Source: Halanaerobium saccharolyticum subsp. saccharolyticum DSM 6643 (GTDB lineage: Bacteria; Bacillota; Halanaerobiia; Halanaerobiales; Halanaerobiaceae). Taken from it: a stretch of 64,000 bases of DNA. The notes under the pieces are model-generated. The model was not told the origin of the DNA. It worked only from the letters and a program-made list of their open reading frames with translations, and made no database searches. The position numbers were made by a program, and so were the translations under genes. This document shows positions 1 through 64,000 of the stretch, piece by piece. The DNA lies in assembly GCF_000350165.1 (NCBI RefSeq), contig NZ_CAUI01000023.1, forward strand, positions 372,001-436,000. Direction: 5' to 3'. Each line of letters starts with the position of its first letter. Positions within the stretch are counted from its first letter, which is position 1.

Positions 1-912
1 ACAGCCTATAACGGACAGAATTTATTAGATAAATTAAAAAAACAAAAACCAGATTTACTGATGCTTGATATAGAAATGCCGGTACTTAATGGTCTTCAGA
101 CTCTTAAAATAGTTAAAGAAAAATATCCGGAGATACCGGTAATCATGGTAAGTGCTTTAGACAACAGCGAAACAGTTTTCAAAGCTCTGGATATCGGGGC
201 CTTTGATTTTATACCTAAACCAGGAGGTTCAATTTCTTTAAATATTGATTCTATCAAAGAAGAACTGATAACAAAACTTAAAGCTGCTCACAAATCTAAA
301 AAAGAAAGAGTAACTAAACCGGTGAAAATTAGAAAAAGAATTAAATCTTTTCCGATAGTTGCTATCGGAACTTCTTCTGGTGGACCTAGAGCCTTATCAA
401 CACTTTTAAGCGGCATTCCCAATAATTTCCCTGCCGCCTTTGTTATTGTTCAGCATATGCCTGCTGGTTTTACTAAAACCCTGGCAGATAGGTTAAACAG
501 CATCTCTGGTTTAAGTATTAAAGAAGCTGAGGCAGGAGATAAATTGAAAAAGGGACATGCACTATTAGCGCCCGGAGATTATCACTTAGAAATTAATAAT
601 AATGGTCAGGTTAAATTAAATCAAAATCCCAAAGAACACGGTGTTCGTCCTTCAGTAGATTATATGCTCAAAAGCCTGGCTCAAAATTATAATGCTGAGC
701 GCATAACTGCTGTTATCCTAACTGGAATGGGACGTGATGGGGCTGTAGGTATGGAGGAACTGACCAATAACGGTGCTTATGGTATAATAGAAGCTAAAGA
801 AAGTGCCTTAGTTTATGGTATGCCATCAGCGGCAGCAGCTAAGGGTGCCTATGATGAAATCTTAAATATTAATGATATAGCGGCAAGATTAATCGAAATT
901 GTGGAGGGATAA
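1..912 (+). CDS. cheB: Chemotaxis response regulator protein-glutamate methylesterase CheB (5' truncated by window edge)
   Basis: CheB removes methyl groups from chemoreceptors and so resets adaptation in the cytoplasm. The reading frame is open from base 1, so the first part of the receiver domain lies outside the window; an ATG at 61 is internal. The visible receiver part has the phosphoacceptor Asp in LLMLDIEMP and the later KPGG segment. After a linker comes the methylesterase domain with the expected catalytic triad: Ser in GTSSGGP, His in VIVQHMPAGF and Asp in LTGMGRDG. All three motifs are present, so the enzyme looks active. cheR follows after 5 bases, so the two antagonistic enzymes are co-transcribed. 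Identity is secure; only the true start is unseen. Confidence 0.96.
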   Translation, partial: TAYNGQNLLDKLKKQKPDLLMLDIEMPVLNGLQTLKIVKEKYPEIPVIMVSALDNSETVFKALDIGAFDFIPKPGGSISLNIDSIKEELITKLKAAHKSKKERVTKPVKIRKRIKSFPIVAIGTSSGGPRALSTLLSGIPNNFPAAFVIVQHMPAGFTKTLADRLNSISGLSIKEAEAGDKLKKGHALLAPGDYHLEINNNGQVKLNQNPKEHGVRPSVDYMLKSLAQNYNAERITAVILTGMGRDGAVGMEELTNNGAYGIIEAKESALVYGMPSAAAAKGAYDEILNINDIAARLIEIVEG

Positions 913-917
913 ATTAA

Positions 918-1712
918 ATGAGTTTAACATTTTCGGACTTTAAGAATCAGGCAAAAGAGGTTTTAAATATTGATCTAGATGGCTATAAATTGGATAGGGT
1001 CGAAAGAAGAACTAAAAGTTTAATGCGCAGATATGATGTTAATGATTTTGATGAATGTATCAGCTTAATTAAAAATGATACAGCTTTTAAAGAAGCCTAC
1101 TTAAATCATTTTACTATTAACACTTCCGAATTTTTTCGTAATCCAGAGAGCTTTAAATTTTTAAAAAATGATATATTACCAGAATTAGCAGAAAAGAAAA
1201 GGAAGATTAGGATTTGGAGTGCCCCCTGTTCTAACGGCTGCGAGCCCTATACTCTAGCAATTATTTTAACAGAACTAGGTCTGGCGTCAAATCGTTTTGA
1301 GATTTATGCAAGTGACCTTGATCCCGGCATTTTAGATCAGGCTAGAAGTGGTATTTACAGAGAAAATTCATTAAAAAATGTCTCGACTAAGTTAAGGCAG
1401 AAATATTTTAAGCCCCATCCGGAAAAAGATAACTTTTTTGTTTTAGATTCTAAAATTAGAAGACTCGTTAATTTTGAAGAAAAGGATTTGATTAATGGTA
1501 GATTTGATAGAAACTGGGATCTTATATTAAGCCGCAACTTTTTTATTTACCTGACAAAAGACATGAAGGATCAGCTGATAAAAAAGTTTCTTTCTGTTTT
1601 AAATCAGGATTACTATTTCTTTTTAGGTAACACAGAGTATATTTTCTCGGCTGAAAAATATGATTTAGAGAAAGTATATCAGTCTATTTATAGGTATAAC
1701 AAAAATAATTAG
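918..1712 (+). CDS. cheR: Chemotaxis protein methyltransferase CheR
   Basis: CheR transfers methyl groups from S-adenosylmethionine to glutamates of chemoreceptors, opposing CheB. The 264 residues match the family length. A helical N-terminal domain (about 1-75) has the usual FTINTSEFFRNP segment, followed by a Rossmann-type methyltransferase domain with WSAPCSNGCEPYTLA and, near the C-terminus, the SRNFFIYL strand. The usual GEEPY motif reads GCEPY here, a small deviation. The start lies 5 bases after the cheB stop, with GGAGGG in the cheB end serving as ribosome binding site. The stop is TAG. A bidirectional terminator follows, so this gene ends the chemotaxis transcript. Confidence 0.95.
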   Translation: MSLTFSDFKNQAKEVLNIDLDGYKLDRVERRTKSLMRRYDVNDFDECISLIKNDTAFKEAYLNHFTINTSEFFRNPESFKFLKNDILPELAEKKRKIRIWSAPCSNGCEPYTLAIILTELGLASNRFEIYASDLDPGILDQARSGIYRENSLKNVSTKLRQKYFKPHPEKDNFFVLDSKIRRLVNFEEKDLINGRFDRNWDLILSRNFFIYLTKDMKDQLIKKFLSVLNQDYYFFLGNTEYIFSAEKYDLEKVYQSIYRYNKNN

Positions 1713-1742
1713 TTTTGATTAAATTAATAAGCTATTTTAAAA

Positions 1743-1798
1743 CCCCGTTCCCTTTTAAGTGCTTTAAAAAAAATAGACACTTTAAAAGAAGAACGGGG
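1743..1798. terminator. Bidirectional intrinsic terminator between cheR and the DUF2905 gene
   Basis: Long imperfect inverted repeat: CCCCGTTC pairs with GAACGGGG, and the inner CTTTTAAGTG arm pairs with CACTTTAAAAG. T/A-rich flanks lie on both sides. It separates converging genes (cheR on +, DUF2905 on -) and can serve both. Confidence 0.85.
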
Positions 1799-1807
1799 CT
1801 TAATTTA

Positions 1808-2041
1808 TTAGTTAAAAAAATAAAGTATTAACCTAATTATAATATTTAAAAAAATACTTAAAACCAGCATTGTGGCCATTGGAAAGTAGAAAGTAAAATT
1901 TTCTCTCTCCACTTTTAAATCACCTGGTAAATTTCCAAACCAGGAAAATGAAGCTCCGGCAAAATAAATTACTGCTCCAACTAAAGCAATTATAAGAGCG
2001 AGTATTATCAACAAAATACCAATATTTTTATATTCGTCCAT
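1808..2041 (-). CDS. DUF2905 family small membrane protein
   Basis: A 77-residue integral membrane protein with two hydrophobic segments (about residues 7-32 and 52-75). The loop between them reads WFGNLPGDLKVERENFTFYFP, the hallmark of the DUF2905 family of small bacterial membrane proteins. The function of the family is not known. The start is an ATG preceded by GGAGGGGAG about 10 bases upstream. The gene lies 25 bases downstream of the nucleoside hydrolase stop and probably shares its transcript. It ends at the terminator shared with cheR. Confidence 0.85.
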   Translation of the reverse strand: MDEYKNIGILLIILALIIALVGAVIYFAGASFSWFGNLPGDLKVERENFTFYFPMATMLVLSIFLNIIIRLILYFFN

Positions 2042-2066
2042 CTGCCAAAACTCCCCTCCTAAAAAA

Positions 2067-2981
2067 TTATTTTAACTTTTTCATCTCTTCAACAACCCAA
2101 TCTCTAAACTGCTTTTGATCAATTCCTACTGCCAGCTTCACATTTTTTTCAGCTGTATATCTAGCTGCTAAATCGGCGACTGTAGTTCCAGCAGCCGGGC
2201 CAGCAAGCGCCACTTCTAAATAAGTTTTTTGAAATTCAAAAATTTCTGGGCGTAAAAGATAGCAGATCGTACAGATATCATGCATCATTAAACCAACAGT
2301 TTCTAAATTGCCACCGCGATAGTGGGTAAATAAAGAATAGAGCATTTCTCCTGCCTGACCCAAAGTTTTTATTTCTTCTATATCGTTTTTATTTAAAACG
2401 GCTTTGCTGGTTGTTCTCAGACCAAAAATAGTTATTGGCAGCCCTGAGTTAATTACCATCTGAGCTGCATGAGGATCAACTTTAATATTAAACTCAGCAC
2501 TAGAATTAGTATTGCCGGCGATTGTGGAGCCACCCATAATCACAATTTCTTCTATTTTATCCTTAACTTCGGGATACATGCTTAAAAGTAAAGCTGCATT
2601 TGTCAGGGGACCGATTGTAACCAGAGTTATTTTTTCAGCAGCAGCTAAAATTCTATTTTTCATCTCAACTGCAGCATGTTCGGACAGCAGCTGCCTGCTG
2701 CTTTCGGGAAAATCATAACCACTCATTCCTGTTTCCCCGTGAAACTGACTTGCATCCTCATACTCTCTTAAAAGAGGTAGAGAATTCCCCCGGGCCAGAG
2801 GTGTATCTTTCTCAAAAAAATCTAAAATCTTTTTAGCATTTTCAGTTGTATAATTTAAATTAACATTCCCGGCAACCGTAGTCAGCATTTCTACTTCTAG
2901 TTCTGAATTATTTAAGGCAATCGCCAGTGCTGCTGCATCATCTATTCCGGGATCTGTATCTATTATTATTTTTCTTTTCAC
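2067..2981 (-). CDS. Inosine-uridine-type nucleoside hydrolase
   Basis: Cytoplasmic enzyme that hydrolyses the N-glycosidic bond of nucleosides to release base and ribose for salvage. At 304 residues it has the normal family length. The N-terminal DTDPGIDDA motif provides the Asp cluster that binds Ca2+ and ribose. TIGPLTNAA and the EFNIKVDPHAAQMV segment are also characteristic, and a metal-binding Asp occurs in GLMMHDICT. The start is GTG, chosen because AGGAGATGAT lies just upstream. The substrate cannot be told from sequence alone: purine, pyrimidine or non-specific hydrolases all share these motifs. Confidence 0.92.
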   Translation of the reverse strand: MKRKIIIDTDPGIDDAAALAIALNNSELEVEMLTTVAGNVNLNYTTENAKKILDFFEKDTPLARGNSLPLLREYEDASQFHGETGMSGYDFPESSRQLLSEHAAVEMKNRILAAAEKITLVTIGPLTNAALLLSMYPEVKDKIEEIVIMGGSTIAGNTNSSAEFNIKVDPHAAQMVINSGLPITIFGLRTTSKAVLNKNDIEEIKTLGQAGEMLYSLFTHYRGGNLETVGLMMHDICTICYLLRPEIFEFQKTYLEVALAGPAAGTTVADLAARYTAEKNVKLAVGIDQKQFRDWVVEEMKKLK

Positions 2982-3055
2982 TAAATCATCTCCTGTTAAT
3001 CATTAATATATTTATAACCTGCCCCAAGCAGCGTTATCCAGTCAGATTTGACCAG

Positions 3056-3829
3056 CTATAATTTAACTGTAGTCAGATAGTTATATCCTTCAACTTCAGC
3101 CGGGCTTTCACTTAATTTTTCAACTTTAAAATCCTGCTGCTGATGATCTGCAGCCAGCCAGAGGTGAGCCAGAGCAATCCCCATATCAATTTTATTCATT
3201 TTTTCATAGAAAAATTTCTTAATAAAGTTGGGCTCTACCTGGTATAAGTGAATCTGGTCTTTTTCTGAAATGAAATACCAGGGCTGTCCATTTGTTGCAG
3301 ATGGTGCCAGCCTGACTGCTTCTAAGAGATCATAATGCGTTTCACCCTTTTTTATTTCTGAAAGAGATTTACGATCAAAATCTTCAATTGAATCACGGTG
3401 GTTTTCTGCTTTAGAATTACCAAAGACTAAAGTTATCACATATTCTAAATCTGACTCTGCTATTATCTCTTTTTTAGGCTTAGCCATTCCAAACCAACAG
3501 CTTCCTAAATCATTTTTTGAAAGATATAAATCAAGCTGCTGCAGAACAAAACCTGCATTTAAAAGATAATCACCTTTAGCCTCCGAAAAAAACTGAAGAT
3601 AATGAGGGGCTTTAATAGGAATTAAACTTTTTACAGCCTCAGAATCAACAATTTTGGTTTCAAATTTAATCTCTGGATCTAAAAGCTCTGCCTTATTTAA
3701 AAAATCTTCAATATCCTGCAGCTGATCCTGACTCAGCTTTGCTTGCTCATATTTTCTGACTGACTGGCGTTTATAGATTGTCTGATAAAGTTCAGATTTT
3801 AGTTCTTTAGTCATCCTAGACTGATTCAT
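3056..3829 (-). CDS. Nitroreductase-family protein
   Basis: A 257-residue protein of the FMN-dependent nitroreductase superfamily. The N-terminal YKRQSVRKY segment is the family's flavin-phosphate-binding signature. The sequence then looks like the two-lobed putative TM nitroreductase subgroup: a middle segment with GSCWFGMAKP and a second lobe with LLEAVRLAPSATNGQPWYF, the motif that contacts FMN. No signal peptide is seen, so it should be cytoplasmic. The substrate is unknown; members reduce nitro compounds, quinones or flavins. The ATG start has AGGAGAG upstream. There is no clear operon partner; the helicase gene upstream ends 70 bases away. Confidence 0.85.
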   Translation of the reverse strand: MNQSRMTKELKSELYQTIYKRQSVRKYEQAKLSQDQLQDIEDFLNKAELLDPEIKFETKIVDSEAVKSLIPIKAPHYLQFFSEAKGDYLLNAGFVLQQLDLYLSKNDLGSCWFGMAKPKKEIIAESDLEYVITLVFGNSKAENHRDSIEDFDRKSLSEIKKGETHYDLLEAVRLAPSATNGQPWYFISEKDQIHLYQVEPNFIKKFFYEKMNKIDMGIALAHLWLAADHQQQDFKVEKLSESPAEVEGYNYLTTVKL

Positions 3830-3899
3830 CTTATATCTCTCCTATTGTGTTATTCTTATTATTTAAACTTAAATTAGACAAAAACTGCTCTAAAATAAT

Positions 3900-6800
3900 T
3901 TAATAAGCAAGAAGTTCCTGTATATCATCCCAGCTGATAGCTTTAATTGGATTAACATTATTTTCAATTATATTATCAAATAAATCCTGTTTTTTCTGCT
4001 GCAGTTTCAACATCTTTTCTTCCACCGTGCCCCTGGTGATTAACTTATAGACCATCACTCTATTTTCCTGGCCCAATCGGTGGGCACGATCTGTTGCCTG
4101 CCTTTCTACCATTGGATTCCACCAGGGATCAACATGAACAACCATATCAGCAGCAGTTAGATTTAGGCCTACTCCACCTGCTTTTAGACTGATTAGAAAG
4201 ACTTTAACCTCTTCGTTACTGTTAAATTCTCTTACTTTCTCCATTCTTTTTCGAGTTGAGCCATCTAAATAGAGATAGTTAATTCCATCTTGATCTAAGT
4301 CATTTCTAATTAGTTTAAGCATTTTAACAAACTGGCTAAAGACAATAATTTTGTGGCCTCCACTTAAGGCATCTGATAACAGTTCTCTTAAAGCATCAAG
4401 TTTACCTGAATTATGGGCCTTCGCATCTTCTCCCAAAATCAAAGCAGGATGATTACAGATTTGGCGCAGTTTTGTTAAAGCAGCTAAAACATTAATCCGC
4501 GAGCGATTAAAACCTTTTTCTTCAACTGTCTGATAGAGCTCCCCCCTTACTTCCTCGAGCACAGTCTGATAACTGTCTTCCTGAAGTTGAGTCATACTTA
4601 CAGGGTGGACATTAACTATTTTATCGGGAAGTTCTTTTAAAACCTGATCCTTGCGGCGCCTTAAAATAAAGGGTGCGACTCTTTCTTTTAACTCTGTCAT
4701 CTTTTCTTTCTCATTATTCTTATTTATTGGATTTAAAAAGTGTTTCTTAAAATAGCTGTAATTTCCTAAATAACCGGGCATCAAAAAATCAAAAATCGAC
4801 CAGAGTTCCTCTATAGAATTCTCAAGCGGGGTTCCTGTTAAAGCAAGGCGAGAACTGGCCTGAATATTTTTAACAGCCTTAGCCCTTTTTGTCCGGTGAT
4901 TTTTAATATGCTGAGCTTCATCCAAAATTGCGAAAGAGAAACTTATATTTTCTTGATCTAGCTCTACTACATCTCGGCTGATAGTCGAATAAGAAGAAAT
5001 TATTAAATCATAATCACTAAAATCCTGGCGCATTTCTTCTCTCTCTGCCGGAGTTCCATAATAGACAAGGGTTTTTAAATTATCGAAAAATTTATCTGAT
5101 TCCTCCTGCCAGTTGTAAATTAAAGTTCTAGGACAGAGCACAAGTGCCGGTTTTTCTGGTTCAACGCTTTTTAAAAGTGTCAGCATCTGCAGTGTTTTTC
5201 CTAAACCCATATCATCCGCTAAAATACCGCCAAAATGATATTTATGCAGAAACCGCAGCCAGTTATAGCCATTTTTTTGATAATCACGCAGCTTATCTTT
5301 AACTTCAGCTGGTATATTTCTTTCTTTAACCACATTTAGACCACTAATCTCATCTTCTAATTCATTAAAAACTTTATTACCTTTAAAATTAATACCGCTT
5401 TTTTCAACTAAATTCTTATAATAAAGCAGATTATGATAGGGGGCTCGATAACCATCAGCCTGTGTTTCAGCATCTTTTAGCATCTGTTCTACCTTTTCTT
5501 CCTGAGCACCACTTTCTAAAATATAGTAGTGATTATCAAGTTTAACATAAGCTTCTCCATTTTTATTATAAGAGATTAGCTGCTGCAGTTCTTGCCGGGT
5601 ATATGTTTTACCACCAAGATTGTAGCTGATGCTGAAATCAAACCAGTTTATTCCCTCACTGTCTTCAATTTCAATGATCGGCTCTAATTTTACCTCTTTA
5701 ATTTCTATCTGATCAAAACTTTCGCTGCGCTCAACATTCCAATCCTCAGGTATATGAGTCATTCCATCAGTGATAAATTCCTGAATTTCATTGTTATCTT
5801 TGATAATAAAATGCTCGGGTCTAACTTTAAAATTATAGTCTTCTAAAAAATTAATAACCTCTGCTAAAGCTTTATTATCTCTTCCATACCAGAGCTTTGG
5901 ATCTTCCGAATCTTTTTTATAAATATTTTCATCAGTGTTAATCCCCAGCAGTTCGGTGTTGCTGTATTTTTCACCTGCAAATTCAACTTCTAACTGACAG
6001 CTTATTTTTTGCTGAGTATAATCAAGTTTTAAGTCAATTTTAGGACTTTCTTTAATTAGTTCATAACCTTCCAGTTCTTCTGAACGATCAAGCTCAAGGT
6101 TTTTCTCTAAGGTTGGTATTATTTCAAATAAAAATTCTCCCTGCCTCTGCTTAGGTATTATAAAGTTAGTTGGAAGTTCAGAAAAATTATAAAAATCAAC
6201 CTTATGAATCGTATTTCCAATCATTGTCCAACGGCAGCTTTTTTCATCTCCCTGATAAATAGGAAAGTCATCTTCTTTTAAATCAATGCTAATTTCATCT
6301 AAATTACCTTCCAATTTAAGTTCCGGCCGCAATGTTTTTCCTTTTTTAACTATAATCCCATTTTCTTCTAAAGTTAATTCGAATTTCTGACTTAAGTTTA
6401 AAATAAAGTCAAGATTTTCTGTGTTTTTATTTAAGCGCAGTGAACAGCCTCTGCCTTTACTCTTTTTTAGATCTGACAGTTTTTCTAAAAGTTCTAATTC
6501 TTTACCATAAAAATATTTTTGCAGCAGACTCTCTTTATAGTAGGCATACTGCTTATCTTCATTTAATGATCTAACCACTTCTTCAAGCTCCTGCTGACTT
6601 AGATAATCTGTATCAAAAATAATTTTAAAGTTTTTAAGTTCCATATTTGAAATACCCTTAATACTATATTCTAATTTTGGCATTTCACTTTCATCATAGT
6701 TTTTAGTAATCTCCAAAAGCTTTTTAAAACTGCGATCAGCAATTCTTTTTTCAACAATTCCAGTTTCAACTTTATTTTTAGCTGCTTCTTCTTCTGTAAT

Positions 6801-7139
6801 TTCGACTTCTTGAACAGCTTTTGGCTCATAATTTACTTTAGGAGAACGATAATCTTCTTCCATAAATTTATAAAATACAGCAACTTCGTGTTTGCAAAAC
6901 TCTTCCCAATCATAGGGACAGCTGCAGCTGCTGTCAATATCTATACCTTTTTCTCTTAATCTAATTTCAGAATTCACCTCATATTTTTTGGTACCTGAAA
7001 CTCGAGCTGAAATCTGATAATGATTTGGCTTAACTTTATTAATCCTATACTGCAGAACCCGACCGCGATTATAATAATTAATTCCACGCTGATATATTTT
7101 ATTTGAAACTAAGTTTTTAATGAATTCTTTGCTGCTCAT
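3900..7139 (-). CDS. SWIM zinc-finger SNF2-family helicase/ATPase
   Basis: A 1079-residue superfamily 2 DNA translocase. Near the N-terminus a SWIM zinc finger is complete: C72-x-C74 and C82-x-H84. A long middle region matches the bacterial SNF2-associated layout. The C-terminal half (about 620-1079) is the helicase core, with Walker A in DDMGLGKT, the DEAQ box in ILDEAQHIK, and motif VI in ATDRAHRLGQ. The longer ORF extends upstream to 7223, overlapping hepT, but GCAGGAGC precedes the ATG at 7139, which gives a 19-base gap after hepT; I use that start. Such proteins remodel protein-DNA or transcription complexes; the exact role here is unknown. Its immediate downstream position suggests co-expression with hepT/mntA. 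Confidence 0.93.
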   Translation of the reverse strand: MSSKEFIKNLVSNKIYQRGINYYNRGRVLQYRINKVKPNHYQISARVSGTKKYEVNSEIRLREKGIDIDSSCSCPYDWEEFCKHEVAVFYKFMEEDYRSPKVNYEPKAVQEVEITEEEAAKNKVETGIVEKRIADRSFKKLLEITKNYDESEMPKLEYSIKGISNMELKNFKIIFDTDYLSQQELEEVVRSLNEDKQYAYYKESLLQKYFYGKELELLEKLSDLKKSKGRGCSLRLNKNTENLDFILNLSQKFELTLEENGIIVKKGKTLRPELKLEGNLDEISIDLKEDDFPIYQGDEKSCRWTMIGNTIHKVDFYNFSELPTNFIIPKQRQGEFLFEIIPTLEKNLELDRSEELEGYELIKESPKIDLKLDYTQQKISCQLEVEFAGEKYSNTELLGINTDENIYKKDSEDPKLWYGRDNKALAEVINFLEDYNFKVRPEHFIIKDNNEIQEFITDGMTHIPEDWNVERSESFDQIEIKEVKLEPIIEIEDSEGINWFDFSISYNLGGKTYTRQELQQLISYNKNGEAYVKLDNHYYILESGAQEEKVEQMLKDAETQADGYRAPYHNLLYYKNLVEKSGINFKGNKVFNELEDEISGLNVVKERNIPAEVKDKLRDYQKNGYNWLRFLHKYHFGGILADDMGLGKTLQMLTLLKSVEPEKPALVLCPRTLIYNWQEESDKFFDNLKTLVYYGTPAEREEMRQDFSDYDLIISSYSTISRDVVELDQENISFSFAILDEAQHIKNHRTKRAKAVKNIQASSRLALTGTPLENSIEELWSIFDFLMPGYLGNYSYFKKHFLNPINKNNEKEKMTELKERVAPFILRRRKDQVLKELPDKIVNVHPVSMTQLQEDSYQTVLEEVRGELYQTVEEKGFNRSRINVLAALTKLRQICNHPALILGEDAKAHNSGKLDALRELLSDALSGGHKIIVFSQFVKMLKLIRNDLDQDGINYLYLDGSTRKRMEKVREFNSNEEVKVFLISLKAGGVGLNLTAADMVVHVDPWWNPMVERQATDRAHRLGQENRVMVYKLITRGTVEEKMLKLQQKKQDLFDNIIENNVNPIKAISWDDIQELLAY

Positions 7140-7158
7140 TCTTTCAGCTCCTGCTTTG

Positions 7159-7575
7159 TTAACTTTTTTCAACCATTTTTTTAAGCATCTTTTCAGAAAA
7201 GTTTTTAACTTCCTCAATTTCATTTTCTATTATTGCCTCTACAATTTTTAAGTTCAACTTTTGATATTCGTGAACGGCAATATTTCTGAAACCAACCATA
7301 GCTTTAAGCTTTTCAGCAGTCCTATTTTCAATTAGATCATTCTCAACTAAAAATTGAAAAGCATCTCTACTGCTTTGGGGAACTCCCAATTCTAATTCAG
7401 CAACCACATGCATTGCAATGTCGATTGCTGCTTCTGAGAGACGCTGAATATTTAAAATAATCGAATCCTGTTTTGTATAATTCTTCAAATTTGCAGGATT
7501 ATTCTGATATTCTTCATTAATTCTTTTTAGACAGCGTTTAACTGTTTCGTTTTTATTAATTAAAATATCATCCAT
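7159..7575 (-). CDS. hepT: HepT-like HEPN-domain RNase toxin (DUF86)
   Basis: Helical 138-residue protein of the HepT/DUF86 family, the toxin of type VII HEPN/MNT systems. The catalytic RX4HXY motif is intact as RNIAVHEY (about residues 101-108). In characterised systems the toxin is an RNase silenced when MntA adds AMP to the motif tyrosine, which is present here. A longer ORF starts at 7593, but the ATG at 7575 has GAGGTG upstream. It overlaps the mntA stop by 8 bases, typical of translational coupling. The order is antitoxin then toxin, then the SNF2 gene 19 bases on. Confidence 0.88.
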   Translation of the reverse strand: MDDILINKNETVKRCLKRINEEYQNNPANLKNYTKQDSIILNIQRLSEAAIDIAMHVVAELELGVPQSSRDAFQFLVENDLIENRTAEKLKAMVGFRNIAVHEYQKLNLKIVEAIIENEIEEVKNFSEKMLKKMVEKS

Positions 7576-7960
7576 TTCCAGCACCTCTTTCAATTTTTTC
7601 TATAATTTCTTTTCTTTCCTCATTTAAACGAGCATATTTTTTTAAAGTAAGAAGTTCAAATTGCTGTTTCTGCTGCTCATTTTTTGCAAAAAGTAAATCC
7701 CCTTGAATGATTTGAGTTTTAAATACTGTAGAAGCCTTAGCTAAATCAACTAAATCTATGTCAATATTTAATTTAGAGGCTAATTTTTGAGCTGTTAAAA
7801 AACGCTGATAATCATCAATCTCTTTCGACGATAAAAAAGCCAGATCCAAATCACTGTCATCTCTCGTTTTACCGACAGCATAGGATCCAAAAAGATAGAT
7901 CAATTCAGCCTCCAGCTCTTCTATTAAAAATGATTTGATATAATCAAGATCTAAATCCAT
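7568..7960 (-). CDS. mntA: MntA-like nucleotidyltransferase antitoxin
   Basis: A 130-residue minimal nucleotidyltransferase. The fold signature GSYAVGKTRDDSDLDLAF contains the GS start and the DxD metal-binding pair, and a third conserved acidic position lies in NIDIDLVDL. In known HEPN/MNT pairs this protein adenylylates the partner HepT and neutralises it. The start ATG at 7960 has GGAGG 7-8 bases upstream. The stop overlaps the hepT start by 8 bases. There is no obvious hairpin before the downstream genes, so mntA-hepT-SNF2 may be one transcript. Confidence 0.88.
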   Translation of the reverse strand: MDLDLDYIKSFLIEELEAELIYLFGSYAVGKTRDDSDLDLAFLSSKEIDDYQRFLTAQKLASKLNIDIDLVDLAKASTVFKTQIIQGDLLFAKNEQQKQQFELLTLKKYARLNEERKEIIEKIERGAGNG

Positions 7961-8130
7961 ATTAAATCCTCCATATTAAAGGCTCCAAATTCAAGTCTAT
8001 ATTTTATTATATTATATTTAGTTGGAGAGAACAAGCATCAACTTCAGATTTAGAAGCTTCAAATACTTTTTTATTTTATCTTTACCAGAACTTTGCTGAC
8101 CAAAGATTAATAACAATTTGACATTTAAAC

Positions 8131-8162
8131 AAAAAAAATACTCATACCTTTTACAATATGAG
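8131..8162 (-). terminator. Probable terminator after the TPR gene
   Basis: On the minus strand a short stem (CTCATA/TATGAG with a small loop) is followed directly by a run of eight T. The stem is only about 6-7 bp, so this is moderate evidence. It lies about 70 bases downstream of the TPR gene stop. Confidence 0.5.
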
Positions 8163-8231
8163 CAATTAATCTTAGTTAATATATTAAATCATTTTAAATT
8201 CTTAAATTGCAGTGTTAAATTAAATCATCAA

Positions 8232-8893
8232 TTATTTTTTCAATACCTGTTTTAAATTTCGCTGAAAAATCTCATTATCCGGTTCTTTTTCAATTGCTTT
8301 TTTGAAAAATTGTGCTGCTAAATCTGAATTCCCAAGATTATTGTTGTAAATTGCCCCGATTTGATTATAAATATAACCAGTTTTACTGTAGTACTCTGAA
8401 GATTCTTTTAAAAGTTCAATACTTTTTTGCCAGTTTTCATTTTTTTGTTCCTCAATAGCTTCTTTAAGCAGCTCAAAATGTTTTAAATAATTTTCTTTTA
8501 ATTCATCACTACCACAAATCACTTCTTTTTTAAGCTCATAAAAATCTTTTTCAGGCTCAATTTCAATAGCTTTATTAATAGCTTTTTCAGCTTCATCCCA
8601 TTTTCGCTGCAGCAGGTTTACTTCTGCCAGGGTAGCCCAGATATAATCATGCTCAGACTCAATCTCAATAGCCCGGTGTAAATATTTTTCTCCTTCCGGC
8701 AGCTTATCCTGTCCAATCAAAGCGCCACCTAAATTAAAAAAGAGCATTTCTCTATCTACTAATTGACTGTCCTTTAGTTCAGACAAAATTTCTTCTGCTT
8801 CTTTATAATATCCCTCATCTAATTTTTTGATTCCTTTTTGTAAGCTCGTTTGTCTTTGATTTCTTGAATAAAGTTTTTAATTTTATTTAACAT
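8232..8893 (-). CDS. TPR-repeat protein, reading frame broken near the N-terminus
   Basis: The main ORF (8232-8786) encodes about 184 residues of tetratricopeptide repeats, such as GGALIGQDKLPEGEKYLHRA and ATLAEVNLLQRKWDEAEKAI, a fold for protein-protein contacts. Its only start is a TTG with no convincing ribosome binding site. A better start lies upstream: ATG at 8893 with AAAGGATG before it, reading MLNKIKNFIQEIKDKRAYKK. That frame hits a stop after KESKN, while the frame one base back continues as GIKKLDEGYYKEAEEILSEL straight into the TPR ORF. The shift falls at C-AAA-AAG. So the gene has a one-base lesion, a sequencing error, or programmed -1 frameshifting. No function is assigned. Confidence 0.72.
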
Positions 8894-9010
8894 TTTATCA
8901 TCCTTTTTTTAAGTTTTAGTATCAACATTTTAAGAAATTTAAATAATCTTATAATTTAATGATACAAGTTATTCCGACTTATTACAATAAAATATCGCTA
9001 AAAAACAAAA

Positions 9011-9041
9011 AATTACCCACATCTTTCTAATATGGGTAATT
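9011..9041 (-). terminator. Intrinsic terminator of the FbpABC-type operon
   Basis: Perfect 9-bp arms AATTACCCA/TGGGTAATT, followed on the minus strand by a T-rich run. It lies 16 bases after the stop of the ATPase gene, the last gene of the operon. Confidence 0.85.
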
Positions 9042-9056
9042 ATTAAGTGCTAATTA

Positions 9057-10157
9057 TTATTTAATTAATAAACCCTGATTATCAAAGAGCTTAATTGTTT
9101 CTGCTTCAATATTGATAGCTACTTGATCATCCTGTTCTAAATCCATTCCTGAATGTTCAGAAACAGTAATAATTTTATCTTCCCACACAACCTTAAAATA
9201 CCATTCTGAGCCAGCCGGTAGGACTGAATAAATTTCCCCTTTATATTTAGCATCTGGACTTTCAGCTATTGGCCTAATTTCTATATCCTCAGGCCGAATC
9301 CCGATATTAATTTCTGCTCCAGCTTCAAGAGCATCAAACTTTTTATCAGCAAGTAAAAGTTCAAGCTTTTGAGACAGCTTTGCTTTTCTAACTCCAGTTT
9401 CAATTTTTAACTCTGCCTCAAATAGATTTATTGGAGGATTCCCAATAAACTTTGCCGTAAATAAATTTGCAGGCTGATCATAAACATCCATCGGCCCAGC
9501 ATACTGCTGCAGCAAACCAGAATTCATTACTGCTATGTTGCTGGACATTGTCAGAGCTTCTAACTGATCGTGAGTTACATAAATAATTGTAGAATTTAAT
9601 TCATTGTGCAGTCTTTTTAACTCAGCTCGCATATCCATTCTAAGCTGTGCATCTAAATTAGATAACGGTTCATCCAACAAAAGAATATCATAATCCATAA
9701 CTAAAACTCTGGCAATAGCTACCCGCTGCTGCTGTCCACCAGAAAGCTCATTTGGATATCTTTCTAAAAGATCAGCAATCGCCAGAATATCTGCTACTTT
9801 CTTTGTTTTTGCTTTAATATCCGGCTTATTATTTATCTGCAGCCCAAAAGCAATATTATCAAAAACTGTCAGATGAGGCCAAAGCGCATAACTTTGAAAA
9901 ACCATCCCCAATTTTCTTTTTCCTGGTGGTACATAGATATTTTTTTCTTTTGAATATACGCATTCATCTTTAATCCATATCTCTCCAGCTGTTGGTCTTT
10001 CTAAACCTGCAACCATTCTTAGAGTTGTTGACTTACCACAGCCTGAAGGCCCTAATAAAGTTGTAAATTCTTTTGCATCTATAGATAAATCAAGATTTTT
10101 AACAGCGGTAACATCTCCGAATTTTTTTGTGATATTTTTTAATACTATTTCTGCCAT
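9057..10157 (-). CDS. FbpC-type ABC transporter ATP-binding protein
   Basis: ATPase of a binding-protein-dependent importer at the inner face of the cytoplasmic membrane; 366 residues. It has Walker A GPSGCGKST, the Q-loop region MVFQSYALWPHLTV, signature LSGGQQQRVAIAR, Walker B ILLLDEPLSNLD and the switch His in YVTHDQ. A C-terminal TOBE-like regulatory domain (about 245-366) contains INIGIRPEDIEIRP. The gene is the last of three: binding protein, fused permease, ATPase. The family covers Fe3+, thiamine, phosphonate and similar substrates, so the solute is not certain. Confidence 0.9.
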   Translation of the reverse strand: MAEIVLKNITKKFGDVTAVKNLDLSIDAKEFTTLLGPSGCGKSTTLRMVAGLERPTAGEIWIKDECVYSKEKNIYVPPGKRKLGMVFQSYALWPHLTVFDNIAFGLQINNKPDIKAKTKKVADILAIADLLERYPNELSGGQQQRVAIARVLVMDYDILLLDEPLSNLDAQLRMDMRAELKRLHNELNSTIIYVTHDQLEALTMSSNIAVMNSGLLQQYAGPMDVYDQPANLFTAKFIGNPPINLFEAELKIETGVRKAKLSQKLELLLADKKFDALEAGAEINIGIRPEDIEIRPIAESPDAKYKGEIYSVLPAGSEWYFKVVWEDKIITVSEHSGMDLEQDDQVAINIEAETIKLFDNQGLLIK

Positions 10158-10159
10158 TA

Positions 10160-11971
10160 TTAGCCTCCTAGTCCTTTAGATAAATCTGTTCCCATAAGGA
10201 AACGACTTAAACTAACCAACATAATTATAATTAAGATTAATAAAGTAGTTACTCCATTAGCAATCGGATACCAGCCACGCTCAGTATACATTACTGTAAT
10301 TGAAGTAATTACTTGATTTCCTGGTGATACAAGTAAAACAACAAGACTTAATTCTCTCATAGCAGAAATAAAAGGCAATAACATGCCTGAAAAAAATGAA
10401 TGTTTCTGCAGTGGAAAAATAATTCTTTTCATGCGGGTAAACCAGTTGGCTCCAAATAAAATTGCTGATTCTTCAAGCTCAGGTCCAATCTGCCTCATAG
10501 CACCAATTCCTGCCCTAGTTGAATAAGGAAGATATTTAACCACACAGGCTACAACTAAGAGCCAAAAACTTCCATATAAACTTGGAATAGGTCCTCTGCG
10601 AACAGCAAATAAAGCTAAAATTATTGAACCAAAAGCAATACTTGGAATCATATATGGTAAAAAAGAAAGTTGATCTAAAAAATTGGCAAATTTAGTTCCT
10701 CTGAGTCTGACTACAGTGTGTCCGACTAAAATCCCAATAATACCTGTGATAATAGCTGTAATAAAACCTAACTGCAGTGTATTTAACATTGCACTTTGAA
10801 ATCTTGAATTTAAGAGGATTCCTCTTTCACCTGTCGCCAGTCCAAATTCTCTAGTTGCTTCCCCAATCCAGTTATGCAGTGAAAAATTTGAAAGTTCATA
10901 ATGGCCAGGGATCAACATAAAGGAATCAATAGCTAAAATGCTAATTGGAATTACAGAACTTGCAATAACAAAAATCAAAGCCAATACAGCTATCAGATTT
11001 TTATACTTCCCCAGGTCAATTTTATTACTATCTCCACCTTTTCCAGAAACAGTAACAAAACTTTTTCTAGCTCCAATAACCTTTTGATCCATATAAAGTA
11101 TTAAAATCCCCATTAAAATCATAATAAAAGCAACAATATAGGCTGAACCAACTCGTTGTCCAACCAAACTAGACTCTAACCTGGTTGAAAGCACATAAAA
11201 ATTTACAGGTCCACCCAAAAAGTGCGGTGCCCCAAAAGTTCCTAATCCTCTGGTAAAAGTTAAAAGAATGGTAGAAAAAATTACAGGCGTTAAAAGTGGA
11301 ATAATAATCTTTTTAATAATTGTAACTCTACTTGCTCCCAGTAGTTCAGCTGATTCTTCAAGGCGGGTATCAATTCTATTTAAAGCACCACCTAAAAGCA
11401 TAAAACCAAAGGGGAAATAATGGAGGGAAAGACAAATAATTATTGGTAAAATACCGAAAGAAAACCAGTTTGGTAATATGTATCCGGTCAAACTCTGAAA
11501 AATACCAGGAGTTCCTCCAACTCTAGGATTTTTAAATACTGTCATCCAGGCTAGAGCTAAAGTCCAGGAAGGCATAATATATGGCAGAAGAGCTGCATTA
11601 GAAATCATTTTTTTAAAAGGCATATTTGTTCGAACAACTAAAAATGCCAGTACCCCACCAATGATTAAGGCCAACAGCGAAATAGCCGTAGCAATAATTA
11701 AGGAATTAAGAAATGGTTTATAAAAAGCTGTCATCGACATCTCACTAAAAAAGTTATAAATCCAGTGAAAGAAAGTGAAAGAACCTATCTCTTTTCCAAC
11801 TCGAAAGCGCTCCATTGGATGAACAATAAATGTTTCAGATAACATAATATATAATGGATATAATACAGTATAAATCAGAAAACCAATTATAATAACACTA
11901 AAAACATTGGTCATATTTAAATTTAATTTTATTTTCCACAAAAGATCTTTGACTATAGATTTTAATTTCAA
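10160..11971 (-). CDS. FbpB-type fused ABC transporter permease
   Basis: A 603-residue polytopic inner-membrane protein made of two tandem permease domains, about residues 20-300 and 325-603, as in FbpB. Each half carries the cytoplasmic EAA loop: EESAELLGASRVTIIKKIIIP and EESAILFGANWFTRMKRIIFP. It forms the channel and pairs with the downstream ATPase, whose start is 2 bases away. It follows the binding-protein gene after an 85-base gap containing a strong hairpin. The start ATG at 11971 is preceded by AGGTGAAG. Confidence 0.9.
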   Translation of the reverse strand: MKLKSIVKDLLWKIKLNLNMTNVFSVIIIGFLIYTVLYPLYIMLSETFIVHPMERFRVGKEIGSFTFFHWIYNFFSEMSMTAFYKPFLNSLIIATAISLLALIIGGVLAFLVVRTNMPFKKMISNAALLPYIMPSWTLALAWMTVFKNPRVGGTPGIFQSLTGYILPNWFSFGILPIIICLSLHYFPFGFMLLGGALNRIDTRLEESAELLGASRVTIIKKIIIPLLTPVIFSTILLTFTRGLGTFGAPHFLGGPVNFYVLSTRLESSLVGQRVGSAYIVAFIMILMGILILYMDQKVIGARKSFVTVSGKGGDSNKIDLGKYKNLIAVLALIFVIASSVIPISILAIDSFMLIPGHYELSNFSLHNWIGEATREFGLATGERGILLNSRFQSAMLNTLQLGFITAIITGIIGILVGHTVVRLRGTKFANFLDQLSFLPYMIPSIAFGSIILALFAVRRGPIPSLYGSFWLLVVACVVKYLPYSTRAGIGAMRQIGPELEESAILFGANWFTRMKRIIFPLQKHSFFSGMLLPFISAMRELSLVVLLVSPGNQVITSITVMYTERGWYPIANGVTTLLILIIIMLVSLSRFLMGTDLSKGLGG

Positions 11972-12002
11972 ATTATCTTCACCTCACAACAATATAATTT
12001 AT

Positions 12003-12036
12003 TAATAGCCCCGTCTAATATTAAACGGGGCTATTA
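12003..12036 (-). terminator. Intercistronic hairpin after the solute-binding-protein gene
   Basis: Perfect 12-bp arms (TAATAGCCCCGT/ACGGGGCTATTA) with a 10-base loop, 20 bases after the binding-protein stop and 31 bases before the permease start. No T-run follows on the minus strand. A partial terminator or an mRNA-stabilising stem that keeps binding-protein expression high is more likely than a full stop. Confidence 0.8.
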
Positions 12037-12056
12037 AGTTTAAACTAAAACTAATT

Positions 12057-13172
12057 TTACTGAATACTTCTCTGCCAAACATCAGTAATAATACCTCTCT
12101 GCTGTGCGGCAAAATCAGGATCATAAGTCCATAAGCGTTCTTCCCAGTAACCCCAAGGCTTATCCATTGGGTGAAATTCAACATTTTCATTCATTGAATA
12201 GACACCAATATCATCAGCCCAAGGAGAAAATCCTTCAGGGCCAACTAAAAAGTTAGCTAAAACTTTAGCTGCATTTGGATTTCTTGCTTCACCTGCAAGC
12301 TGCACATAAAGCCCGTAATAGTAACCAAGATTAGGCTCAATATTCCTCATATAATCTAAAGCAAGATTTTTATTTTCTATATCTCTATGCTTTGAATATA
12401 CATAAGTAAAACCCAGAGGAGGATCTTCTTGACCTCTAGTACCTACAGCTTCAGAAATCCTGGTGTCACTATCCATTACCACTGGATCATTCTGTGCTAA
12501 GCGCTTAATAAATTCTAAACCTGCATTGTCTTCAGTAATCTCTAAGGGCTCACCATAAAATTCTTCATAGCTTGCAGCCATTTCATCAGAACGTCTTACT
12601 ATTTCAGAGAAATAATTTAAGTGTTCACCGGTGATTTGTGGATCACGAATCATAAAACGTCCAGCCCACTCAGGATCAGTAAACTGCCAGATATTTTCAA
12701 TTGGTTCTTCATAATACACTTGAGTGTTATATCCGTAAACTCTATTTATATAACCTAAAACCAAAGGCTCATGATATTTTTCTGGAATATTGGCTTTAGC
12801 TTCTGGTGGAATATAATTTACTAGATATCCTGGTCTAATTAAGAGTTCGCGCATAGTTGTTAAATCTTCAATAATTACTATGTCAATATTTTGCTGACCA
12901 GTTTGGGATTCTGCTCTCACTCTTTCGATTAACTCAACTTCACTTAAGCGATGAGCATCAACTTGTATTCCATACTCTGCTTCAAAAAGTTCTGCTGCAT
13001 CATACACACGACTTGTTGTTGAATAAATTGTTACTTCTCCCTCTTCTTTAGCAGCTGCAACAATTTCTTCCCAATTTTCCTGAGCCTGCACAGAAACAGC
13101 AACAGTTAAAAGTAAAACAGCTAATAAAATTAAAGATATTGATCCAGTAATAAATTGTTTTTTAAGTTTCAA
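12057..13172 (-). CDS. FbpA-type extracellular solute-binding protein
   Basis: A 371-residue exported binding protein. It has a Sec signal peptide (about 1-30: basic MKLKKQ, hydrophobic core, cleavage near VSVQAQE) with no lipobox Cys, which fits a soluble periplasmic protein in a diderm. The mature start EEIVAAAKEEGEVTIYSTTSR is typical of the Fe3+/thiamine/phosphonate type-2 periplasmic-binding-protein cluster. No clear double-Tyr iron site can be assigned by eye. The start is TTG, supported by GGGAGGG. It is the first gene of the binding protein-permease-ATPase operon. Confidence 0.88.
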   Translation of the reverse strand: MKLKKQFITGSISLILLAVLLLTVAVSVQAQENWEEIVAAAKEEGEVTIYSTTSRVYDAAELFEAEYGIQVDAHRLSEVELIERVRAESQTGQQNIDIVIIEDLTTMRELLIRPGYLVNYIPPEAKANIPEKYHEPLVLGYINRVYGYNTQVYYEEPIENIWQFTDPEWAGRFMIRDPQITGEHLNYFSEIVRRSDEMAASYEEFYGEPLEITEDNAGLEFIKRLAQNDPVVMDSDTRISEAVGTRGQEDPPLGFTYVYSKHRDIENKNLALDYMRNIEPNLGYYYGLYVQLAGEARNPNAAKVLANFLVGPEGFSPWADDIGVYSMNENVEFHPMDKPWGYWEERLWTYDPDFAAQQRGIITDVWQRSIQ

Positions 13173-13471
13173 AATAATCCCTCCCGTTTTTTAATGAATC
13201 TCATACTAAAAAAAATATACCGTTAAATTATACCACCTCCATCCAAAAAAAAATTGCTATAACTTTATTTTTGTTTTAAAATTAAGAAAATTTTCAATAT
13301 TATACTTAAATATTTCTACATTAATATTTAAATCCCTTTTTATATTTTAACTTTTTAATTAAATTTTTATTTTTTTATTAATTTTACCTTTTTATCTAAA
13401 AAACAAAAAAATTACCTACATAATTCTAATGTAGGTAATTTTATAACTAAGCCTAATTAATTGAAGAATTA
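13173..13471. other. AT-rich intergenic region upstream of the FbpABC-type operon
   Basis: About 300 bases without a gene. On the minus strand 13227-13232 reads TATAAT preceded by TGG (an extended -10), about 55 bases before the TTG start of the binding-protein gene; I see no good -35. A GGAGGTGG lies beside it with no ORF attached. The ywbE terminator (13409-13441) is at the upstream end. No riboswitch-like fold is apparent. Confidence 0.45.
13409..13441 (-). terminator. Intrinsic terminator after ywbE
   Basis: Arms AAATTACCTACA and TGTAGGTAATTT pair around a short loop and are followed on the minus strand by a T-rich run. It is close in sequence to the terminator at 9011-9041 and lies 31 bases downstream of the ywbE stop. 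Confidence 0.85.
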
Positions 13472-13666
13472 TTATTTAATTATTTCTTTAACTCTACCAA
13501 CCGTTCCACTTTCGAGCATTACTTTTATTCCATGGGGATGATTAGCTGAATTAGTTAAAATTCTTTTAACTGTACCTTCTGTCAGCTTACCGCTTCTTTG
13601 ATCCTTCTTTTTCACTACTTTAACCTTTAAACCTTTTTTGATATTAGTTCTCTTATTTCCATCCAT
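13472..13666 (-). CDS. ywbE: YwbE family protein
   Basis: A 64-residue, strongly basic protein whose whole length resembles the YwbE family: IKKGLKVKVVKKKDQRSGKLTEG, then HPHGIKVMLESGTVGRVKEI. The family folds as a small beta barrel resembling KOW/SH3-type RNA- or protein-binding modules. Its role is unknown. It lies downstream of arsR with an 88-base gap, so it may have its own promoter, and it ends at a terminator. Confidence 0.85.
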   Translation of the reverse strand: MDGNKRTNIKKGLKVKVVKKKDQRSGKLTEGTVKRILTNSANHPHGIKVMLESGTVGRVKEIIK

Positions 13667-13754
13667 AATTTCACCCTTTCTTTAATATATTTATTGGTAC
13701 CGAATACAGTAAATTTCTTTGATATCTGGTACCAAATTATTGGTAGCAAATTAT

Positions 13755-14060
13755 TTAAATTTCAAATAATTGTTCAAGTTCCTTTTTATATTTAGCAAAA
13801 ACATCTTCTCTGATGCAATAGCAGACTCTAGGGCCATCGATTCTTCCTTCTATCCAACCAGTCTCTTTTAAGATTTTAAGATGCTGAGAAACAGTTGATT
13901 GAGCGATTGGGAGTTGATCAACTATACTGCTGACCATACATTGATTATCTGAGGGTAATTTAGCCAAGATCTTTATTATTCTAAGTCGGTGGGGATGACT
14001 CAACCCTTTTGCCAGTTCAGATAGTTGGTTTAACTCTTCAGCTCTAATACTTTTAGTCAT
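13755..14060 (-). CDS. ArsR/SmtB-family metalloregulatory repressor
   Basis: A 101-residue winged-helix repressor. The recognition helix region is PIAQSTVSQHLKILKETGWI, followed by the wing with DGPRVCYCIRE. Three Cys are visible (one in DNQCMV, two in CYC) and may bind arsenite or another metalloid. The longer ORF begins at 14084, but no ribosome binding site precedes it; GGAGTGG precedes the ATG at 14060, which I use. The gene is 24 bases downstream of arsM, so the pair is an operon. A matching inverted-repeat operator lies at the arsM promoter, which supports autoregulation. Confidence 0.88.
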   Translation of the reverse strand: MTKSIRAEELNQLSELAKGLSHPHRLRIIKILAKLPSDNQCMVSSIVDQLPIAQSTVSQHLKILKETGWIEGRIDGPRVCYCIREDVFAKYKKELEQLFEI

Positions 14061-14084
14061 TCTAACCACTCCAAATTGCTGCAT

Positions 14085-14882
14085 TTATTTTTTTGCTCTA
14101 ATATAGGCTGAATAAATATAATTATTGATATCTATTCCAGAAATCCAATCCTCCACTATTTCAGCACTATTATTTTTTCTTTCAACTTCGATATTTTTAA
14201 ATTCCAACTCATCTAAAATTGAGAGCAATTGATCTTTTTCAATGCTTCCTGTTATACAGCTGCTAAAATTATCAAGATTGTCTTTAATTGCTGCTGGAAA
14301 ATCTTTAGCCTTTAATATATCAGAAATAGCAAGTCGACCTCCATTTTTCAATACTCTTTTTGCCTCAGCAAAAACTTTTGCTTTAGCTGGAGAAAGATTA
14401 ATCACACAATTTGAAATAATAACGTCAATACTATTATCAGCCAGCGGCAGCTCTTCGATTTCCCCTAGTATAAATTCTACATTATTAATCCCATTTTTAA
14501 CTGCATTAGCCCTGGCCTTTTCTATCATAGCCTCTGTCATATCAACACCTATAACTTTTCCATTTTCACCAACTTGTCTGGCAGCTAAAAAAACATCAAA
14601 GCCGGCTCCACAGCCTAAATCAAGAACTGTTTCTCCTGCCTTTAAATTTGCAATAGCCCCTGGATTACCGCATCCCAGACCATAATTTGCTTCTGCAAAA
14701 GCTGATTCAAGTTCCTCAATACTGTAGTCCATTTTTGCTGCCAGTTCTTTTGCTTTATCTTCTTTACTATCTGAACCACTACAACAGGACGAGCTGCAGC
14801 CACAACCACTTTGGTTTCTAGTTACTACTTCTGTATAATTTTTCTTAACCTTATCTTTAATTTCTAAATCTTTGTTTGCCAT
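14085..14882 (-). CDS. arsM: Arsenite S-adenosylmethionine methyltransferase ArsM
   Basis: Cytoplasmic enzyme that methylates As(III) using S-adenosylmethionine; 265 residues. The class I methyltransferase motif is VLDLGCGAGFDVFLAA, with motif II in GKVIGVDMTEAMIEKA. Cys residues expected to bind arsenic are present: GLGCGNP, ISNCVINL and FSSCITGS. A Cys-rich N-terminal stretch (SGCGCSSSCCSGS) is also typical. A longer frame starts at TTG 14888, but the ATG at 14882 has GGGGGG upstream at a better distance. It is the first gene of the arsM-arsR pair. Confidence 0.93.
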   Translation of the reverse strand: MANKDLEIKDKVKKNYTEVVTRNQSGCGCSSSCCSGSDSKEDKAKELAAKMDYSIEELESAFAEANYGLGCGNPGAIANLKAGETVLDLGCGAGFDVFLAARQVGENGKVIGVDMTEAMIEKARANAVKNGINNVEFILGEIEELPLADNSIDVIISNCVINLSPAKAKVFAEAKRVLKNGGRLAISDILKAKDFPAAIKDNLDNFSSCITGSIEKDQLLSILDELEFKNIEVERKNNSAEIVEDWISGIDINNYIYSAYIRAKK

Positions 14883-14934
14883 AATCAATCCCCCCTATAT
14901 TAAAATTATGCATCTAATACTAACTACTATTGAT

Positions 14935-14975
14935 ATTATAACACATTTATCGTTAATCGCAAATGAACGATAAAT
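14935..14975 (-). promoter_or_regulatory. arsM promoter with probable ArsR operator
   Basis: Minus-strand promoter: -35 TTGCGA (14957-14962), 16-base spacer, -10 TATAAT (14935-14940) with an extended TG. Perfect 10-bp arms ATTTATCGTT (14945-14954) and AACGATAAAT (14966-14975) straddle the -35 and spacer, the expected position for a repressor. The site lies between divergent arsM and the small regulator gene at 15058, so it may control both. Confidence 0.75.
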
Positions 14976-15057
14976 ATATAATTTACTTATTTTTAAAGGA
15001 TAATTTTAAATTATGAATAAATATTATAATAACTACATTAAATTAGGGAGTGATATT

Positions 15058-15312
15058 GTGAAACATTCTACAATTATGGCGATTTTGATTGATCAAAGAA
15101 CTGATGCAGCACCTGAAGTCCAGAAAGTTTTGACTGATAATGGCTGTTTAATTTCAACCCGGCTGGGAATGCATGAAAGCAGCAGCTGTGCTGAAGAAGG
15201 CATGATTATCTTAGACCTTGTTGGTTCTCAAGCAGAAGTTGCTGAACTGCAAGAAGCATTAACAGAGATTGAAGGCGTTAAAGTTAAGAGCATGGAACTT
15301 GATTTTGAGTAA
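15058..15312 (+). CDS. Small ACT-like regulator, resembling the TM1266 iron-only hydrogenase system regulator family
   Basis: An 84-residue alpha/beta protein. The pattern IMAILIDQRTDAAPEVQKVL then a GxxISTRLGM segment, then a strand (MIILDLVG) and the closing EGVKVKSMEL resembles the ferredoxin-like fold of the TM1266 family. That family is annotated near FeFe-hydrogenase maturation genes, none of which is visible here. A longer frame from ATG 15013 has no ribosome binding site, while GGGAGTGA sits 5-7 bases before GTG 15058, so I use GTG. The product is tentative; nickel-responsive or other ACT-type small proteins are alternatives. Confidence 0.65.
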   Translation: MKHSTIMAILIDQRTDAAPEVQKVLTDNGCLISTRLGMHESSSCAEEGMIILDLVGSQAEVAELQEALTEIEGVKVKSMELDFE

Positions 15313-15321
15313 ATTTTAAAA

Positions 15322-15354
15322 AGCCCATTCTATATTTTAAAAATAGAATGGGCT
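15322..15354. terminator. Bidirectional terminator between converging genes
   Basis: Perfect 12-bp arms AGCCCATTCTAT/ATAGAATGGGCT with a short loop and A/T-rich flanks on both sides. It lies between the end of the small regulator gene (+) and the end of the P-type ATPase gene (-). Confidence 0.88.
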
Positions 15355-15373
15355 AAAATATTGTCTATTAAAT

Positions 15374-18055
15374 TCACTTATAACTTTTCCAGTTGTGAAT
15401 CTGGATTACAGCCATTGGAATAACTACTGCGACAGCTGCAGGCAGCCAGAGTGAGGCTTGAACTGGAACAGTAGAAAGAATCCCCTGTAGTGCTGGTAAA
15501 TAAATTGCTGCCAGTTGAAAAATAAAACCGATTCCAACTGCAAGCCAGAGATATTTATTTTCAAAAACTGTTTTATCAAAAGCAATACCTGACTTACGGC
15601 GAGCATTAAATACATGGAAAAGTTGAGTAAAGGCTAAAACTGAAAAACTTAAGGTTCGGCTTAGTTCTAAACTATAACCACTTTTTAAAGCCCAGACATA
15701 TAATAACATTGGTCCGACAGCTAAAATAATACTATGAACTGCAACCTTCTTTTTAAAAGATCTATCCATAATATTACGCTCAGTCTTAGCTCTTTCTTCC
15801 ATAATCTTATCTTCTTCTTGTTCCCAGGCTAATGATAACGCTGGAAAAACATCTATTACAACGTTAATCCAAAGAATCTGCATTGCAATTAAAGGTAAGG
15901 GTAAATTGAAAATTATACCTAGAAAAATATATATTATCTTACTTAAGTTATTAGAAAAAAGATAATAAATGAATTTTTGGATATTATCAAAAATAACTCT
16001 TCCTTCTCTAACTGCTGTAACAATTGTAGCAAAATCATCATCAAGCAGGATCATATCCGAAGCTTCACGAGCCACTGAAGTTCCCCTTTTGCCCATCGAA
16101 ACACCAATATCAGCTTTCTTAAGGGCAGGAGCATCATTAACTCCATCACCCGTCATTGCAGTAATTTCCTTTTCTTGATTTAAAGCATTGATAATCTGCA
16201 GTTTATTTTCCGGTGTAACTCGAGAGAAAACTGAATTACTTTTAATTAATTCCTTTAATTCAGAACCAGAAGCAGCTGAAATCTGCTGACCGCTGACGAC
16301 ATTATCACTACCAGTTATTCCGACCATTCTTGCAATAGCTGCCGCCGTATCCATCTGGTCTCCAGTAATCATCTTAGTCTTAATACCTGCTTTTTTCGTC
16401 TCTTCAATGGCCTTTTTAACTGATTCTCTGGGAGGATCAATAATTGCTGTTAGAGCTAAAAAAGTTAATCCCTCTTCAATATTATTATTAATCTCAGCTT
16501 CAGAATTTAGATTTTCACCTGTTTTAAAAGCAACTCCCAAAATTCTAAGGCCTTCTTCTCCCATTTTTTTATTTTCTTCTTTTATTTCTTCTTTTTTAGC
16601 AGCGGTTAACTCTTTAATTTCTCCCCCTGACAAAATTGAATTACACATTTCTAAAACAACATCCGGGGAGCCCTTCAAATAAAGATGTTCCTTATTTTCA
16701 GCTGTGCTGTAAGCAACAGCCATGTACATTTTTTCTGAACTGAAAGGGATTTCAGCCAGTTTCTGATAACCCTCTTCTTTTAGACCTGCTTTTGAAAATC
16801 CAGCTTTTCTCCCGGCTGTTAAAAGAGCGCCCTCGGTTGCTTCTCCGAGAACAGTATATTCTCCATCTTCCTGTTTTAATTCTGCAGAAGTACAGAGCAG
16901 AGAAGCTTTAAGAGTCAATTTTAAATCATCAGCTTTACTTAAATCAATTTTATCACCAGCTTTAGAAAAATCTCCCTCTGGTTGATAGCCGGTACCACTT
17001 ATCTCTATTTCTTGATTATCTAAATATATTTTTTTTAAAGTCATCTGGTTTTCGGTAATTGTTCCGGTTTTATCTGTACAGATAGTAGTGACTGAGCCCA
17101 GAGTTTCAACTGCTAATAATTCTCTAACAAGCGCCTTATGTCTAACCATCTTCTGCATCCCGATTGCTAAAGTAATAGTAGCAATAATTGGCAGTCCTTC
17201 AGGCACAGCTGCAATAGCAAGGGCAATCCCTGTTTTAATGGTTTCATAAACAGGTCTTCCCATGACAATACCCAGCACAGTTAAAATTGCAATTACTACT
17301 AAAGTAATTTTAACCAGAGATTTACCAAGTTTATCAAGTCTTTTCTCAAGCGGTGTTTTCCCTTCTTTTGTTTCATCAAGCATTTCTCCAATTTTACCGA
17401 TCTCAGTCTTTTCAGCAGTAGCAGTAACAATTGCCTTCCCTTTACCGCGGGCTGCTGTTGTTCCCATATAAACCATGTTAGTTCTTTCAGCCAAGGTCTT
17501 TTCTTCTTCAAAGTTAGCTGCAGCATCTTTACTTACACTTTCGGATTCCCCTGTTAAAGAAGCCTCATTAACTGTTAGATTAGTAGATTCAAAAAGTCTT
17601 GCATCAGCCGGGATCTGATCTCCTTCTTCAATAAAGATGATATCTCCTGGTACCAATTCTTCTGCTTTTATCTCTTTTTTAGTCCCTGAGCGCAGAACTA
17701 ATGCCATTTTACTTAAAACATTTTTTAAAGAAGCTACGGCTTTTTGGGCCTGATATTCGGTCACAAAACCAATTATTGTATTAAAGATTATCACAGCAAG
17801 TATTGCAAAGCCTTCTAAATTGTCACCTATTAAAAAAGCCAGTCCAGCTGCAATTATCAAAATAATAATAATTAGATCTTTAAGCTGATTTAATAGAATC
17901 TGCCAGAATGAAACTCCTCGAGATTCACTCAGCTTGTTTTTCCCATATTCTTCTTTCTTTTTTTCTACAGCATTTTGAGTAAGTCCCTGACTAAGATCTG
18001 TATCAAAATCTTTGACTATATTATCTATTTTTTCTCTATAATATTTTTGACTCAA
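15374..18055 (-). CDS. Calcium-type (P2A) cation-transporting P-type ATPase
   Basis: An 893-residue membrane pump that couples ATP hydrolysis to cation export. The actuator TGES is at 168-171, the M4 PEGL site at 285-288, and the phosphorylation Asp at 328 in CTDKTGT. The hinge motif is TGDGVNDAPALKKADIG. M6 carries the Asn/Asp pair in LWINVVIDVFPALSLAWE, like the calcium ligands of SERCA-type pumps. An N-terminal cation ATPase domain and a C-terminal four-helix bundle are present. The start is TTG with AAGGGTGAT upstream. The symporter gene ends 13 bases before it, so the two are co-transcribed. Ca2+ is the likely but unproven ion. Confidence 0.92.
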   Translation of the reverse strand: MSQKYYREKIDNIVKDFDTDLSQGLTQNAVEKKKEEYGKNKLSESRGVSFWQILLNQLKDLIIIILIIAAGLAFLIGDNLEGFAILAVIIFNTIIGFVTEYQAQKAVASLKNVLSKMALVLRSGTKKEIKAEELVPGDIIFIEEGDQIPADARLFESTNLTVNEASLTGESESVSKDAAANFEEEKTLAERTNMVYMGTTAARGKGKAIVTATAEKTEIGKIGEMLDETKEGKTPLEKRLDKLGKSLVKITLVVIAILTVLGIVMGRPVYETIKTGIALAIAAVPEGLPIIATITLAIGMQKMVRHKALVRELLAVETLGSVTTICTDKTGTITENQMTLKKIYLDNQEIEISGTGYQPEGDFSKAGDKIDLSKADDLKLTLKASLLCTSAELKQEDGEYTVLGEATEGALLTAGRKAGFSKAGLKEEGYQKLAEIPFSSEKMYMAVAYSTAENKEHLYLKGSPDVVLEMCNSILSGGEIKELTAAKKEEIKEENKKMGEEGLRILGVAFKTGENLNSEAEINNNIEEGLTFLALTAIIDPPRESVKKAIEETKKAGIKTKMITGDQMDTAAAIARMVGITGSDNVVSGQQISAASGSELKELIKSNSVFSRVTPENKLQIINALNQEKEITAMTGDGVNDAPALKKADIGVSMGKRGTSVAREASDMILLDDDFATIVTAVREGRVIFDNIQKFIYYLFSNNLSKIIYIFLGIIFNLPLPLIAMQILWINVVIDVFPALSLAWEQEEDKIMEERAKTERNIMDRSFKKKVAVHSIILAVGPMLLYVWALKSGYSLELSRTLSFSVLAFTQLFHVFNARRKSGIAFDKTVFENKYLWLAVGIGFIFQLAAIYLPALQGILSTVPVQASLWLPAAVAVVIPMAVIQIHNWKSYK

Positions 18056-18068
18056 GCTGCATCACCCT

Positions 18069-19340
18069 TTATTTTTTCCAGCTTCCCCTGCTGAAATCAA
18101 TTGCATCATTCCATTTTGCGACTAAAGCAGTCACAGCAAGGTCGCCGGTAACATTATTTACTGTTCTAAATCTATCTAAAATAGGATCAATTCCTGCTAC
18201 AAAACCAACAACCGAAAGTGGTAAACCAAGTTGAGTTAAAACAAGTGTCAGCATAATTAGCCCACTACCCGGTACACCAGCAGTTCCAATACTTGCCAGC
18301 ACAGCAGTTACAACAATTGTTGCTTGTTGAGCAATAGTTAATGTCTGTCCGATCAAGTTAGCAGCAAAAACAGCCGCTACTCCCTGATACATCGCTGTTC
18401 CATCCATATTAATTGTAGCTCCTAATGGTAAAGTGAAACTGTAAATTTCTTCGTCTATACAAAGATTATCTTCAGCATTTGCCATCGAAACTGGCAGTGT
18501 TCCACTGCTTGATCTAATACTTAAAGCTGTAATCATTGCATCTTTTATTCCCAAAAGAAAGCTTGTAGGTTTCTGTTTTAAAAATCCCTTAACTATAATT
18601 AAAAGATGGGTAATAGTTATATGAATAATAACGGCTAAAAATAAACTTAATATTAATTTAGCAAAGGGTATCAAGGCATCAACACCTGTTTTAGCAAAAA
18701 CCGAGGCCATCAGCGCAAAAACACCAATAACTCCATACTCCATAACTCCCCAAACAACCTTAAACATTGCCTCTGCACCAGCTTCAACAATATTAAAAAT
18801 ACTTTCCACTCCAGCTTTGACACTACCTTCAGCCTTTTCCTGTAAAACTGCTAGCGCCAGCCCAAAGACTATGGCAATGAAAATTGTCTGCAGCACATTA
18901 CCTTCGGCAAAGGCTGAAAACGGATTGTCAGGCACGATATTCATAAAAACTTCTGCTAAAGATGGTGCCTCTTTTGTCATGATCTCTGCTTCAAGTGGTA
19001 AAGTAAGACCAATACCTGGTGCTATTATATTTGCGGTAATTAAACCAATAACAATTGCCACAGCTGTTGTTATTAAATATAAAGCAACAGTCTGGCCTCC
19101 AACTCTACCCAACTTGGAAGGAGTTAAACTTCTCATTCCAGCAACCAGAGTTAAAAAAACAATTGGAATTACAATCATTTTTAATAGTTTAATAAAAAGT
19201 GTTCCCAGTGGTTCTAAAACAAGTACTGATTCTCCTAAAAACAATCCTAAAAGTGACCCTAAAATAAAGGCAATACCTATTCTCAAAACAAGTGGTTTTG
19301 ATTTATAGAACTGCCAAATTGTCGATTTCGTCTCGTCCAT
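18069..19340 (-). CDS. Dicarboxylate/amino acid:cation symporter (DAACS family)
   Basis: A 423-residue secondary transporter of the GltP/DctA type. It takes up dicarboxylates or acidic amino acids with Na+ or H+. Hallmarks are the Ser-rich hairpin tip SIRSSSGTLPVSM, the ion-site motif ATINMDGTAMYQG, the second hairpin SIGTAGVPGSG, and a TM8 segment ending FRTVNNVTGDLAVTALVA. Multiple hydrophobic helices span the length. The substrate is not resolved. The ATG has GAGAGGAATG upstream. It is the first gene of a two-gene unit with the P-type ATPase. Confidence 0.92.
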   Translation of the reverse strand: MDETKSTIWQFYKSKPLVLRIGIAFILGSLLGLFLGESVLVLEPLGTLFIKLLKMIVIPIVFLTLVAGMRSLTPSKLGRVGGQTVALYLITTAVAIVIGLITANIIAPGIGLTLPLEAEIMTKEAPSLAEVFMNIVPDNPFSAFAEGNVLQTIFIAIVFGLALAVLQEKAEGSVKAGVESIFNIVEAGAEAMFKVVWGVMEYGVIGVFALMASVFAKTGVDALIPFAKLILSLFLAVIIHITITHLLIIVKGFLKQKPTSFLLGIKDAMITALSIRSSSGTLPVSMANAEDNLCIDEEIYSFTLPLGATINMDGTAMYQGVAAVFAANLIGQTLTIAQQATIVVTAVLASIGTAGVPGSGLIMLTLVLTQLGLPLSVVGFVAGIDPILDRFRTVNNVTGDLAVTALVAKWNDAIDFSRGSWKK

Positions 19341-19402
19341 TTTTTTATCATTCCTCTCTACTCTCTAAATTTTTATGTTAATTAATTTTTATTTAAAAGG
19401 AA

Positions 19403-20842
19403 TCAAATCATTCCTTTATAGTTTTCATATTTATTTTTTACAGCCTCTAATTCCTTTTTATCAATAAGTCTTAAAAAAGCCGCAGCAGCCCGAGGTGAAA
19501 ACTGACTTCCTTTGTTATTTTTAATCTCTTTTATTGCTGCTTCTTTAGAAAGTGAATCTCTGTAAGAACGGTTAGAAGTCATTGCATCCCAGGCATCAGC
19601 AACAGCAATAATTTGAGAGACAAGCGGAATATCCTCAGCAGCTAAACCTTCTGGATAACCGTATCCATCCCAGCGCTCATGATGATAGAGCACATATTTA
19701 GAAATATGTTTTAAAGTTTCAGAGTCAGCAAGGGCTCTACTGCTCCAAACAGGATGTTTTTTTATAATATCATATTCAAATTCTTCAAGCCGCTCAGTCT
19801 TATTTAAAATTTGCACTGGTACCAGCAGTTTACCGATATCATGTACCATACCGGCCCAGTAAGTATCAAGTACAGTTTCTTCGGATAAACCCATTTCTTC
19901 TGCAATTAGCATTGATAAATTAGCGACATTTTCGGAATGACCTTTAGTATATTCATCATAGATTTCCAAAATTTTTATAATAGAAGAAATCAACTCTTTA
20001 GTAAACTTCCCCTGCAGTCGATCAAATCTCTTATAAGCAAAAAAGGAGGAAGCGAGAGTTGAAAATGATTCTAAAATATGAGTAGTTCCCTGATTAAAAT
20101 TTTGCTCACTATTTTCAGCAATATCAAGTGAAATCCTACCTACAACTCTATTTTTTACTTTAATATCAATATACATTGATTCTTTAATATTTTTTAGAGC
20201 TTTTTTGAAATCCTTTTTTTTAGCTGAAGTTAAATCATCAATATTCACTGAATAATTTTTTGAAAAATTAACGCCTTCACTATCAAAATCCAAAAGACTT
20301 TTTTCAAAAATATTAATTTGCTTCAGAGCATCTATATCATGACCAACAGCTTCTATAAAATTGCACTGTCCATTTTCGATCAGGTATATTTTTCCATAAT
20401 CTGCCTCTGGTATAATTTCGATTATATTATACAGTAAGTCTGATAAAAATTCTTCTTCATTTAAATTTGATTTTTCATTCAAACTATAAACAAAACTAAT
20501 CATTTTAACAAATCTCTTATTTAATTTTTCTAAAGATTTTAAGGAAGCATCAAGTTCCTGATTTATAGTATCTATTTTTTTATTAGATTCAATTAATTTT
20601 TTATTTTTTGCTTCTAGTTTTTGGTGCTGCTTTCTTAGATCATTTAAATATTTTTTAAATAAAAAGTAAAATATAATAGCAGTAACAATTACATAGAAAA
20701 TACCTTTATATGTCTGCAGCTGATTTAGTTGAACACTATCTCCAATAAAAAGCAGCAAAATTTTATCTGAAAAATATATCCAGCCAAAGCCAATCAGCAA
20801 ATAAATCATTACTATCTTAACTTCTTCTTTTAATTTCAACAT
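19403..20842 (-). CDS. Membrane-anchored HD-GYP cyclic-di-GMP phosphodiesterase
   Basis: A 479-residue signalling protein. It has two N-terminal membrane segments (about 8-35 and 46-64), a coiled coil (about 66-112), a GAF-like sensory region (about 125-270) and a C-terminal HD-GYP domain. The catalytic signatures are intact: HDIGK at 334-338 and HHERWDGYGYP at 387-397. It is predicted to hydrolyse c-di-GMP. The upstream gene on the same strand encodes a diguanylate cyclase and ends 24 bases before this start, so synthesis and breakdown are paired in one operon. The ATG has AAGGGG upstream. Confidence 0.92.
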   Translation of the reverse strand: MLKLKEEVKIVMIYLLIGFGWIYFSDKILLLFIGDSVQLNQLQTYKGIFYVIVTAIIFYFLFKKYLNDLRKQHQKLEAKNKKLIESNKKIDTINQELDASLKSLEKLNKRFVKMISFVYSLNEKSNLNEEEFLSDLLYNIIEIIPEADYGKIYLIENGQCNFIEAVGHDIDALKQINIFEKSLLDFDSEGVNFSKNYSVNIDDLTSAKKKDFKKALKNIKESMYIDIKVKNRVVGRISLDIAENSEQNFNQGTTHILESFSTLASSFFAYKRFDRLQGKFTKELISSIIKILEIYDEYTKGHSENVANLSMLIAEEMGLSEETVLDTYWAGMVHDIGKLLVPVQILNKTERLEEFEYDIIKKHPVWSSRALADSETLKHISKYVLYHHERWDGYGYPEGLAAEDIPLVSQIIAVADAWDAMTSNRSYRDSLSKEAAIKEIKNNKGSQFSPRAAAAFLRLIDKKELEAVKNKYENYKGMI

Positions 20843-20866
20843 ATCAGCCCCTTAATCTATTTGAGA

Positions 20867-22207
20867 TTAATTAATATTTCTACAGACTCGATTGCGTCCA
20901 TTTTCTTTGGCTTGATATAAAGCCTGATCTGCTCTTTTAATTAAAGACATTAGATCATCTTCATCATCTTGATATTCTGCCACTCCAAAACTACAGCTTA
21001 AATTATTATCTTCACTACAGTTATAATAATCAATAGCTTCATTTAATCTTTGAGCAAGCTTTTCAGCATCTTTTAAACTAGTTTCAGGACAGATAATCAT
21101 AAATTCATCTCCACCATAACGAGCTAAAATATCATGTTTTCTAATCTTTTCTTCAACTATCGATACTATTTTTTTTAAGATTTGGTCTCCTACATGATGA
21201 CCATAATTATCATTAAATTCTTTAAAATAATCAATGTCAATCATTATTAAAGATAGCTTGCTTTTATATCTTTTAACCCGGTCTATTTCTCTTTCTAATT
21301 CTTGGTTAAATTTAGCTCTGTTATAAATTCCAAGCATTTTATCGGTTTCTGACAAGATGGTTTTTTCTTTTAATTCTTTTCTTAAATTTTTAACTATATT
21401 TTTAGATGTATTATGCAATACTTTAGTTACAAGAAATGCAATCGCCAAAACAGTTAATAAAACCACAAGTATTATCTTATATGAGATTCTACCAATCGTA
21501 TCATAAATCAAAGAAGCGGAAGTTTCTGCTTGCAAAAAATAATCAGTGTTATTTAATTCTCTTATTTCAATGATCTTATCTGCTTTAATTCCACTATTCA
21601 GTACAGGCTCTCCCCTTAGAATATTATAGTCTATTTCTTCAGGATTTAACTGTCTTAATTCTGAAAGTATAGCATTTAAATCATAAATTATATAATCACT
21701 ACCCAGTCGATTTCCCGCATCAGTTAAGATAGATGACTTAACAATAATATATCTTTGATCAGCGGTGACCAGTAAATTATCAGCTTCACTTTCTAGAAAG
21801 CCATTATTAGCCAGCAGCTCTAAATAATCTCCTCCATAATTAGCTAAAATTCTACCATCAACAAATCTATAAGCTGCAAGTAAATGTTTATGAATAGCAG
21901 CTCCATCCTCATATTTAGGCTGAGTATATTCCTGGAGTTCCTGATAATTAATTTCCCCCGCCTGATATTTTTCTAGCTCTCTTCTAATCATTGTCCTGCT
22001 TGATAAACTCTCTGCACCTTCTAAAGCCCTATTTAAATGATTTTCTAAAGTGATTTCAGCATTAGAAACCATATTTTTAAAACCTTGATGTAGTGAATCT
22101 TCTAATTCATTTTTTAAAGGAATATACACGCCAAAATAAGATGCAAAAATTATTATAACAATGATTATAGCAAAAATATTTTTTAATTTATTAAAAAGTC
22201 TATGCAT
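20867..22207 (-). CDS. Membrane-anchored GGDEF diguanylate cyclase
   Basis: A 446-residue enzyme that makes cyclic-di-GMP from two GTP. A membrane segment at about 9-30 and another at about 243-262 enclose an extracytoplasmic sensor of about 210 residues (Cache-like by layout, ligand unknown). The GGDEF domain follows, with catalytic GGDEF at 365-369 and the inhibitory I-site RKHD at 356-359, exactly five residues before it. The enzyme should therefore be active and subject to product feedback. It is in an operon with the HD-GYP protein downstream. The start is an ATG with TTGGAG upstream. Confidence 0.93.
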   Translation of the reverse strand: MHRLFNKLKNIFAIIIVIIIFASYFGVYIPLKNELEDSLHQGFKNMVSNAEITLENHLNRALEGAESLSSRTMIRRELEKYQAGEINYQELQEYTQPKYEDGAAIHKHLLAAYRFVDGRILANYGGDYLELLANNGFLESEADNLLVTADQRYIIVKSSILTDAGNRLGSDYIIYDLNAILSELRQLNPEEIDYNILRGEPVLNSGIKADKIIEIRELNNTDYFLQAETSASLIYDTIGRISYKIILVVLLTVLAIAFLVTKVLHNTSKNIVKNLRKELKEKTILSETDKMLGIYNRAKFNQELEREIDRVKRYKSKLSLIMIDIDYFKEFNDNYGHHVGDQILKKIVSIVEEKIRKHDILARYGGDEFMIICPETSLKDAEKLAQRLNEAIDYYNCSEDNNLSCSFGVAEYQDDEDDLMSLIKRADQALYQAKENGRNRVCRNIN

Positions 22208-22384
22208 AAAAAAAACTCCAATCTTAAAATAATTTCGTTTGACGTTATCAACCTAAATTCCCTTATCATTATATAATTCACTAAATTTATGAAATATCCT
22301 TTAATTAATTATTTTTATCCTGTAGTTCTAATATCTAGCACAATTAACTTTTACTTTAAAGCTTATTTGAAGTTAGATAGTAAA

Positions 22385-22414
22385 AGCAGCTAGCAAAATA
22401 ATCAGCTAACTGCT
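22385..22414 (-). terminator. Probable terminator after the M20 amidohydrolase gene
   Basis: Arms AGCAGCTAGC and GCTAACTGCT pair with one mismatch around a 10-base loop, followed on the minus strand by a short TTTT. It lies 15 bases after the amidohydrolase stop. Confidence 0.55.
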
Positions 22415-22428
22415 CTTAAATTTTATTA

Positions 22429-23751
22429 TTAATTTTTATAAATTATTTCTTCTGTAAACTCTTCCATTAATTCAAGGTATTCTTTTTTTGTTAGTGGTGC
22501 TTTAAAATCTTTAATTATTTTTTTAGCTTCAGCAGCATTATCATAAAGAAGATCAACAACTGTCATTGCCAGAGCTTTAATTGGTAAAATATAGGCATCA
22601 TCTTTATTCTTAGTTTTAAAGTTCCTGGTATGAAGATCTCCAGCTACTCCACCGAAAAATGGATGTAGAGCAGGCATTAAATGCGATACGTCTCCAAAAT
22701 CAAAGGAACCCGTAAAATCACCACCAACTGTAATTTCTGCTTCATCTACTAACTCTAAAAGATTTGACTCTAAAATTGAATCTAAGCCTTCATTATTTAA
22801 AAGGGGTAGATAACCAGGGATATCAGTAATTTTTACATCTGCCCCAACTGCCATTGCTCCTGCTTTAAGAGAACGATCTACCTTTTCATTTGCTTTTTTA
22901 ATGGCTTCAATATTTCGAGCCCGAACATAACTTTCCATCCTCACATCTGCCGGAACAATATTAACTATATCTCCACCTTTAGTAATTATTGGATGAACTC
23001 GAACTCTATCTGCCTCAGCAAAAGTTTCTCGCTGGGCATTAATATTATTCATTGCTAAAACAGCAGCATTTAAAGCGTTGACTCCTTTTTCCGGAGCTGA
23101 GCCTGCATGAGATTCTTGACCAATGAATCTAATGTTTTTACCGACAAAGCCATTTCCCTTAGGAGCAACTAAAGCCTTTTTGGAACCTAAATCAAGAGCA
23201 TGCATCATGATTGAGATATCTACATCATCAAAACTACCTCTTTTTATTAATTCCTGTTTACCACCAAAGTAATTTATTTTACCTGCTTCTCTAAGTTGAT
23301 CCCGGTATTCCAGTTCAATAAATTCCTCGGCTGGAGTAGTGATAAAATTAAGAGTACCAGCTAGTTCAGACTCTACTCCTGCTTTTTTAAAAGCAGCTGC
23401 AACTCCATACATTACTCCCAGTTGAATATTATGACCACAGGCATGGACAGCATTAGTTTCTGGATCGGCATCAGGATGTTCTGAACAAGTAACTGCATCT
23501 AGTTCTCCCAGAACAGCAATTTTAGGCCCCGGATTTTCCATTTCCAGTAGAGCATTAATCCCACTTAAATTCTGATGTTCTTTAAAATCAATTTCTAAAT
23601 CAGAAAAAGCCTCTGCTATTATTTTAGTGGTCTTCTCTTCTTTATAGCCAAGCTCTGGATTTTTATAAATCTCATCAACGAGCTCAACAATTTTACTGCG
23701 ATTATTTTCAATAGTTTCGATTATCTTTGCTTTTATTTCGTTTTTCTGCAA
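22429..23751 (-). CDS. M20-family amidohydrolase / metallopeptidase
   Basis: A 440-residue zinc-dependent amidohydrolase of the M20D/AbgB kind, which cleaves N-acyl amino acids or amidated substrates in the cytoplasm. The metal-binding region has VLGELDAV followed by NAVHACGHN, with the general-base pair in PAEEFIEL and later His in MMHALD. The lid/dimerisation domain starts near ESHAGSAPEKGVNALNA. A GTG at 23760 could start it, but the AAAAGGA would then touch the start codon; TTG at 23751 has proper spacing and is my choice. It is the third gene of a unit with two membrane proteins, suggesting import and hydrolysis of one substrate. Confidence 0.87.
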   Translation of the reverse strand: MQKNEIKAKIIETIENNRSKIVELVDEIYKNPELGYKEEKTTKIIAEAFSDLEIDFKEHQNLSGINALLEMENPGPKIAVLGELDAVTCSEHPDADPETNAVHACGHNIQLGVMYGVAAAFKKAGVESELAGTLNFITTPAEEFIELEYRDQLREAGKINYFGGKQELIKRGSFDDVDISIMMHALDLGSKKALVAPKGNGFVGKNIRFIGQESHAGSAPEKGVNALNAAVLAMNNINAQRETFAEADRVRVHPIITKGGDIVNIVPADVRMESYVRARNIEAIKKANEKVDRSLKAGAMAVGADVKITDIPGYLPLLNNEGLDSILESNLLELVDEAEITVGGDFTGSFDFGDVSHLMPALHPFFGGVAGDLHTRNFKTKNKDDAYILPIKALAMTVVDLLYDNAAEAKKIIKDFKAPLTKKEYLELMEEFTEEIIYKN

Positions 23752-23778
23752 AGTTAACACTTCCTTTTTTAACTTTAA

Positions 23779-24243
23779 TTAAATAATACCCTGCATTTTA
23801 AGGACTATGTGGGCTACGATTGCAGAACCAAAATATGTACCAATAAATACTGCAATAGCAATAATAAATACTTTCCAGCTCAATTTTTTTAATTTCTCAA
23901 TCTTATTTCCAACAGAAATCCCTGCAAAAGCCAAGATCGGGGTTGTTGTACCTAAAAAATTAACCTCGTTTGTATACTTTAAAAACAGGTCTGCTGTTGG
24001 CATAAAAGGCATACTTAAAATTAAAGCAGTTAATGATGCCCAGGCAAATGCCGGAAACTGCAGCTTAGGAAAACTATCTTTAATAGTCAGTGCTAAAAAA
24101 GAAATTAAAATAACTAATACCATTCCCGGTAGGGCTGGTAAAATAGGAATTCCATAACCCAGTCTCTGACCAATTAAGATTAGGACTCCAACAACAATCA
24201 GCATCTTTAAATATTCTAAACTTCTATCAAAATTAAGGCTCAT
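23779..24243 (-). CDS. Small integral membrane protein of unknown function, partner of the DUF3100-like protein
   Basis: A 154-residue protein with about five hydrophobic segments (roughly 13-28, 31-52, 66-82, 96-110 and 123-150). I do not recognise the family with certainty; a DUF340-like half-transporter is possible. Its ATG overlaps the stop of the upstream gene by one base (TAATG) with GAGGTGAT before it, so translation is coupled. The two membrane proteins together probably form one complex serving the M20 hydrolase that starts 27 bases downstream. Confidence 0.75.
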   Translation of the reverse strand: MSLNFDRSLEYLKMLIVVGVLILIGQRLGYGIPILPALPGMVLVILISFLALTIKDSFPKLQFPAFAWASLTALILSMPFMPTADLFLKYTNEVNFLGTTTPILAFAGISVGNKIEKLKKLSWKVFIIAIAVFIGTYFGSAIVAHIVLKMQGII

Positions 24244-25103
24244 TATTCATCACCTCTATCTTTTTTGGACAAAATAGGACTGAGCTTATCATAAAGGAAA
24301 TTAACTAACGGTAGTCCCAGGAATATAACAGAATATAATCCAGTTACTCCAGTCAGCATATTACTGGTAGCTGCATAAGCTAAGATTTCATCTTTCATTG
24401 CTGGTACTGATTCCGCAAGTGCACCAGAAGCAGCTGCCATCATCGATCCACTTCCCATTCCACTTGCCATTGCAAGTGCTAAAGGATGAAGACCTGTTGC
24501 TGCTGATATACCACCTAAAAGGCCGAAGAAAATTGTACCAAAAACTGTTCCCATTAAATAAGTACCGAGTACTCCTGTACCTTCTGGAGATGAAATTCCA
24601 TATTTTTCTCCAATTACCCCAAGGGTAGGTTCGCGGGAAATACTGGCAGTAGCACCAACAGCTTCTCTTTTCATTCCTAAAAGCAAAGCCAGAGGTAAAG
24701 CAATAAATATTGTACCTAAGTTACCTAACTCCTGCAGTAAGAATGCAGGTCCAGCTTTTACTACTTCCACAATATTTGGTCCTACAAGGGTTCCATATTT
24801 TACTCCTAAAGGTAATAAAGCTATCATTACGTATGTGCCTGCATTCTCAACTTCTTGCATCGAAATAACTTTTTTAAGAGCTTTAATTTTACTACCTAAA
24901 AGATCAGGTGTAATTAACATTCCAATAATCACAGCAAATAACATTGGCAGTAAGACTACCTGACCAGGTCCAAGCTTAAAGGTTTTTGTGCCGAAAAGCT
25001 CAGTCGCTGCAACAATCAGCAGCACTGAGATAAATAATTTTAAAAAAGAATTAAAATCATTTCCCTGCCTAATTTCTGCTTGCTTTTCTTTATTTTTTGC
25101 CAT
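24243..25103 (-). CDS. DUF3100-like multi-pass membrane protein, putative transporter subunit
   Basis: A 286-residue protein with a short charged cytoplasmic N-terminus and about eight hydrophobic segments. A Gly/Ser-rich stretch ALAMASGMGSGSMMAAASGA and the ATASISREPTLGVIGEKYG loop look like the DUF3100 family, from memory. The ORF could begin at TTG 25121, but GAGGAG precedes the ATG at 25103. Gene order is membrane protein, small membrane protein, M20 amidohydrolase, in one operon. A transporter for the hydrolase's substrate is a reasonable inference, not shown. Confidence 0.72.
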   Translation of the reverse strand: MAKNKEKQAEIRQGNDFNSFLKLFISVLLIVAATELFGTKTFKLGPGQVVLLPMLFAVIIGMLITPDLLGSKIKALKKVISMQEVENAGTYVMIALLPLGVKYGTLVGPNIVEVVKAGPAFLLQELGNLGTIFIALPLALLLGMKREAVGATASISREPTLGVIGEKYGISSPEGTGVLGTYLMGTVFGTIFFGLLGGISAATGLHPLALAMASGMGSGSMMAAASGALAESVPAMKDEILAYAATSNMLTGVTGLYSVIFLGLPLVNFLYDKLSPILSKKDRGDE

Positions 25104-25330
25104 CTTAATAACACTCCTCAATTCTTTAACTTCTCATATTTTTAATAATTAAAAAATAATTACCTAAAAGTTTAGCTAATTTTGCTTAACTTCTACTTTA
25201 AGTCTAACTTTAAAACTAATAACTTTCTTCACCTCCTCTTTCAAATTTTACATATTATTTAATGATTCTTGATAATATTTTAGAACTTATTAAGTTTAGA
25301 GTCAAGGAATTATCAATTTAATTTAGAAAA

Positions 25331-25344
25331 GTATACATGTATAC
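25331..25344. promoter_or_regulatory. Perfect 14-bp palindrome, candidate operator
   Basis: GTATACATGTATAC reads the same on both strands and is followed by AGCTGTAT. It lies about 230 bases upstream of the DUF3100 operon start. A GntR- or LacI-type dimer could bind it, but AT-rich palindromes of this size can occur by chance. Confidence 0.35.
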
Positions 25345-25411
25345 AGCTGTATTTTCAGTACTTTTATAATTTTTTGTGATTTTATTATTTATCTTAGCTA
25401 AAGCAAACTAG

Positions 25412-25441
25412 AAAAAAGCTGTTTCTTATTTAAGAAACAGC
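25412..25441 (-). terminator. Strong intrinsic terminator of the ROK/Rbs-type sugar operon
   Basis: On the minus strand an 11-bp perfect stem GCTGTTTCTTA/TAAGAAACAGC is followed by six T. It lies about 50 bases after the isomerase stop at 25492. Confidence 0.9.
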
Positions 25442-25491
25442 CAGAGTTTAAAACTTCTAATTTAAATTTTACCTATTATAATACTAATTGA

Positions 25492-26481
25492 TTATTTTTC
25501 CATAGAATCATCAAAAGCCAGATTGGATGGCGCAAAATCAACATTACGAACAAAGTTAAGAGCTTCTTCAGCTCCATACATTCTATCCATCCCACTATCT
25601 TCCCATTCAACAGAAAGGGGGCCAGTATAATTCATTTTATTTAACTCTCTTATAATCTCATCAAAATCTATATCTCCATGTCCTAAAGACCTGAAATCCC
25701 AACCCCGACGGCGATCACCAAAGGGTAAATGAGAACCTAAGATTCCTTCCCGTCCATTTAAGCTTACAGCAGCGTCTTTCATATGAACATGATAAATTCT
25801 TTGACTAAAATCTCTTAAAAATAAATAGGGAGTCATTCCCTGCCAGATTAAATGGCTGGGGTCAAAGTTAATCCCAAATTCAGGCCGCCAGTCAAATTTA
25901 TCTAAAAGCTTTTTTGTAGTGTAGAAATCAAAGGCAATTTCAGTTGGATGAACCTCTAAAGCAAATTTAACCCCATTTTCTTTAAAAACATCTAAAATAG
26001 GATTCCAGAGTTCTACTATTTGATCAAATCCTTCTTCAATCATTGCTTCTGTAGTTTGAGGAAATGAATAAAAAAACTTCCAAATTGGTGAACCAGTAAA
26101 TCCTGTTACTACCTCAACTCCTAAATTTTTAGCAGCAGCGGCCGTTAGTTTCATCTCTTCTATCGCCCATTTTCTAATTTCATCAGGCTGACCTGCATAT
26201 TTTTCTGGAGCAAAATTATCAAGTCTGGGATCATAGCGATCACCAACACACTGACCGGCAAGATGATTACCAATAGTCCAAACTTGCAAATTATTTTCAG
26301 CTAATATTTCAAGCTTTTTTTCAACATAAGAACTATCTTCTGCTGCTTTTTTAACATCTAAATGATCACCCCAACAGGCAATCTCTAAACCATCATAACC
26401 AATTTTGTCCATTGTTTGAGCCACTTCTGCAAAGGATAAATCTGCCCATTGTCCTGTAAAAATAGTTACCTTTCGACCCAT
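25492..26481 (-). CDS. Sugar phosphate isomerase/epimerase family TIM-barrel protein
   Basis: A 329-residue TIM barrel of the xylose-isomerase-like superfamily. Metal-ligand segments are visible: FALEVHPTEIAFDF, FGINFDPSHLIWQG, YHVHMKDAAV and, near the end, LSVEWEDSGMDR. The fold and acidic/His ligands suggest divalent-metal-dependent isomerisation or epimerisation of a sugar or inositol derivative. It is the last gene of the operon with two Gfo/Idh dehydrogenases and an Rbs-type importer. It is larger than its paralogue at 32425-33237 and not a close copy. The ATG has AAAGGGGTG upstream. Confidence 0.87.
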   Translation of the reverse strand: MGRKVTIFTGQWADLSFAEVAQTMDKIGYDGLEIACWGDHLDVKKAAEDSSYVEKKLEILAENNLQVWTIGNHLAGQCVGDRYDPRLDNFAPEKYAGQPDEIRKWAIEEMKLTAAAAKNLGVEVVTGFTGSPIWKFFYSFPQTTEAMIEEGFDQIVELWNPILDVFKENGVKFALEVHPTEIAFDFYTTKKLLDKFDWRPEFGINFDPSHLIWQGMTPYLFLRDFSQRIYHVHMKDAAVSLNGREGILGSHLPFGDRRRGWDFRSLGHGDIDFDEIIRELNKMNYTGPLSVEWEDSGMDRMYGAEEALNFVRNVDFAPSNLAFDDSMEK

Positions 26482-26506
26482 TTTCTACACCCCTTTAAAT
26501 AAAATT

Positions 26507-27649
26507 TTATACTTCAACCCATTTTTCTGCTTGAGAGCTTTTTAAAATAGCCTCTGTAATTTTAACTTCCTGCTGGCCATCTGCAAAAGTAGCAAAATCA
26601 TAATTAGCTGGATCTCCTTTTTGTAAAATACAATCATAAAAATCTTTAATTGAATTTTTTAATCCCTCTGACCAGCCTTCAATATGTCCACCAGGATAAT
26701 AACAGCGCTCAGCTGCTTTTCCTTCTAAAAGAGCAGGATCACGAGTTAAATTCTGATTTGCCTGATCTCGATAACCGATAAATAATTGGTTGGCATTTTC
26801 CTGGGACCAGCTTAAACTATTTTCGCTGCCGCTGATTTCTATAAATAGATCATTTTTGTGGCCGGCATCAACCTGCGAAACTGTAAAACTACCTGCTGTT
26901 CCGTCTTCCAGTTCAAAAAGTACCGCAGCATAGTCTTCAGTTTCAACTTCATATTTTTCATATTCTTGATTCTGATCACTCTGAGTAAAGGTTTTGGTTT
27001 CTGAAACTGGTTTTTTGCGCTCTGGATGTACAATCTTTGTAGCAGCTGTTAATCTGCTAATTTTTTGACCTGTTAAATACTGCAGCAAATCACAAAAGTG
27101 AGAACCAATATCTGCTACAACTCTAGATTTACCACCCTTTTCTGGATCAATGCGCCAGCTGTAATCAGTATCAAAAAGCATCCAGTCCTGCAGATAGTAA
27201 CCACGGATATGAAAAAGTTGTCCAATTTGCTGCCGCACCTTATTCTGCATTTCTTTAACTAAAGGATAATGGCGATAATTATAGTTTACTCCTGTATATA
27301 CATTATTTTTTGCAGCAATTTTTAGAAGTTTTTCTCCTTCACTGCTATTCATCACTAGGGGCTTTTCGGAAAAAACATGAACTCCAGCCTCCATAAAGGC
27401 TTTGTTAATTGGAAAGTGAAGCTTGTTTGGAGTACAATTATGAACTACATCTAAATCTTCTTGAGCCAGCATTTTCTCATAACCAGCATAATAATTGGGA
27501 ACATTTAATTTGGCTGCAGCTTTTTTTGAAGATTCGAGGCTGCTGGCTGCAACAGCTTTAACATCTATATTATGCAACCTTCTTAAAGCTTCAACATGAG
27601 CTTCGCCAACAAAACCAGTACCAATGACTCCTGCTTTTAATTTAGCCAT
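26507..27649 (-). CDS. Gfo/Idh/MocA-family oxidoreductase
   Basis: A 380-residue NAD(P)-dependent sugar or inositol dehydrogenase. The N-terminal Rossmann fold begins VIGTGFVGEAHVEAL. The conserved EKPLVMN supplies the catalytic Lys, and a C-terminal alpha/beta substrate domain follows with DIGSHFCDLLQYL. The ORF opens at TTG 27652, but the ATG at 27649 has AAAGGAG at better spacing. It sits between the permease gene and the TIM-barrel isomerase, so the pair may act in sequence: oxidise, then isomerise or epimerise. The substrate is unknown. Confidence 0.9.
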   Translation of the reverse strand: MAKLKAGVIGTGFVGEAHVEALRRLHNIDVKAVAASSLESSKKAAAKLNVPNYYAGYEKMLAQEDLDVVHNCTPNKLHFPINKAFMEAGVHVFSEKPLVMNSSEGEKLLKIAAKNNVYTGVNYNYRHYPLVKEMQNKVRQQIGQLFHIRGYYLQDWMLFDTDYSWRIDPEKGGKSRVVADIGSHFCDLLQYLTGQKISRLTAATKIVHPERKKPVSETKTFTQSDQNQEYEKYEVETEDYAAVLFELEDGTAGSFTVSQVDAGHKNDLFIEISGSENSLSWSQENANQLFIGYRDQANQNLTRDPALLEGKAAERCYYPGGHIEGWSEGLKNSIKDFYDCILQKGDPANYDFATFADGQQEVKITEAILKSSQAEKWVEV

Positions 27650-27698
27650 CAAACCACTCCTTTTCCATTTTCATTTATTCTTTTATTCTATAAAAAAT

Positions 27699-28745
27699 TT
27701 ACACTGATTTTTGTTTTTTCTGCATTAGAACAGCTCCAATTAAGATTAAGCCTTTAAAAGCCTCTCTTAAGAATGGTGGTACTCCCATTAAGTTAAGCAG
27801 ATTATTCATAACTGCAATAATTAAAACTCCAAGCAAAGTACCGATAACTGTTCCCCGGCCACCACTCATACTGGTTCCACCAACAACAGCAGCTGCAATT
27901 GCTTCCATCTCATAACCGCTGCCGGCATTGGCATAATCCATAGAACCAATGCGAGAAACCTGAATGATTGCTGCACAGGCAACTAAAAAACCGGTGATTG
28001 CATAAACTCTGCGCTTTACCTTTTTGACATTAACTCCCGAAAGATTGGCTGAACGCTCATTAGAGCCGACAGCAATAATTTGGCGGCCAAAGGTTGTTCT
28101 TTTTGACATAAAATATAATACAGCTGCAATTAAAAGCCAGTAAATAATTGGCATCATTCGATAAGGTCCGATCTGAAAATTAGAAATCGGCAAAAACTCT
28201 AACGGTACTCTGGGGTTATAACCCTGCATAAAATGCTGAGTCACACTGCGGTACAGTTTCATAGTTGCCAGGGTTACTACAAAAGGAGGAATTCCTCCTC
28301 TGGTAATTAATAAGCCATTTAAATTACCTAAAAAATAGCCAAAAGCCAGTGAGAGCAAAACTGCAATTAAAATTGCTGGAATACCTTCGATTCCTAAATT
28401 TATTAAGAGCCCATTGGGGCCTCTATCAAGCAGCATCATTAAAGCTGCTCCAACAGCAACCATAGTTGATCCAACAGAAAGATCAATCCCCGCTGACATA
28501 ATAACAAAAGACATTCCTAGAGCAATTAAACCAACTCCAGCGTTATTTCTCAAAATATTTATCCAGTTATTAGTCCAGGTAAAAAACCAGCTGCCAACAG
28601 AGTCATAATCAAAACCAAGACTCCAGGTCTGTAATATTATCATTACTAATAAGGCAATACTGGTGCTAAAAATTGGCTTGTTTGTCCAATTATTTAGAAA
28701 CCAATCCTTAAATCCTATATTTTTTTCTTTTTCTTTATTCTGCAT
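27699..28745 (-). CDS. RbsC-type sugar ABC transporter permease
   Basis: A 348-residue polytopic inner-membrane protein of the ribose/monosaccharide permease class (CUT2). The motifs GIDLSVGSTMVAVGA, TRGGIPPFVVTLATM, and VGGTSMSGGRGTVIGTLLG are family hallmarks. The ORF runs up to 28805 inside the ATPase gene, but AGGAGGGGG precedes the ATG at 28745, one base after the ATPase stop. It partners the RbsA-type ATPase upstream and the binding protein at 30375-31313. One or two copies would form the channel. Confidence 0.92.
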   Translation of the reverse strand: MQNKEKEKNIGFKDWFLNNWTNKPIFSTSIALLVMIILQTWSLGFDYDSVGSWFFTWTNNWINILRNNAGVGLIALGMSFVIMSAGIDLSVGSTMVAVGAALMMLLDRGPNGLLINLGIEGIPAILIAVLLSLAFGYFLGNLNGLLITRGGIPPFVVTLATMKLYRSVTQHFMQGYNPRVPLEFLPISNFQIGPYRMMPIIYWLLIAAVLYFMSKRTTFGRQIIAVGSNERSANLSGVNVKKVKRRVYAITGFLVACAAIIQVSRIGSMDYANAGSGYEMEAIAAAVVGGTSMSGGRGTVIGTLLGVLIIAVMNNLLNLMGVPPFLREAFKGLILIGAVLMQKKQKSV

Positions 28746-28746
28746 C

Positions 28747-30252
28747 TTATGCCCCCTCCTGACCTGAATTTGCTCTGGCACCAGTTGCCAGCCGCATAAT
28801 CTCATGCTCTGTCATTTCATCTCGACTTAGTTCTCCCTGAATTATTCCATGATACATTACCAAAGCTCGATCACAAATTCTAATTATTTCTTTAGCCTCA
28901 CTTGATAAAATCACAACTGCTATATTTTCTTTTGCCAGTTTTAAAATAATATCATAAATATCTTCTTTAGCTCCAACATCAACTCCTTGAGTCGGATTAT
29001 CTAAAATAAAAATGTCTGGATTAGCAGTTAACCATTTTGCTAAAACAATCTTTTGTTGATTTCCACCAGATAAACTGTTGATGGAATCAGTTTTCTTACC
29101 CATTACAATTCTGAGTTTTTCTACCTGTTCCTCAAACTTATGTTCCTGCTTTTCCTGATCAATAACTCCCCATTGATCAAAAAGAGGCCAGGTAACTATT
29201 GAAGCATTATCAAAAATGTCCATATCTTTTATTATTCCATTTTCTTTTCGATTTCTCGGCAAATAACCGATTCCCTTCTCCAGAGCATCAGTAGTATTTT
29301 TAATTTTAACCTCCTGCTCATTTAAATATAATTTCCCAGATTCAATTTCACCCCTGCCAAATATAGCCTGGAATAGTTCTTTTCTACCGTCTCCCAAAAG
29401 ACCTGTCACTCCAAGTATTTCTCCCTGATGAACGGCAAATGAAATATCCTTAAAATCATTATTATAGCTTAAATTCTCTGCTCTAAGTACTTCCCTTCCC
29501 GGCTGCGTTTCTCTTTCTAAAGATCTTTGTGTCAGCTCATGGCCAACCATATCTCTGGCCAATTGATCTACATCAACATCTTTGACCATTCCTTCAGCGA
29601 CCAGCTCTCCATTTCTTAAAACTGTATAGCAATCACAAAATTCTATTACCTCATTTAATTTATGAGAGATGAAAACTATACCTACATTTTGTCTTTTTAA
29701 GGTTTCCATCATTTCAAAAACTCGCTCAATTTCCTGATCAGTAAGCGAAGTTGTCGGTTCATCCATAATAATAATAGAAGCATCCATCATAATAGCCCGC
29801 GAAATCTCAACAATTTGTTTATAAGAAGTATCAAGATCTCTGACCATTGTTTTAGGATCCAATCCAATTTCCATCTCATCAAAAACCGCTTGAGTTTTTT
29901 CAATCATCTTTTCTAAATCTAGAATTCCACCCTTTTTCTTTAACTCCCTGCCGATAAACATATTCTCATAAATTGGAAGGTCATTGATCAAATTCAATTC
30001 CTGATGAATAAAAGCTATACCAGAACTCAAAGAATCAGCTGGCTGCTCAAAGCTTACTTTTTGTCCATCAATTAATATTTCTCCCTTATCAGCAGGCAGG
30101 ACTCCACCTAAGATATTCATCAGAGTAGATTTACCAGCACCATTTTCACCGATCAGGGCACAGACTTCTCCCCCTTCAACTGAAAAAGAGACATCTTTAA
30201 CAGCTTCAATTGCACCAAAGCTTTTATAGATCTTCTTCATTTCTATTTTCAT
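28747..30252 (-). CDS. RbsA-type sugar ABC transporter ATP-binding protein
   Basis: A 501-residue double ATPase that powers a CUT2 sugar importer. The first half has Walker A GENGAGKST and Walker B IIMDEPTTSL. The second half has a degenerate Walker A region GLLGDGRKE, signature LSGGNQQK and Walker B FILDNPTQGVD. This two-domain layout is typical of RbsA/MglA/XylG. The ORF begins at TTG 30270, but the GGGATGTGAT before ATG 30252 makes that the better start. A hairpin separates it from the binding-protein gene. Confidence 0.92.
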   Translation of the reverse strand: MKIEMKKIYKSFGAIEAVKDVSFSVEGGEVCALIGENGAGKSTLMNILGGVLPADKGEILIDGQKVSFEQPADSLSSGIAFIHQELNLINDLPIYENMFIGRELKKKGGILDLEKMIEKTQAVFDEMEIGLDPKTMVRDLDTSYKQIVEISRAIMMDASIIIMDEPTTSLTDQEIERVFEMMETLKRQNVGIVFISHKLNEVIEFCDCYTVLRNGELVAEGMVKDVDVDQLARDMVGHELTQRSLERETQPGREVLRAENLSYNNDFKDISFAVHQGEILGVTGLLGDGRKELFQAIFGRGEIESGKLYLNEQEVKIKNTTDALEKGIGYLPRNRKENGIIKDMDIFDNASIVTWPLFDQWGVIDQEKQEHKFEEQVEKLRIVMGKKTDSINSLSGGNQQKIVLAKWLTANPDIFILDNPTQGVDVGAKEDIYDIILKLAKENIAVVILSSEAKEIIRICDRALVMYHGIIQGELSRDEMTEHEIMRLATGARANSGQEGA

Positions 30253-30276
30253 CAAATCACATCCCATCAATTCAAA

Positions 30277-30305
30277 TCAGAGGCTATGGAAACCATAACC
30301 TCTGA
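30277..30305 (-). other. Intercistronic hairpin after the sugar-binding-protein gene
   Basis: Arms TCAGAGGYTATGG/CCATARCCTCTGA pair with one G-U wobble in the minus-strand RNA around a 3-base loop. It lies 70 bases after the binding-protein stop and 25 before the ATPase start, with no T-run. It probably stabilises the upstream mRNA and lowers read-through. Confidence 0.7.
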
Positions 30306-30374
30306 ATTTGTTGTCTATTTAATTTCTCAATTATAAACATTTAATCTGCATTAGATTAATTTGAGAAATCATTT

Positions 30375-31313
30375 TTAATATGGAGAATTTGGATCTAAGA
30401 ATTCTTTATAATTTGTGCGATCAACTATTGTTGTAGGAATAATTGTTTCTTGAGGTACTTCTTCACCATCTAATAACTTAACTGCTACATCAACTGCATC
30501 CTTAACCATTGCTGGAGAATAGAGAGCTGACTGCAGCCAGATGTCATCATATTTAGGCATCATTTCGAAGTACTCCTGCATTCCGCCACCACCAGTTACT
30601 ACCTTAATATCTTCACGGCCGGCTTCTTCTATTGCTTTTACTACTCCAATTGAAGTTTCATCATCCATGGAATATACAGCATCAATGTGATCATGTCTAA
30701 TTAAAATATCTGACATATCATTTAATCCTGCTTCTCTGGTAAATTGAGTTGCATAGGTGTGGAGTTCATAATCAGCACCAATTTCATCTAAGGTGTCTAA
30801 AAATCCTTCTTTCCGTAGTTCAGAAACTGAGCCAGCTGTTGGTACTTCGAGAATAACAACTGTTCCTTCTTTACCAATTTTATCGGAAATATAATGAGCT
30901 CCCTGAACTCCCATATCATAGTTATCACCAGCAACACGATAAACACCATCTACGTCAATTTCAATATCAAAGTTGACTACTTCAATACCATCCTGAATAG
31001 CCATTCTTATCGGTACTTCCATCCCGGTCCACTGAGGAAAAGCAACTACTGCCTCTGCTCCCCAGGTTTTTAGATCATCAAGTTGAGAAGTCATCTCAGC
31101 TGCATTACTGCTGGTCTGAATTCTATATTCAATTTGATCAGAAAGCTCTTCCGCCCGTGCTTCAGCATGATAAGCTACAGCTGCTACCCAACCGTGAGTA
31201 ACTGCAGGCGCTAAAATCCCAACCTTATGCTTATCTTGAGCACTGACTCCACTGGCAAAAACAAGAGTTAACAGCAGGGAAACCATAATTAAAAAAACTA
31301 AAGATTTTCTCAT
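30375..31313 (-). CDS. RbsB-type sugar ABC transporter substrate-binding protein
   Basis: A 312-residue exported periplasmic-binding protein (type 1 fold). The signal peptide (MRKSLVFLIMVSLLLTLVF, cleavage near VSAQDK) has no lipobox. The mature protein begins KHKVGILAPAVTHGWVAAV, typical of the monosaccharide-binding class. The segment VYSMDDETSIGVVKAIEEAG supplies the usual domain-two ligand loop. The ORF starts upstream at 31331, but GAGGAGG precedes ATG 31313. It belongs with the downstream RbsA/RbsC-type genes. The sugar is unknown. Confidence 0.91.
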   Translation of the reverse strand: MRKSLVFLIMVSLLLTLVFASGVSAQDKHKVGILAPAVTHGWVAAVAYHAEARAEELSDQIEYRIQTSSNAAEMTSQLDDLKTWGAEAVVAFPQWTGMEVPIRMAIQDGIEVVNFDIEIDVDGVYRVAGDNYDMGVQGAHYISDKIGKEGTVVILEVPTAGSVSELRKEGFLDTLDEIGADYELHTYATQFTREAGLNDMSDILIRHDHIDAVYSMDDETSIGVVKAIEEAGREDIKVVTGGGGMQEYFEMMPKYDDIWLQSALYSPAMVKDAVDVAVKLLDGEEVPQETIIPTTIVDRTNYKEFLDPNSPY

Positions 31314-31437
31314 AAAAAATTTCCTCCTCATTTTAGTTGACTATAATCTACAACTTAAGCAGCAGTTTAAAAATCAAAACCGCTGTTGATGCCATATTAA
31401 ATGAAAATTCAAAAGCTAATTTTAATAATAAGCTAAA

Positions 31438-32406
31438 TTATAAGCCGGCAATTTCTTCTAAAATTCCAGCAGTTGTAATTAACTGTTCTTTAGTTATTCT
31501 GTCTGAATAAACACCTTTTTCTGCACAGTTAACAAAATGAGAAAGCTCATTATAAAACATAGCTGTTGGCGGCAGATTAATCCCAGTTTCAATCTTCGGT
31601 TCAGCCTCTGTCTCAAAGATAAATGCCTCTCCTTCTGCCGGATAAAAAATCAGCTGCTCCTCATTAACTAAAAGACCTTCTTCAAAATATACCCGCCAAT
31701 TAGCTGTAAAAGGATAACTCGCATTATACCAGGCAGCTTCTGCCCCAACATTTAGTCCGTCAAAGTTATAATTAAAACGATAATGTTCTTTAAACTTACT
31801 ATTTTCTCTTCCGGCAGCAGTATAGCTATAACTTGTTGGCGGTCCAAAAAGGCTGATAATCAAATCAAGATCATGGATGTGTAAATCAAAAGGCAGCAAG
31901 CCACTTTTTTCTTTGTCAAAGAGCCACCCGCCAGCAGACCAGTCAGGAGCTTCAGTTAATCTAGTAAAATAAGCATCTAAAACTTTTCCATATTTACCAC
32001 TTTTAACTGCTTCTTTTAAGATCTCAACCTCTTTAGTAAAATGTAATACCTGGCCCACAAAAACCAGGGCCTCTTTTTCTGAAGCCAGTGCAAAAATCCG
32101 TTCGGCATCTTCTCTGTGCAGGGCAATCGGTTTTTCAATAATTACATTTTTCCCAGCATTTAGAGCCTTCAGAGCGTATTCAACATGCAAAAAAGTTGGA
32201 GTACAAATATCAACAATATCAACTTCTACTTCCTGCAGCAGGCTGTCTAAATCTTTATAAACTTCAACCCCCCACTTTTTAGCTTTTTTCTGATCAGACT
32301 CAGAGGGGCCAACTACTGCTCTGACCGCTGCTTTTTCAATCTGATCATAATTATTATAGTGAACTGTTCCCATTCCACCTAAGCCAACAATTGCTATTTT
32401 CTGCAT
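31438..32406 (-). CDS. Gfo/Idh/MocA-family oxidoreductase (second copy)
   Basis: A 322-residue NAD(P)-dependent dehydrogenase with the N-terminal IVGLGGMGTVHYNNY nucleotide-binding segment, the catalytic EKPIAL and a substrate domain with FDLHIHDLDLIISLFG. It is shorter than, and clearly different from, the Gfo/Idh at 26507, so the two probably act on different intermediates. The ATG has GGGGGGAG upstream. It follows the TIM-barrel gene by 18 bases and precedes the binding-protein gene by about 125 bases. Confidence 0.9.
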   Translation of the reverse strand: MQKIAIVGLGGMGTVHYNNYDQIEKAAVRAVVGPSESDQKKAKKWGVEVYKDLDSLLQEVEVDIVDICTPTFLHVEYALKALNAGKNVIIEKPIALHREDAERIFALASEKEALVFVGQVLHFTKEVEILKEAVKSGKYGKVLDAYFTRLTEAPDWSAGGWLFDKEKSGLLPFDLHIHDLDLIISLFGPPTSYSYTAAGRENSKFKEHYRFNYNFDGLNVGAEAAWYNASYPFTANWRVYFEEGLLVNEEQLIFYPAEGEAFIFETEAEPKIETGINLPPTAMFYNELSHFVNCAEKGVYSDRITKEQLITTAGILEEIAGL

Positions 32407-32424
32407 TTACTCCCCCCTCTCACT

Positions 32425-33237
32425 TTAAAAATCTATCCCTAATTTTTTAAGGTAATTATAGGAATCTTTTACTGCTTGATTTACTTCATCTAAGTCAGCT
32501 GCTCCCGCTTCAGTAAATTCAATCTCTATACTTAAAGGAGAATCATTATTGTGTGCTTCTAAAATTTCAAATATTTCTTTGAAGTCTAAATTACCTTTAC
32601 CAATAGCCGGGAAATCCCATTCGTCCTGAGCTCCTGCCTTATCTTTAAGATGTAAATGTCCTATCTTCTTAACTGCAGTTTTAAGATCCTCAGCTAAATC
32701 TACATCACCATAAAAAATGGCATTTGCTGTATCATAATTTACTACTACCCGCTTAGAATCTATTAGTTCGACAATGCTTTTTAAATGCTTTCCGGTTGCG
32801 TGTTTACCGTGGTTTTCTAATCCTAAAATCAAATCGTATTCTTTTAAATAAGGAATTAACTTTTTTATATTGTCAGCCACTTTTTGATCTGACGCCTCGG
32901 CCTGATCTTTAAGATGAGCCTCTCCTATAGAAGAAATTATATATTTACTTTCAAAAAAAGCTGCCAGTCTGATATTAGCTATAAAATCTTTAAGTCGCTG
33001 ATCATCCATTAAATTTGTATGACCACTTAAAGATATAGGACTCAGACCAACTTTTTGTAGCTGATCTTTAATCCTGTATAGTTCCCGAAGTGACATTGTA
33101 GGAAAAACATGTTCTGTCCAACCTTTGGTGGCAGTCAGTTCAATATAATCAAAGCCTGCTTTTTTAATACCTGCAATTGCTTCTTCTAAATCAAAACCAT
33201 GGTAAGTATTTGAGTTAACAGCAATTATTTTTTTCAA
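32425..33237 (-). CDS. Sugar phosphate isomerase/epimerase family TIM-barrel protein (second copy)
   Basis: A 270-residue xylose-isomerase-like TIM barrel, closer to the size of IolE/hydroxypyruvate-isomerase-like enzymes. Ligand-bearing segments are LGLENHGKHATG, VVVNYDTANAIFYG, GHLHLKDKAGAQDEW and LSIEIEFTEAG. It is predicted to be a divalent-metal-dependent epimerase or isomerase. The start is TTG with GGGGGG upstream. It lies 28 bases after the ROK regulator gene and is the first metabolic gene of the operon. Confidence 0.88.
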   Translation of the reverse strand: MKKIIAVNSNTYHGFDLEEAIAGIKKAGFDYIELTATKGWTEHVFPTMSLRELYRIKDQLQKVGLSPISLSGHTNLMDDQRLKDFIANIRLAAFFESKYIISSIGEAHLKDQAEASDQKVADNIKKLIPYLKEYDLILGLENHGKHATGKHLKSIVELIDSKRVVVNYDTANAIFYGDVDLAEDLKTAVKKIGHLHLKDKAGAQDEWDFPAIGKGNLDFKEIFEILEAHNNDSPLSIEIEFTEAGAADLDEVNQAVKDSYNYLKKLGIDF

Positions 33238-33265
33238 TTTATCCCCCCTTTCAAAAAAGATTTAT

Positions 33266-34528
33266 TTAATCAGAACCGCTGTCAAGATAAACCATTTCAG
33301 TAACGTTATCATGCGAATAAATTTCATTTACAGCCATGGCTGCAGCCCCGATTACAGCAACTTCCTCATTTTTTTGTGATAATTCTATTTCCAAATCTTG
33401 AACTGCCAGTGAAGTAGAATGCCGAAGCACTTCTTCTTTGATTGAAGAAATTAAATAATTACCTAGATTAGCAACTCCCCCTCCAATAATTATCAAAGAT
33501 GGATTATAAAAATTAACTAATCTAGATACAACCTGACCAATTTTTTGACCACTATTTTTTATGATATCAATTGAAGCTTTATCATTTCTTTTCACTGCTT
33601 CGCCAACATCTTCAGCTGTAAGCTCTCCTTTTATATTTAAAAAAGATAGCAAGATCTCACTTTCCTTATTTTGAGCTGCTATTTTTGCTTTTTTGGCGAT
33701 TGCCGGTCCGGCTGCTACTACTTCTAGACAGCCCCTATTTCCACAGGGACAGAATTCCTGTTCTCCTTCAACAGCAATATGCCCAATATCACCAGCACAA
33801 CCTTTGGAACCCCTGTATAATTCGTCTTCGCAAATTATGCCGGCCCCAATTCCTGTACCTATTTTTATAAATATAAAATTAGAAATATTTTGGGCTAGAC
33901 CTGCGTGTTTTTCTCCAACAGCCATCACATTAACATCATTATCGATAAAGGCTGGACAGCTGTATTTCTGCTGTAGAACTTTTTTTAAGGGGAAAAGATG
34001 CCACCCCGGCATAATAGGTGGCGAAACCGGTGTTCCTTTAGAAAATTCAACTGGTCCAGGAACTCCCATTCCGATTCCAAATATCTTTTTATCAGCTATT
34101 TCATTAGATTCCAATAATTTTTCAATGAAAATATCAATTTCTTCCATAATTATTTTAGGGCCATTGTTGACTAAAGTTTTTTTAGATTTCATATCAATAA
34201 TTTCGGCATCTAAGTTGCAGAGGCCAACATTGAGGCTGGTTGCTCCTAAATCTATTGCTACAATAACGCCATTATTTTTAGCAAATTTAAGCAGCTGTCG
34301 ATTTCTACCAACACTGCCAACTGATTTATTCTCAGCTTCAGCTTCTTTAATCAGTCCCATCTCCAACAACTTTTTGGTATGCACACTTACAGTTGATTTT
34401 GATAAACCGGTTTTTTTTACTATATCTGTTCTAGAGAGAGGGCCAATGTTTTTTATTATTCTAAAGATAGCTGCGCCTGCTGCTGGCCCAGACCAGCCAA
34501 AAAATTTTTTGCTGTCTATTCTACTCAT
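33266..34528 (-). CDS. ROK-family transcriptional regulator (XylR/NagC type)
   Basis: A 420-residue DNA-binding sugar sensor. The N-terminal winged helix contains SRTDIVKKTGLSKSTVSVHTK. The ROK domain has IAIDLGATSLNVGLCN, GTGIGAGIICEDELYRGS, and an intact zinc motif FCPCGNRGCLE followed by VAAG. It probably represses the operon behind it (isomerases, dehydrogenases and Rbs-type importer) until the sugar binds. No opposing transporter is nearby. The ATG has GAAGGGA upstream. The promoter is at 34622-34650. Confidence 0.91.
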   Translation of the reverse strand: MSRIDSKKFFGWSGPAAGAAIFRIIKNIGPLSRTDIVKKTGLSKSTVSVHTKKLLEMGLIKEAEAENKSVGSVGRNRQLLKFAKNNGVIVAIDLGATSLNVGLCNLDAEIIDMKSKKTLVNNGPKIIMEEIDIFIEKLLESNEIADKKIFGIGMGVPGPVEFSKGTPVSPPIMPGWHLFPLKKVLQQKYSCPAFIDNDVNVMAVGEKHAGLAQNISNFIFIKIGTGIGAGIICEDELYRGSKGCAGDIGHIAVEGEQEFCPCGNRGCLEVVAAGPAIAKKAKIAAQNKESEILLSFLNIKGELTAEDVGEAVKRNDKASIDIIKNSGQKIGQVVSRLVNFYNPSLIIIGGGVANLGNYLISSIKEEVLRHSTSLAVQDLEIELSQKNEEVAVIGAAAMAVNEIYSHDNVTEMVYLDSGSD

Positions 34529-34621
34529 AATTGTCCCTTCTTTGTTTAAAATAATATTTAATTGGCAATATTGTTTATTTTCTGAATATTTATTTTAAAA
34601 AATAATAATTTGCTTAATTTA

Positions 34622-34650
34622 ATTATAGTTTATATTAGTTCGAAAGTCAA
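34622..34650 (-). promoter_or_regulatory. Promoter of the ROK/Rbs-type sugar operon
   Basis: Minus strand: -35 TTGACT (34645-34650), spacer of exactly 17 bases, -10 TATAAT (34622-34627). This is near the vegetative consensus and leaves a leader of about 85 bases before the ROK start. Confidence 0.75.
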
Positions 34651-34694
34651 ACAAATTAGTTTTTTTAATATTTAAATAGTCAGCGATATAGAAA

Positions 34695-34724
34695 ATCCTG
34701 CTGTAATTTTAACCACAGCAGGAT
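34695..34724 (-). terminator. Terminator after the outer-membrane-like protein gene
   Basis: Perfect 10-bp arms ATCCTGCTGT/ACAGCAGGAT with a 10-base loop, followed on the minus strand by TTTTC. It lies 10 bases after the stop of the gene at 34734. Confidence 0.85.
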
Positions 34725-34733
34725 CATTAATTT

Positions 34734-35969
34734 TTATTTATAAAATTTATAAGTGACTGGCTGTTTAAGCTGGGCTGGCCCCTGTCTGCCTGATTCCCAT
34801 TCTTTAATTTCATCCCAGTTAGTCGGAAAATCATTGGGACTAACTAAGGCTTCTAATTGTAAATACCAGGGATCAACTTCCATTACAACAGCAGCTTCTT
34901 CAGCTTTGGTAAATCCCCATTTAGCAATTCGATGCTCGTAAAAGTTTCTAGCCTGACCGTTCTGCCAATAAGTCATTACTCTCTCAGCCTTAATTTCTCC
35001 TACAAGTTCTGTTCCCTCAGGCTTTTTACTCAAATAACCAAAGTCACCAGAAGCAAGAGGAATATGAGCTACAAAGCCTTCTGGACTGCGGGTATAATCA
35101 AAACGAAGTTTTCCGAGCAGCTCTGTTATATCAGAAAAAGCAAATTCAACCATAAATCCGGTTCTGCGATCTATTTCATTATACTGCTCATTTTCAATTT
35201 CTTCATAAAGCAAACCAGCTCTATAACCACGCCAGTTTCCACCAAGATAGATATTAAAACCATCTCCACTATAACCTAAATGGCTGCCGCTTCCAGTATA
35301 TTCTCCAGCAGAATGGCGGAGTGCTAATTTGCCAGCTCTAGCTTCAAAGTCTAAAGCTTTAAAGCTATCCCTATAATATATGTAATTTTCTATCCAGTTG
35401 CTGCCATCACGATCTCCATAATCCCAGTTAATACCTGTGGCATGATAACCGAGACCGGTTTTCGTTTCATAATCAAAGGTCAGCAGCTGGCCATTATATC
35501 CGGTTTCTGCATCCTCAAAACGGAGATCTTCAGTTCCCGGTACATGATCAAAATATGAAATCAAATCTGGCTCTGGAAAACGAAGATAACGCATTCGACC
35601 AGTTTTTAAACTTAAGCTTAATTTACCAAAATTGCTCTGATGAAAAGCATATCCTTCAAGATAAAGTTCATCAAAAGTTGGATCAAATCCTTCTATAGTC
35701 TCAAATTTTTTATTTGAACGCAGAATAGAATTCAAACGCAGTCCTGGTCCTAAATCAACATTAGTCCTCAACTGCAAATTTCTCAAATTAAAATGATCAT
35801 TCCAAAAATGAGCTCCCATGCCTAGATCCCAATGTCCGTTAAATCTGCCGGTACTTGGAAGCCACCAACCTTCTTGCTCATTCTTTGCAGGGACTTCGGC
35901 TGCTGTAGTTAAAGTAGCTAAAAAGATTATTAGAATTAATAGTAATAATGAAATTTTATTTCTATCCAT
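34734..35969 (-). CDS. Exported beta-barrel-like envelope protein of unknown function
   Basis: A 411-residue protein with a signal peptide (about 1-24, cleavage near TTAAE). The mature part is rich in alternating aromatic/polar strands (GYNGQLLTFDYETKTGLGYH, YRAGLLYEEIENEQ) and Gly-Tyr turns, as in outer-membrane barrels of the alginate-export/porin kind. The last residues are VTYKFYK, close to the aromatic end typical of barrel assembly signals. No SLH domain is seen. It lies 90 bases after the OmpM-type gene, with a terminator between. I do not recognise a specific family. Confidence 0.7.
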   Translation of the reverse strand: MDRNKISLLLLILIIFLATLTTAAEVPAKNEQEGWWLPSTGRFNGHWDLGMGAHFWNDHFNLRNLQLRTNVDLGPGLRLNSILRSNKKFETIEGFDPTFDELYLEGYAFHQSNFGKLSLSLKTGRMRYLRFPEPDLISYFDHVPGTEDLRFEDAETGYNGQLLTFDYETKTGLGYHATGINWDYGDRDGSNWIENYIYYRDSFKALDFEARAGKLALRHSAGEYTGSGSHLGYSGDGFNIYLGGNWRGYRAGLLYEEIENEQYNEIDRRTGFMVEFAFSDITELLGKLRFDYTRSPEGFVAHIPLASGDFGYLSKKPEGTELVGEIKAERVMTYWQNGQARNFYEHRIAKWGFTKAEEAAVVMEVDPWYLQLEALVSPNDFPTNWDEIKEWESGRQGPAQLKQPVTYKFYK

Positions 35970-36009
35970 AAATTAATTCTCCTAAATTTAAGATTATTTA
36001 ATCAAAAAA

Positions 36010-36047
36010 ATTCCCAGCAGCTAAAATCCTTATTAAGTGCCGGGAAT
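36010..36047 (-). terminator. Terminator after the OmpM-type gene
   Basis: Arms ATTCCCRGCA/TGCYGGGAAT pair with one wobble, followed on the minus strand by seven T. It lies 13 bases after the stop at 36060, so the next gene (34734-35969) probably has its own promoter or is read by leak-through. Confidence 0.85.
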
Positions 36048-36059
36048 CTAATTAAACTA

Positions 36060-37919
36060 TTAAAAGTTTACTCTCAAGGAAGTAGTAAAGGCATTACTTT
36101 CTCCTTCAGTTTCAGGAGCCTCAACTTCACCTAAGATATATTTTGCTTCGTTCTGCCAGCTTATCGAATCTGTTAGTTCTAGGTCCAGATTAGCTTTAAG
36201 ATAGTTATAATTTATTACATTAGTCCCGTCATTATCTTGATTCTTATTGACTAAGGCTGCAGCAGCTGTTGTTCTTTCACTAAGAGCATATTCGCTTGCC
36301 AGCTCAATTAATCTGCTTTGATAATTATCTGTATAGTTATCATTAATTGTATATTCTACAGCCAACTTATTTTTAAAAGCACCATTTTTATTATTTAAAG
36401 CCAATTCTATAATATTTTTATCCTGATTACCATAGATTTTATCAGCCTGAATTTGGTCCCCAATCTGGACTAAAGAATAAGCAATCATTAGCTCACTGTC
36501 TTGATTGAGCTGATAATCAAATCCTAATTTGAAAAGATCAAAATCATAGTCCTCTTCGAGATCACCTTTATAAGATGTAAATTCTTCGCCTGCACTGTCA
36601 ACAACTGCATAAATATCTGAGTTGTCACCGACAGCATAATCGCCTCGAAGGTTGAAGAAAACATCATCAGTATCCTTATTTTTAGATTTATTAAAGACTA
36701 CCGCTGCCGCTGTCTTAGCCTGGTCAGTTAGGTAATAGTCTTTAAAACCAAGTTCAAGGTTGGTAATCCGGTCTGAACCTCGCAGCTGATTTATTTCTCC
36801 ATAGATTTCAGCAGTATCAAATTCTTTTTTTGTTTTGATTAAAAATAATTGATCATTATCAGCCTGGCCAAAACCACCTGTAAAGAAAGTCCAGTCTAAA
36901 TCGAAATAACCTGTTCTTACTTCAACTGCTTCTACATCTTCTTCATCAACAAAGTATCTAGTTAGATGATAATCATCCAGATCACCAGCACGAAGCCTCT
37001 TAAATAATTTTTGGTTATAATCTACTGTTAAAAGTGCTGAATCCATTTGCAGCTGATTCTGATCCGCCTCAGCATAAGCGAAGGCGCTATCTTCTTCGGT
37101 AAAAACATTAGTAATTGTGTCTAATTCTAAATTAAAGCTCGAATCTCCCAAATCACCTTTAATTTTAAAATCATATTCCTGCCAGAATCTTTTTTCTGAA
37201 GGAAGATCGTCTGCATCTTTCCAGTCATCAACTCTTTTGGCATAATCGCTAATAGTTTCAGTATTCTGTGGTAATACTACATCTCCAGCTGTATTCACTG
37301 GCAGATCCAAATCTAGGGCATCACTATCAGCCCAGAGTTTCATCGCTGCAGCAATTTCTGAATTATTCTCCCCCTTATAATTAGCACTCTCAAATACACT
37401 ATTGACTGCTGCTGTAAATTCAATATTATCTTCTGGTATTTTCAGTTCTGCAATCGTGGCTTCTAATTCCTCTAAAGCTTGAGCTGATTTATTGATTTCT
37501 ACCCCTAAAACTCGCAGTTCTGCTTCCATTTCATATGTTAGGGCATCAACAATATCTGCCACTTCTTCAACCTGTCCATCAGTAATCTCATCTTGAAGAT
37601 TCTTTTCCATTAATGCTCTAATAACAGCAGCTGCATCTTCGGCCTGACCCATAGTTAAACCGGCATCCAGAGTATCCAGCTCATTATAGACATTATCAAG
37701 AGCACGACTGACCATCACAGCCATTTCATATCTGCTCATTGTTCTTTGCCCCTTATACTCACCATCCGGGTAACCTTCTATAATTCCAGCTTCGACTAAT
37801 TTGTTTATAGCATCATAAGCCCAATGATTTGCTGGAAGATCTGAAAATGATTGAGCACCCGCGGGTAAAACTGCTGCAGTCAGAAAAATAATAATCATTA
37901 TTAATATAATTTTTTTCAT
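36060..37919 (-). CDS. SLH-domain outer-membrane beta-barrel protein (OmpM type)
   Basis: A 619-residue exported protein. A signal peptide (about 1-22) is followed by one SLH domain (about 24-70: FSDLPANHWAYDAINKLVEAGIIEGYPDG, TMSRYEMAVMV). A helical coiled-coil region (about 75-165) follows, then a long barrel of alternating strands ending in SLRVNF with C-terminal Phe. This layout matches OmpM-like proteins of diderm Firmicutes, which tether the outer membrane to peptidoglycan-linked polymer through the SLH domain. The ORF opens at 37937, but GGAGGGG fits best to the ATG at 37919. Confidence 0.88.
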   Translation of the reverse strand: MKKIILIMIIIFLTAAVLPAGAQSFSDLPANHWAYDAINKLVEAGIIEGYPDGEYKGQRTMSRYEMAVMVSRALDNVYNELDTLDAGLTMGQAEDAAAVIRALMEKNLQDEITDGQVEEVADIVDALTYEMEAELRVLGVEINKSAQALEELEATIAELKIPEDNIEFTAAVNSVFESANYKGENNSEIAAAMKLWADSDALDLDLPVNTAGDVVLPQNTETISDYAKRVDDWKDADDLPSEKRFWQEYDFKIKGDLGDSSFNLELDTITNVFTEEDSAFAYAEADQNQLQMDSALLTVDYNQKLFKRLRAGDLDDYHLTRYFVDEEDVEAVEVRTGYFDLDWTFFTGGFGQADNDQLFLIKTKKEFDTAEIYGEINQLRGSDRITNLELGFKDYYLTDQAKTAAAVVFNKSKNKDTDDVFFNLRGDYAVGDNSDIYAVVDSAGEEFTSYKGDLEEDYDFDLFKLGFDYQLNQDSELMIAYSLVQIGDQIQADKIYGNQDKNIIELALNNKNGAFKNKLAVEYTINDNYTDNYQSRLIELASEYALSERTTAAAALVNKNQDNDGTNVINYNYLKANLDLELTDSISWQNEAKYILGEVEAPETEGESNAFTTSLRVNF

Positions 37920-38054
37920 TTGCATTATCCCCTCCATTTTTTTAAATTTTCAATTCAAAAATATTCTGTTGGACAACTAAAATCTATTGAGAATTAAGTT
38001 AAATTTTAATTGACTTATACAATTTTGTTATTCATTTCTAAATTACACAATTTC

Positions 38055-38083
38055 ATTATACTCAATTAAAATTATTAATGCAA
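38055..38083 (-). promoter_or_regulatory. Promoter of the OmpM-type gene
   Basis: Minus strand: -35 TTGCAT (38078-38083), exact 17-base spacer, -10 TATAAT (38055-38060). The predicted leader is about 130 bases long. It is back to back with the capsule operon promoter at 38125-38153. Confidence 0.72.
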
Positions 38084-38124
38084 TTTTTTGGGTAAAATAC
38101 CTTGATTTTATTTAATCCCATATC

Positions 38125-38153
38125 TTGTTAAGTATTGATATTTATGCTATAAT
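38125..38153 (+). promoter_or_regulatory. Promoter of the polysaccharide operon
   Basis: -35 TTGTTA (38125-38130), exact 17-base spacer, -10 TATAAT (38148-38153) preceded by TGC (extended -10). The transcript would start about 25 bases before the CpsB start codon. Confidence 0.78.
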
Positions 38154-38186
38154 TAGGACCGATATTCAGAAAGTTATGGTGATAAA

Positions 38187-38960
38187 ATGATTGATTTACA
38201 TTCTCATATTTTAGCAGGAGTAGATGATGGAGCTTCCAACCTTGAAGAATCACTAGCAATACTTAAAACGATGGAAGCTAAAGGAGTAAAAAAAGTTACT
38301 GCAACTTCGCATTACCCACTCTATAAAATTAAAGATTATAAGAAATTTATTTCAGCTAAACTGCGGCTCCTTAGAAAGGAAGCTAAAGCAGCCAATATTA
38401 ATTTAGAAATTATCAGCGGTTCCGAAATTTTAATTGATCGGAAAATACCAGAGCTATTCCATCAAAATCAGCTGCTGACAATTAATAATACTGACTACAT
38501 TTTATTAGAAACTCATTTCAATTCCTTGCCTGATTATTTTTCTGATTTAATCCACGATTTAAAAGTAATGGGCTATCAGATTATTATTGCTCATCCTGAA
38601 AGATATGCCTATATCCACTCAAATTTTGAGCTTCTTTATCGATGGATTGAAAAATATGAGCTAAAGTTAATGCTTAATAGTTCTTCTTTAGTTGGCAGAC
38701 ACGGCAGCAAATCGAAAAAAACCGCTGAAAAGATGATTAACTTAGGTCTCTGTCATTTGATGGCCTCTGATACTCATGGTTCAGAAAAAAGGCCATTTAC
38801 TTTAAGAAAGGGTTTAAATAAAGCTGAAAAATTAAAACCAGGTAGTTCAGAAATTTTCAAAAAAAATGCGGAGGCAGTGCTTAAAAATCAAAGTCTAAAT
38901 AATTTTGAGATCAAACGAGAAGAAAAACCATTTTTCGAAAGAATTTTTTCTTTTATATAG
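38187..38960 (+). CDS. CpsB/YwqE-type protein-tyrosine phosphatase (PHP domain)
   Basis: A 257-residue metal-dependent phosphatase of the PHP superfamily. The N-terminal MIDLHSHILAGVDDGA is the family signature and supplies metal ligands; further ligands are in ATSHYP, IIAHPERYA and MASDTHG. In Firmicutes such proteins dephosphorylate the tyrosine cluster of the CpsD kinase and so set polysaccharide length or output. The matching kinase is the fourth gene of this operon. The ATG has TATGGTGAT upstream, and the stop is TAG. Confidence 0.92.
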   Translation: MIDLHSHILAGVDDGASNLEESLAILKTMEAKGVKKVTATSHYPLYKIKDYKKFISAKLRLLRKEAKAANINLEIISGSEILIDRKIPELFHQNQLLTINNTDYILLETHFNSLPDYFSDLIHDLKVMGYQIIIAHPERYAYIHSNFELLYRWIEKYELKLMLNSSSLVGRHGSKSKKTAEKMINLGLCHLMASDTHGSEKRPFTLRKGLNKAEKLKPGSSEIFKKNAEAVLKNQSLNNFEIKREEKPFFERIFSFI

Positions 38961-38998
38961 AATTTCAAAGAGTTACAAAGAACAGAGGAGGTAAATTT

Positions 38999-40117
38999 TT
39001 GAAAAAAAGAATTATATTAATGACAGCAATTTTATTACTTTTTATTACAGTTCCAACTATTGCCCAACAGTATCAATTAAATGTTGGAGATAAAATAAGT
39101 ATCTCAGTTTGGGGACATCAGGATTTAAGTCGAGAAACAATTATTGACCCTGATGGAAAAATTTCTTATCCTCTAGTTGGCTCAATAAAAGCTGAGGATA
39201 AAACAACAACAGAAATTAGAACTGAACTGCAGCAGGAGTTGGCCGAATACATTATCGAACCTGAAGTTAGTGTTAATTTAATTTCCTATAGAAAACTAAG
39301 AGTTACAGTAATGGGAGCAGTTAGACAGGAAGGAAGCTATGAAATAAGGTCGGATAATCAAGTCTTAGATGTTATTTCTTTAGCTGGCGGAATTAAAGAA
39401 GATGCTAAAGCAGAAAACACCACTCTTCAGCGACAGGGAGAAAAATTGGAAATTAATTTAAAAGAACTGCTTCGAGGTAATAATCTAGCAGATAATTATC
39501 AGCTGCAGGATGGTGACCAGCTATTTGTTCCCGAAAGAGAAAGATTAACTGCCTCTATTCAGGGTGAGGTAAAAGCACCAGGGCAGTATGAACTTAATTA
39601 TGAAAAAGAAATTCGCTTAAATGAATTTTTAGCTCAGGCGGGAAGTTTGACTGAAAACGCTGGTGAAAAAATTCGCTTAATTTCTGATAATAAGCCCCTA
39701 GAATTTGAAGTCGAAAATACTTTGGCAGCAAAAAAGGAAGCTAACCCCGTTGTTAAAGATGGAGATTCAATCTATATCCCTTCTGCTCTGGAAGAAGTTA
39801 CTATTTTAGGAGAAATTGCTCGTCCAGGCAGTTATGAGTGGAATGATAATATGAGGCTTGCTAATTTAATTGCCAGAGCTGGTAACACCTCTGATCGTGC
39901 TAATTTAGAAAGCATTAGATTAGTTAACGCAAATAAAGAAATTAGAGAAATTAATATGGAAGACTTTTTTGAGGATAGTGATCTAACAGCAAATCCTAAA
40001 CTTAAGCCGGGAGATTTAGTTATGGTCGGCGAAAAAAATTCAGTTGACTGGTCAAGAGTATTCTTTTTATTCTCTGGCTTTAATGAAGTCAAAGACTTTT
40101 TAGATATTAGTTGGTAA
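38999..40117 (+). CDS. Wza-type polysaccharide export protein (OPX) with SLBB domains
   Basis: A 372-residue exported protein with a signal peptide (about 1-22, cleavage near TIAQQ) but no lipobox Cys. The Poly_export domain (about 25-100) starts YQLNVGDKISISVWG and includes DGKISYPLVGSI. Two or three SLBB domains follow (VTVMGAVRQEGSYE, ASIQGEVKAPGQYEL, VTILGEIARPGSYEW). Such proteins form the outer-membrane exit channel for polysaccharide in Gram-negatives. Its presence fits a diderm cell. The start is TTG with AGAGGAGGT 7 bases upstream, more convincing than any ATG. Confidence 0.92.
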   Translation: MKKRIILMTAILLLFITVPTIAQQYQLNVGDKISISVWGHQDLSRETIIDPDGKISYPLVGSIKAEDKTTTEIRTELQQELAEYIIEPEVSVNLISYRKLRVTVMGAVRQEGSYEIRSDNQVLDVISLAGGIKEDAKAENTTLQRQGEKLEINLKELLRGNNLADNYQLQDGDQLFVPERERLTASIQGEVKAPGQYELNYEKEIRLNEFLAQAGSLTENAGEKIRLISDNKPLEFEVENTLAAKKEANPVVKDGDSIYIPSALEEVTILGEIARPGSYEWNDNMRLANLIARAGNTSDRANLESIRLVNANKEIREINMEDFFEDSDLTANPKLKPGDLVMVGEKNSVDWSRVFFLFSGFNEVKDFLDISW

Positions 40118-40128
40118 GGAGAGAAAAT

Positions 40129-41610
40129 ATGAATTCAGATCAAAATTATATTGAACATAATGTTGAGGAAATGGAAATAGACCTTAGAGAATATATAATG
40201 ATTATCTGGCAAAAAAAATGGCTAATTATAACTTTTATGATTTTGGCTATTTTTGCCTCTTATTTTATAACTTCTCAGATGCAGCGTATTTATCAAACTT
40301 CTACAATGTTAATAGTGCAAAGTGAAAATGGTCCTGAAAATCTATTCAGTGAACAACTTTCTTTTGTTGGGCAAAATGATAAATTAATTAATACATACAG
40401 CCAAATTTTTACAAGCAGACAGATAATGGAAAAAGTAATAACTGAGGTTGGGCTTGTAAATGAAGAAAATGAGTTTATTTCGGCCGGAACTTTAAAACAA
40501 AACATTTCTATTCAATCTAATCAAAATACAGACTTAATTACCGTGCAGGTCAACTATAATGATCCTGAAAAAACAGTTGAAATAGCTAATTCTGTGGTAA
40601 ATAATATGCAAAAAGAAATAAAAGAATTAAATCAAGCTTCACTTAAAGGTGCTGCTGATTTTATAGAAACTCAACTAAGTTCAACTAAAAAAAGACTTTC
40701 TGAACTTGAAGAAAGGCTATTAGAATATCGAGAAAACAATTCGCTTTTAATGCCTGAAACTCAAGGTGAATCTCTTTTAGAACGTTATACCGAATTAGAA
40801 TCTAAAAAGGCTGAAGCTGAATTAATGCAGCAGGAAGCAGAAATATCTTTAAATGAAATTAATCAGAAATTAGATGCTATGGACCAAAAAATTATTAGTT
40901 CAGAATCTATCAGACGTAATCCAGAAATAACTTCTATTCAGTCAAATTTAACCTCTCTTTATACAGAATTAGAGAGTTTAAAGACAAAATACACAGCTAA
41001 ACATCCTGAAGTTAAAGCTGTTCAAGCTAGAATTGATAATTTAGAAAAAACTTTAAACAATAAAACTGCCGAAATAGTTAGCGGCAGAACTGAAGTAAAT
41101 AATCCACTTTATCAGAATTTAAACAGCCAAATAATCCAACTTGAAGTACAGCAGGTTACTGCCAATGCTAGAATCAAGGTTTATGGAGCAAGACTATCAG
41201 AATTAGAGGTTGAACTAAATAAATTTCCTCAGGCAGAATTAGACTTTTTAAGGCTGCAGCGAGAAAAAAATGTGGCAGAAGAAATTTATTTACTTTTAAG
41301 AAATCGAAAGGAAGAAATTAATATTCAACAGGCAATGCAGAACTCTGATATCTTTGTTATCGATGCTCCTTATCTCCCAGAAAATCCAATTAAACCAAAT
41401 TTGCAACTTAATTTGGCAATATCAGTAGTTCTTTCTCTTATGTTAGCTGTCTTTATTATTTTCTTACTAGAATTTTTTGATAATACAATTAAAAATGAAA
41501 ATGATTTAGAAAAAATTTCAGACTTACCAGTATTAGGGATTATCCCTGATTTAAATCAAATAGATCATCATAAAAATTATGGGGAGGGAGATCAGAATGG
41601 CAATAAATAA
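40129..41610 (+). CDS. Wzz/CpsC-type polysaccharide chain-length determinant
   Basis: A 493-residue polysaccharide co-polymerase. One membrane segment at about 28-48 (WLIITFMILAIFASYFI) and another near 430-452 flank an extracytoplasmic, strongly helical and coiled-coil region (about 170-390). The pre-TM2 segment LPENPIKPNL carries the Pro-rich motif typical of Wzz. It regulates chain length together with the CpsD kinase. The ORF opens at TTG 40111, overlapping the export gene, but AAGGAGAG fits ATG 40129, which I use. It overlaps the next start by 14 bases. Confidence 0.9.
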   Translation: MNSDQNYIEHNVEEMEIDLREYIMIIWQKKWLIITFMILAIFASYFITSQMQRIYQTSTMLIVQSENGPENLFSEQLSFVGQNDKLINTYSQIFTSRQIMEKVITEVGLVNEENEFISAGTLKQNISIQSNQNTDLITVQVNYNDPEKTVEIANSVVNNMQKEIKELNQASLKGAADFIETQLSSTKKRLSELEERLLEYRENNSLLMPETQGESLLERYTELESKKAEAELMQQEAEISLNEINQKLDAMDQKIISSESIRRNPEITSIQSNLTSLYTELESLKTKYTAKHPEVKAVQARIDNLEKTLNNKTAEIVSGRTEVNNPLYQNLNSQIIQLEVQQVTANARIKVYGARLSELEVELNKFPQAELDFLRLQREKNVAEEIYLLLRNRKEEINIQQAMQNSDIFVIDAPYLPENPIKPNLQLNLAISVVLSLMLAVFIIFLLEFFDNTIKNENDLEKISDLPVLGIIPDLNQIDHHKNYGEGDQNGNK

Positions 41611-42313
41611 TAAAAAACAAGAATCTGCAAATGCCGACAATCTAGTTACTCTCCACCACCAGAAATCACCGGCAACAGAAGCTTTTAGAACAATCAGAAC
41701 AAATTTACAGTTTATGAGTCCTGATAAAAAACTAGAGGTTATGATGGTTACAGGTTCTGAAGCAGGAATTGGTAAATCTACAATTTCCAGTAATTTAGTT
41801 TTAACTTTTTCAATGACTGGAGAAAATGTTTTTTTAATAGACACTGATATGAGAAAACCAAGACTGCATAAAATTTTTGGCATCCCCAATTTCCAGGGTT
41901 TAAGTTCCTATCTTTCTGGAGAAAAAAATAATCTAGAGGAATTAATGGTAAAACATGAGGAAACTGGTACATTACTACTTCCTTCTGGTCCTATTCCACC
42001 TAATCCTTCGGAAATGCTTAATTCCAATAAAATGGAAAAGCTTTTAAAAGAGTGTCGTAAAAAAGCAGAAATTACTATTATTGATGCTCCGCCACTGCTT
42101 CCAGTTACTGATGCAGTCTTACTTTCTAATAAAGTCGATGGAGTAATACTGGTGGCAGAAACAAATAAAACTAAAAAAGAAGTATTTATTAAAGGAAAAG
42201 AAAGATTAGAACAGGTAAATGCAAATATTCTAGGAACGGTTTTAAATAAATATCCAGTTAATAATAGTTCATATAATACTTATGAAAATTATTATTATTA
42301 TGGCGAAGAGTAA
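41597..42313 (+). CDS. CpsD-type bacterial tyrosine kinase
   Basis: A 238-residue BY-kinase that autophosphorylates tyrosines and drives polysaccharide assembly with its Wzz partner. Walker A is GSEAGIGKST, Walker A' is FLIDTDMRKPRLH and Walker B is IIDAPPLLPVTDA. The C-terminus has a tyrosine cluster, NTYENYYYYGEE, the site expected to be phosphorylated and then cleared by the CpsB-type phosphatase. The ORF opens at 41579, but GGGAGGGAG fits the ATG at 41597. It is the last gene of the operon. Confidence 0.94.
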   Translation: MAINNKKQESANADNLVTLHHQKSPATEAFRTIRTNLQFMSPDKKLEVMMVTGSEAGIGKSTISSNLVLTFSMTGENVFLIDTDMRKPRLHKIFGIPNFQGLSSYLSGEKNNLEELMVKHEETGTLLLPSGPIPPNPSEMLNSNKMEKLLKECRKKAEITIIDAPPLLPVTDAVLLSNKVDGVILVAETNKTKKEVFIKGKERLEQVNANILGTVLNKYPVNNSSYNTYENYYYYGEE

Positions 42314-42317
42314 ATTG

Positions 42318-42361
42318 AAGCTCTTACTTACTTCTTTTACAGAAGTGGTAAGAGCTTTTTT
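42318..42361 (+). terminator. Intrinsic terminator of the polysaccharide operon
   Basis: Arms AAGCTCTTAC/GTAAGAGCTT, with an inner ACTTCT/AGAAGT continuation, followed by TTTTTT on the plus strand. It starts 5 bases after the kinase stop. Confidence 0.92.
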
Positions 42362-42419
42362 AGTTTAAAATGCTATTTTTCTAATTCAATTTTTAAAAAT
42401 AATCTGCTATTTAATTAAT

Positions 42420-43562
42420 TTATAAGTAATTATTTGGTATTTTAAGACCATGAAAATCAGACGAACTAAAAAACTCTCTTTTGTACCACTGAACAGACCT
42501 ATAATAATGATACCAGTTAGAGTTTAAAAAATTATTGGCTAAATATACATCTTTAACTATTCTATTTGAAAATCTTTGATCTTCATAATCAGCAAAGGCT
42601 TCTTTTAACCAAAGATTCTCATCATAATTCAATATATCGGAGTCAGCTTTAGTTAATAAATTATAGTCAAGCATCAGCTTTTTAAACCCTTCTATTCTTT
42701 TTTTAAGTCTTTTCCTAACAGGAAGCTGTTCAAATAAACGATCAATTATTACATTACTTCTCTTATTTGAAAAATATTGAGGATTATTAGCTAAAAAATC
42801 TTCTAGAATAACTTTCATCTTAGAAAATGCTTCTTTAAACCGCTGTCTGTTATCTATTCGGCTTTCTTTAAAATTTTTAGAAAAATCATTTGACTGATCA
42901 TAATGATATTCCCACTCTAAATAAGGCAGATCAGAATAATCATAGACTTGACCGTGACCATAAGCTGGTACTACCCTGTCTTTTTTAGATTCCGAAAAGA
43001 TGTAGGCGATATTCATCAAAAAGTTTTGGATATTCTTTTTAATAGTTGAAATTTCATCTAACCCTAAAAACAATTTATTTTTGGCCTGTTCATTAATTAC
43101 ATCATTAGTTTTGCTCACAATACCAGAAAAGCCCTGATGAGAAAAAGTGTCTGCATAAGCATGAAGAGCTATTCCGAGCTTAATTGGATCATCAGATGTT
43201 TTTCCCTGATCTATTATATCCATAATTATCGGTGATTCTTTTTTACAGCGCATTCTTTTAACAAAGCTTTCACCTTCACAGCCTGGTACAAAATGAAAGG
43301 CAGCAGTGTTATTGAGCATTGCTTCTAAATTAAATGTATCTAATTTAAAATAATTATGACAGGTTGCAGCATTAATTATGTATTTTTTGTTATCAAGCTC
43401 TGTAAGGACAGCCTCCGAATTTGAATCTGAAAATGTTATTTTATTAATTTTAGCATCATCTACATATTGCGAAGAATATGCAATCTGATGAGCAATATCT
43501 TTTTTAAAACCAACAGCAAGTGCCAGAGTTAGTAAAGCATAATAATGAGCATCTTTTTTCAT
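42420..43562 (-). CDS. DUF6765 family protein
   Basis: A 380-residue cytoplasmic-looking protein (no signal peptide). MKKDAHYYALLTLALAVGF and IAYSSQYVDDA, then LHAYADTFSHQGFSG, look like the DUF6765 family as I remember it. The HAYAD...SH spacing resembles the His/Asp metal site of zinc-dependent phospholipase-C-like folds, so a metal-dependent hydrolase is possible, but this is inference. It is alone: converging with the cps operon on one side, and followed upstream by an intergenic terminator belonging to the coiled-coil gene. The ATG has AAGAGGGAT upstream. Confidence 0.75.
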   Translation of the reverse strand: MKKDAHYYALLTLALAVGFKKDIAHQIAYSSQYVDDAKINKITFSDSNSEAVLTELDNKKYIINAATCHNYFKLDTFNLEAMLNNTAAFHFVPGCEGESFVKRMRCKKESPIIMDIIDQGKTSDDPIKLGIALHAYADTFSHQGFSGIVSKTNDVINEQAKNKLFLGLDEISTIKKNIQNFLMNIAYIFSESKKDRVVPAYGHGQVYDYSDLPYLEWEYHYDQSNDFSKNFKESRIDNRQRFKEAFSKMKVILEDFLANNPQYFSNKRSNVIIDRLFEQLPVRKRLKKRIEGFKKLMLDYNLLTKADSDILNYDENLWLKEAFADYEDQRFSNRIVKDVYLANNFLNSNWYHYYRSVQWYKREFFSSSDFHGLKIPNNYL

Positions 43563-43697
43563 TTTATTGATCCCTCTTTTTAGTATAAAATATTTAAATT
43601 TTAGTTTTTTATAGATATATTAATATATAATTCTATAAGAGTTATTTATTTCCTTCTTTTTGGCTTAAATTTCCATAGATTTAATAAAATTAAAAAA

Positions 43698-43730
43698 AGA
43701 GCAGCCCCTTAAAAAAATGGGAACTGCTCT
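43698..43730 (-). terminator. Terminator after the coiled-coil protein gene
   Basis: Arms AGAGCAG and CTGCTCT with an inner CCC/GGG pairing, followed on the minus strand by seven T. It lies 44 bases after the stop at 43774. Confidence 0.85.
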
Positions 43731-43773
43731 AAGTATTATAATTTAGACTTTAATCAGCAATATTTAATTATAA

Positions 43774-44262
43774 TTAAATGCTATTGATATTTTTCTCGCT
43801 TTTTTTAGCGTTTGATTTCTTAAGCTTATCGATTTTCATATCCAGTTCACTCTGGGCAAGGCTAAGGCGAACAGTTTGATTATGAATCTTTTTAATAGTA
43901 TATTCCATTTCATCAAATTGATTGTTGCGATTTTGAAGTGTTGATTTAATATTATATAGTTCAATATTTTGTTCTTCTAAAATATTTACCAGCTTATCAA
44001 GCCGTTGATCTATTTTTTCGAATTGATGATCATGTTCAACTAATTTACTTTCAATTCCATCAAAACGAGTATCTATCTTTTCAAAGCGAGTATCCATCTG
44101 GGCAAAACGCTTATCAACCTGTGCAAAGCGTTTATCCATCTGGGCAAAGCGCTTATCAACCTGAGCAAAATGTTTATCAATTTGGCTGAATTTACTATCT
44201 AATCGGCTGTCAAACTTGTCAAAACGACTCAAAAGTATTTCTAAAATTTTAGCTTCAGACAT
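43774..44262 (-). CDS. Heptad-repeat coiled-coil protein
   Basis: A 162-residue protein with no signal peptide or membrane segment. Residues about 20-95 are a regular seven-residue repeat (FAQVDKRFAQMDKRFAQVDK and variants), encoded by near-identical 21-base tandem units. The pattern of hydrophobic positions predicts a long coiled coil that could act as a spacer or scaffold. The C-terminal part is also helical, with a basic end. The ORF opens at GTG 44271, but AGGTGA fits the ATG at 44262. I do not recognise a functional family. A divergent YvrJ-like mini-gene lies upstream. Confidence 0.75.
   Translation of the reverse strand: MSEAKILEILLSRFDKFDSRLDSKFSQIDKHFAQVDKRFAQMDKRFAQVDKRFAQMDTRFEKIDTRFDGIESKLVEHDHQFEKIDQRLDKLVNILEEQNIELYNIKSTLQNRNNQFDEMEYTIKKIHNQTVRLSLAQSELDMKIDKLKKSNAKKSEKNINSI
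44058..44190. repeat. 21-base tandem repeats inside the coiled-coil gene
   Basis: About six imperfect copies of a 21-base unit (core GCAAAGCGTTTATC) are arranged head to tail, each encoding the heptad xxDKRFA. Copy number is likely to vary by slippage. This is a coding repeat, not a CRISPR array: there are no spacers. Confidence 0.8.
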
Positions 44263-44393
44263 CTGATTCACCTGCCTCTCTTCGTATTCTCCATATATTC
44301 ATATTATAGCTCATTTTGCTAGTAATTCGCAAATAATTATTTCTTACTAAAAAATAATTACTTTTTTTCTCCAATTTAATTTACAATTTATGG

Positions 44394-44399
44394 TATAAT
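44394..44399 (+). promoter_or_regulatory. Extended -10 element of the YvrJ-like gene
   Basis: TATAAT preceded by TGG, about 42 bases before the start codon. No good -35 is seen, as expected for an extended -10 promoter. Moderate confidence in this AT-rich DNA. Confidence 0.5.
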
Positions 44400-44440
44400 T
44401 AGAATTAAGAGTATCAGTCTGAGAAAGGGGGCAGAGTTTA

Positions 44441-44605
44441 ATGAAAGAAATATTCAATCTTATCAGTACTTATGGTTTCCCAATGGTTTTGTCAATTTAT
44501 CTTTTAGTTAGGTTTGAACCAATGCTTAAAGAACTGAAAAAATCGGTCGATACTCTAATAATAATTAACGAAATGAATAAGAATGACAAGAATTTTAAAC
44601 ACTAA
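44441..44605 (+). CDS. YvrJ-family small membrane protein
   Basis: A 54-residue protein. The N-terminal segment is hydrophobic (LISTYGFPMVLSIYLLVRFE), followed by a charged amphipathic tail (MLKELKKSVDTLIIIN). The GFPMVLSIYLLVRFE stretch closely resembles the YvrJ family of small bacterial membrane proteins, related in layout to BhlA/UviB-type proteins. Its function is unknown. The ATG is preceded by AGGGGG about 9 bases upstream. It is divergent from the coiled-coil gene. It has no clear T-run terminator after it, only an inverted repeat at 44744-44778. Confidence 0.75.
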   Translation: MKEIFNLISTYGFPMVLSIYLLVRFEPMLKELKKSVDTLIIINEMNKNDKNFKH

Positions 44606-44743
44606 GAAAGTCCTCATTATTTGACAGAGGCCGAGGCAGTTAAGTTTAAATATCTAAATTATTAAAATAGAGTGCATATTTTTAGTTAATCGAATGTTTT
44701 TTTAGAGCTAGTACTGGAGCTAGTTCTAGAGAATTGTCCATCC

Positions 44744-44778
44744 CATCCCTAATGGAATCTAATATGCTATTAGGGATG
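44744..44778. repeat. Perfect inverted repeat with no gene attached
   Basis: 10-bp arms CATCCCTAAT/ATTAGGGATG around a 15-base loop, with no T-run. It lies in the 237-base gap between the YvrJ-like gene and the end of the maturase gene. A short direct repeat GAGCTAGT occurs twice just upstream (about 44705-44725). It may be a weak terminator or a mobile-repeat remnant. Confidence 0.45.
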
Positions 44779-44842
44779 CGATTTGGTATGCCATCAACTT
44801 CTCTGTCAGAACAAAGTAGTTAAAGAACATTTTTAAATCTAA

Positions 44843-46087
44843 TTAATAAATGCAGCACTTCTTATATTTTTTTCCGCTACCACAGGGGCAAGGATCATTT
44901 CTGCCTACATCCCATATTTCTTGATATAGTTTCAGTATTTCTTCTTTCATGATTTTTGGTGATTTCTGCTGTTTGAGCAGCTGAGATAATTTCTGCATAT
45001 AAGGATCTATATAATCAAAAAACAACTTGTATCCCTCACAGAGATAATTGAGCTTATAACCATCGCCTGTATCAACTATTCTATTTTTCGGGCAGCCTCC
45101 ATTACAGAAAAACAAGTAATTACATTTTAGGCACTTTTGATTTAATTTTTCTTTTTTGGTTCTACCGAAGTCTTGCTGCTGTTTAGAGTTCATCATTGCT
45201 AAAATATCTTTTTCTTTAATATTACCAAGTTTGTATTCTGGCTCCACAAAATGATCACAGGAATATAGGTCTCCATTATGCTCTATTACCGCTGCATTAC
45301 CACATTCTCTACTGAAAACACAAAGATTTGCTCCATAACCTACCCAAGCAGACAATGATTCTTCAAATATTTGAATAAAAATATCTCCCAAATCTTTAAG
45401 CCATTGATTAAAAACTCTAATTAAAAACTTACCGTATTCTTTTGGTTCCACAGATCGAGATATTATATTACCCTCTTGATCCTGCTCTACAATAGGAATA
45501 AACTGAATAAAATCAGCTTTAATTTCTTTAAAAAACTGATAGACTGCTTCCGGTGTTTTTGCATTAACATTGTTTACTACAGTCAGGATATTATAGTCCA
45601 CCTGATATTCTTTCAATTTATTAATTCCAGCTATTACTTTCTGATGAGTACCCTCACCAATTTTGTCTTTTCTGTATTTATTATGCAGTTCTTTCGGACC
45701 ATCAAGGCTTACACCTACTAAAAAATCATTTTTTTTTAGAAACTGAGCCCACTGATCATTAATTAAAACCGCGTTAGTCTGAATAGAATTTTGGATTTGC
45801 CACCCTGCAGGTGCATATTTTTTTTGCAGCTTTAATGCTTTTTTAAAAAAATCTAAGCCTCTTAGAGTTGGTTCTCCTCCCTACCAGCCAAAATTAACTA
45901 GCGGCCCTGGCTTTGACTTTATATATTGTTCTATGTATTCTTCTAAAATCTCTTCTGTCATTTGAAAGTTTTTAGTTTCCGAATACAATTCGGTTTTTTT
46001 AAGGTAATAACAATAATCACAATCTAAATTACAGATTGGTCCATTTGGAAAAGCCATTACATTAAAATTTGTTCTTTCATTTTTCAT
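44843..46087 (-). pseudogene. Anaerobic sulfatase-maturating radical SAM enzyme, interrupted by an in-frame TAG codon
   Basis: The frame spans 414 codons. The first 68 are complete from an ATG with AGGAGAG upstream and hold the radical SAM CxxxCxxC (CNLDCDYC). A TAG at 45881-45883 then stops translation after NFGW, but the same frame continues without another stop as GGEPTLRGLDFFKKA, VGVSLDGPKELHNKYR and onward to a SPASM region with many Cys (FSRECGN, CDHF, CLKC, CNGGCP, YLCEG), and ends in a SEC-C motif (NDPCPCGSGKKYKKCC). The usual motif is WQGGEPTL, so TAG sits exactly at the Gln: one C-to-T change of CAG explains it. The intact enzyme would convert Cys/Ser to formylglycine in sulfatases. 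As written, only a 68-residue product or readthrough is expected. Confidence 0.85.
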
Positions 46088-46117
46088 TTTTAACTCTCCT
46101 GTTTATAAAAATAATTA

Positions 46118-46180
46118 AGCCGACTATCAGAAGTAAGATATTGACTAAATTAAGCAAATGCTTTAACTGATAAACCGGCT
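46118..46180 (-). terminator. Terminator-like hairpin after the amino-sugar operon
   Basis: An outer stem AGCCG/CGGCT, then ATCAG/CTGAT, with an inner AAGCA/TGCTT hairpin, followed on the minus strand by TTAATTATTTTTA. It lies between the sugar kinase stop (46198) and the maturase start (46087), so the maturase may be expressed separately or by read-through. Confidence 0.6.
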
Positions 46181-46197
46181 ATTAATATTTTAACTTA

Positions 46198-47124
46198 TTA
46201 AATTTTACTTACTTTAATTTTCTTGAAATATTTTTCTACCTTTTTTTGATTAATATAACCAGTTTTTTTATCAACCGCATTAGCCACTCCACAAGCATTT
46301 GCAAATTTAAGCATTTTTTCAATATTCATCTTTTCTGTAATTGCCACTGCTAATCCTGCTGTGACACTATCTCCAGAGCCAGTTACGTTTGCAGTATCTA
46401 CTTTGGGTATTTCAACCTTATATAAAATATCCTCAGTTAAATAATACATCCCATTTTCTCCGAGAGTTAAAGCAATATCTTTTGCTCCCATTGATTGTAT
46501 TTTCTTTCCTGCTTTCAGAAAGTCTTTTTCATTATCAATAGAAGAGCCTATTAGAGCTTCAATTTCATTTTTATTTGGTTTAATAATATCCGGGCCAGCC
46601 TTTAGCCCAGCAATTAATGCTTTGCCACTGGTATCTAAAATCACTGCTTTATTTTTCATCTTTGCTATTTGTATTATCTTTTGATAAAAATCATTTTCAA
46701 GACCAGCTGGTAAACTACCTGAAATTGTTATAACTTCAAATTCCTTTATTTTAGATTCAAAATTATCTAAAAATCTTCTTTTTTCAGCTTCTGTAATTTT
46801 AGGACCATTTTCCAAAATTTCAATTGAGTCATTATTCTCATCAATAATGTTAAGACAGGTTCTTGTTGCAGCTTTAATTCTGGTAAAATCACTCTTTATA
46901 TTTGATTTTTCTAATTCATTAAAAATAAAATTTCCAGAAAAACCACCTATAAAACCCATTGCAAGCAGTTCTTGATCTAATAACTTTATAACTCTGCTGA
47001 CATTAATCCCTTTTCCACCTGCAGTCGCCTGATAATCATTAGTTCGCTGAACTGTATTTTTTTTAATTTCTGAAACATTATATCTTCTATCAACTGAAGT
47101 ATTTAATGTAACTGTTGCTATCAT
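46198..47124 (-). CDS. PfkB-family sugar phosphate kinase (tagatose-6-phosphate/1-phosphofructokinase type)
   Basis: A 308-residue kinase of the LacC/FruK branch of the PfkB family. The N-terminal ATVTLNTSVDR, the GGKGINVSRVI substrate/ATP motif and C-terminal VTGSGDSVTAGLA with the catalytic Asp are all intact. Given AgaS upstream and an aldolase next to it, phosphorylation of tagatose-6-phosphate to tagatose-1,6-bisphosphate is the likely step; 1-phosphofructokinase activity is the alternative. Its start overlaps the aldolase stop by 4 bases (ATGA). Confidence 0.9.
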   Translation of the reverse strand: MIATVTLNTSVDRRYNVSEIKKNTVQRTNDYQATAGGKGINVSRVIKLLDQELLAMGFIGGFSGNFIFNELEKSNIKSDFTRIKAATRTCLNIIDENNDSIEILENGPKITEAEKRRFLDNFESKIKEFEVITISGSLPAGLENDFYQKIIQIAKMKNKAVILDTSGKALIAGLKAGPDIIKPNKNEIEALIGSSIDNEKDFLKAGKKIQSMGAKDIALTLGENGMYYLTEDILYKVEIPKVDTANVTGSGDSVTAGLAVAITEKMNIEKMLKFANACGVANAVDKKTGYINQKKVEKYFKKIKVSKI

Positions 47125-47984
47125 TTTAATAACCCTTTATTTTCACTACCACATAATTTTATTTTTTTCTTTACTAATTCTTTCATGCTTGCTTTACCAG
47201 GTTTTAAATATTTCCGCGGGTCATTAGCATCAGGATTTTCATTAAAATAGCTCTTTACTGCATCTGAAAAAGCAATTTTTAATTCTGTAGCAATATTAAC
47301 CTTTGTAATTCCCATTGCTATTGATTTTTTAACATCCTTATCTGGAACACCGGAAGCTCCATGCAGAACTAAAGGAACATCCACATTATTTTCTATAGCT
47401 TTTAAGCGTTTATAATCGATTTTAGGGTCTTTTTTATACAAACCATGGGCTGTTCCAATTGCAACAGCCAAAGAATCAATTCCTGTTCTATTAACAAAGT
47501 CAGCTGCTAAATTGGGATCTGTTAATTGAGAATCTGCATCACTAACTTTTATATCATCTTCCTGACCTACTAACTTGCCTAGTTCAGCTTCTACACTTAC
47601 ATCATATAATCTGGCGAATTCAACTACTTCTTTAACCTTAGCAATATTTTCCTCATAATCTAAAGCTGAAGCATCAATCATAACTGATTTACAGCCTAAC
47701 TTTATTGATTCTTTTATATCCTCAATATTTTCATGATGATCTAAATGAAAAGCAATTGGCACTGTTGACTCTGCTGCTGCACTTTTCATGATATTTACTA
47801 AATAACGCGCTCCTGCAAATCTAATTGTTCCTGGTGTTGCTGCAATAATTATTGGAGAGTTCAATTCTTCTGCAGCTTCAACTACAACTTTTGTAGTTTC
47901 GAGGTTGTGTATGTTAAACGCTGGAACAGCATATCCTCTTTTTTGAGCATCTAATAAAAGGTTTTTATTTGAAATAATAAACAT
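47121..47984 (-). CDS. Class II tagatose/fructose-bisphosphate aldolase (GatY/KbaY type)
   Basis: A 287-residue zinc-dependent aldolase that splits the bisphosphate into dihydroxyacetone phosphate and glyceraldehyde-3-phosphate. AVPAFNIHNLETTKVVVEAA at the start, AFHLDHHENIEDIKESI with the zinc His, VEAELGKLVGQED and LHGASGVPDKDV are class II signatures. The long ORF opens at 48032, but those codons coincide with the tail of a broken deacetylase gene in another frame; AAGGAAGTGAT precedes ATG 47984, which I use. Context (AgaS, BadF-type kinase, tagatose-6-phosphate-type kinase) favours tagatose-1,6-bisphosphate. Confidence 0.9.
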   Translation of the reverse strand: MFIISNKNLLLDAQKRGYAVPAFNIHNLETTKVVVEAAEELNSPIIIAATPGTIRFAGARYLVNIMKSAAAESTVPIAFHLDHHENIEDIKESIKLGCKSVMIDASALDYEENIAKVKEVVEFARLYDVSVEAELGKLVGQEDDIKVSDADSQLTDPNLAADFVNRTGIDSLAVAIGTAHGLYKKDPKIDYKRLKAIENNVDVPLVLHGASGVPDKDVKKSIAMGITKVNIATELKIAFSDAVKSYFNENPDANDPRKYLKPGKASMKELVKKKIKLCGSENKGLLK

Positions 47985-48003
47985 TAAATCACTTCCTTTA
48001 AAA

Positions 48004-48120
48004 TTATTTTCTATATACAATATTTCCATCAATTACTGTTGCATAAATATTCATTTTTTCATCTACCACAGTCAGATTAGCTTTTTTATCTAATTTTATG
48101 TTAAATTGAAACCAAGAAAA
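48004..48120 (-). pseudogene. nagA: C-terminal remnant of a NagA/AgaA-type N-acetylhexosamine-6-phosphate deacetylase
   Basis: On the minus strand a stop-to-stop frame reads NIKLDKKANLTVVDEKMNIY then ATVIDGNIVYRK and a TAA at 48004-48006. This resembles the closing beta-strand block of NagA-type amidohydrolases (KxADLVVLDEDLNVxATxVxGKxVY). About the last 30-35 codons remain; the metal-binding barrel (about 350 residues) is missing. A stop codon and non-coding AT-rich DNA lie upstream. The remnant ends 20 bases before the aldolase start, so a deletion probably removed the 5' part while keeping the aldolase's ribosome binding site. The deacetylase is exactly the enzyme expected between kinase and AgaS. 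Confidence 0.72.
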
Positions 48121-48424
48121 AATTATTATTCAATAGCTTTAAATAAAAAGTGTTGTGAATTTGAATAATTGAAAGAAAAATTTATAAAAAAAGAATATAA
48201 TTAAAAAATAATTCAGAATCAAAGTTAAAATAGTAAATTTTAAGAATCTACTTCAAAACTAAAACTAGCAACTCTATAGTCTAAGAATATATTTTCAGCA
48301 ATATATAGTTTTTATTAATGAAAAATTTACTAAACAAAGACAAGAATCTTATTGTTAAGAATATTTATTTAGATTTTGAGATAAATTATTTTCTTGCTAT
48401 TATTTTATATATTAATAATATTAT
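48121..48424. other. 304-base gap between the permease gene and the deacetylase remnant
   Basis: AT-rich DNA with no supported gene and no strong hairpin. A plus-strand ORF beginning at 48318 runs into the permease gene in antisense and has no ribosome binding site. This is where the 5' part of the deacetylase gene would be expected, so I read it as deletion or decay scar. Confidence 0.5.
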
Positions 48425-49261
48425 TTATCCCTTTACAGCTCCAGCCGTTAATCCACTTATTAAATACCTATTTAAAAATATAACAACAATTAAAGGAGGT
48501 ATAATAGTTAACATCCCAGCAGAAGACATCAATCCATAATTAATGCTATGTTTACCAACATATTCAGTTATTAATACTGTTAAAGGTTTTGCCTGGTTTG
48601 GAGCAAATACTAAGGGTATAACAAATTGGCTCCACGTATTTAAAAAAGTTAAAATAGCTACAGATATAATACCAGGAGTAACTAATGGTAGAATTGTTAG
48701 AAAAGATTTAAATCTTGATGCTCCTGCAATCATCGCAGCTTCTTCTAATTCATCTGGTATAGTATTAAAATGACTTCTCATTAACCATAAACCTAACGGG
48801 ATAAAGGCAGAAGAGTAAATCAATATAATTCCTGTATATGTATCCAATAATCCTATATTTATAATAATTTTATACAATGGTATCATTACTGCATAAGCTG
48901 GCAAAGTCATTGTTGCGATTACTAAACCAAATATTATATTATTTCCAAAAAAGTTTATTTTTGAAAAAACATACCCAGCAATTGATGATACTAAAATAAC
49001 TATTATAGTAGCTCCACCACAAGCAACAAATGAATTAATCAATGCATTTTTAAAATTCCTACTCATACTTTGATCATTATCATTGAATCCTAACAGCAAG
49101 CTATAATTTTCAAGATTAATTCTTCCTGGTATTAAATTTAAGTCTTTTGATCTCAATAAATCTTCATCTAACAAACTTGTCCTTAACCCCCATAAGATAG
49201 GGAATAATGACCATGTTAATATTAAAAAGAGTAAAAATATTATTATATACTTTCTTTTCAT
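48425..49261 (-). CDS. MalG/UgpE-type carbohydrate ABC transporter permease
   Basis: A 278-residue inner-membrane permease with six predicted helices. The EAA loop is EEAAMIAGASRFKSFLTILPLVTPGI. RGLRTSLLDED near the start and ISGLTAGAVKG at the end are typical of MalG/UgpE-like proteins. It pairs with the MalF-type permease whose stop lies 3 bases upstream. No ATPase gene is in the cluster. The ATG has GAGGAGGAT upstream. Confidence 0.91.
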   Translation of the reverse strand: MKRKYIIIFLLFLILTWSLFPILWGLRTSLLDEDLLRSKDLNLIPGRINLENYSLLLGFNDNDQSMSRNFKNALINSFVACGGATIIVILVSSIAGYVFSKINFFGNNIIFGLVIATMTLPAYAVMIPLYKIIINIGLLDTYTGIILIYSSAFIPLGLWLMRSHFNTIPDELEEAAMIAGASRFKSFLTILPLVTPGIISVAILTFLNTWSQFVIPLVFAPNQAKPLTVLITEYVGKHSINYGLMSSAGMLTIIPPLIVVIFLNRYLISGLTAGAVKG

Positions 49262-49264
49262 TTT

Positions 49265-50131
49265 TTAATCCTCCTCTTTTCCAATAAAAACTATATAGCT
49301 TATGGTTAATGTTAATATAATAATTGCTACAATTAATGATAACGCCATACCTTTACTTAATTTTAATTGTCTGAATGCTATTAAATAGTTTTGCATTAAT
49401 ATTGTTCTTGTATCCAATGCCAAACCATTTAAAACAAAAACTTCATCGAATAGGTTCATTACAAAAAAAGTTCCTTGAGTCATAGCAATAACAATTGCTG
49501 GTTTAAGTAGAGGTAAAGTAATTTTTGTGAATTCCTGAAAACTACTAGCTCCATCTATTTTAGCTGCCTCATATAACTCCTTAGAGATGGTTTGTAATTG
49601 AGCTAATATAATAATAACAAAAAGAGGTAATATTTTCCATACATGAACTAAAGCTATGAAGATCAATGACAAGTTTGGTTTAGCTAACCATACTTGATAT
49701 CCATCAATTAAACTAAAATTTGCTAATAAATTATTTAATAATCCAAAATTAGGATGATAAATCCATTTCCAAATCACTGCATTTACAACTGGTGGGAGTG
49801 CCCAAGGTAATATTATTAATGCAAGTATTATTCCTCTCCCCATAAAATTACGTCTCAATATTAAAGAAATAATTATACCACCAACTAACTCTAAAGTAAC
49901 AGCTAATAAAAAATATTTCATACTATTACCAATCACTTGTAATATTGTTGAGCTAGTTAATAATTCTTTAAAATTACTTAACCCTACAAATTCATTTTGT
50001 TGAGGTTTTACTAAATCTATAGAGTATAAACTATCTACTATAGTTAAAACTGCAGGATAGAATACTAATGCTATCATTATTATTAATAATGGAGATATTA
50101 ATATATAAGAAAAAATATTTTTATTTTTCAT
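49265..50131 (-). CDS. MalF/UgpA-type sugar ABC transporter permease
   Basis: A 288-residue inner-membrane permease with six helices and an EAA loop KELYEAAKIDGASSFQEFTKITLPLLKPAI. The N-terminus (FSYILISPLLIIMIALVFYP) and TM order are typical of MalF/UgpA-like proteins. It forms a heterodimer with the next gene's product. The ATG has TTGAGGTGA upstream. The gap from the binding-protein gene contains a hairpin with a short T-run. Confidence 0.91.
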   Translation of the reverse strand: MKNKNIFSYILISPLLIIMIALVFYPAVLTIVDSLYSIDLVKPQQNEFVGLSNFKELLTSSTILQVIGNSMKYFLLAVTLELVGGIIISLILRRNFMGRGIILALIILPWALPPVVNAVIWKWIYHPNFGLLNNLLANFSLIDGYQVWLAKPNLSLIFIALVHVWKILPLFVIIILAQLQTISKELYEAAKIDGASSFQEFTKITLPLLKPAIVIAMTQGTFFVMNLFDEVFVLNGLALDTRTILMQNYLIAFRQLKLSKGMALSLIVAIIILTLTISYIVFIGKEED

Positions 50132-50146
50132 TTTTTCACCTCAAAA

Positions 50147-50181
50147 ATAATGGGGATTACAAAAACTGCAATCCCCATTAT
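50147..50181 (-). terminator. Intercistronic attenuator-like hairpin after the binding-protein gene
   Basis: Perfect 12-bp arms ATAATGGGGATT/AATCCCCATTAT with an 11-base loop, followed on the minus strand by TTTTT and then immediately by the ribosome binding site GAGGTG of the permease. It is a leaky terminator by design: it lowers permease expression relative to the binding protein. Confidence 0.85.
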
Positions 50182-50199
50182 AATATTATTTATTACTTA

Positions 50200-51474
50200 C
50201 TAATCAGTTAATTTATGACTTTCTTCAACTAATTTATTCATACCTTCTTCTAATGAAATAGAATCTTTAGCCATTTGATTAATGGTGGTAGCTACAATTG
50301 TACTAAATTCTGGGTACCATGGTGGTGTTCCCTGAGGGAATAAAGGTTCAATTGTTTTCATCACATTTAATATAGTTTCTCCTGCAGGTAATTCGCCTTC
50401 ATTATTTAACTCATTGATAACTTTTTTTGAATTTGGAAATAGACCTAATTCTTTATATAATCTTTTAGCATTGTCTGGTCTATTTAAGAATTGAATGAAT
50501 TTGGCAGCTGCTTCCTTATTATCAGATGCTTTAGGTATTCCATAACCTTCCACTAATCCAAATGTAGTTGAATCATTTTTCTTGCCTGGTACAGGTATCA
50601 TTTTTACATCTTCTGCTACACTTGATTCTGATTCATCTGAATATACTGCCATATTTCCAGCCCAACCTGCTAAATCAATAGAGGTCTCCCCAGACTTAAA
50701 TGCTTCTATTATATCAACATCTTTATATTGCGTTGAAGCAGGATCAACAATTTTATGTTTCTGGAGAGAATTTATTAATAATTTCATGGCTTGATAACCA
50801 GCAGAATTTTCGTCTCCAAATAATGGATTCCAGTTTTTATCAAAAAGTTCTCCACCTAAAGCCTTAGTCATTAAATACCAAGGTGTTGCAGATCCCTCAG
50901 TAGCAGAAAGAGGAATTGCTAATGGATATTCAATGTCAGTCTCTTCTTTGATTTTTATAGCTTGTTCAATTAACTCTTCTGAAGAATTCATGTAATTTTC
51001 AATTCCTGCTTCCTTAAAATGATTTGTATTAATATATGTTACACGAAAATCATTAAAATATGGTATTCCTAATGTTTTACCATTGTATTTAAAAATCGAG
51101 GAAGTAGAAATATCTTCAAAAAATTCTTCAGAAAAATATTTATCTAATGGTTCATACCAACCAGCTGCACCAAATTGTCCTACCCAAGACCAATCGAATT
51201 CTGTAACATCAGCAGGAGCCATACCAGCAACACTAGAAGTTACTATTTTATCATGTATATCATCCCAAGCCATAGTCTGGACATTCACTGTAATACCTGT
51301 CTCTTTATTAAATTCATCAAGCATTTCTTGTGGTATATCACTCCATGGAGTTACTAAAGCATCAATTTCTACTCCGTCATATTCTTGAGCAACTCCTGTA
51401 TTAGTTAATGTGAAGGTAAATGTTAACAAAAAAACAAAAGTTATTATCAGTAATTTATTATTAATCTTTAACAT
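50200..51474 (-). CDS. Extracellular sugar-binding protein (family 1 solute-binding protein)
   Basis: A 424-residue exported binding protein for an oligosaccharide/amino-sugar importer. The signal peptide (about 1-27: basic MLKINNK, hydrophobic core) ends near TGVAQEY, without a lipobox. The mature start GVEIDALVTPWSDIPQEMLDEF is typical, as are WSWVGQFGAAGWYEPLD and the closing LNRPDNAKRLYKELG. The ORF opens at 51510, but AAGGGGGA fits the ATG at 51474. It serves the two permeases downstream. With AgaS and the kinase beside it, an amino sugar or its glycoside is the likely ligand. Confidence 0.9.
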   Translation of the reverse strand: MLKINNKLLIITFVFLLTFTFTLTNTGVAQEYDGVEIDALVTPWSDIPQEMLDEFNKETGITVNVQTMAWDDIHDKIVTSSVAGMAPADVTEFDWSWVGQFGAAGWYEPLDKYFSEEFFEDISTSSIFKYNGKTLGIPYFNDFRVTYINTNHFKEAGIENYMNSSEELIEQAIKIKEETDIEYPLAIPLSATEGSATPWYLMTKALGGELFDKNWNPLFGDENSAGYQAMKLLINSLQKHKIVDPASTQYKDVDIIEAFKSGETSIDLAGWAGNMAVYSDESESSVAEDVKMIPVPGKKNDSTTFGLVEGYGIPKASDNKEAAAKFIQFLNRPDNAKRLYKELGLFPNSKKVINELNNEGELPAGETILNVMKTIEPLFPQGTPPWYPEFSTIVATTINQMAKDSISLEEGMNKLVEESHKLTD

Positions 51475-51765
51475 AATTTTCCCCCTTATAAGTTGGTTAA
51501 AAAGTAACAATTAAATGATTTTATTATATTAAAATAAACCATTCAATAATTTGATATCTAACAAGAATAGAAACATTTACATATTTCGATTTATTTTTAA
51601 AATTCTGATTAAAAATATCTAGAAAAAAAGATAAGTCGATAAAAGCCAGCCCGTCATTATTACATTTAATTTTGGAATGTTATAATACTTTTTTAATTTA
51701 AAAATTAGTTAAGAAAATAATTCTAATTATTTCATAGTATAATAATCACCTCCATATTTTATTTT
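51475..51765. other. 291-base gap containing an orphan ribosome binding site
   Basis: No gene is seen. On the minus strand 51738-51757 holds GGAGGTGATTA followed by an ATG with only one further codon (AAA) before TAA. The rest is AT-rich without a stable hairpin. The strong binding site with nothing behind it may mark a lost gene or be an accident. Confidence 0.45.
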
Positions 51766-52755
51766 TTAATTAATATTTTCATACTCTTTAAGTTTACTTA
51801 AAACATTTTTACTATAGTTCATTTTATTTTCATATGATAATTTAGCATATAAAGCTGCTCCAGTTACTGGTTTTAAAATCGGCTCTACCAATTTCACATC
51901 ATAAGATAATTCATTTAAATATTTTTCAAATGGTTCTAGAACAAACTCTCCAGCCTTAAAAACTCCTCCAGAATATGATATTTTAACTGAATCATCTACA
52001 AAATTAAGTTTGTTTATAATAGCTTTTATAGTTAAAAAATGTTCATATGCAGCTTCTTTATACAACTTTAAAGCAACCTTATCTTCTAATAATGCCGCTT
52101 CATATAAAATCTTCGCTAGAGATGCAATTTTTTTTCTATCCATTTCATATTCATCATATAAAATATCTAAAATTTCAAAATCATTTTTAACTCCAAAGTA
52201 ATTTCTTATTATTTCATATAATTTTGTTTTTTTAATTCTATTATCAGATTCTTTTGTAAAATAAGAAATCATTTTTTTACTTAACCAAAAAGCAGATCCT
52301 TCATCTCCATAATAATATCCCCAACCGCTAGATCTTGCTTTATTACCGTTACTATCTTTACCAAAACCTATTGCTCCAGTACCTGCCACTAAATTTATAC
52401 CAGGCTTACATGCCAAAGAACCAGCCCAACCTACTTCAACATCATTACCACATAAGAAATTTGAGCTTTTTAAAATATTTTTTATATGTTTTTCTACTAA
52501 ATTAATTTTTCCATTTCTAACTTCATCTCCATAACCTGGAACACCTATAAATGTAAAATCTATTTCATTTGAAATAATATTTGCTTTTTTACAAACTTTA
52601 TTCAACCCTTCATCAAGATTGTTTTTAAAAGAGTCTATACCAACCTGTAAAATATGTATACTCTCCGTTCTAGATTCTGCTAACACACTTCCTTTTTCAT
52701 CAATTAATAAATATCTTGTCTTAGAACCTCCCCCATCTATACCTAAATAATACAA
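51766..52755 (-). CDS. BadF/BadG-type N-acetylhexosamine kinase
   Basis: A 329-residue sugar kinase of the actin-like ATPase (ASKHA) superfamily. The phosphate-1 motif is LGIDGGGSKTRYLLID, the catalytic/sugar region VAGTGAIGFGKDSNGN, with SSGWGYYYGDEGSAFWLSKK and the adenosine motif ISYSGGVFKAG. This subgroup includes N-acetylglucosamine kinase; with AgaS nearby, N-acetylgalactosamine or galactosamine phosphorylation at C6 is plausible. The start is TTG with AAGGAGTG upstream. It lies 76 bases after agaS, in the same operon. Confidence 0.88.
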   Translation of the reverse strand: MYYLGIDGGGSKTRYLLIDEKGSVLAESRTESIHILQVGIDSFKNNLDEGLNKVCKKANIISNEIDFTFIGVPGYGDEVRNGKINLVEKHIKNILKSSNFLCGNDVEVGWAGSLACKPGINLVAGTGAIGFGKDSNGNKARSSGWGYYYGDEGSAFWLSKKMISYFTKESDNRIKKTKLYEIIRNYFGVKNDFEILDILYDEYEMDRKKIASLAKILYEAALLEDKVALKLYKEAAYEHFLTIKAIINKLNFVDDSVKISYSGGVFKAGEFVLEPFEKYLNELSYDVKLVEPILKPVTGAALYAKLSYENKMNYSKNVLSKLKEYENIN

Positions 52756-52831
52756 AAATATCCACTCCTTACAATTAATTTGATATAATAAATTCTATAA
52801 TCTTTAATAAGGAAACACCCCTAAATATATA

Positions 52832-54007
52832 TCATTTTTTATAGGGATATATTTTCACTCCTTGAACAACTCTATTTACACTTCCATCTGGACTTGGATT
52901 ATCTGGATTAATTCCGGAGTGTATTGATTTATAAAGTGAAATAATTTGAGCATAAATTATATATTCCAATGTATTAAATACTTCATCTTCATCATCCATT
53001 TTAGAGTATGAAGATAGATAAAAGTCACACTTTTCTTTTATTTTTTTCCTGTTCTTTATAGTAATTACTGCAGTTTTATAACCCAATTTACTTTTATTTA
53101 ATTCATTTAACAAATCATATTCATATTTAAGATTATATTCATTATCAGACAGAAAAAATAAGATTAGTGAATCTTTATCTATTATTGACTTTGGACCATG
53201 TCTAAACCCTAAAGGAGTATCATATCGAGTAATGATTTGACCTGATGTTAATTCGAGAAGTTTTAGACTAGCTTCTTTTGCTACACCAAAGAAACTATAA
53301 TCCCCTAAATAAATAATCTTTTTAAAGTCAGCTTCTAATAATTTTTTATTGTCACAAAAGCTATCTATAATTTCCTCTGCTGCTTTAGCTTTTAGCTCAA
53401 CTGTAGAGTTTAACTTGTCCAGCTCTTCAATATTAAAAAACAATAATGCAGTTAAAAGCATAGAAGTGTAGCTACTGGTCATTGCAAAACCACGGTCATT
53501 AGTTTTTTTTGGTAGTAAAACCAATTGATTATATGAATCAGAAACTTTCTGTGCAAGCTTGCCTTCTTTGTTACATGTGATTACTAGCTGATAAAGATCA
53601 TTAACCATTTCTTCTGCCAATTCAATTGCTGCCACACTTTCTGGGCTATTGCCTGAACGTGCAAATGAAATTAACAATGTTGGAATTTTTTTATTAAAAT
53701 ATACTTCAGGATGAGTTACAAGTTCTGTAGTATGAACTGATGCAGTTTCAAATTGTGGAAACTTCTTTTTTAAATATGGTGTTAAAGAATCACCAATAAA
53801 ACCTGAGGTACCTGCACCTGCAAATATTATATTTAACCGTTCCATATTCATTAGTTTTTTATAAAAATTAATAAGATCTTTTTTGATTTCTTTAACTTTC
53901 TTATAAGTCTGTCTCCACATCTCAGGCTGCTGAACAATTTCTTCAGCGGTATATATTCCATTTTTTTCTTTCCATTTTTCCTTGGTCATGCCTAATATCC
54001 TTTTCAT
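52832..54007 (-). CDS. agaS: AgaS-type SIS-domain sugar isomerase/deaminase
   Basis: A 391-residue protein with two SIS domains (about 45-190 and 215-350). Sugar-phosphate-binding motifs are FAGAGTSGFIGD and LISFARSGNSPESVAA, and the AgaS-specific stretch TPLGFRHGPKSI with closing SVNRVVQGVKIYP is clear. AgaS converts galactosamine-6-phosphate to tagatose-6-phosphate and ammonia. The ATG has GAGGTGG upstream. A copy of the GntR operator (54026-54046) overlaps its leader. The products feed the tagatose-type kinase and aldolase genes downstream. Confidence 0.9.
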   Translation of the reverse strand: MKRILGMTKEKWKEKNGIYTAEEIVQQPEMWRQTYKKVKEIKKDLINFYKKLMNMERLNIIFAGAGTSGFIGDSLTPYLKKKFPQFETASVHTTELVTHPEVYFNKKIPTLLISFARSGNSPESVAAIELAEEMVNDLYQLVITCNKEGKLAQKVSDSYNQLVLLPKKTNDRGFAMTSSYTSMLLTALLFFNIEELDKLNSTVELKAKAAEEIIDSFCDNKKLLEADFKKIIYLGDYSFFGVAKEASLKLLELTSGQIITRYDTPLGFRHGPKSIIDKDSLILFFLSDNEYNLKYEYDLLNELNKSKLGYKTAVITIKNRKKIKEKCDFYLSSYSKMDDEDEVFNTLEYIIYAQIISLYKSIHSGINPDNPSPDGSVNRVVQGVKIYPYKK

Positions 54008-54025
54008 AATACCACCTCTTAATTA

Positions 54026-54046
54026 TATTATGTTGTCATTACAAGT
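54026..54046 (-). promoter_or_regulatory. Probable GntR operator, copy 2 (upstream of agaS)
   Basis: A 21-base sequence shared with 54804-54824 at 20 of 21 positions, core TTGTCATTACAA on the plus strand (a half-palindrome TTGT...ACAA). It lies 20 bases before the agaS start, in the only gap between gntR and agaS. Confidence 0.75.
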
Positions 54047-54047
54047 T

Positions 54048-54070
54048 GAGTAAAAATTCAATTTTTACTC
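54048..54070. repeat. Perfect 23-base palindrome spanning the GntR stop codon
   Basis: GAGTAAAAATT on both arms around one central base. The palindrome includes the gntR TAA stop codon (54065-54067) and abuts the agaS operator copy. It may be a short terminator/attenuator or an additional binding site. Confidence 0.55.
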
Positions 54071-54799
54071 AAGAACAACATGAAATTTAAATTTATCTCC
54101 TCTAGCTACACTTACAGTGTATTCAATGACTTTTTCCTTCTCATAAGTTAATCTTTTCAATAGAATAGCTGGGGAATTTTCTTTAACTTCAAGATGTTTT
54201 TCTTCTTCAGCTGTTATAGAAGTTGCTTGAAAAGTTTCTTCAGCTTTTTCAAAGTTTACATTATATTTATCTGAAAAAATATCATACATTGCTTTATTAC
54301 TTAGCAATTCTTTGTTTAAGCCTCGAAATCTATCTACAGGTAGATAAGTGGTTTCTAGCATCATTGGCAGATCATCTGCAAGTCTCAATCTAGTAAATTT
54401 ATAGATCTTTGTATGAATATCTATATTTAGTATTTCTGAAATTTTAGCATCGGCTTTTTTAATTTCAAATTTAAGCACATTTGAAGAAGGCTCTTTCCCA
54501 TTTTTTTTCATTTCTTCAGTAAAACTATAAAAACTTAAAAGGTCTTGCTCAAAAGCTTCAGAAGAAATAAAAACACCTTTACCCTGTTTTTTATATATAT
54601 AATTATTTTTTTCTAGTTCAACCATGGCTCTTCTTACTGTTGCTCGACTGATATCATATTCTTCACAAAGTTCTCTTTCAGATGGTAATTTATCATTTTC
54701 ATTGTATATACCACTATGAATTTTTTCTGTAATTATATCATATAACTGATAATATAATGGTAATCTATTATCAGTGCTTACCTTATTCAAGTTAACCAC
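54065..54799 (-). CDS. GntR-family (HutC/UTRA) transcriptional regulator
   Basis: A 244-residue repressor. An N-terminal winged helix (about 10-80) contains LPSERELCEEYDISRATVRRAM and KQGKGVFIS. The C-terminal UTRA ligand domain (about 95-240) has the usual LPMMLETTYLP and closing EYTVSVARGDKFKFHVVLE. It is the first gene of the amino-sugar operon and is expected to respond to a phosphorylated amino sugar. Matching operators sit at its own promoter and before agaS. The start codon has AAGAGGTG upstream. Confidence 0.92.
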   Translation of the reverse strand: MVNLNKVSTDNRLPLYYQLYDIITEKIHSGIYNENDKLPSERELCEEYDISRATVRRAMVELEKNNYIYKKQGKGVFISSEAFEQDLLSFYSFTEEMKKNGKEPSSNVLKFEIKKADAKISEILNIDIHTKIYKFTRLRLADDLPMMLETTYLPVDRFRGLNKELLSNKAMYDIFSDKYNVNFEKAEETFQATSITAEEEKHLEVKENSPAILLKRLTYEKEKVIEYTVSVARGDKFKFHVVLE

Positions 54800-54803
54800 C
54801 TCT

Positions 54804-54861
54804 TATTATGTTGTCATTATAAGTTTAAATATATTGTATATTTTATTTTTTGAATTGTCAA
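54804..54861 (-). promoter_or_regulatory. gntR promoter with operator copy 1
   Basis: Minus strand: -35 TTGACA (54856-54861), exact 17-base spacer, -10 TACAAT (54833-54838). A 21-base operator (54804-54824) begins about 9 bases downstream of the -10, so it overlaps the predicted transcription start. It matches the copy upstream of agaS with one change. This is the expected position for autorepression. Confidence 0.82.
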
Positions 54862-54869
54862 GCAATTTT

Positions 54870-55649
54870 TTAAATTTTCCTTCTTAAATATTCTAAATCT
54901 TCGGGAGTTCCAACATCCTGACAGTAGTCTTCACTTTTAACTGCAAAGAGTTTAGTTTCTGATTTTAACATTAGATTAACGGCAGTCGGCAGTTCATACT
55001 CGCCTCTTTTAGATGGCTTTACCTGATCGATCCACTTAAAAATTTCTGGAGAAAAAAGATAGATCCCGGCACTATTCCAGCCCCCACCTTCAATTTCTGG
55101 CTTTTCAGTAATTGTTTGGACCTGGTAAAAATCTGCTGCTGTCGTTTTTAAGTCGGCTGCTGCTGCCTGCTCAAATTCTACTAATCCACCTTTTTTTATC
55201 TGATCCAGCCAGTTTAAAAGCATAATTGACTGCGGTAATTTTAAGTTAGTTAATGATTTGATCATCTTTAGATAATTTTGGGGTTTAGTAATAATATCGC
55301 CATAAGACATTAAGAAAAATTTATCTTTAAGTATAGATCTAGCTTCCTCGACTGCAGCTGCTGTGCCATAAGAATCAAGATTCTGCTCTAAATAAATCAG
55401 TTCCAGTCCATAAGCACTTTCCCCAAGATACTCTTTTATCTTTTTGCCTTTGTAGGCAATAATTATAATTACTTTTTTTAAGCCTGCTGCAGCATAACCT
55501 TTTAAAATATAATCAATTACTTTCATCCCAGCTTTAATTTCAACTAAAGCTTTTGGAATCTCATCTGTTATCTCGCCTAAGCGGGTACCCCTACCTGCAG
55601 CTAAAATAAGTCCATACTCTAACTTTTGTTTTTTAAGATTAGACATCAT
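54870..55649 (-). CDS. Sugar-1-phosphate nucleotidyltransferase
   Basis: A 259-residue enzyme that makes an NDP-sugar from NTP and sugar-1-phosphate in the cytoplasm. The N-terminal LILAAGRGTRLGEITDEIPKAL is the nucleotidyltransferase signature, with the metal/nucleotide Asp in MSYGDII and a later WNSAGIYLFSP; the C-terminal SEDYCQDVGTPEDL is also typical. It is the last gene of the operon and follows the phosphohexomutase, so the pair makes sugar-1-phosphate and then NDP-sugar. ATGs at 55649 and 55646 are both possible starts behind GGAGG. Confidence 0.88.
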   Translation of the reverse strand: MMSNLKKQKLEYGLILAAGRGTRLGEITDEIPKALVEIKAGMKVIDYILKGYAAAGLKKVIIIIAYKGKKIKEYLGESAYGLELIYLEQNLDSYGTAAAVEEARSILKDKFFLMSYGDIITKPQNYLKMIKSLTNLKLPQSIMLLNWLDQIKKGGLVEFEQAAAADLKTTAADFYQVQTITEKPEIEGGGWNSAGIYLFSPEIFKWIDQVKPSKRGEYELPTAVNLMLKSETKLFAVKSEDYCQDVGTPEDLEYLRRKI

Positions 55650-55663
55650 AATTCCTCCAAAAA

Positions 55664-57103
55664 TTATATTCCTAAATCATTTTTTAAAAGCTTAAGAATT
55701 TCCTGTACCTCAACCTCATTTTCCATCTCCATATAGATTCTAAGCAGCGGCTCAGTTCCGGAAAAACGAATTGAAATCCAGCACTGATCATCATAATAAT
55801 ATTTGACTCCATCTAGATAACTGGTTTTAAGCAGCTTCTTTTCTGAAATTAAATCATTTTCAATTAAATTACTTAAATTAGGCTGGTATTTATCTTCAAA
55901 AAGCATTGTTTCCAGTCTTTTTCTCTGTGATGGCTGATAGTCAAAATTAGAATAGGAAAAATATAAAGAGCCAAACTTTTGCTCAATTTCAGCTAATATT
56001 TCACCAATTTTTTTACCGGTTCTGGCCATCATTTCTACTGCCAATAAAGATGCTAAAATACCGTCTTTTCCATTGACATGACCTCTAATTTTTAGACCTC
56101 CACTGCTTTCTCCCCCCAACAGCAGATCATGCTGCTGCATTTTTTGGGAGATATTTTTGAAGCCAACAGGAACTTCATAAGCTTCTTCTCCATAATAATC
56201 TGCCATCTCATCTAGAATATGGGTAGTGGCAATATTTCTGACAATACCTCCACTCTCATTTCTATATTCTTTAAGATAATAATATAATAACTTTAAAACA
56301 TCATTATAATCTACAAATTTACCAGCCTCATCTATCAGAGCCATCCGATCAGAATCACCATCAGTAGCCAGACCAAAATCATATTTACCTTTTTCTATTC
56401 TAACTTCCATATCACCAAGCTGTTCCCGATTAGGTGAAGGAATATCTAGGCCAAACATTGTATCGCGATAGGCATTCATAGTATCTACATAGCAGCGCAA
56501 GGAAGCCAGACACATCATCATAATATCTTTGGCTACTCCATACATCGGATTAAAAAGAATTTTAAAATTTTTAGATTGAATTATCTCTTCATCAATTAAC
56601 TCCAGCAGTGAATCTATATACTGATTTTTATTATTATAATATGTTATTTTACCTGCTTTAATTAATTCAAAAAAACTACCCCGCTGATAATCATAATCTC
56701 CAATTTCTGCAGCTAACTCTTCCAGTCGATCAGTAACTTTCTCTGGTGCATCTCTACCCTCTTCTACAAATATTTTAATCCCATTATATTCAGCAGAGTT
56801 ATGAGATGCTGTAATTGAAGCACCTAAATTTAAATTATTTTCCTCAACGGCCAGCATAACCATTGGCGTTGGAGCAGCTTCTTCCATAAACATAACTTCA
56901 ATTCCTTCTTCGACCAGACTTTCTGAGAGCGCACGTGAAAAACGGCCGGATAAAAAACGAAAATCATGTCCTACCACTACCTTTTTTTTATAATCATTTT
57001 CTTTAAGATAGCAGGCCATAGCCTTCCCCACCAGTTTAACATTATAGAAGGTAAAATCTTCAGCAATAATTGCCCGCCAGCCGCCTGTACCAAATTTTAT
57101 CAT
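55664..57103 (-). CDS. Phosphoglucomutase/phosphomannomutase family protein
   Basis: A 479-residue alpha-D-phosphohexomutase that moves phosphate between C6 and C1 of a hexose. Motifs are in order: KFGTGGWRAI, the catalytic serine in ITASHNSAEYNGIK, metal-binding ATDGDSDRMALID, sugar-binding GGESSGGLKI and phosphate-binding IRFSGTEPLLRIY. All active-site motifs are intact. The start follows the permease by 4 bases, so it is part of the importer operon. Its product would be the substrate of the downstream nucleotidyltransferase. Confidence 0.92.
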   Translation of the reverse strand: MIKFGTGGWRAIIAEDFTFYNVKLVGKAMACYLKENDYKKKVVVGHDFRFLSGRFSRALSESLVEEGIEVMFMEEAAPTPMVMLAVEENNLNLGASITASHNSAEYNGIKIFVEEGRDAPEKVTDRLEELAAEIGDYDYQRGSFFELIKAGKITYYNNKNQYIDSLLELIDEEIIQSKNFKILFNPMYGVAKDIMMMCLASLRCYVDTMNAYRDTMFGLDIPSPNREQLGDMEVRIEKGKYDFGLATDGDSDRMALIDEAGKFVDYNDVLKLLYYYLKEYRNESGGIVRNIATTHILDEMADYYGEEAYEVPVGFKNISQKMQQHDLLLGGESSGGLKIRGHVNGKDGILASLLAVEMMARTGKKIGEILAEIEQKFGSLYFSYSNFDYQPSQRKRLETMLFEDKYQPNLSNLIENDLISEKKLLKTSYLDGVKYYYDDQCWISIRFSGTEPLLRIYMEMENEVEVQEILKLLKNDLGI

Positions 57104-57107
57104 TAGA

Positions 57108-57941
57108 TCACCCCTTTGTTCCTGAAGTAAGCATTCCTCTTACAAAATACTTCTGCATTGACATATAGACTAAAAGAATTGGTAAAATAGAAAGTACTGA
57201 TCCGGCTAATAAAAGATGCCATTGAGTACCATAATTTCCTTTAAACATTGCCAACCCCATTGTTACTGTATAGAGCTCAGGTTTATCAATATAGATTACC
57301 GGTCTTAAAAGAGCATTCCAGTTATTCATAAAAGCAATAATAAATAGTGAAGCTAGAGAAGGCTTAGCATTAGGAAGAAAAACCCGATAATACATCTGCC
57401 AGTCAGTTACTCCATCAATAAAAGCAGCTTCTTCCATTGAAGAAGGCATATTTTCAAAAGTACTGCGAAATAAGAAAGTACCAAAAGATCCAATTAAAAT
57501 TGAAGGTACTATTAATGGTAAATAAGTATTATACCAGCCTAATTTAAGCATGATAAAGTACTCGGGAATAATTGTTACCTGAATCGGCATCATCATAGTT
57601 GCTAACATTAAAGCAAAAATAACTTCTTTACCCTTAAATTCCATTCGCGCAAAAGCAAATCCCCCCAGACTGCAGGTGAAAAGCTGACCTAAAGCGGCCA
57701 TTCCTGCAACAAAAAAGGAGTTTATAATAAATCTGATAAAATTATATTCATTTAAAATTGTTTGATAGTTATCCCACATACCTGCTTGGAATAATTTCTC
57801 GGGAATAAAGCTTGGAGTTAAAGCAAATATTTCTCCCATCGTTTTAAAAGAAGAAGAAAGCATCCATAAAAAAGGAAAAATTGTAGTTAAAGAAATAATA
57901 ATCAAAATCGAATATAATAAAACTTTTCTGCCAGTACTCAT
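57108..57941 (-). CDS. MalG/UgpE-type carbohydrate ABC transporter permease
   Basis: A 277-residue inner-membrane permease with six predicted helices and an EAA loop MEEAAFIDGVTDWQMYYRVFLPNAKP. The C-terminal YFVRGMLTSGTKG is typical. It pairs with the MalF-type permease directly upstream, 13 bases away. No ATPase gene occurs in this operon either. The ATG has AGGGGGTG upstream. Confidence 0.91.
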   Translation of the reverse strand: MSTGRKVLLYSILIIISLTTIFPFLWMLSSSFKTMGEIFALTPSFIPEKLFQAGMWDNYQTILNEYNFIRFIINSFFVAGMAALGQLFTCSLGGFAFARMEFKGKEVIFALMLATMMMPIQVTIIPEYFIMLKLGWYNTYLPLIVPSILIGSFGTFLFRSTFENMPSSMEEAAFIDGVTDWQMYYRVFLPNAKPSLASLFIIAFMNNWNALLRPVIYIDKPELYTVTMGLAMFKGNYGTQWHLLLAGSVLSILPILLVYMSMQKYFVRGMLTSGTKG

Positions 57942-57954
57942 CTAATAGCACCCC

Positions 57955-58830
57955 CTATTCGCTGTAATTTACCCAGCGTTTTTTATATTTAAAGTTCAAA
58001 TAGGTAAATACAGCTACAATTATAAATAAAACATAAGACATTGCAGAAGCATAGCCCATTCTAAAATGTTTAAAAGCATTAACATAAATACTAAAAATCA
58101 GAGTTGATGAAGCATAATTTGGACCACCCTGAGTCATAATATAAGTTAATTCGAAAGTTTTAAGTGACATAATAATTGAAATTATAAGTACAAAAAAAGT
58201 TGTTGGCGAAAGCAGCGGCAGAGTAATATATCTAAACTTTTGCCAGACACTTGCCCCATCAATTGTTGCTGCTTCATAATACATTTCTGGAATGTTTTGT
58301 AGTCCTGCTAAAAATAATATCATCTGGTAACCGGCCATTTTCCAGATATAAACAAAAATTAAGGTAAAAAGTGCATATTTTGCATCTCCAAGTAGAGATG
58401 GAATACGGGCCAGACCAAAAAACTGATTTAAAATTTGATAGACAAGTCCAAAGCGGGGACTTAAAATCCAACTCCAGATAACTCCAATTGAGACAACAGA
58501 AGTAATTACCGGTAAATAAAAAAGACCTCTAAAAAATGTCATTCCCCTTAACTTATTATTAACTAAAAGTGCTAAAAATAAAGCAACAATCATTACTCCT
58601 GGCACAAATACTGTAGAGAAAATAACTGTGTTTTTTAAAATAAGGAGAAAAATATCTGAGCTGAATAATTCTTTGTAATTACCGAGCCCAATCCATTTGG
58701 GAGCAGAAAAAACATTCCAGCGGGTAAAACTTGCCAAACCAGCTGCCAGCATCGGCCCCAATCTAAAGAAAACTAAACCTAAAATAGTTGGAATTAGAAA
58801 AATCCAGGGTGTAGATTTTTTATAACGCAT
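57955..58830 (-). CDS. MalF/UgpA-type sugar ABC transporter permease
   Basis: A 291-residue inner-membrane permease with an EAA loop YEAATIDGASVWQKFRYITLPLLSP. The N-terminal TPWIFLIPTILGLVFF and MLAAGLASFTRWNVF are typical of MalF/UgpA proteins. The ORF opens at TTG 58833, but GGAGGTAC fits the ATG at 58830. It is downstream of the binding-protein gene after an attenuator-like hairpin. Confidence 0.91.
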   Translation of the reverse strand: MRYKKSTPWIFLIPTILGLVFFRLGPMLAAGLASFTRWNVFSAPKWIGLGNYKELFSSDIFLLILKNTVIFSTVFVPGVMIVALFLALLVNNKLRGMTFFRGLFYLPVITSVVSIGVIWSWILSPRFGLVYQILNQFFGLARIPSLLGDAKYALFTLIFVYIWKMAGYQMILFLAGLQNIPEMYYEAATIDGASVWQKFRYITLPLLSPTTFFVLIISIIMSLKTFELTYIMTQGGPNYASSTLIFSIYVNAFKHFRMGYASAMSYVLFIIVAVFTYLNFKYKKRWVNYSE

Positions 58831-58849
58831 CAAAGTACCTCCTTAAAAA

Positions 58850-58875
58850 AGAAATGGGGAAAATTCCCCATTTCT
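58850..58875 (-). terminator. Intercistronic attenuator-like hairpin after the binding-protein gene
   Basis: Perfect 12-bp arms AGAAATGGGGAA/TTCCCCATTTCT with a 2-base loop, followed on the minus strand by TTTTTT and then by the permease ribosome binding site AAGGAGG. It has the same design as 50147-50181. Confidence 0.88.
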
Positions 58876-58889
58876 CAGATTATAGCAAA

Positions 58890-60200
58890 CTATTCTTCAG
58901 GATAATATCTTTCTAAGACTTCATTACCATGTTTGGTGAATGATTCAATTGCTTCTTCTACTGTCATTTCACCATTAGTAACACTATCAAGTACACCATT
59001 CATTCCGGCTCCACCTGTGTCAGCATAACCGCGCCATTCTCCCCAACCAATGGTAAAACTGGTTCTACCAATCATTTCTCCTAATTCTAAAACAATCTCC
59101 ATTTCAGCTGGCTGTTTATCTTCTTCAATCCACTGCTCAGAATTTGCAAGTTCTTTATTAATTGGTACTTTACCTGCCATGTAGGATTCTAAAGGTCGAT
59201 TTTTACCAACTAAATATTTAACCAATTTCCAGGCAGCCTCTTGCTGCTCACTATTTTTTGAAATAGCTATCGAATCTGGCCAACCATAAGCCTCGTAGTC
59301 ACCTGGTTCAGCAGAAGGACCTGCAGGTACCTTTGCTATTCCCCAGTCAAATTTACCATTTACCATATCACGTACATGCTGAATATTCCAGGAACCATCA
59401 ACCCACATTGCAGTCTGCTCTAAGGGGAACATATCCTGCTGTCTGATACCAACTATATCTCGCTTGGGAGGTGAAACATTATATTTATTGCTTAAATCTC
59501 CAAGAAACTCTAGTGCTTCTTTAGCTTTAGCGTCAACTTCAATTCTGGTTTTATCTTCATTTAAAATTCGACCACCATTAGCATAAACCCAGGGCTCAAC
59601 ATGAGCATAACGTCCATACCACCAGTGACCATAACGCTCAGCAATTCCATCCTCATTCTCATCTATTGTCAGCTCGACAGCTGCTTTTCTAAAATCTTCC
59701 CAGCTCCAATTTTCATCAGGATAATCTAATCCTGCCTGATCAAACATATCTTTATTATAATATAAAACTGTTGTTACCCAGGCATAGGGCATTCCATACA
59801 TATCACTGCTTTCTTTATCTGGATAACGCAGGGTTGAAAATACCTTAGTAAAATAATCATCCTGGGGCAGAGTATCAACCTGATCCTGAATATTCATCAA
59901 AAGGCCATCCTGCGCCCACTGGTCTATATAACCTGAAGACATGCTGAATACATCGGGTAGTTCACCAGCAGAAGCCATTGCAGAAATTTTTGGCCAGTAA
60001 TTTGAAGGTTCTAAAGCAGTAAATTCAACTTCGATATCTGGATTTTCTGCTTCAAACTGATCAATTAATTTTTGTTCTACCGCTTTAAATTCTGGATCCC
60101 ACATAAAATAACGGATTGTTGTTGTCTGAGCATAAGCTGCTGCAGCAAAACTAAGAATTAAAAATAATGTTAAACTGATAACTAATAATTTTTTTTGCAT
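58890..60200 (-). CDS. Extracellular sugar-binding protein (family 1 solute-binding protein)
   Basis: A 436-residue exported binding protein. The signal peptide (about 1-24) ends near AAAYAQT with no lipobox Cys. The mature start TTIRYFMWDPEFKAVEQKLIDQFEAENP is typical of UgpB/MalE-like proteins. Sugar-stacking aromatics occur in WAQDGLLMNI, YAWVTTVLYYNKD and the Trp-rich WGEWRGYADTGG. It serves the two permeases downstream. It lies 10 bases after the phosphodiester-glycosidase-like gene. The stop is TAG. Confidence 0.91.
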   Translation of the reverse strand: MQKKLLVISLTLFLILSFAAAAYAQTTTIRYFMWDPEFKAVEQKLIDQFEAENPDIEVEFTALEPSNYWPKISAMASAGELPDVFSMSSGYIDQWAQDGLLMNIQDQVDTLPQDDYFTKVFSTLRYPDKESSDMYGMPYAWVTTVLYYNKDMFDQAGLDYPDENWSWEDFRKAAVELTIDENEDGIAERYGHWWYGRYAHVEPWVYANGGRILNEDKTRIEVDAKAKEALEFLGDLSNKYNVSPPKRDIVGIRQQDMFPLEQTAMWVDGSWNIQHVRDMVNGKFDWGIAKVPAGPSAEPGDYEAYGWPDSIAISKNSEQQEAAWKLVKYLVGKNRPLESYMAGKVPINKELANSEQWIEEDKQPAEMEIVLELGEMIGRTSFTIGWGEWRGYADTGGAGMNGVLDSVTNGEMTVEEAIESFTKHGNEVLERYYPEE

Positions 60201-60210
60201 TTTTATCCCC

Positions 60211-61746
60211 CTATAATTTTGATATAAACCCTATTGTCGGCACCATTCTTTCGTAGACAACTCCAGGTAAGCCTCTGCGATCTGCTGTTTTAAAAAGACT
60301 TCCATACAGATATTGAATATTTGCGGAACCACCTCCATCCAAATTCAAAGCATATTTATAATTTCTTTTGTGAGCCCACTCTGCCAGTTCAAGCAGGGTA
60401 GCTCCAGAAGATTCATCACCAGCTTCCATGCCAGTATTTACTGATTCTACTGCCAGCAGACAAAACTCATTTTTATAATTAATACCTGCTGCCAGTCGGG
60501 CAGCTCTGGTCTGATCAATATCATCGGCATAATCTGTTGGTACAACTCTTTCAAACTGTGCTCTCTCAATTTGAGAACTTTGACCACAAAAATCTTCTGC
60601 TTCCAAACTATTATGATCAAGTTTTAAGTCACCGTTTTTAACTAAAATAGGTCCGGTTTGGACGGCGCTTATATATTTTTTACCATTATTGAATTTATAC
60701 TTAACTTTTTGTTCTAAGTTAGAATCAAAATTAAAATCCTGTTCCGGTAAAGAAAGAATAAAAGCATTTTGTGGAATTTCAGTTCTTCCACCTTTTTTAA
60801 TGCCAACAATCAGATCATTAATGATTACAATCTCAATTTTTCCTTTGGCCTGAGGTGTAATTCCCAGGGCTTTATTTTTAGTCTTAACTCCATATTGACG
60901 GGTATAAAGACTGTAATCTGCATTTTCATTAACTTTAAATTTACTTAAATCCCACTCTCTATTTTGAAGCTGAATACTTAGATCTGTTAAAAAAACTTTT
61001 TTTAGTTTCCAGTTATTAGCTTCAGTTTTAAGCAAAGCTGAGCGCTTATAAAGGGGAGGACTGATTATTTGACCAGCACTAATTAACAAACCATAATGAT
61101 CTCCTAATAAAGAATATTTGCTTTCCCAGTCTGCTTCTTCTAAAAGGAAATAGCTGCAGTTAAAAACTAATGGATATTCATGCTGGCGGCTGTAAACTGA
61201 GGGATATGCAATCTCTCCCACTGCTGCTAAATCTCTTTTATAATCTAAAGTCTGATAGATTTCTTGGTCACTAAGTTCATCCTCTGTCTGATAAATTTTA
61301 AGCCGCTGCTCTTTTTCCAGCAGAGAAATTATTTTTGCAGCCTCTGCCGTTTTTGAATTTTTATCTTTAACTTTTAGGCGATTATTTCTAATTAAATAGT
61401 TTTTAGATTTGATTAAAGCCCTTAATTTTTCAGTAATTAAAGCATTTAAGCTTAGATATTCTTCAGCTGCTCCAGCTAAAAGATCTGGAAAATATTCACC
61501 GGCTGCCCTTTGATGATCATAGGCCGCCCAGACTATAACCAGTGGTTTTTCGACTCCTCTTGCGGCAGCTTTTAAAAGCCGAATGTGGGCTGTATCAAAT
61601 AATTTTTGCTGCCAGTTTTTATTTTCCAGCTTAGCAAAGTCAATAGTGCTTGAGTCTTTAACTTTCATTTCTACTAAATTATAATAACTTCCATCTTCTC
61701 TGCTTACCTGCTGGCGATTATAATCCATTGCTTTAGCTAAAATCAT
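60211..61746 (-). CDS. Phosphodiester-glycosidase-like (NAGPA/DUF2233) protein with a novel N-terminal region
   Basis: A 511-residue protein. The C-terminal half (about 190-511) resembles the phosphodiester glycosidase (NAGPA) domain: VFNCSYFL then GDHYGLLISAGQIISPP, later VQTGPILVKNG, ALNLDGGGSANIQYLYG and MVPTIGFISKL. Such domains cleave sugar-1-phosphodiesters. I recognise no family for the first ~190 residues, which are mostly helical and charged. There is no signal peptide or membrane segment, unlike most relatives, so it should act in the cytoplasm. The ATG overlaps the ROK stop by 14 bases, with AAAGGAG 7 bases upstream. It is co-expressed with the importer and sugar-nucleotide genes behind it. 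Confidence 0.8.
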   Translation of the reverse strand: MILAKAMDYNRQQVSREDGSYYNLVEMKVKDSSTIDFAKLENKNWQQKLFDTAHIRLLKAAARGVEKPLVIVWAAYDHQRAAGEYFPDLLAGAAEEYLSLNALITEKLRALIKSKNYLIRNNRLKVKDKNSKTAEAAKIISLLEKEQRLKIYQTEDELSDQEIYQTLDYKRDLAAVGEIAYPSVYSRQHEYPLVFNCSYFLLEEADWESKYSLLGDHYGLLISAGQIISPPLYKRSALLKTEANNWKLKKVFLTDLSIQLQNREWDLSKFKVNENADYSLYTRQYGVKTKNKALGITPQAKGKIEIVIINDLIVGIKKGGRTEIPQNAFILSLPEQDFNFDSNLEQKVKYKFNNGKKYISAVQTGPILVKNGDLKLDHNSLEAEDFCGQSSQIERAQFERVVPTDYADDIDQTRAARLAAGINYKNEFCLLAVESVNTGMEAGDESSGATLLELAEWAHKRNYKYALNLDGGGSANIQYLYGSLFKTADRRGLPGVVYERMVPTIGFISKL

Positions 61747-62884
61747 TTAATTTCTCCTTTGTAAAATCAAAATCATCAATTCCCAAAAATTTATGCATTA
61801 AAAAAGAAAGTAGAGCCTTTTCTAAGGGGTTTTGGCTGTGGTCATTTCTTTTAATTTGAGGAAGATGATACATTTCTCCCTCAGATATTTTTGCTTTAAC
61901 CTGATTATAAATTAAATCATTATAGTCAAAAACATTACCGGTTAAAAGAACTTTTTTCGGATTTAACAAGTTGATAGTTGAAAGCATCATTGAGGCAATA
62001 TAGTCTGTAAAATCATTTAATTCCTGTCTATTTTTTTGATTTTGACTGATAAATTCTTTATATTTTTCATTTAATTTATTAATTGTCTGCTGCTCAAAAT
62101 TTTTAGAATAATAAGGAAGGTCATTTATCTCTTTGATATACTGATCATTACGGATTATATAATTTAAATTTTCAAGCTCTTTCCCAAAAAATCGATTATC
62201 GCCAACTCGGTTGGTATAACCCTGCAGTATTTTATTTCTGATTATCAGAGATAAGCCAATACCTTCACCAATATATAAGACGACTGTAATATTATTTTTG
62301 TCTTCTGCTTCCAGTTCATTATAGGCATAGACTCTAACATCTGTTTCTACAAATACTGGTATTTCTAGCTGCTTTTCAATTGCTTGAGCCAGTGCTTTAT
62401 CTGTCCAGTTAAGCTGATTGGATCGTTTGACAATTTTATTTTCAAAATCTGTAATCCCAGAAATTGAAATTCCAAGCGCTAATATTTTTTCAATTCCAAT
62501 TTCTAAATCAACCAGCAGGGCTTTTGCTACTTTAATAATCTCACTGACATAATTTTTAAAATCATAATTATCAAGGTAATGAATTTTACTTTTAATCAGA
62601 TTTGATTTTAAATCAGAGATAAAAATATAAAAATGGCTGTCTTTTAAGTCTAAGGCAATTATATATTTACTTTCAGGGTTGATTTGATAAATAACTGCTC
62701 TTCTGCCACCACTGGAATCAGCTTTTTTACGCGGGATGATCCACCCAGATTCTACTAGTTCATTAATATAATCTGAAATAGCAGTCAAAGATAAATCTAA
62801 TTTATCAGCTAACTCAGTTTTAGTCAGTGATTCATTTTCTAATAATTTTTTATATAATAATTTTAAACGATCTTTTTTATCCAA
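61733..62884 (-). CDS. ROK-family transcriptional regulator lacking the zinc motif
   Basis: A 383-residue regulator. The N-terminal winged helix includes SLTKTELADKLDLSLTAISDYIN. A ROK domain follows with IIALDLKDSHFYIFISD, GISISGITDFENKIV and VVLYIGEGIGLSLII. The HxCxxGxxGCLE zinc-binding block of classical ROK proteins (present in the regulator at 33266) is absent, and the phosphate motif DxGxT is replaced by DLKDS, so kinase activity is unlikely. It should repress its own operon. The start is TTG with AGGTGAT upstream. A 32-base perfect palindrome covers its promoter. Confidence 0.87.
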   Translation of the reverse strand: MDKKDRLKLLYKKLLENESLTKTELADKLDLSLTAISDYINELVESGWIIPRKKADSSGGRRAVIYQINPESKYIIALDLKDSHFYIFISDLKSNLIKSKIHYLDNYDFKNYVSEIIKVAKALLVDLEIGIEKILALGISISGITDFENKIVKRSNQLNWTDKALAQAIEKQLEIPVFVETDVRVYAYNELEAEDKNNITVVLYIGEGIGLSLIIRNKILQGYTNRVGDNRFFGKELENLNYIIRNDQYIKEINDLPYYSKNFEQQTINKLNEKYKEFISQNQKNRQELNDFTDYIASMMLSTINLLNPKKVLLTGNVFDYNDLIYNQVKAKISEGEMYHLPQIKRNDHSQNPLEKALLSFLMHKFLGIDDFDFTKEKLNDFS

Positions 62885-62900
62885 TTAAATCACCTCAACT

Positions 62901-62952
62901 TAATAAACTTACTTTATAAAGTAAGTTTATTATATAATATTTGAATTGTCAA
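62901..62952 (-). promoter_or_regulatory. Promoter and 32-base palindromic operator of the second ROK operon
   Basis: 62901-62932 is a perfect palindrome with core ACTTTATAAAGT and outer arms TAATAAACTT. On the minus strand a -35 TTGACA (62947-62952) with a 17-base spacer leads to a weak -10 TAAACT (62924-62929) inside the palindrome. A dimeric repressor bound here would block initiation. The ROK start codon is 17 bases downstream. Confidence 0.8.
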
Positions 62953-62981
62953 TAATATTTTCAATATTTTAAAAACAAAAA

Positions 62982-63028
62982 GGCTCCTTTAGAATAAGCA
63001 CTAAAATGCTTAATTCCAAAAGAGCTCA
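62982..63028 (-). terminator. Terminator after the epimerase gene
   Basis: A long imperfect stem (GGCTCCTTTAGAATAAGCA with TGCTTAATTCCAAAAGAGCTC) followed on the minus strand by a T-rich run (TTTTTGTTTTT). It lies about 33 bases after the epimerase stop. Confidence 0.82.
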
Positions 63029-63060
63029 TAAAAGCTTTTTATTTATTAAAATTATCTATT

Positions 63061-63969
63061 TTAACTGTAAAATTCGACTGTCTGCTCTAGTCCAGCTTTA
63101 AAATCATAAGCTGGACTCCAGTTAAGAATTTCTTTGGCCTTTGAATTATCTAAGGATGAATGCAAAATATCACCCGGGCGCGCTTCCTCATAGATTGGCT
63201 TTAAATCATAAGCTGAAATCTGATTTAAATTAGCAACCAGATCATTAACACTATCTCGGTTGGCAGTGCTGATATTAAGCAGTGAGTTATCTCCACTTTT
63301 TAAAGCCAGAATATTAGCCTTAACTATATCATAAACATGAATAAAGTCTCTGGTCTGCTGACCATCTCCAAAAATATGCGGTCTTTTTTGAGCCAGCATC
63401 TGGTCAACAAAGATTGAAACAACCCCGCCCTCTCCTTTAGGGTCCTGACGAGGACCATAAGCATTGGCATAACGAAAAATTGTATATTTAAGATTATATA
63501 ATTGACTGTACATTTTTATGTAATGTTCTGGAGTGTGTTTGCTAATTCCATAAGGCGACATTGCTTTGATTGGATGCTCTTCATCTATAGGTAAATATTC
63601 GGGCTCACCATAAACTGCAGCTGATGAAGCATAAATAATCTTTGCTACCTCATGTTCCCGACAGTTTTCTAATAAATTAATTGTCCCTAAAATATTATTT
63701 TGAGCATCAAATGAAGGATCTTTAATTGAATGCTGAACATCTATCTGAGCTGCATGATGAATAACATGAGTAATCTCATTGGCTGCAAAAACTTTTTTTA
63801 ATTCCTCATTCCGAATATCCAATTGATAAAATTCAGCCTGTTGGTTTAAATTTTTCTTTTTCCCGGTACTTAAATTATCTACTACTATTACCTTGTGTCC
63901 TTTTGCTATTAATCCATCGACTAGATTAGAGCCAATAAAACCAGCTCCACCTGTTACTAAAATCTGCAT
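63061..63969 (-). CDS. GalE-like NAD-dependent sugar epimerase (SDR family)
   Basis: A 302-residue extended short-chain dehydrogenase. The nucleotide-binding motif TGGAGFIGSNL starts the protein. The catalytic serine segment ASSAAVYGEPEY and the YGISK catalytic Tyr/Lys pair are intact, and RYANAYGPRQDPKGEGGVVSIF with FGDGQQTRDFIHV is typical of UDP-glucose 4-epimerase-type enzymes. It probably converts a UDP-hexose at C4. It is the last gene of its own transcript, upstream of the ROK operon on the same strand. The remaining 31 bases of the window hold only its ribosome binding site (ACAGGAG). Confidence 0.88.
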   Translation of the reverse strand: MQILVTGGAGFIGSNLVDGLIAKGHKVIVVDNLSTGKKKNLNQQAEFYQLDIRNEELKKVFAANEITHVIHHAAQIDVQHSIKDPSFDAQNNILGTINLLENCREHEVAKIIYASSAAVYGEPEYLPIDEEHPIKAMSPYGISKHTPEHYIKMYSQLYNLKYTIFRYANAYGPRQDPKGEGGVVSIFVDQMLAQKRPHIFGDGQQTRDFIHVYDIVKANILALKSGDNSLLNISTANRDSVNDLVANLNQISAYDLKPIYEEARPGDILHSSLDNSKAKEILNWSPAYDFKAGLEQTVEFYS

Positions 63970-64000
63970 TTACTTTCAACTCCTGTTAAATTCTTTAGCT

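Follow-up and report, generated by a model that had tools for sequence, protein, structure and literature searches.

The NAGPA reaction converts a sugar-1-phosphodiester (sugar-1-P-R) into free sugar and R-phosphate. The human uncovering enzyme releases GlcNAc from GlcNAc-phosphodiesters (GlcNAc-1-P-6-mannose) and also hydrolyses UDP-GlcNAc to UDP and GlcNAc (PMC12024695). Bacterial NAGPA proteins are common, little studied and thought of as exported. Agrocinopine-type uptake pairs an importer with an intracellular phosphodiesterase, which cuts the imported sugar phosphodiester.

We analysed a stretch of 64,000 nucleotides from Halanaerobium saccharolyticum subsp. saccharolyticum DSM 6643 (hereafter the window), which encodes a NAGPA-like protein inside a sugar importer operon. 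Relatives in Agrobacterium stand among N-acetylglucosamine-breakdown genes and point to an unstudied route in which a phosphate-linked sugar may be imported first and cut afterwards.

The NAGPA-like gene and its operon

The genes of the cluster are listed below from upstream to downstream.

63061..63969, minus strand: UDP-glucose 4-epimerase-like SDR (GalE-like); best PDB match 4zrm, 303 bits
61733..62884, minus strand: ROK-family transcriptional regulator (HTH + ROK); shares 14 bp with the NAGPA-like gene
60211..61746, minus strand: NAGPA-like protein P0001; 511 aa plus stop, ATG start
58890..60200, minus strand: solute-binding protein of a CUT1 ABC importer; 10 bp after the NAGPA-like gene
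57955..58833, minus strand: ABC permease; 47% identical to its A. fabrum counterpart
57108..57941, minus strand: ABC permease; 45% identical to its A. fabrum counterpart
55664..57103, minus strand: alpha-D-phosphohexomutase; best NCBIfam match Arch_GlmM, below cut-off (284 of 439 bits)
54870..55649, minus strand: sugar-1-phosphate nucleotidyltransferase; best NCBIfam matches Arch_GlmU and AglF, below cut-off

From the ROK gene to the nucleotidyltransferase gene, successive gaps measure -14, 10, 56, 13, 4 and 14 bp. The importer operon proposed in a preliminary description of this DNA is supported, with full-length phosphohexomutase and nucleotidyltransferase genes. The GalE-like gene, whose product has a UDP-glucose 4-epimerase (4zrm) as its closest solved structure, lies 176 bp upstream of the ROK gene. 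The importer was assigned to the CUT1 (MalFG/UgpAE-type) class from the binding protein and two BPD permeases, which are adjacent and co-directional; no ATPase gene for it occurs in the window cluster, nor is any further glycan-cleaving enzyme encoded there besides the NAGPA-like protein. Among proteins of solved structure, the binding protein best matches Lmo0181 and an arabino-oligosaccharide binder, with UgpB far lower.

A GntR regulator, an AgaS-family protein, a BadF-type kinase and a second sugar importer begin 70 bp downstream of the nucleotidyltransferase gene; genes for a tagatose-bisphosphate aldolase and for a hexose-phosphate kinase lie at a greater distance in this region (46198-54799). 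The BadF-type kinase is nearest to NagK_SO3507 (88 bits, below cut-off). The region looks like a galactosamine-type catabolic set and is probably a transcription unit separate from the NAGPA-like operon. Elsewhere in the window, an anaerobic sulfatase-maturase reading frame (44843-45616) matches model positions 148-362 of 363 only and is apparently an N-terminally truncated copy.

The Pfam NAGPA domain (PF09992) was matched at residues 313-503 of P0001 with 50.5 bits against a cut-off of 25, and comparison of its profile with that of 32 NAGPA relatives in the same phylum extended the homology to residues 184-480 (probability 99.8). An AAGGAG-like ribosome-binding site precedes the ATG, and a stop codon stands immediately before it, which excludes a longer upstream start and any signal sequence hidden there. 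The protein contains no hydrophobic segment near its N-terminus of the kind that marks exported types as carrying a signal or anchor, and the peak 19-residue Kyte-Doolittle hydropathy over its entire length is only 0.99. A signal-less N-terminus is common to all five Halanaerobiales homologues, and three of three plasmid members likewise show low hydropathy. The absence of a signal peptide, as previously noted, is confirmed, and a cytoplasmic location is supported for the protein as predicted from its sequence.

Predicted fold and active-site residues

The working model of the NAGPA-like protein, built from an alignment of 47 rows, reached a pLDDT of 84.7 and a pTM of 0.87, its N-terminal part depending on only five sequences; an earlier AlphaFold model from 5 sequences was poor (pLDDT 51) and was not used. 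Its elements include strands at residues 7-15, 21-29 and 34-39, a helix at 45-62 and a strand at 69-74, followed by further ones. The best structural match was 6pku, the catalytic domain of guinea-pig NAGPA (Z 27.6, rmsd 2.9, 246 of 263 residues), aligned to residues 5-511, so that in the predicted model the NAGPA fold covers the whole catalytic domain. All 15 Foldseek matches at E<=0.001 were NAGPA/DUF2233 structures or two bacterial proteins matching the NAGPA profile (5h3k, 6ozd).

Because nearly all of 6pku was aligned, the strands ahead of the NGG motif in that structure can only pair with residues of the model that precede 193. We infer from the model that residues ~5-70 supply the first strands and helix of the NAGPA fold, the sole basis for placing residues 1-80 among NAGPA strands being a structural alignment that reports the first and last aligned residues only; sequence profiles gave no significant match between residues 1-80 and the first strands of exported NAGPAs. 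Residues ~75-190 (~115 residues) look like an insertion in the model, with the rest of the fold at ~190-511. The N-terminal half, earlier described as some 190 unrecognised helical residues, is thus mixed alpha/beta in the model and matches 6pku from residue 5, which leaves only ~75-190 as insertion-like. A separate known domain at residues 1-190 was rejected; the region is uncovered by Pfam and NCBIfam, and PHROGs gave no match. A search of 398 genomes of the phylum with the N-terminal profile returned the family itself alone, besides chance-level matches. One weak match recurred at residues 69-106 and was, in the one locus inspected by eye, to an FtsW-like protein.

The core residues of the protein are N196, R235, GP365-366, TRAAR413-417, NLDGGGS468-474 and R500. 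Across the eight signal-less members identified, R235, P366, R417, D470, G472, G473, S474 and R500 are invariant and N196 is kept in seven; comparison with 42 exported-type NAGPAs showed the same core of N, R, GP, R, DGGGS and R. The D/N-G-R signature differs: R436 is replaced in 8/8 signal-less members and present in 41/42 exported ones, and position 434, which is D, N, T or S among the exported ones, is E in seven of the eight. Residues Q363, T297, E384 and P403 are the signal-less clade's own, and together with the altered signature they suggest that the substrate may differ from that of exported NAGPAs. The R. leguminosarum member is exceptional in carrying A in place of N196 and DSGG in place of DGGG.

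A signal-less clade apart from exported NAGPAs

In a tree of the eight signal-less and 42 exported-type domains (50 rows), the signal-less domains fell on one side of a branch with 100/100 support, and the value was 100/99 once exported NAGPAs of Actinomycetota, Gammaproteobacteria and Bacteroidota, six in all, had been added (56 rows). Both trees cover one region and have long branches, that of P0006 being the longest; the eight rows represent few independent events, the near-identical A. fabrum records being counted once (P0004). By sequence, the NAGPA-like protein is placed in a signal-less clade separate from exported NAGPAs.

Export appears to be the usual state of the family in the phylum, roughly as the preliminary description held. 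A hydrophobic N-terminal segment was present in 68 of 80 distinct NAGPA reading frames, judged from hydropathy and by eye rather than with a signal-peptide program, in loci picked by score that include near-duplicates and locus-cut copies. The other 12 comprise seven cut by the locus end (some of them cut copies of genes already counted), four with a later segment and L144, which has a weaker signal-like stretch; none of these 12 is clearly cytosolic. Four more loci chosen for short frames (L167-L170) were also exported-looking by eye. The genome of the window itself encodes an exported NAGPA paralogue of 752 aa (G000:C20; L027:49-2307), with counterparts in several Halanaerobium genomes.

Distribution and genomic context

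Full-length homologues of the NAGPA-like protein were found at five loci in 4 of 38 Halanaerobiales genomes, and orthologues of the binding protein (E<=1e-60) at five loci in the same four genomes and nowhere else among the 38. Up to the ends of the contigs, the gene order is preserved, from ROK and NAGPA-like through the binding protein and both permeases to the mutase and nucleotidyltransferase. GalE ahead of ROK recurs in L033, from a second family, and not in L030. Genes of the nagA type scored over cut-off in 35/38 genomes of the order, that of the window included (G000:C18), so their presence does not discriminate.

Several loci show partial or modified versions of the cluster. In a fifth genome (G029), L067:5184-5612 is a C-terminal remnant of the NAGPA-like gene only, without the importer cluster. 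In G006 (L088:6628-8346) the mutase survives in truncated form (90% identical) alongside the nucleotidyltransferase (84%); its importer and NAGPA-like genes are absent, and a dipeptide-type transporter, identified by eye, stands in their place. At L087:3084-3617, a HAD-IIA phosphatase gene cut by the contig end follows the mutase and nucleotidyltransferase. At L030:16104-18356, in one MAG only, a single 750-aa frame joins the nucleotidyltransferase to a complete GH32 fructosidase (Pfam E-values 1.7e-95 and 1.5e-26). A fructoside reading of the cluster was given little weight, as the fusion is confined to L030 and close GH32 relatives elsewhere lie in separate operons.

Among 72,556 plasmid records searched, NAGPA-like matches occurred on four; relatives were found neither in viral contigs nor in phages. 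On two near-identical A. fabrum plasmids, the NAGPA-like gene directly follows a binding protein gene and two permease genes, the binding protein being 41% identical to that of the window, which had no other plasmid match at 1e-40. The NAGPA-like gene overlaps that of a ROK regulator, after which come genes for a UgpC-type ATPase, for NagB-II-like (284 bits) and NagA-like (225 bits) proteins and for a Na/Pi transporter, with a NagK-like ROK kinase gene divergent. All three matches, to NagK, NagA and NagB-II types, score under the curated cut-offs. The NagA-like gene (L151:14596-15627) goes out of frame close to its end and is missing from the gene table of the record. The homologous module of binding protein, two permeases, NAGPA and ROK on the A. 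fabrum plasmids shows that the layout, for which the preliminary description knew no parallel, is not unique to the window.

The NAGPA-like genes of A. pusense and R. leguminosarum have no importer of the window type alongside; their other neighbours indicate that importer linkage is not universal. MFS transporter and radical-SAM genes lie near both (L152:8284-15944 in A. pusense; L153:4131-10975 in R. leguminosarum, the latter by eye), and these neighbourhoods are possibly biosynthetic clusters.

Proposed function and alternative readings

We favour, with a probability of about 0.5, a cytoplasmic NAGPA-fold phosphodiester glycosidase that acts behind the ABC importer and cleaves an imported HexNAc-1-phosphodiester, its products passing to catabolism and to the mutase, nucleotidyltransferase and GalE-like protein. 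Beyond a predicted NAGPA fold, a cytoplasmic location and linkage to an importer, which follow from the observations above, we infer the remainder of this scheme, the phosphodiester nature of the substrate included. A small sugar compound carrying an alpha-linked N-acetylhexosamine-1-phosphodiester would be taken up intact by the importer, and the NAGPA-like enzyme would free the N-acetylhexosamine inside the cell, so that a phosphate monoester such as a hexose-6-phosphate is left. The N-acetylhexosamine, to which the NagK-, NagB-II- and NagA-like neighbours in Agrobacterium point, would enter ordinary amino-sugar catabolism; candidate genes are of NagK/NagA/NagB-II types in Agrobacterium and of kinase/AgaS types adjoining the Halanaerobium operon, whose genome has its nagA-type gene at another place. 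The phosphorylated half may then, in Halanaerobium, be carried from hexose-6-phosphate through hexose-1-phosphate and NDP-hexose to its epimer by the mutase, nucleotidyltransferase and GalE-like protein.

Such a two-product scheme would account for the cluster without a further enzyme. It retains from the preliminary description the import of a compound followed by its cleavage inside the cell, consistent with a cytoplasmic protein in an importer operon, and keeps the phosphodiester linkage as a conjecture. The proposal that the sugar re-enters nucleotide-sugar pools is refined: the phosphorylated half fits the mutase, which could accept it without a kinase, unlike the released sugar.

A rival reading has a glycosidase or phosphorylase act inside the cell on an imported alpha-linked oligosaccharide of the ordinary kind, with no phosphodiester, the NAGPA fold having been re-used and the mutase, nucleotidyltransferase and GalE-like protein processing the released sugar after its phosphorylation. 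The resemblance of the binding protein to oligosaccharide binders and the loss of the D/N-G-R signature in favour of clade-specific residues support it and count against a phosphodiester; the lack of such an importer beside two of the three plasmid-borne forms also counts against the favoured scheme. These three points hold our confidence in phosphodiester cleavage at the level given and leave the oligosaccharide reading unlikely, though more probable than the other rivals. It also agrees with a nucleotidyltransferase that carries a fused GH32 domain in one relative and with a window cluster devoid of another glycosidase. However, the fusion is known from that single MAG, GH32 belonging to an operon of its own in other genomes. 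Genes related to phosphate lie next to two relatives (HAD-IIA in L087, the Na/Pi transporter in A. fabrum) and favour a phosphodiester, and phosphodiester cleavage is the activity named for NAGPA proteins in the literature consulted. A more doubtful variant would make the clade a new type of enzyme, a NAGPA-fold phosphorylase, in which phosphate or a nucleotide replaces water, so that sugar-1-phosphate or NDP-sugar arises directly from an imported glycoside or phosphodiester. If true, the enzyme would feed the operon's nucleotidyltransferase, GalE-like protein and mutase, taking the slot that glycoside phosphorylases fill in other importer-mutase operons.

Two further readings dispense with the digestion of an imported compound, and we consider both quite unlikely. 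A nucleotide-sugar hydrolase splitting UDP-HexNAc or the operon's NDP-sugar, and so trimming or signalling nucleotide-sugar levels with no role in import, would suit an operon encoding a nucleotidyltransferase and GalE as well as the activity of the human enzyme on UDP-GlcNAc (PMC12024695). It would nevertheless create a futile cycle with its own operon, and it sits poorly with importer linkage in two distant groups and with linked genes in A. fabrum that are catabolic, a nucleotidyltransferase not being among those listed. Adjacency to, and overlap with, the ROK gene in both the window and A. fabrum, an altered active-site signature and the R. leguminosarum copy without core residues would instead suit a catalytically weak or inactive NAGPA-fold sensor of the imported ligand, for example a partner of the adjacent ROK regulator. 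Retention of D470, R417, S474 and R500 in every member, and of N196 in all save one, argues against this, and the window cluster would then be without any cleaving enzyme.

Phosphodiester cleavage behind the importer would also pose a puzzle: the animal relative destroys UDP-GlcNAc, and a cell that makes UDP-GlcNAc in the same compartment would have to tolerate such an enzyme there. A cytoplasmic, importer-tied clade in two distant groups, with amino-sugar genes beside one of them, offers a handle on the role of bacterial NAGPAs, and the importer's binding protein could be screened to find the substrate of the NAGPA-like enzyme.

Comparison with known systems

The NAGPA family and fold are known; a literature search of open-licence PMC papers returned no description of a cytoplasmic NAGPA in an importer operon and, as far as that literature shows, the cytoplasmic importer-linked clade is undescribed. 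With vertebrate NAGPA, the mannose-6-phosphate uncovering enzyme (6pku, 6pki, 6u11), the window protein shares the catalytic fold in its predicted model and the conserved N, R and DGGGS core. The vertebrate protein resides in the lumen and is synthesised as a pro-enzyme (PMC12024695), whereas the window protein is predicted to be cytoplasmic. In front of its NxxYF strand the window protein carries a putative insertion of ~115 residues, and it has E-S/G in place of the vertebrate D-G. Exported bacterial NAGPA/DUF2233 proteins (3ohg, 5h3k, 6ozd) share PF09992 and the fold, with homology over residues 184-480; they differ in their signal peptides or membrane anchors and in DGR and PRTA motifs that are replaced in the window protein, which groups in a separate clade.

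The Shewanella-type Nag pathway (NagK SO3507 / NagB-II SO3506) has possible counterparts in the NagB-II-, NagA- and NagK-like genes, matched below curated cut-offs, that accompany the A. fabrum NAGPA-like gene; to our knowledge, a NAGPA-like step is not part of that pathway. Agrocinopine-type uptake follows the same principle as that proposed for the window system, with a different enzyme family, a different binding protein and different by-products.
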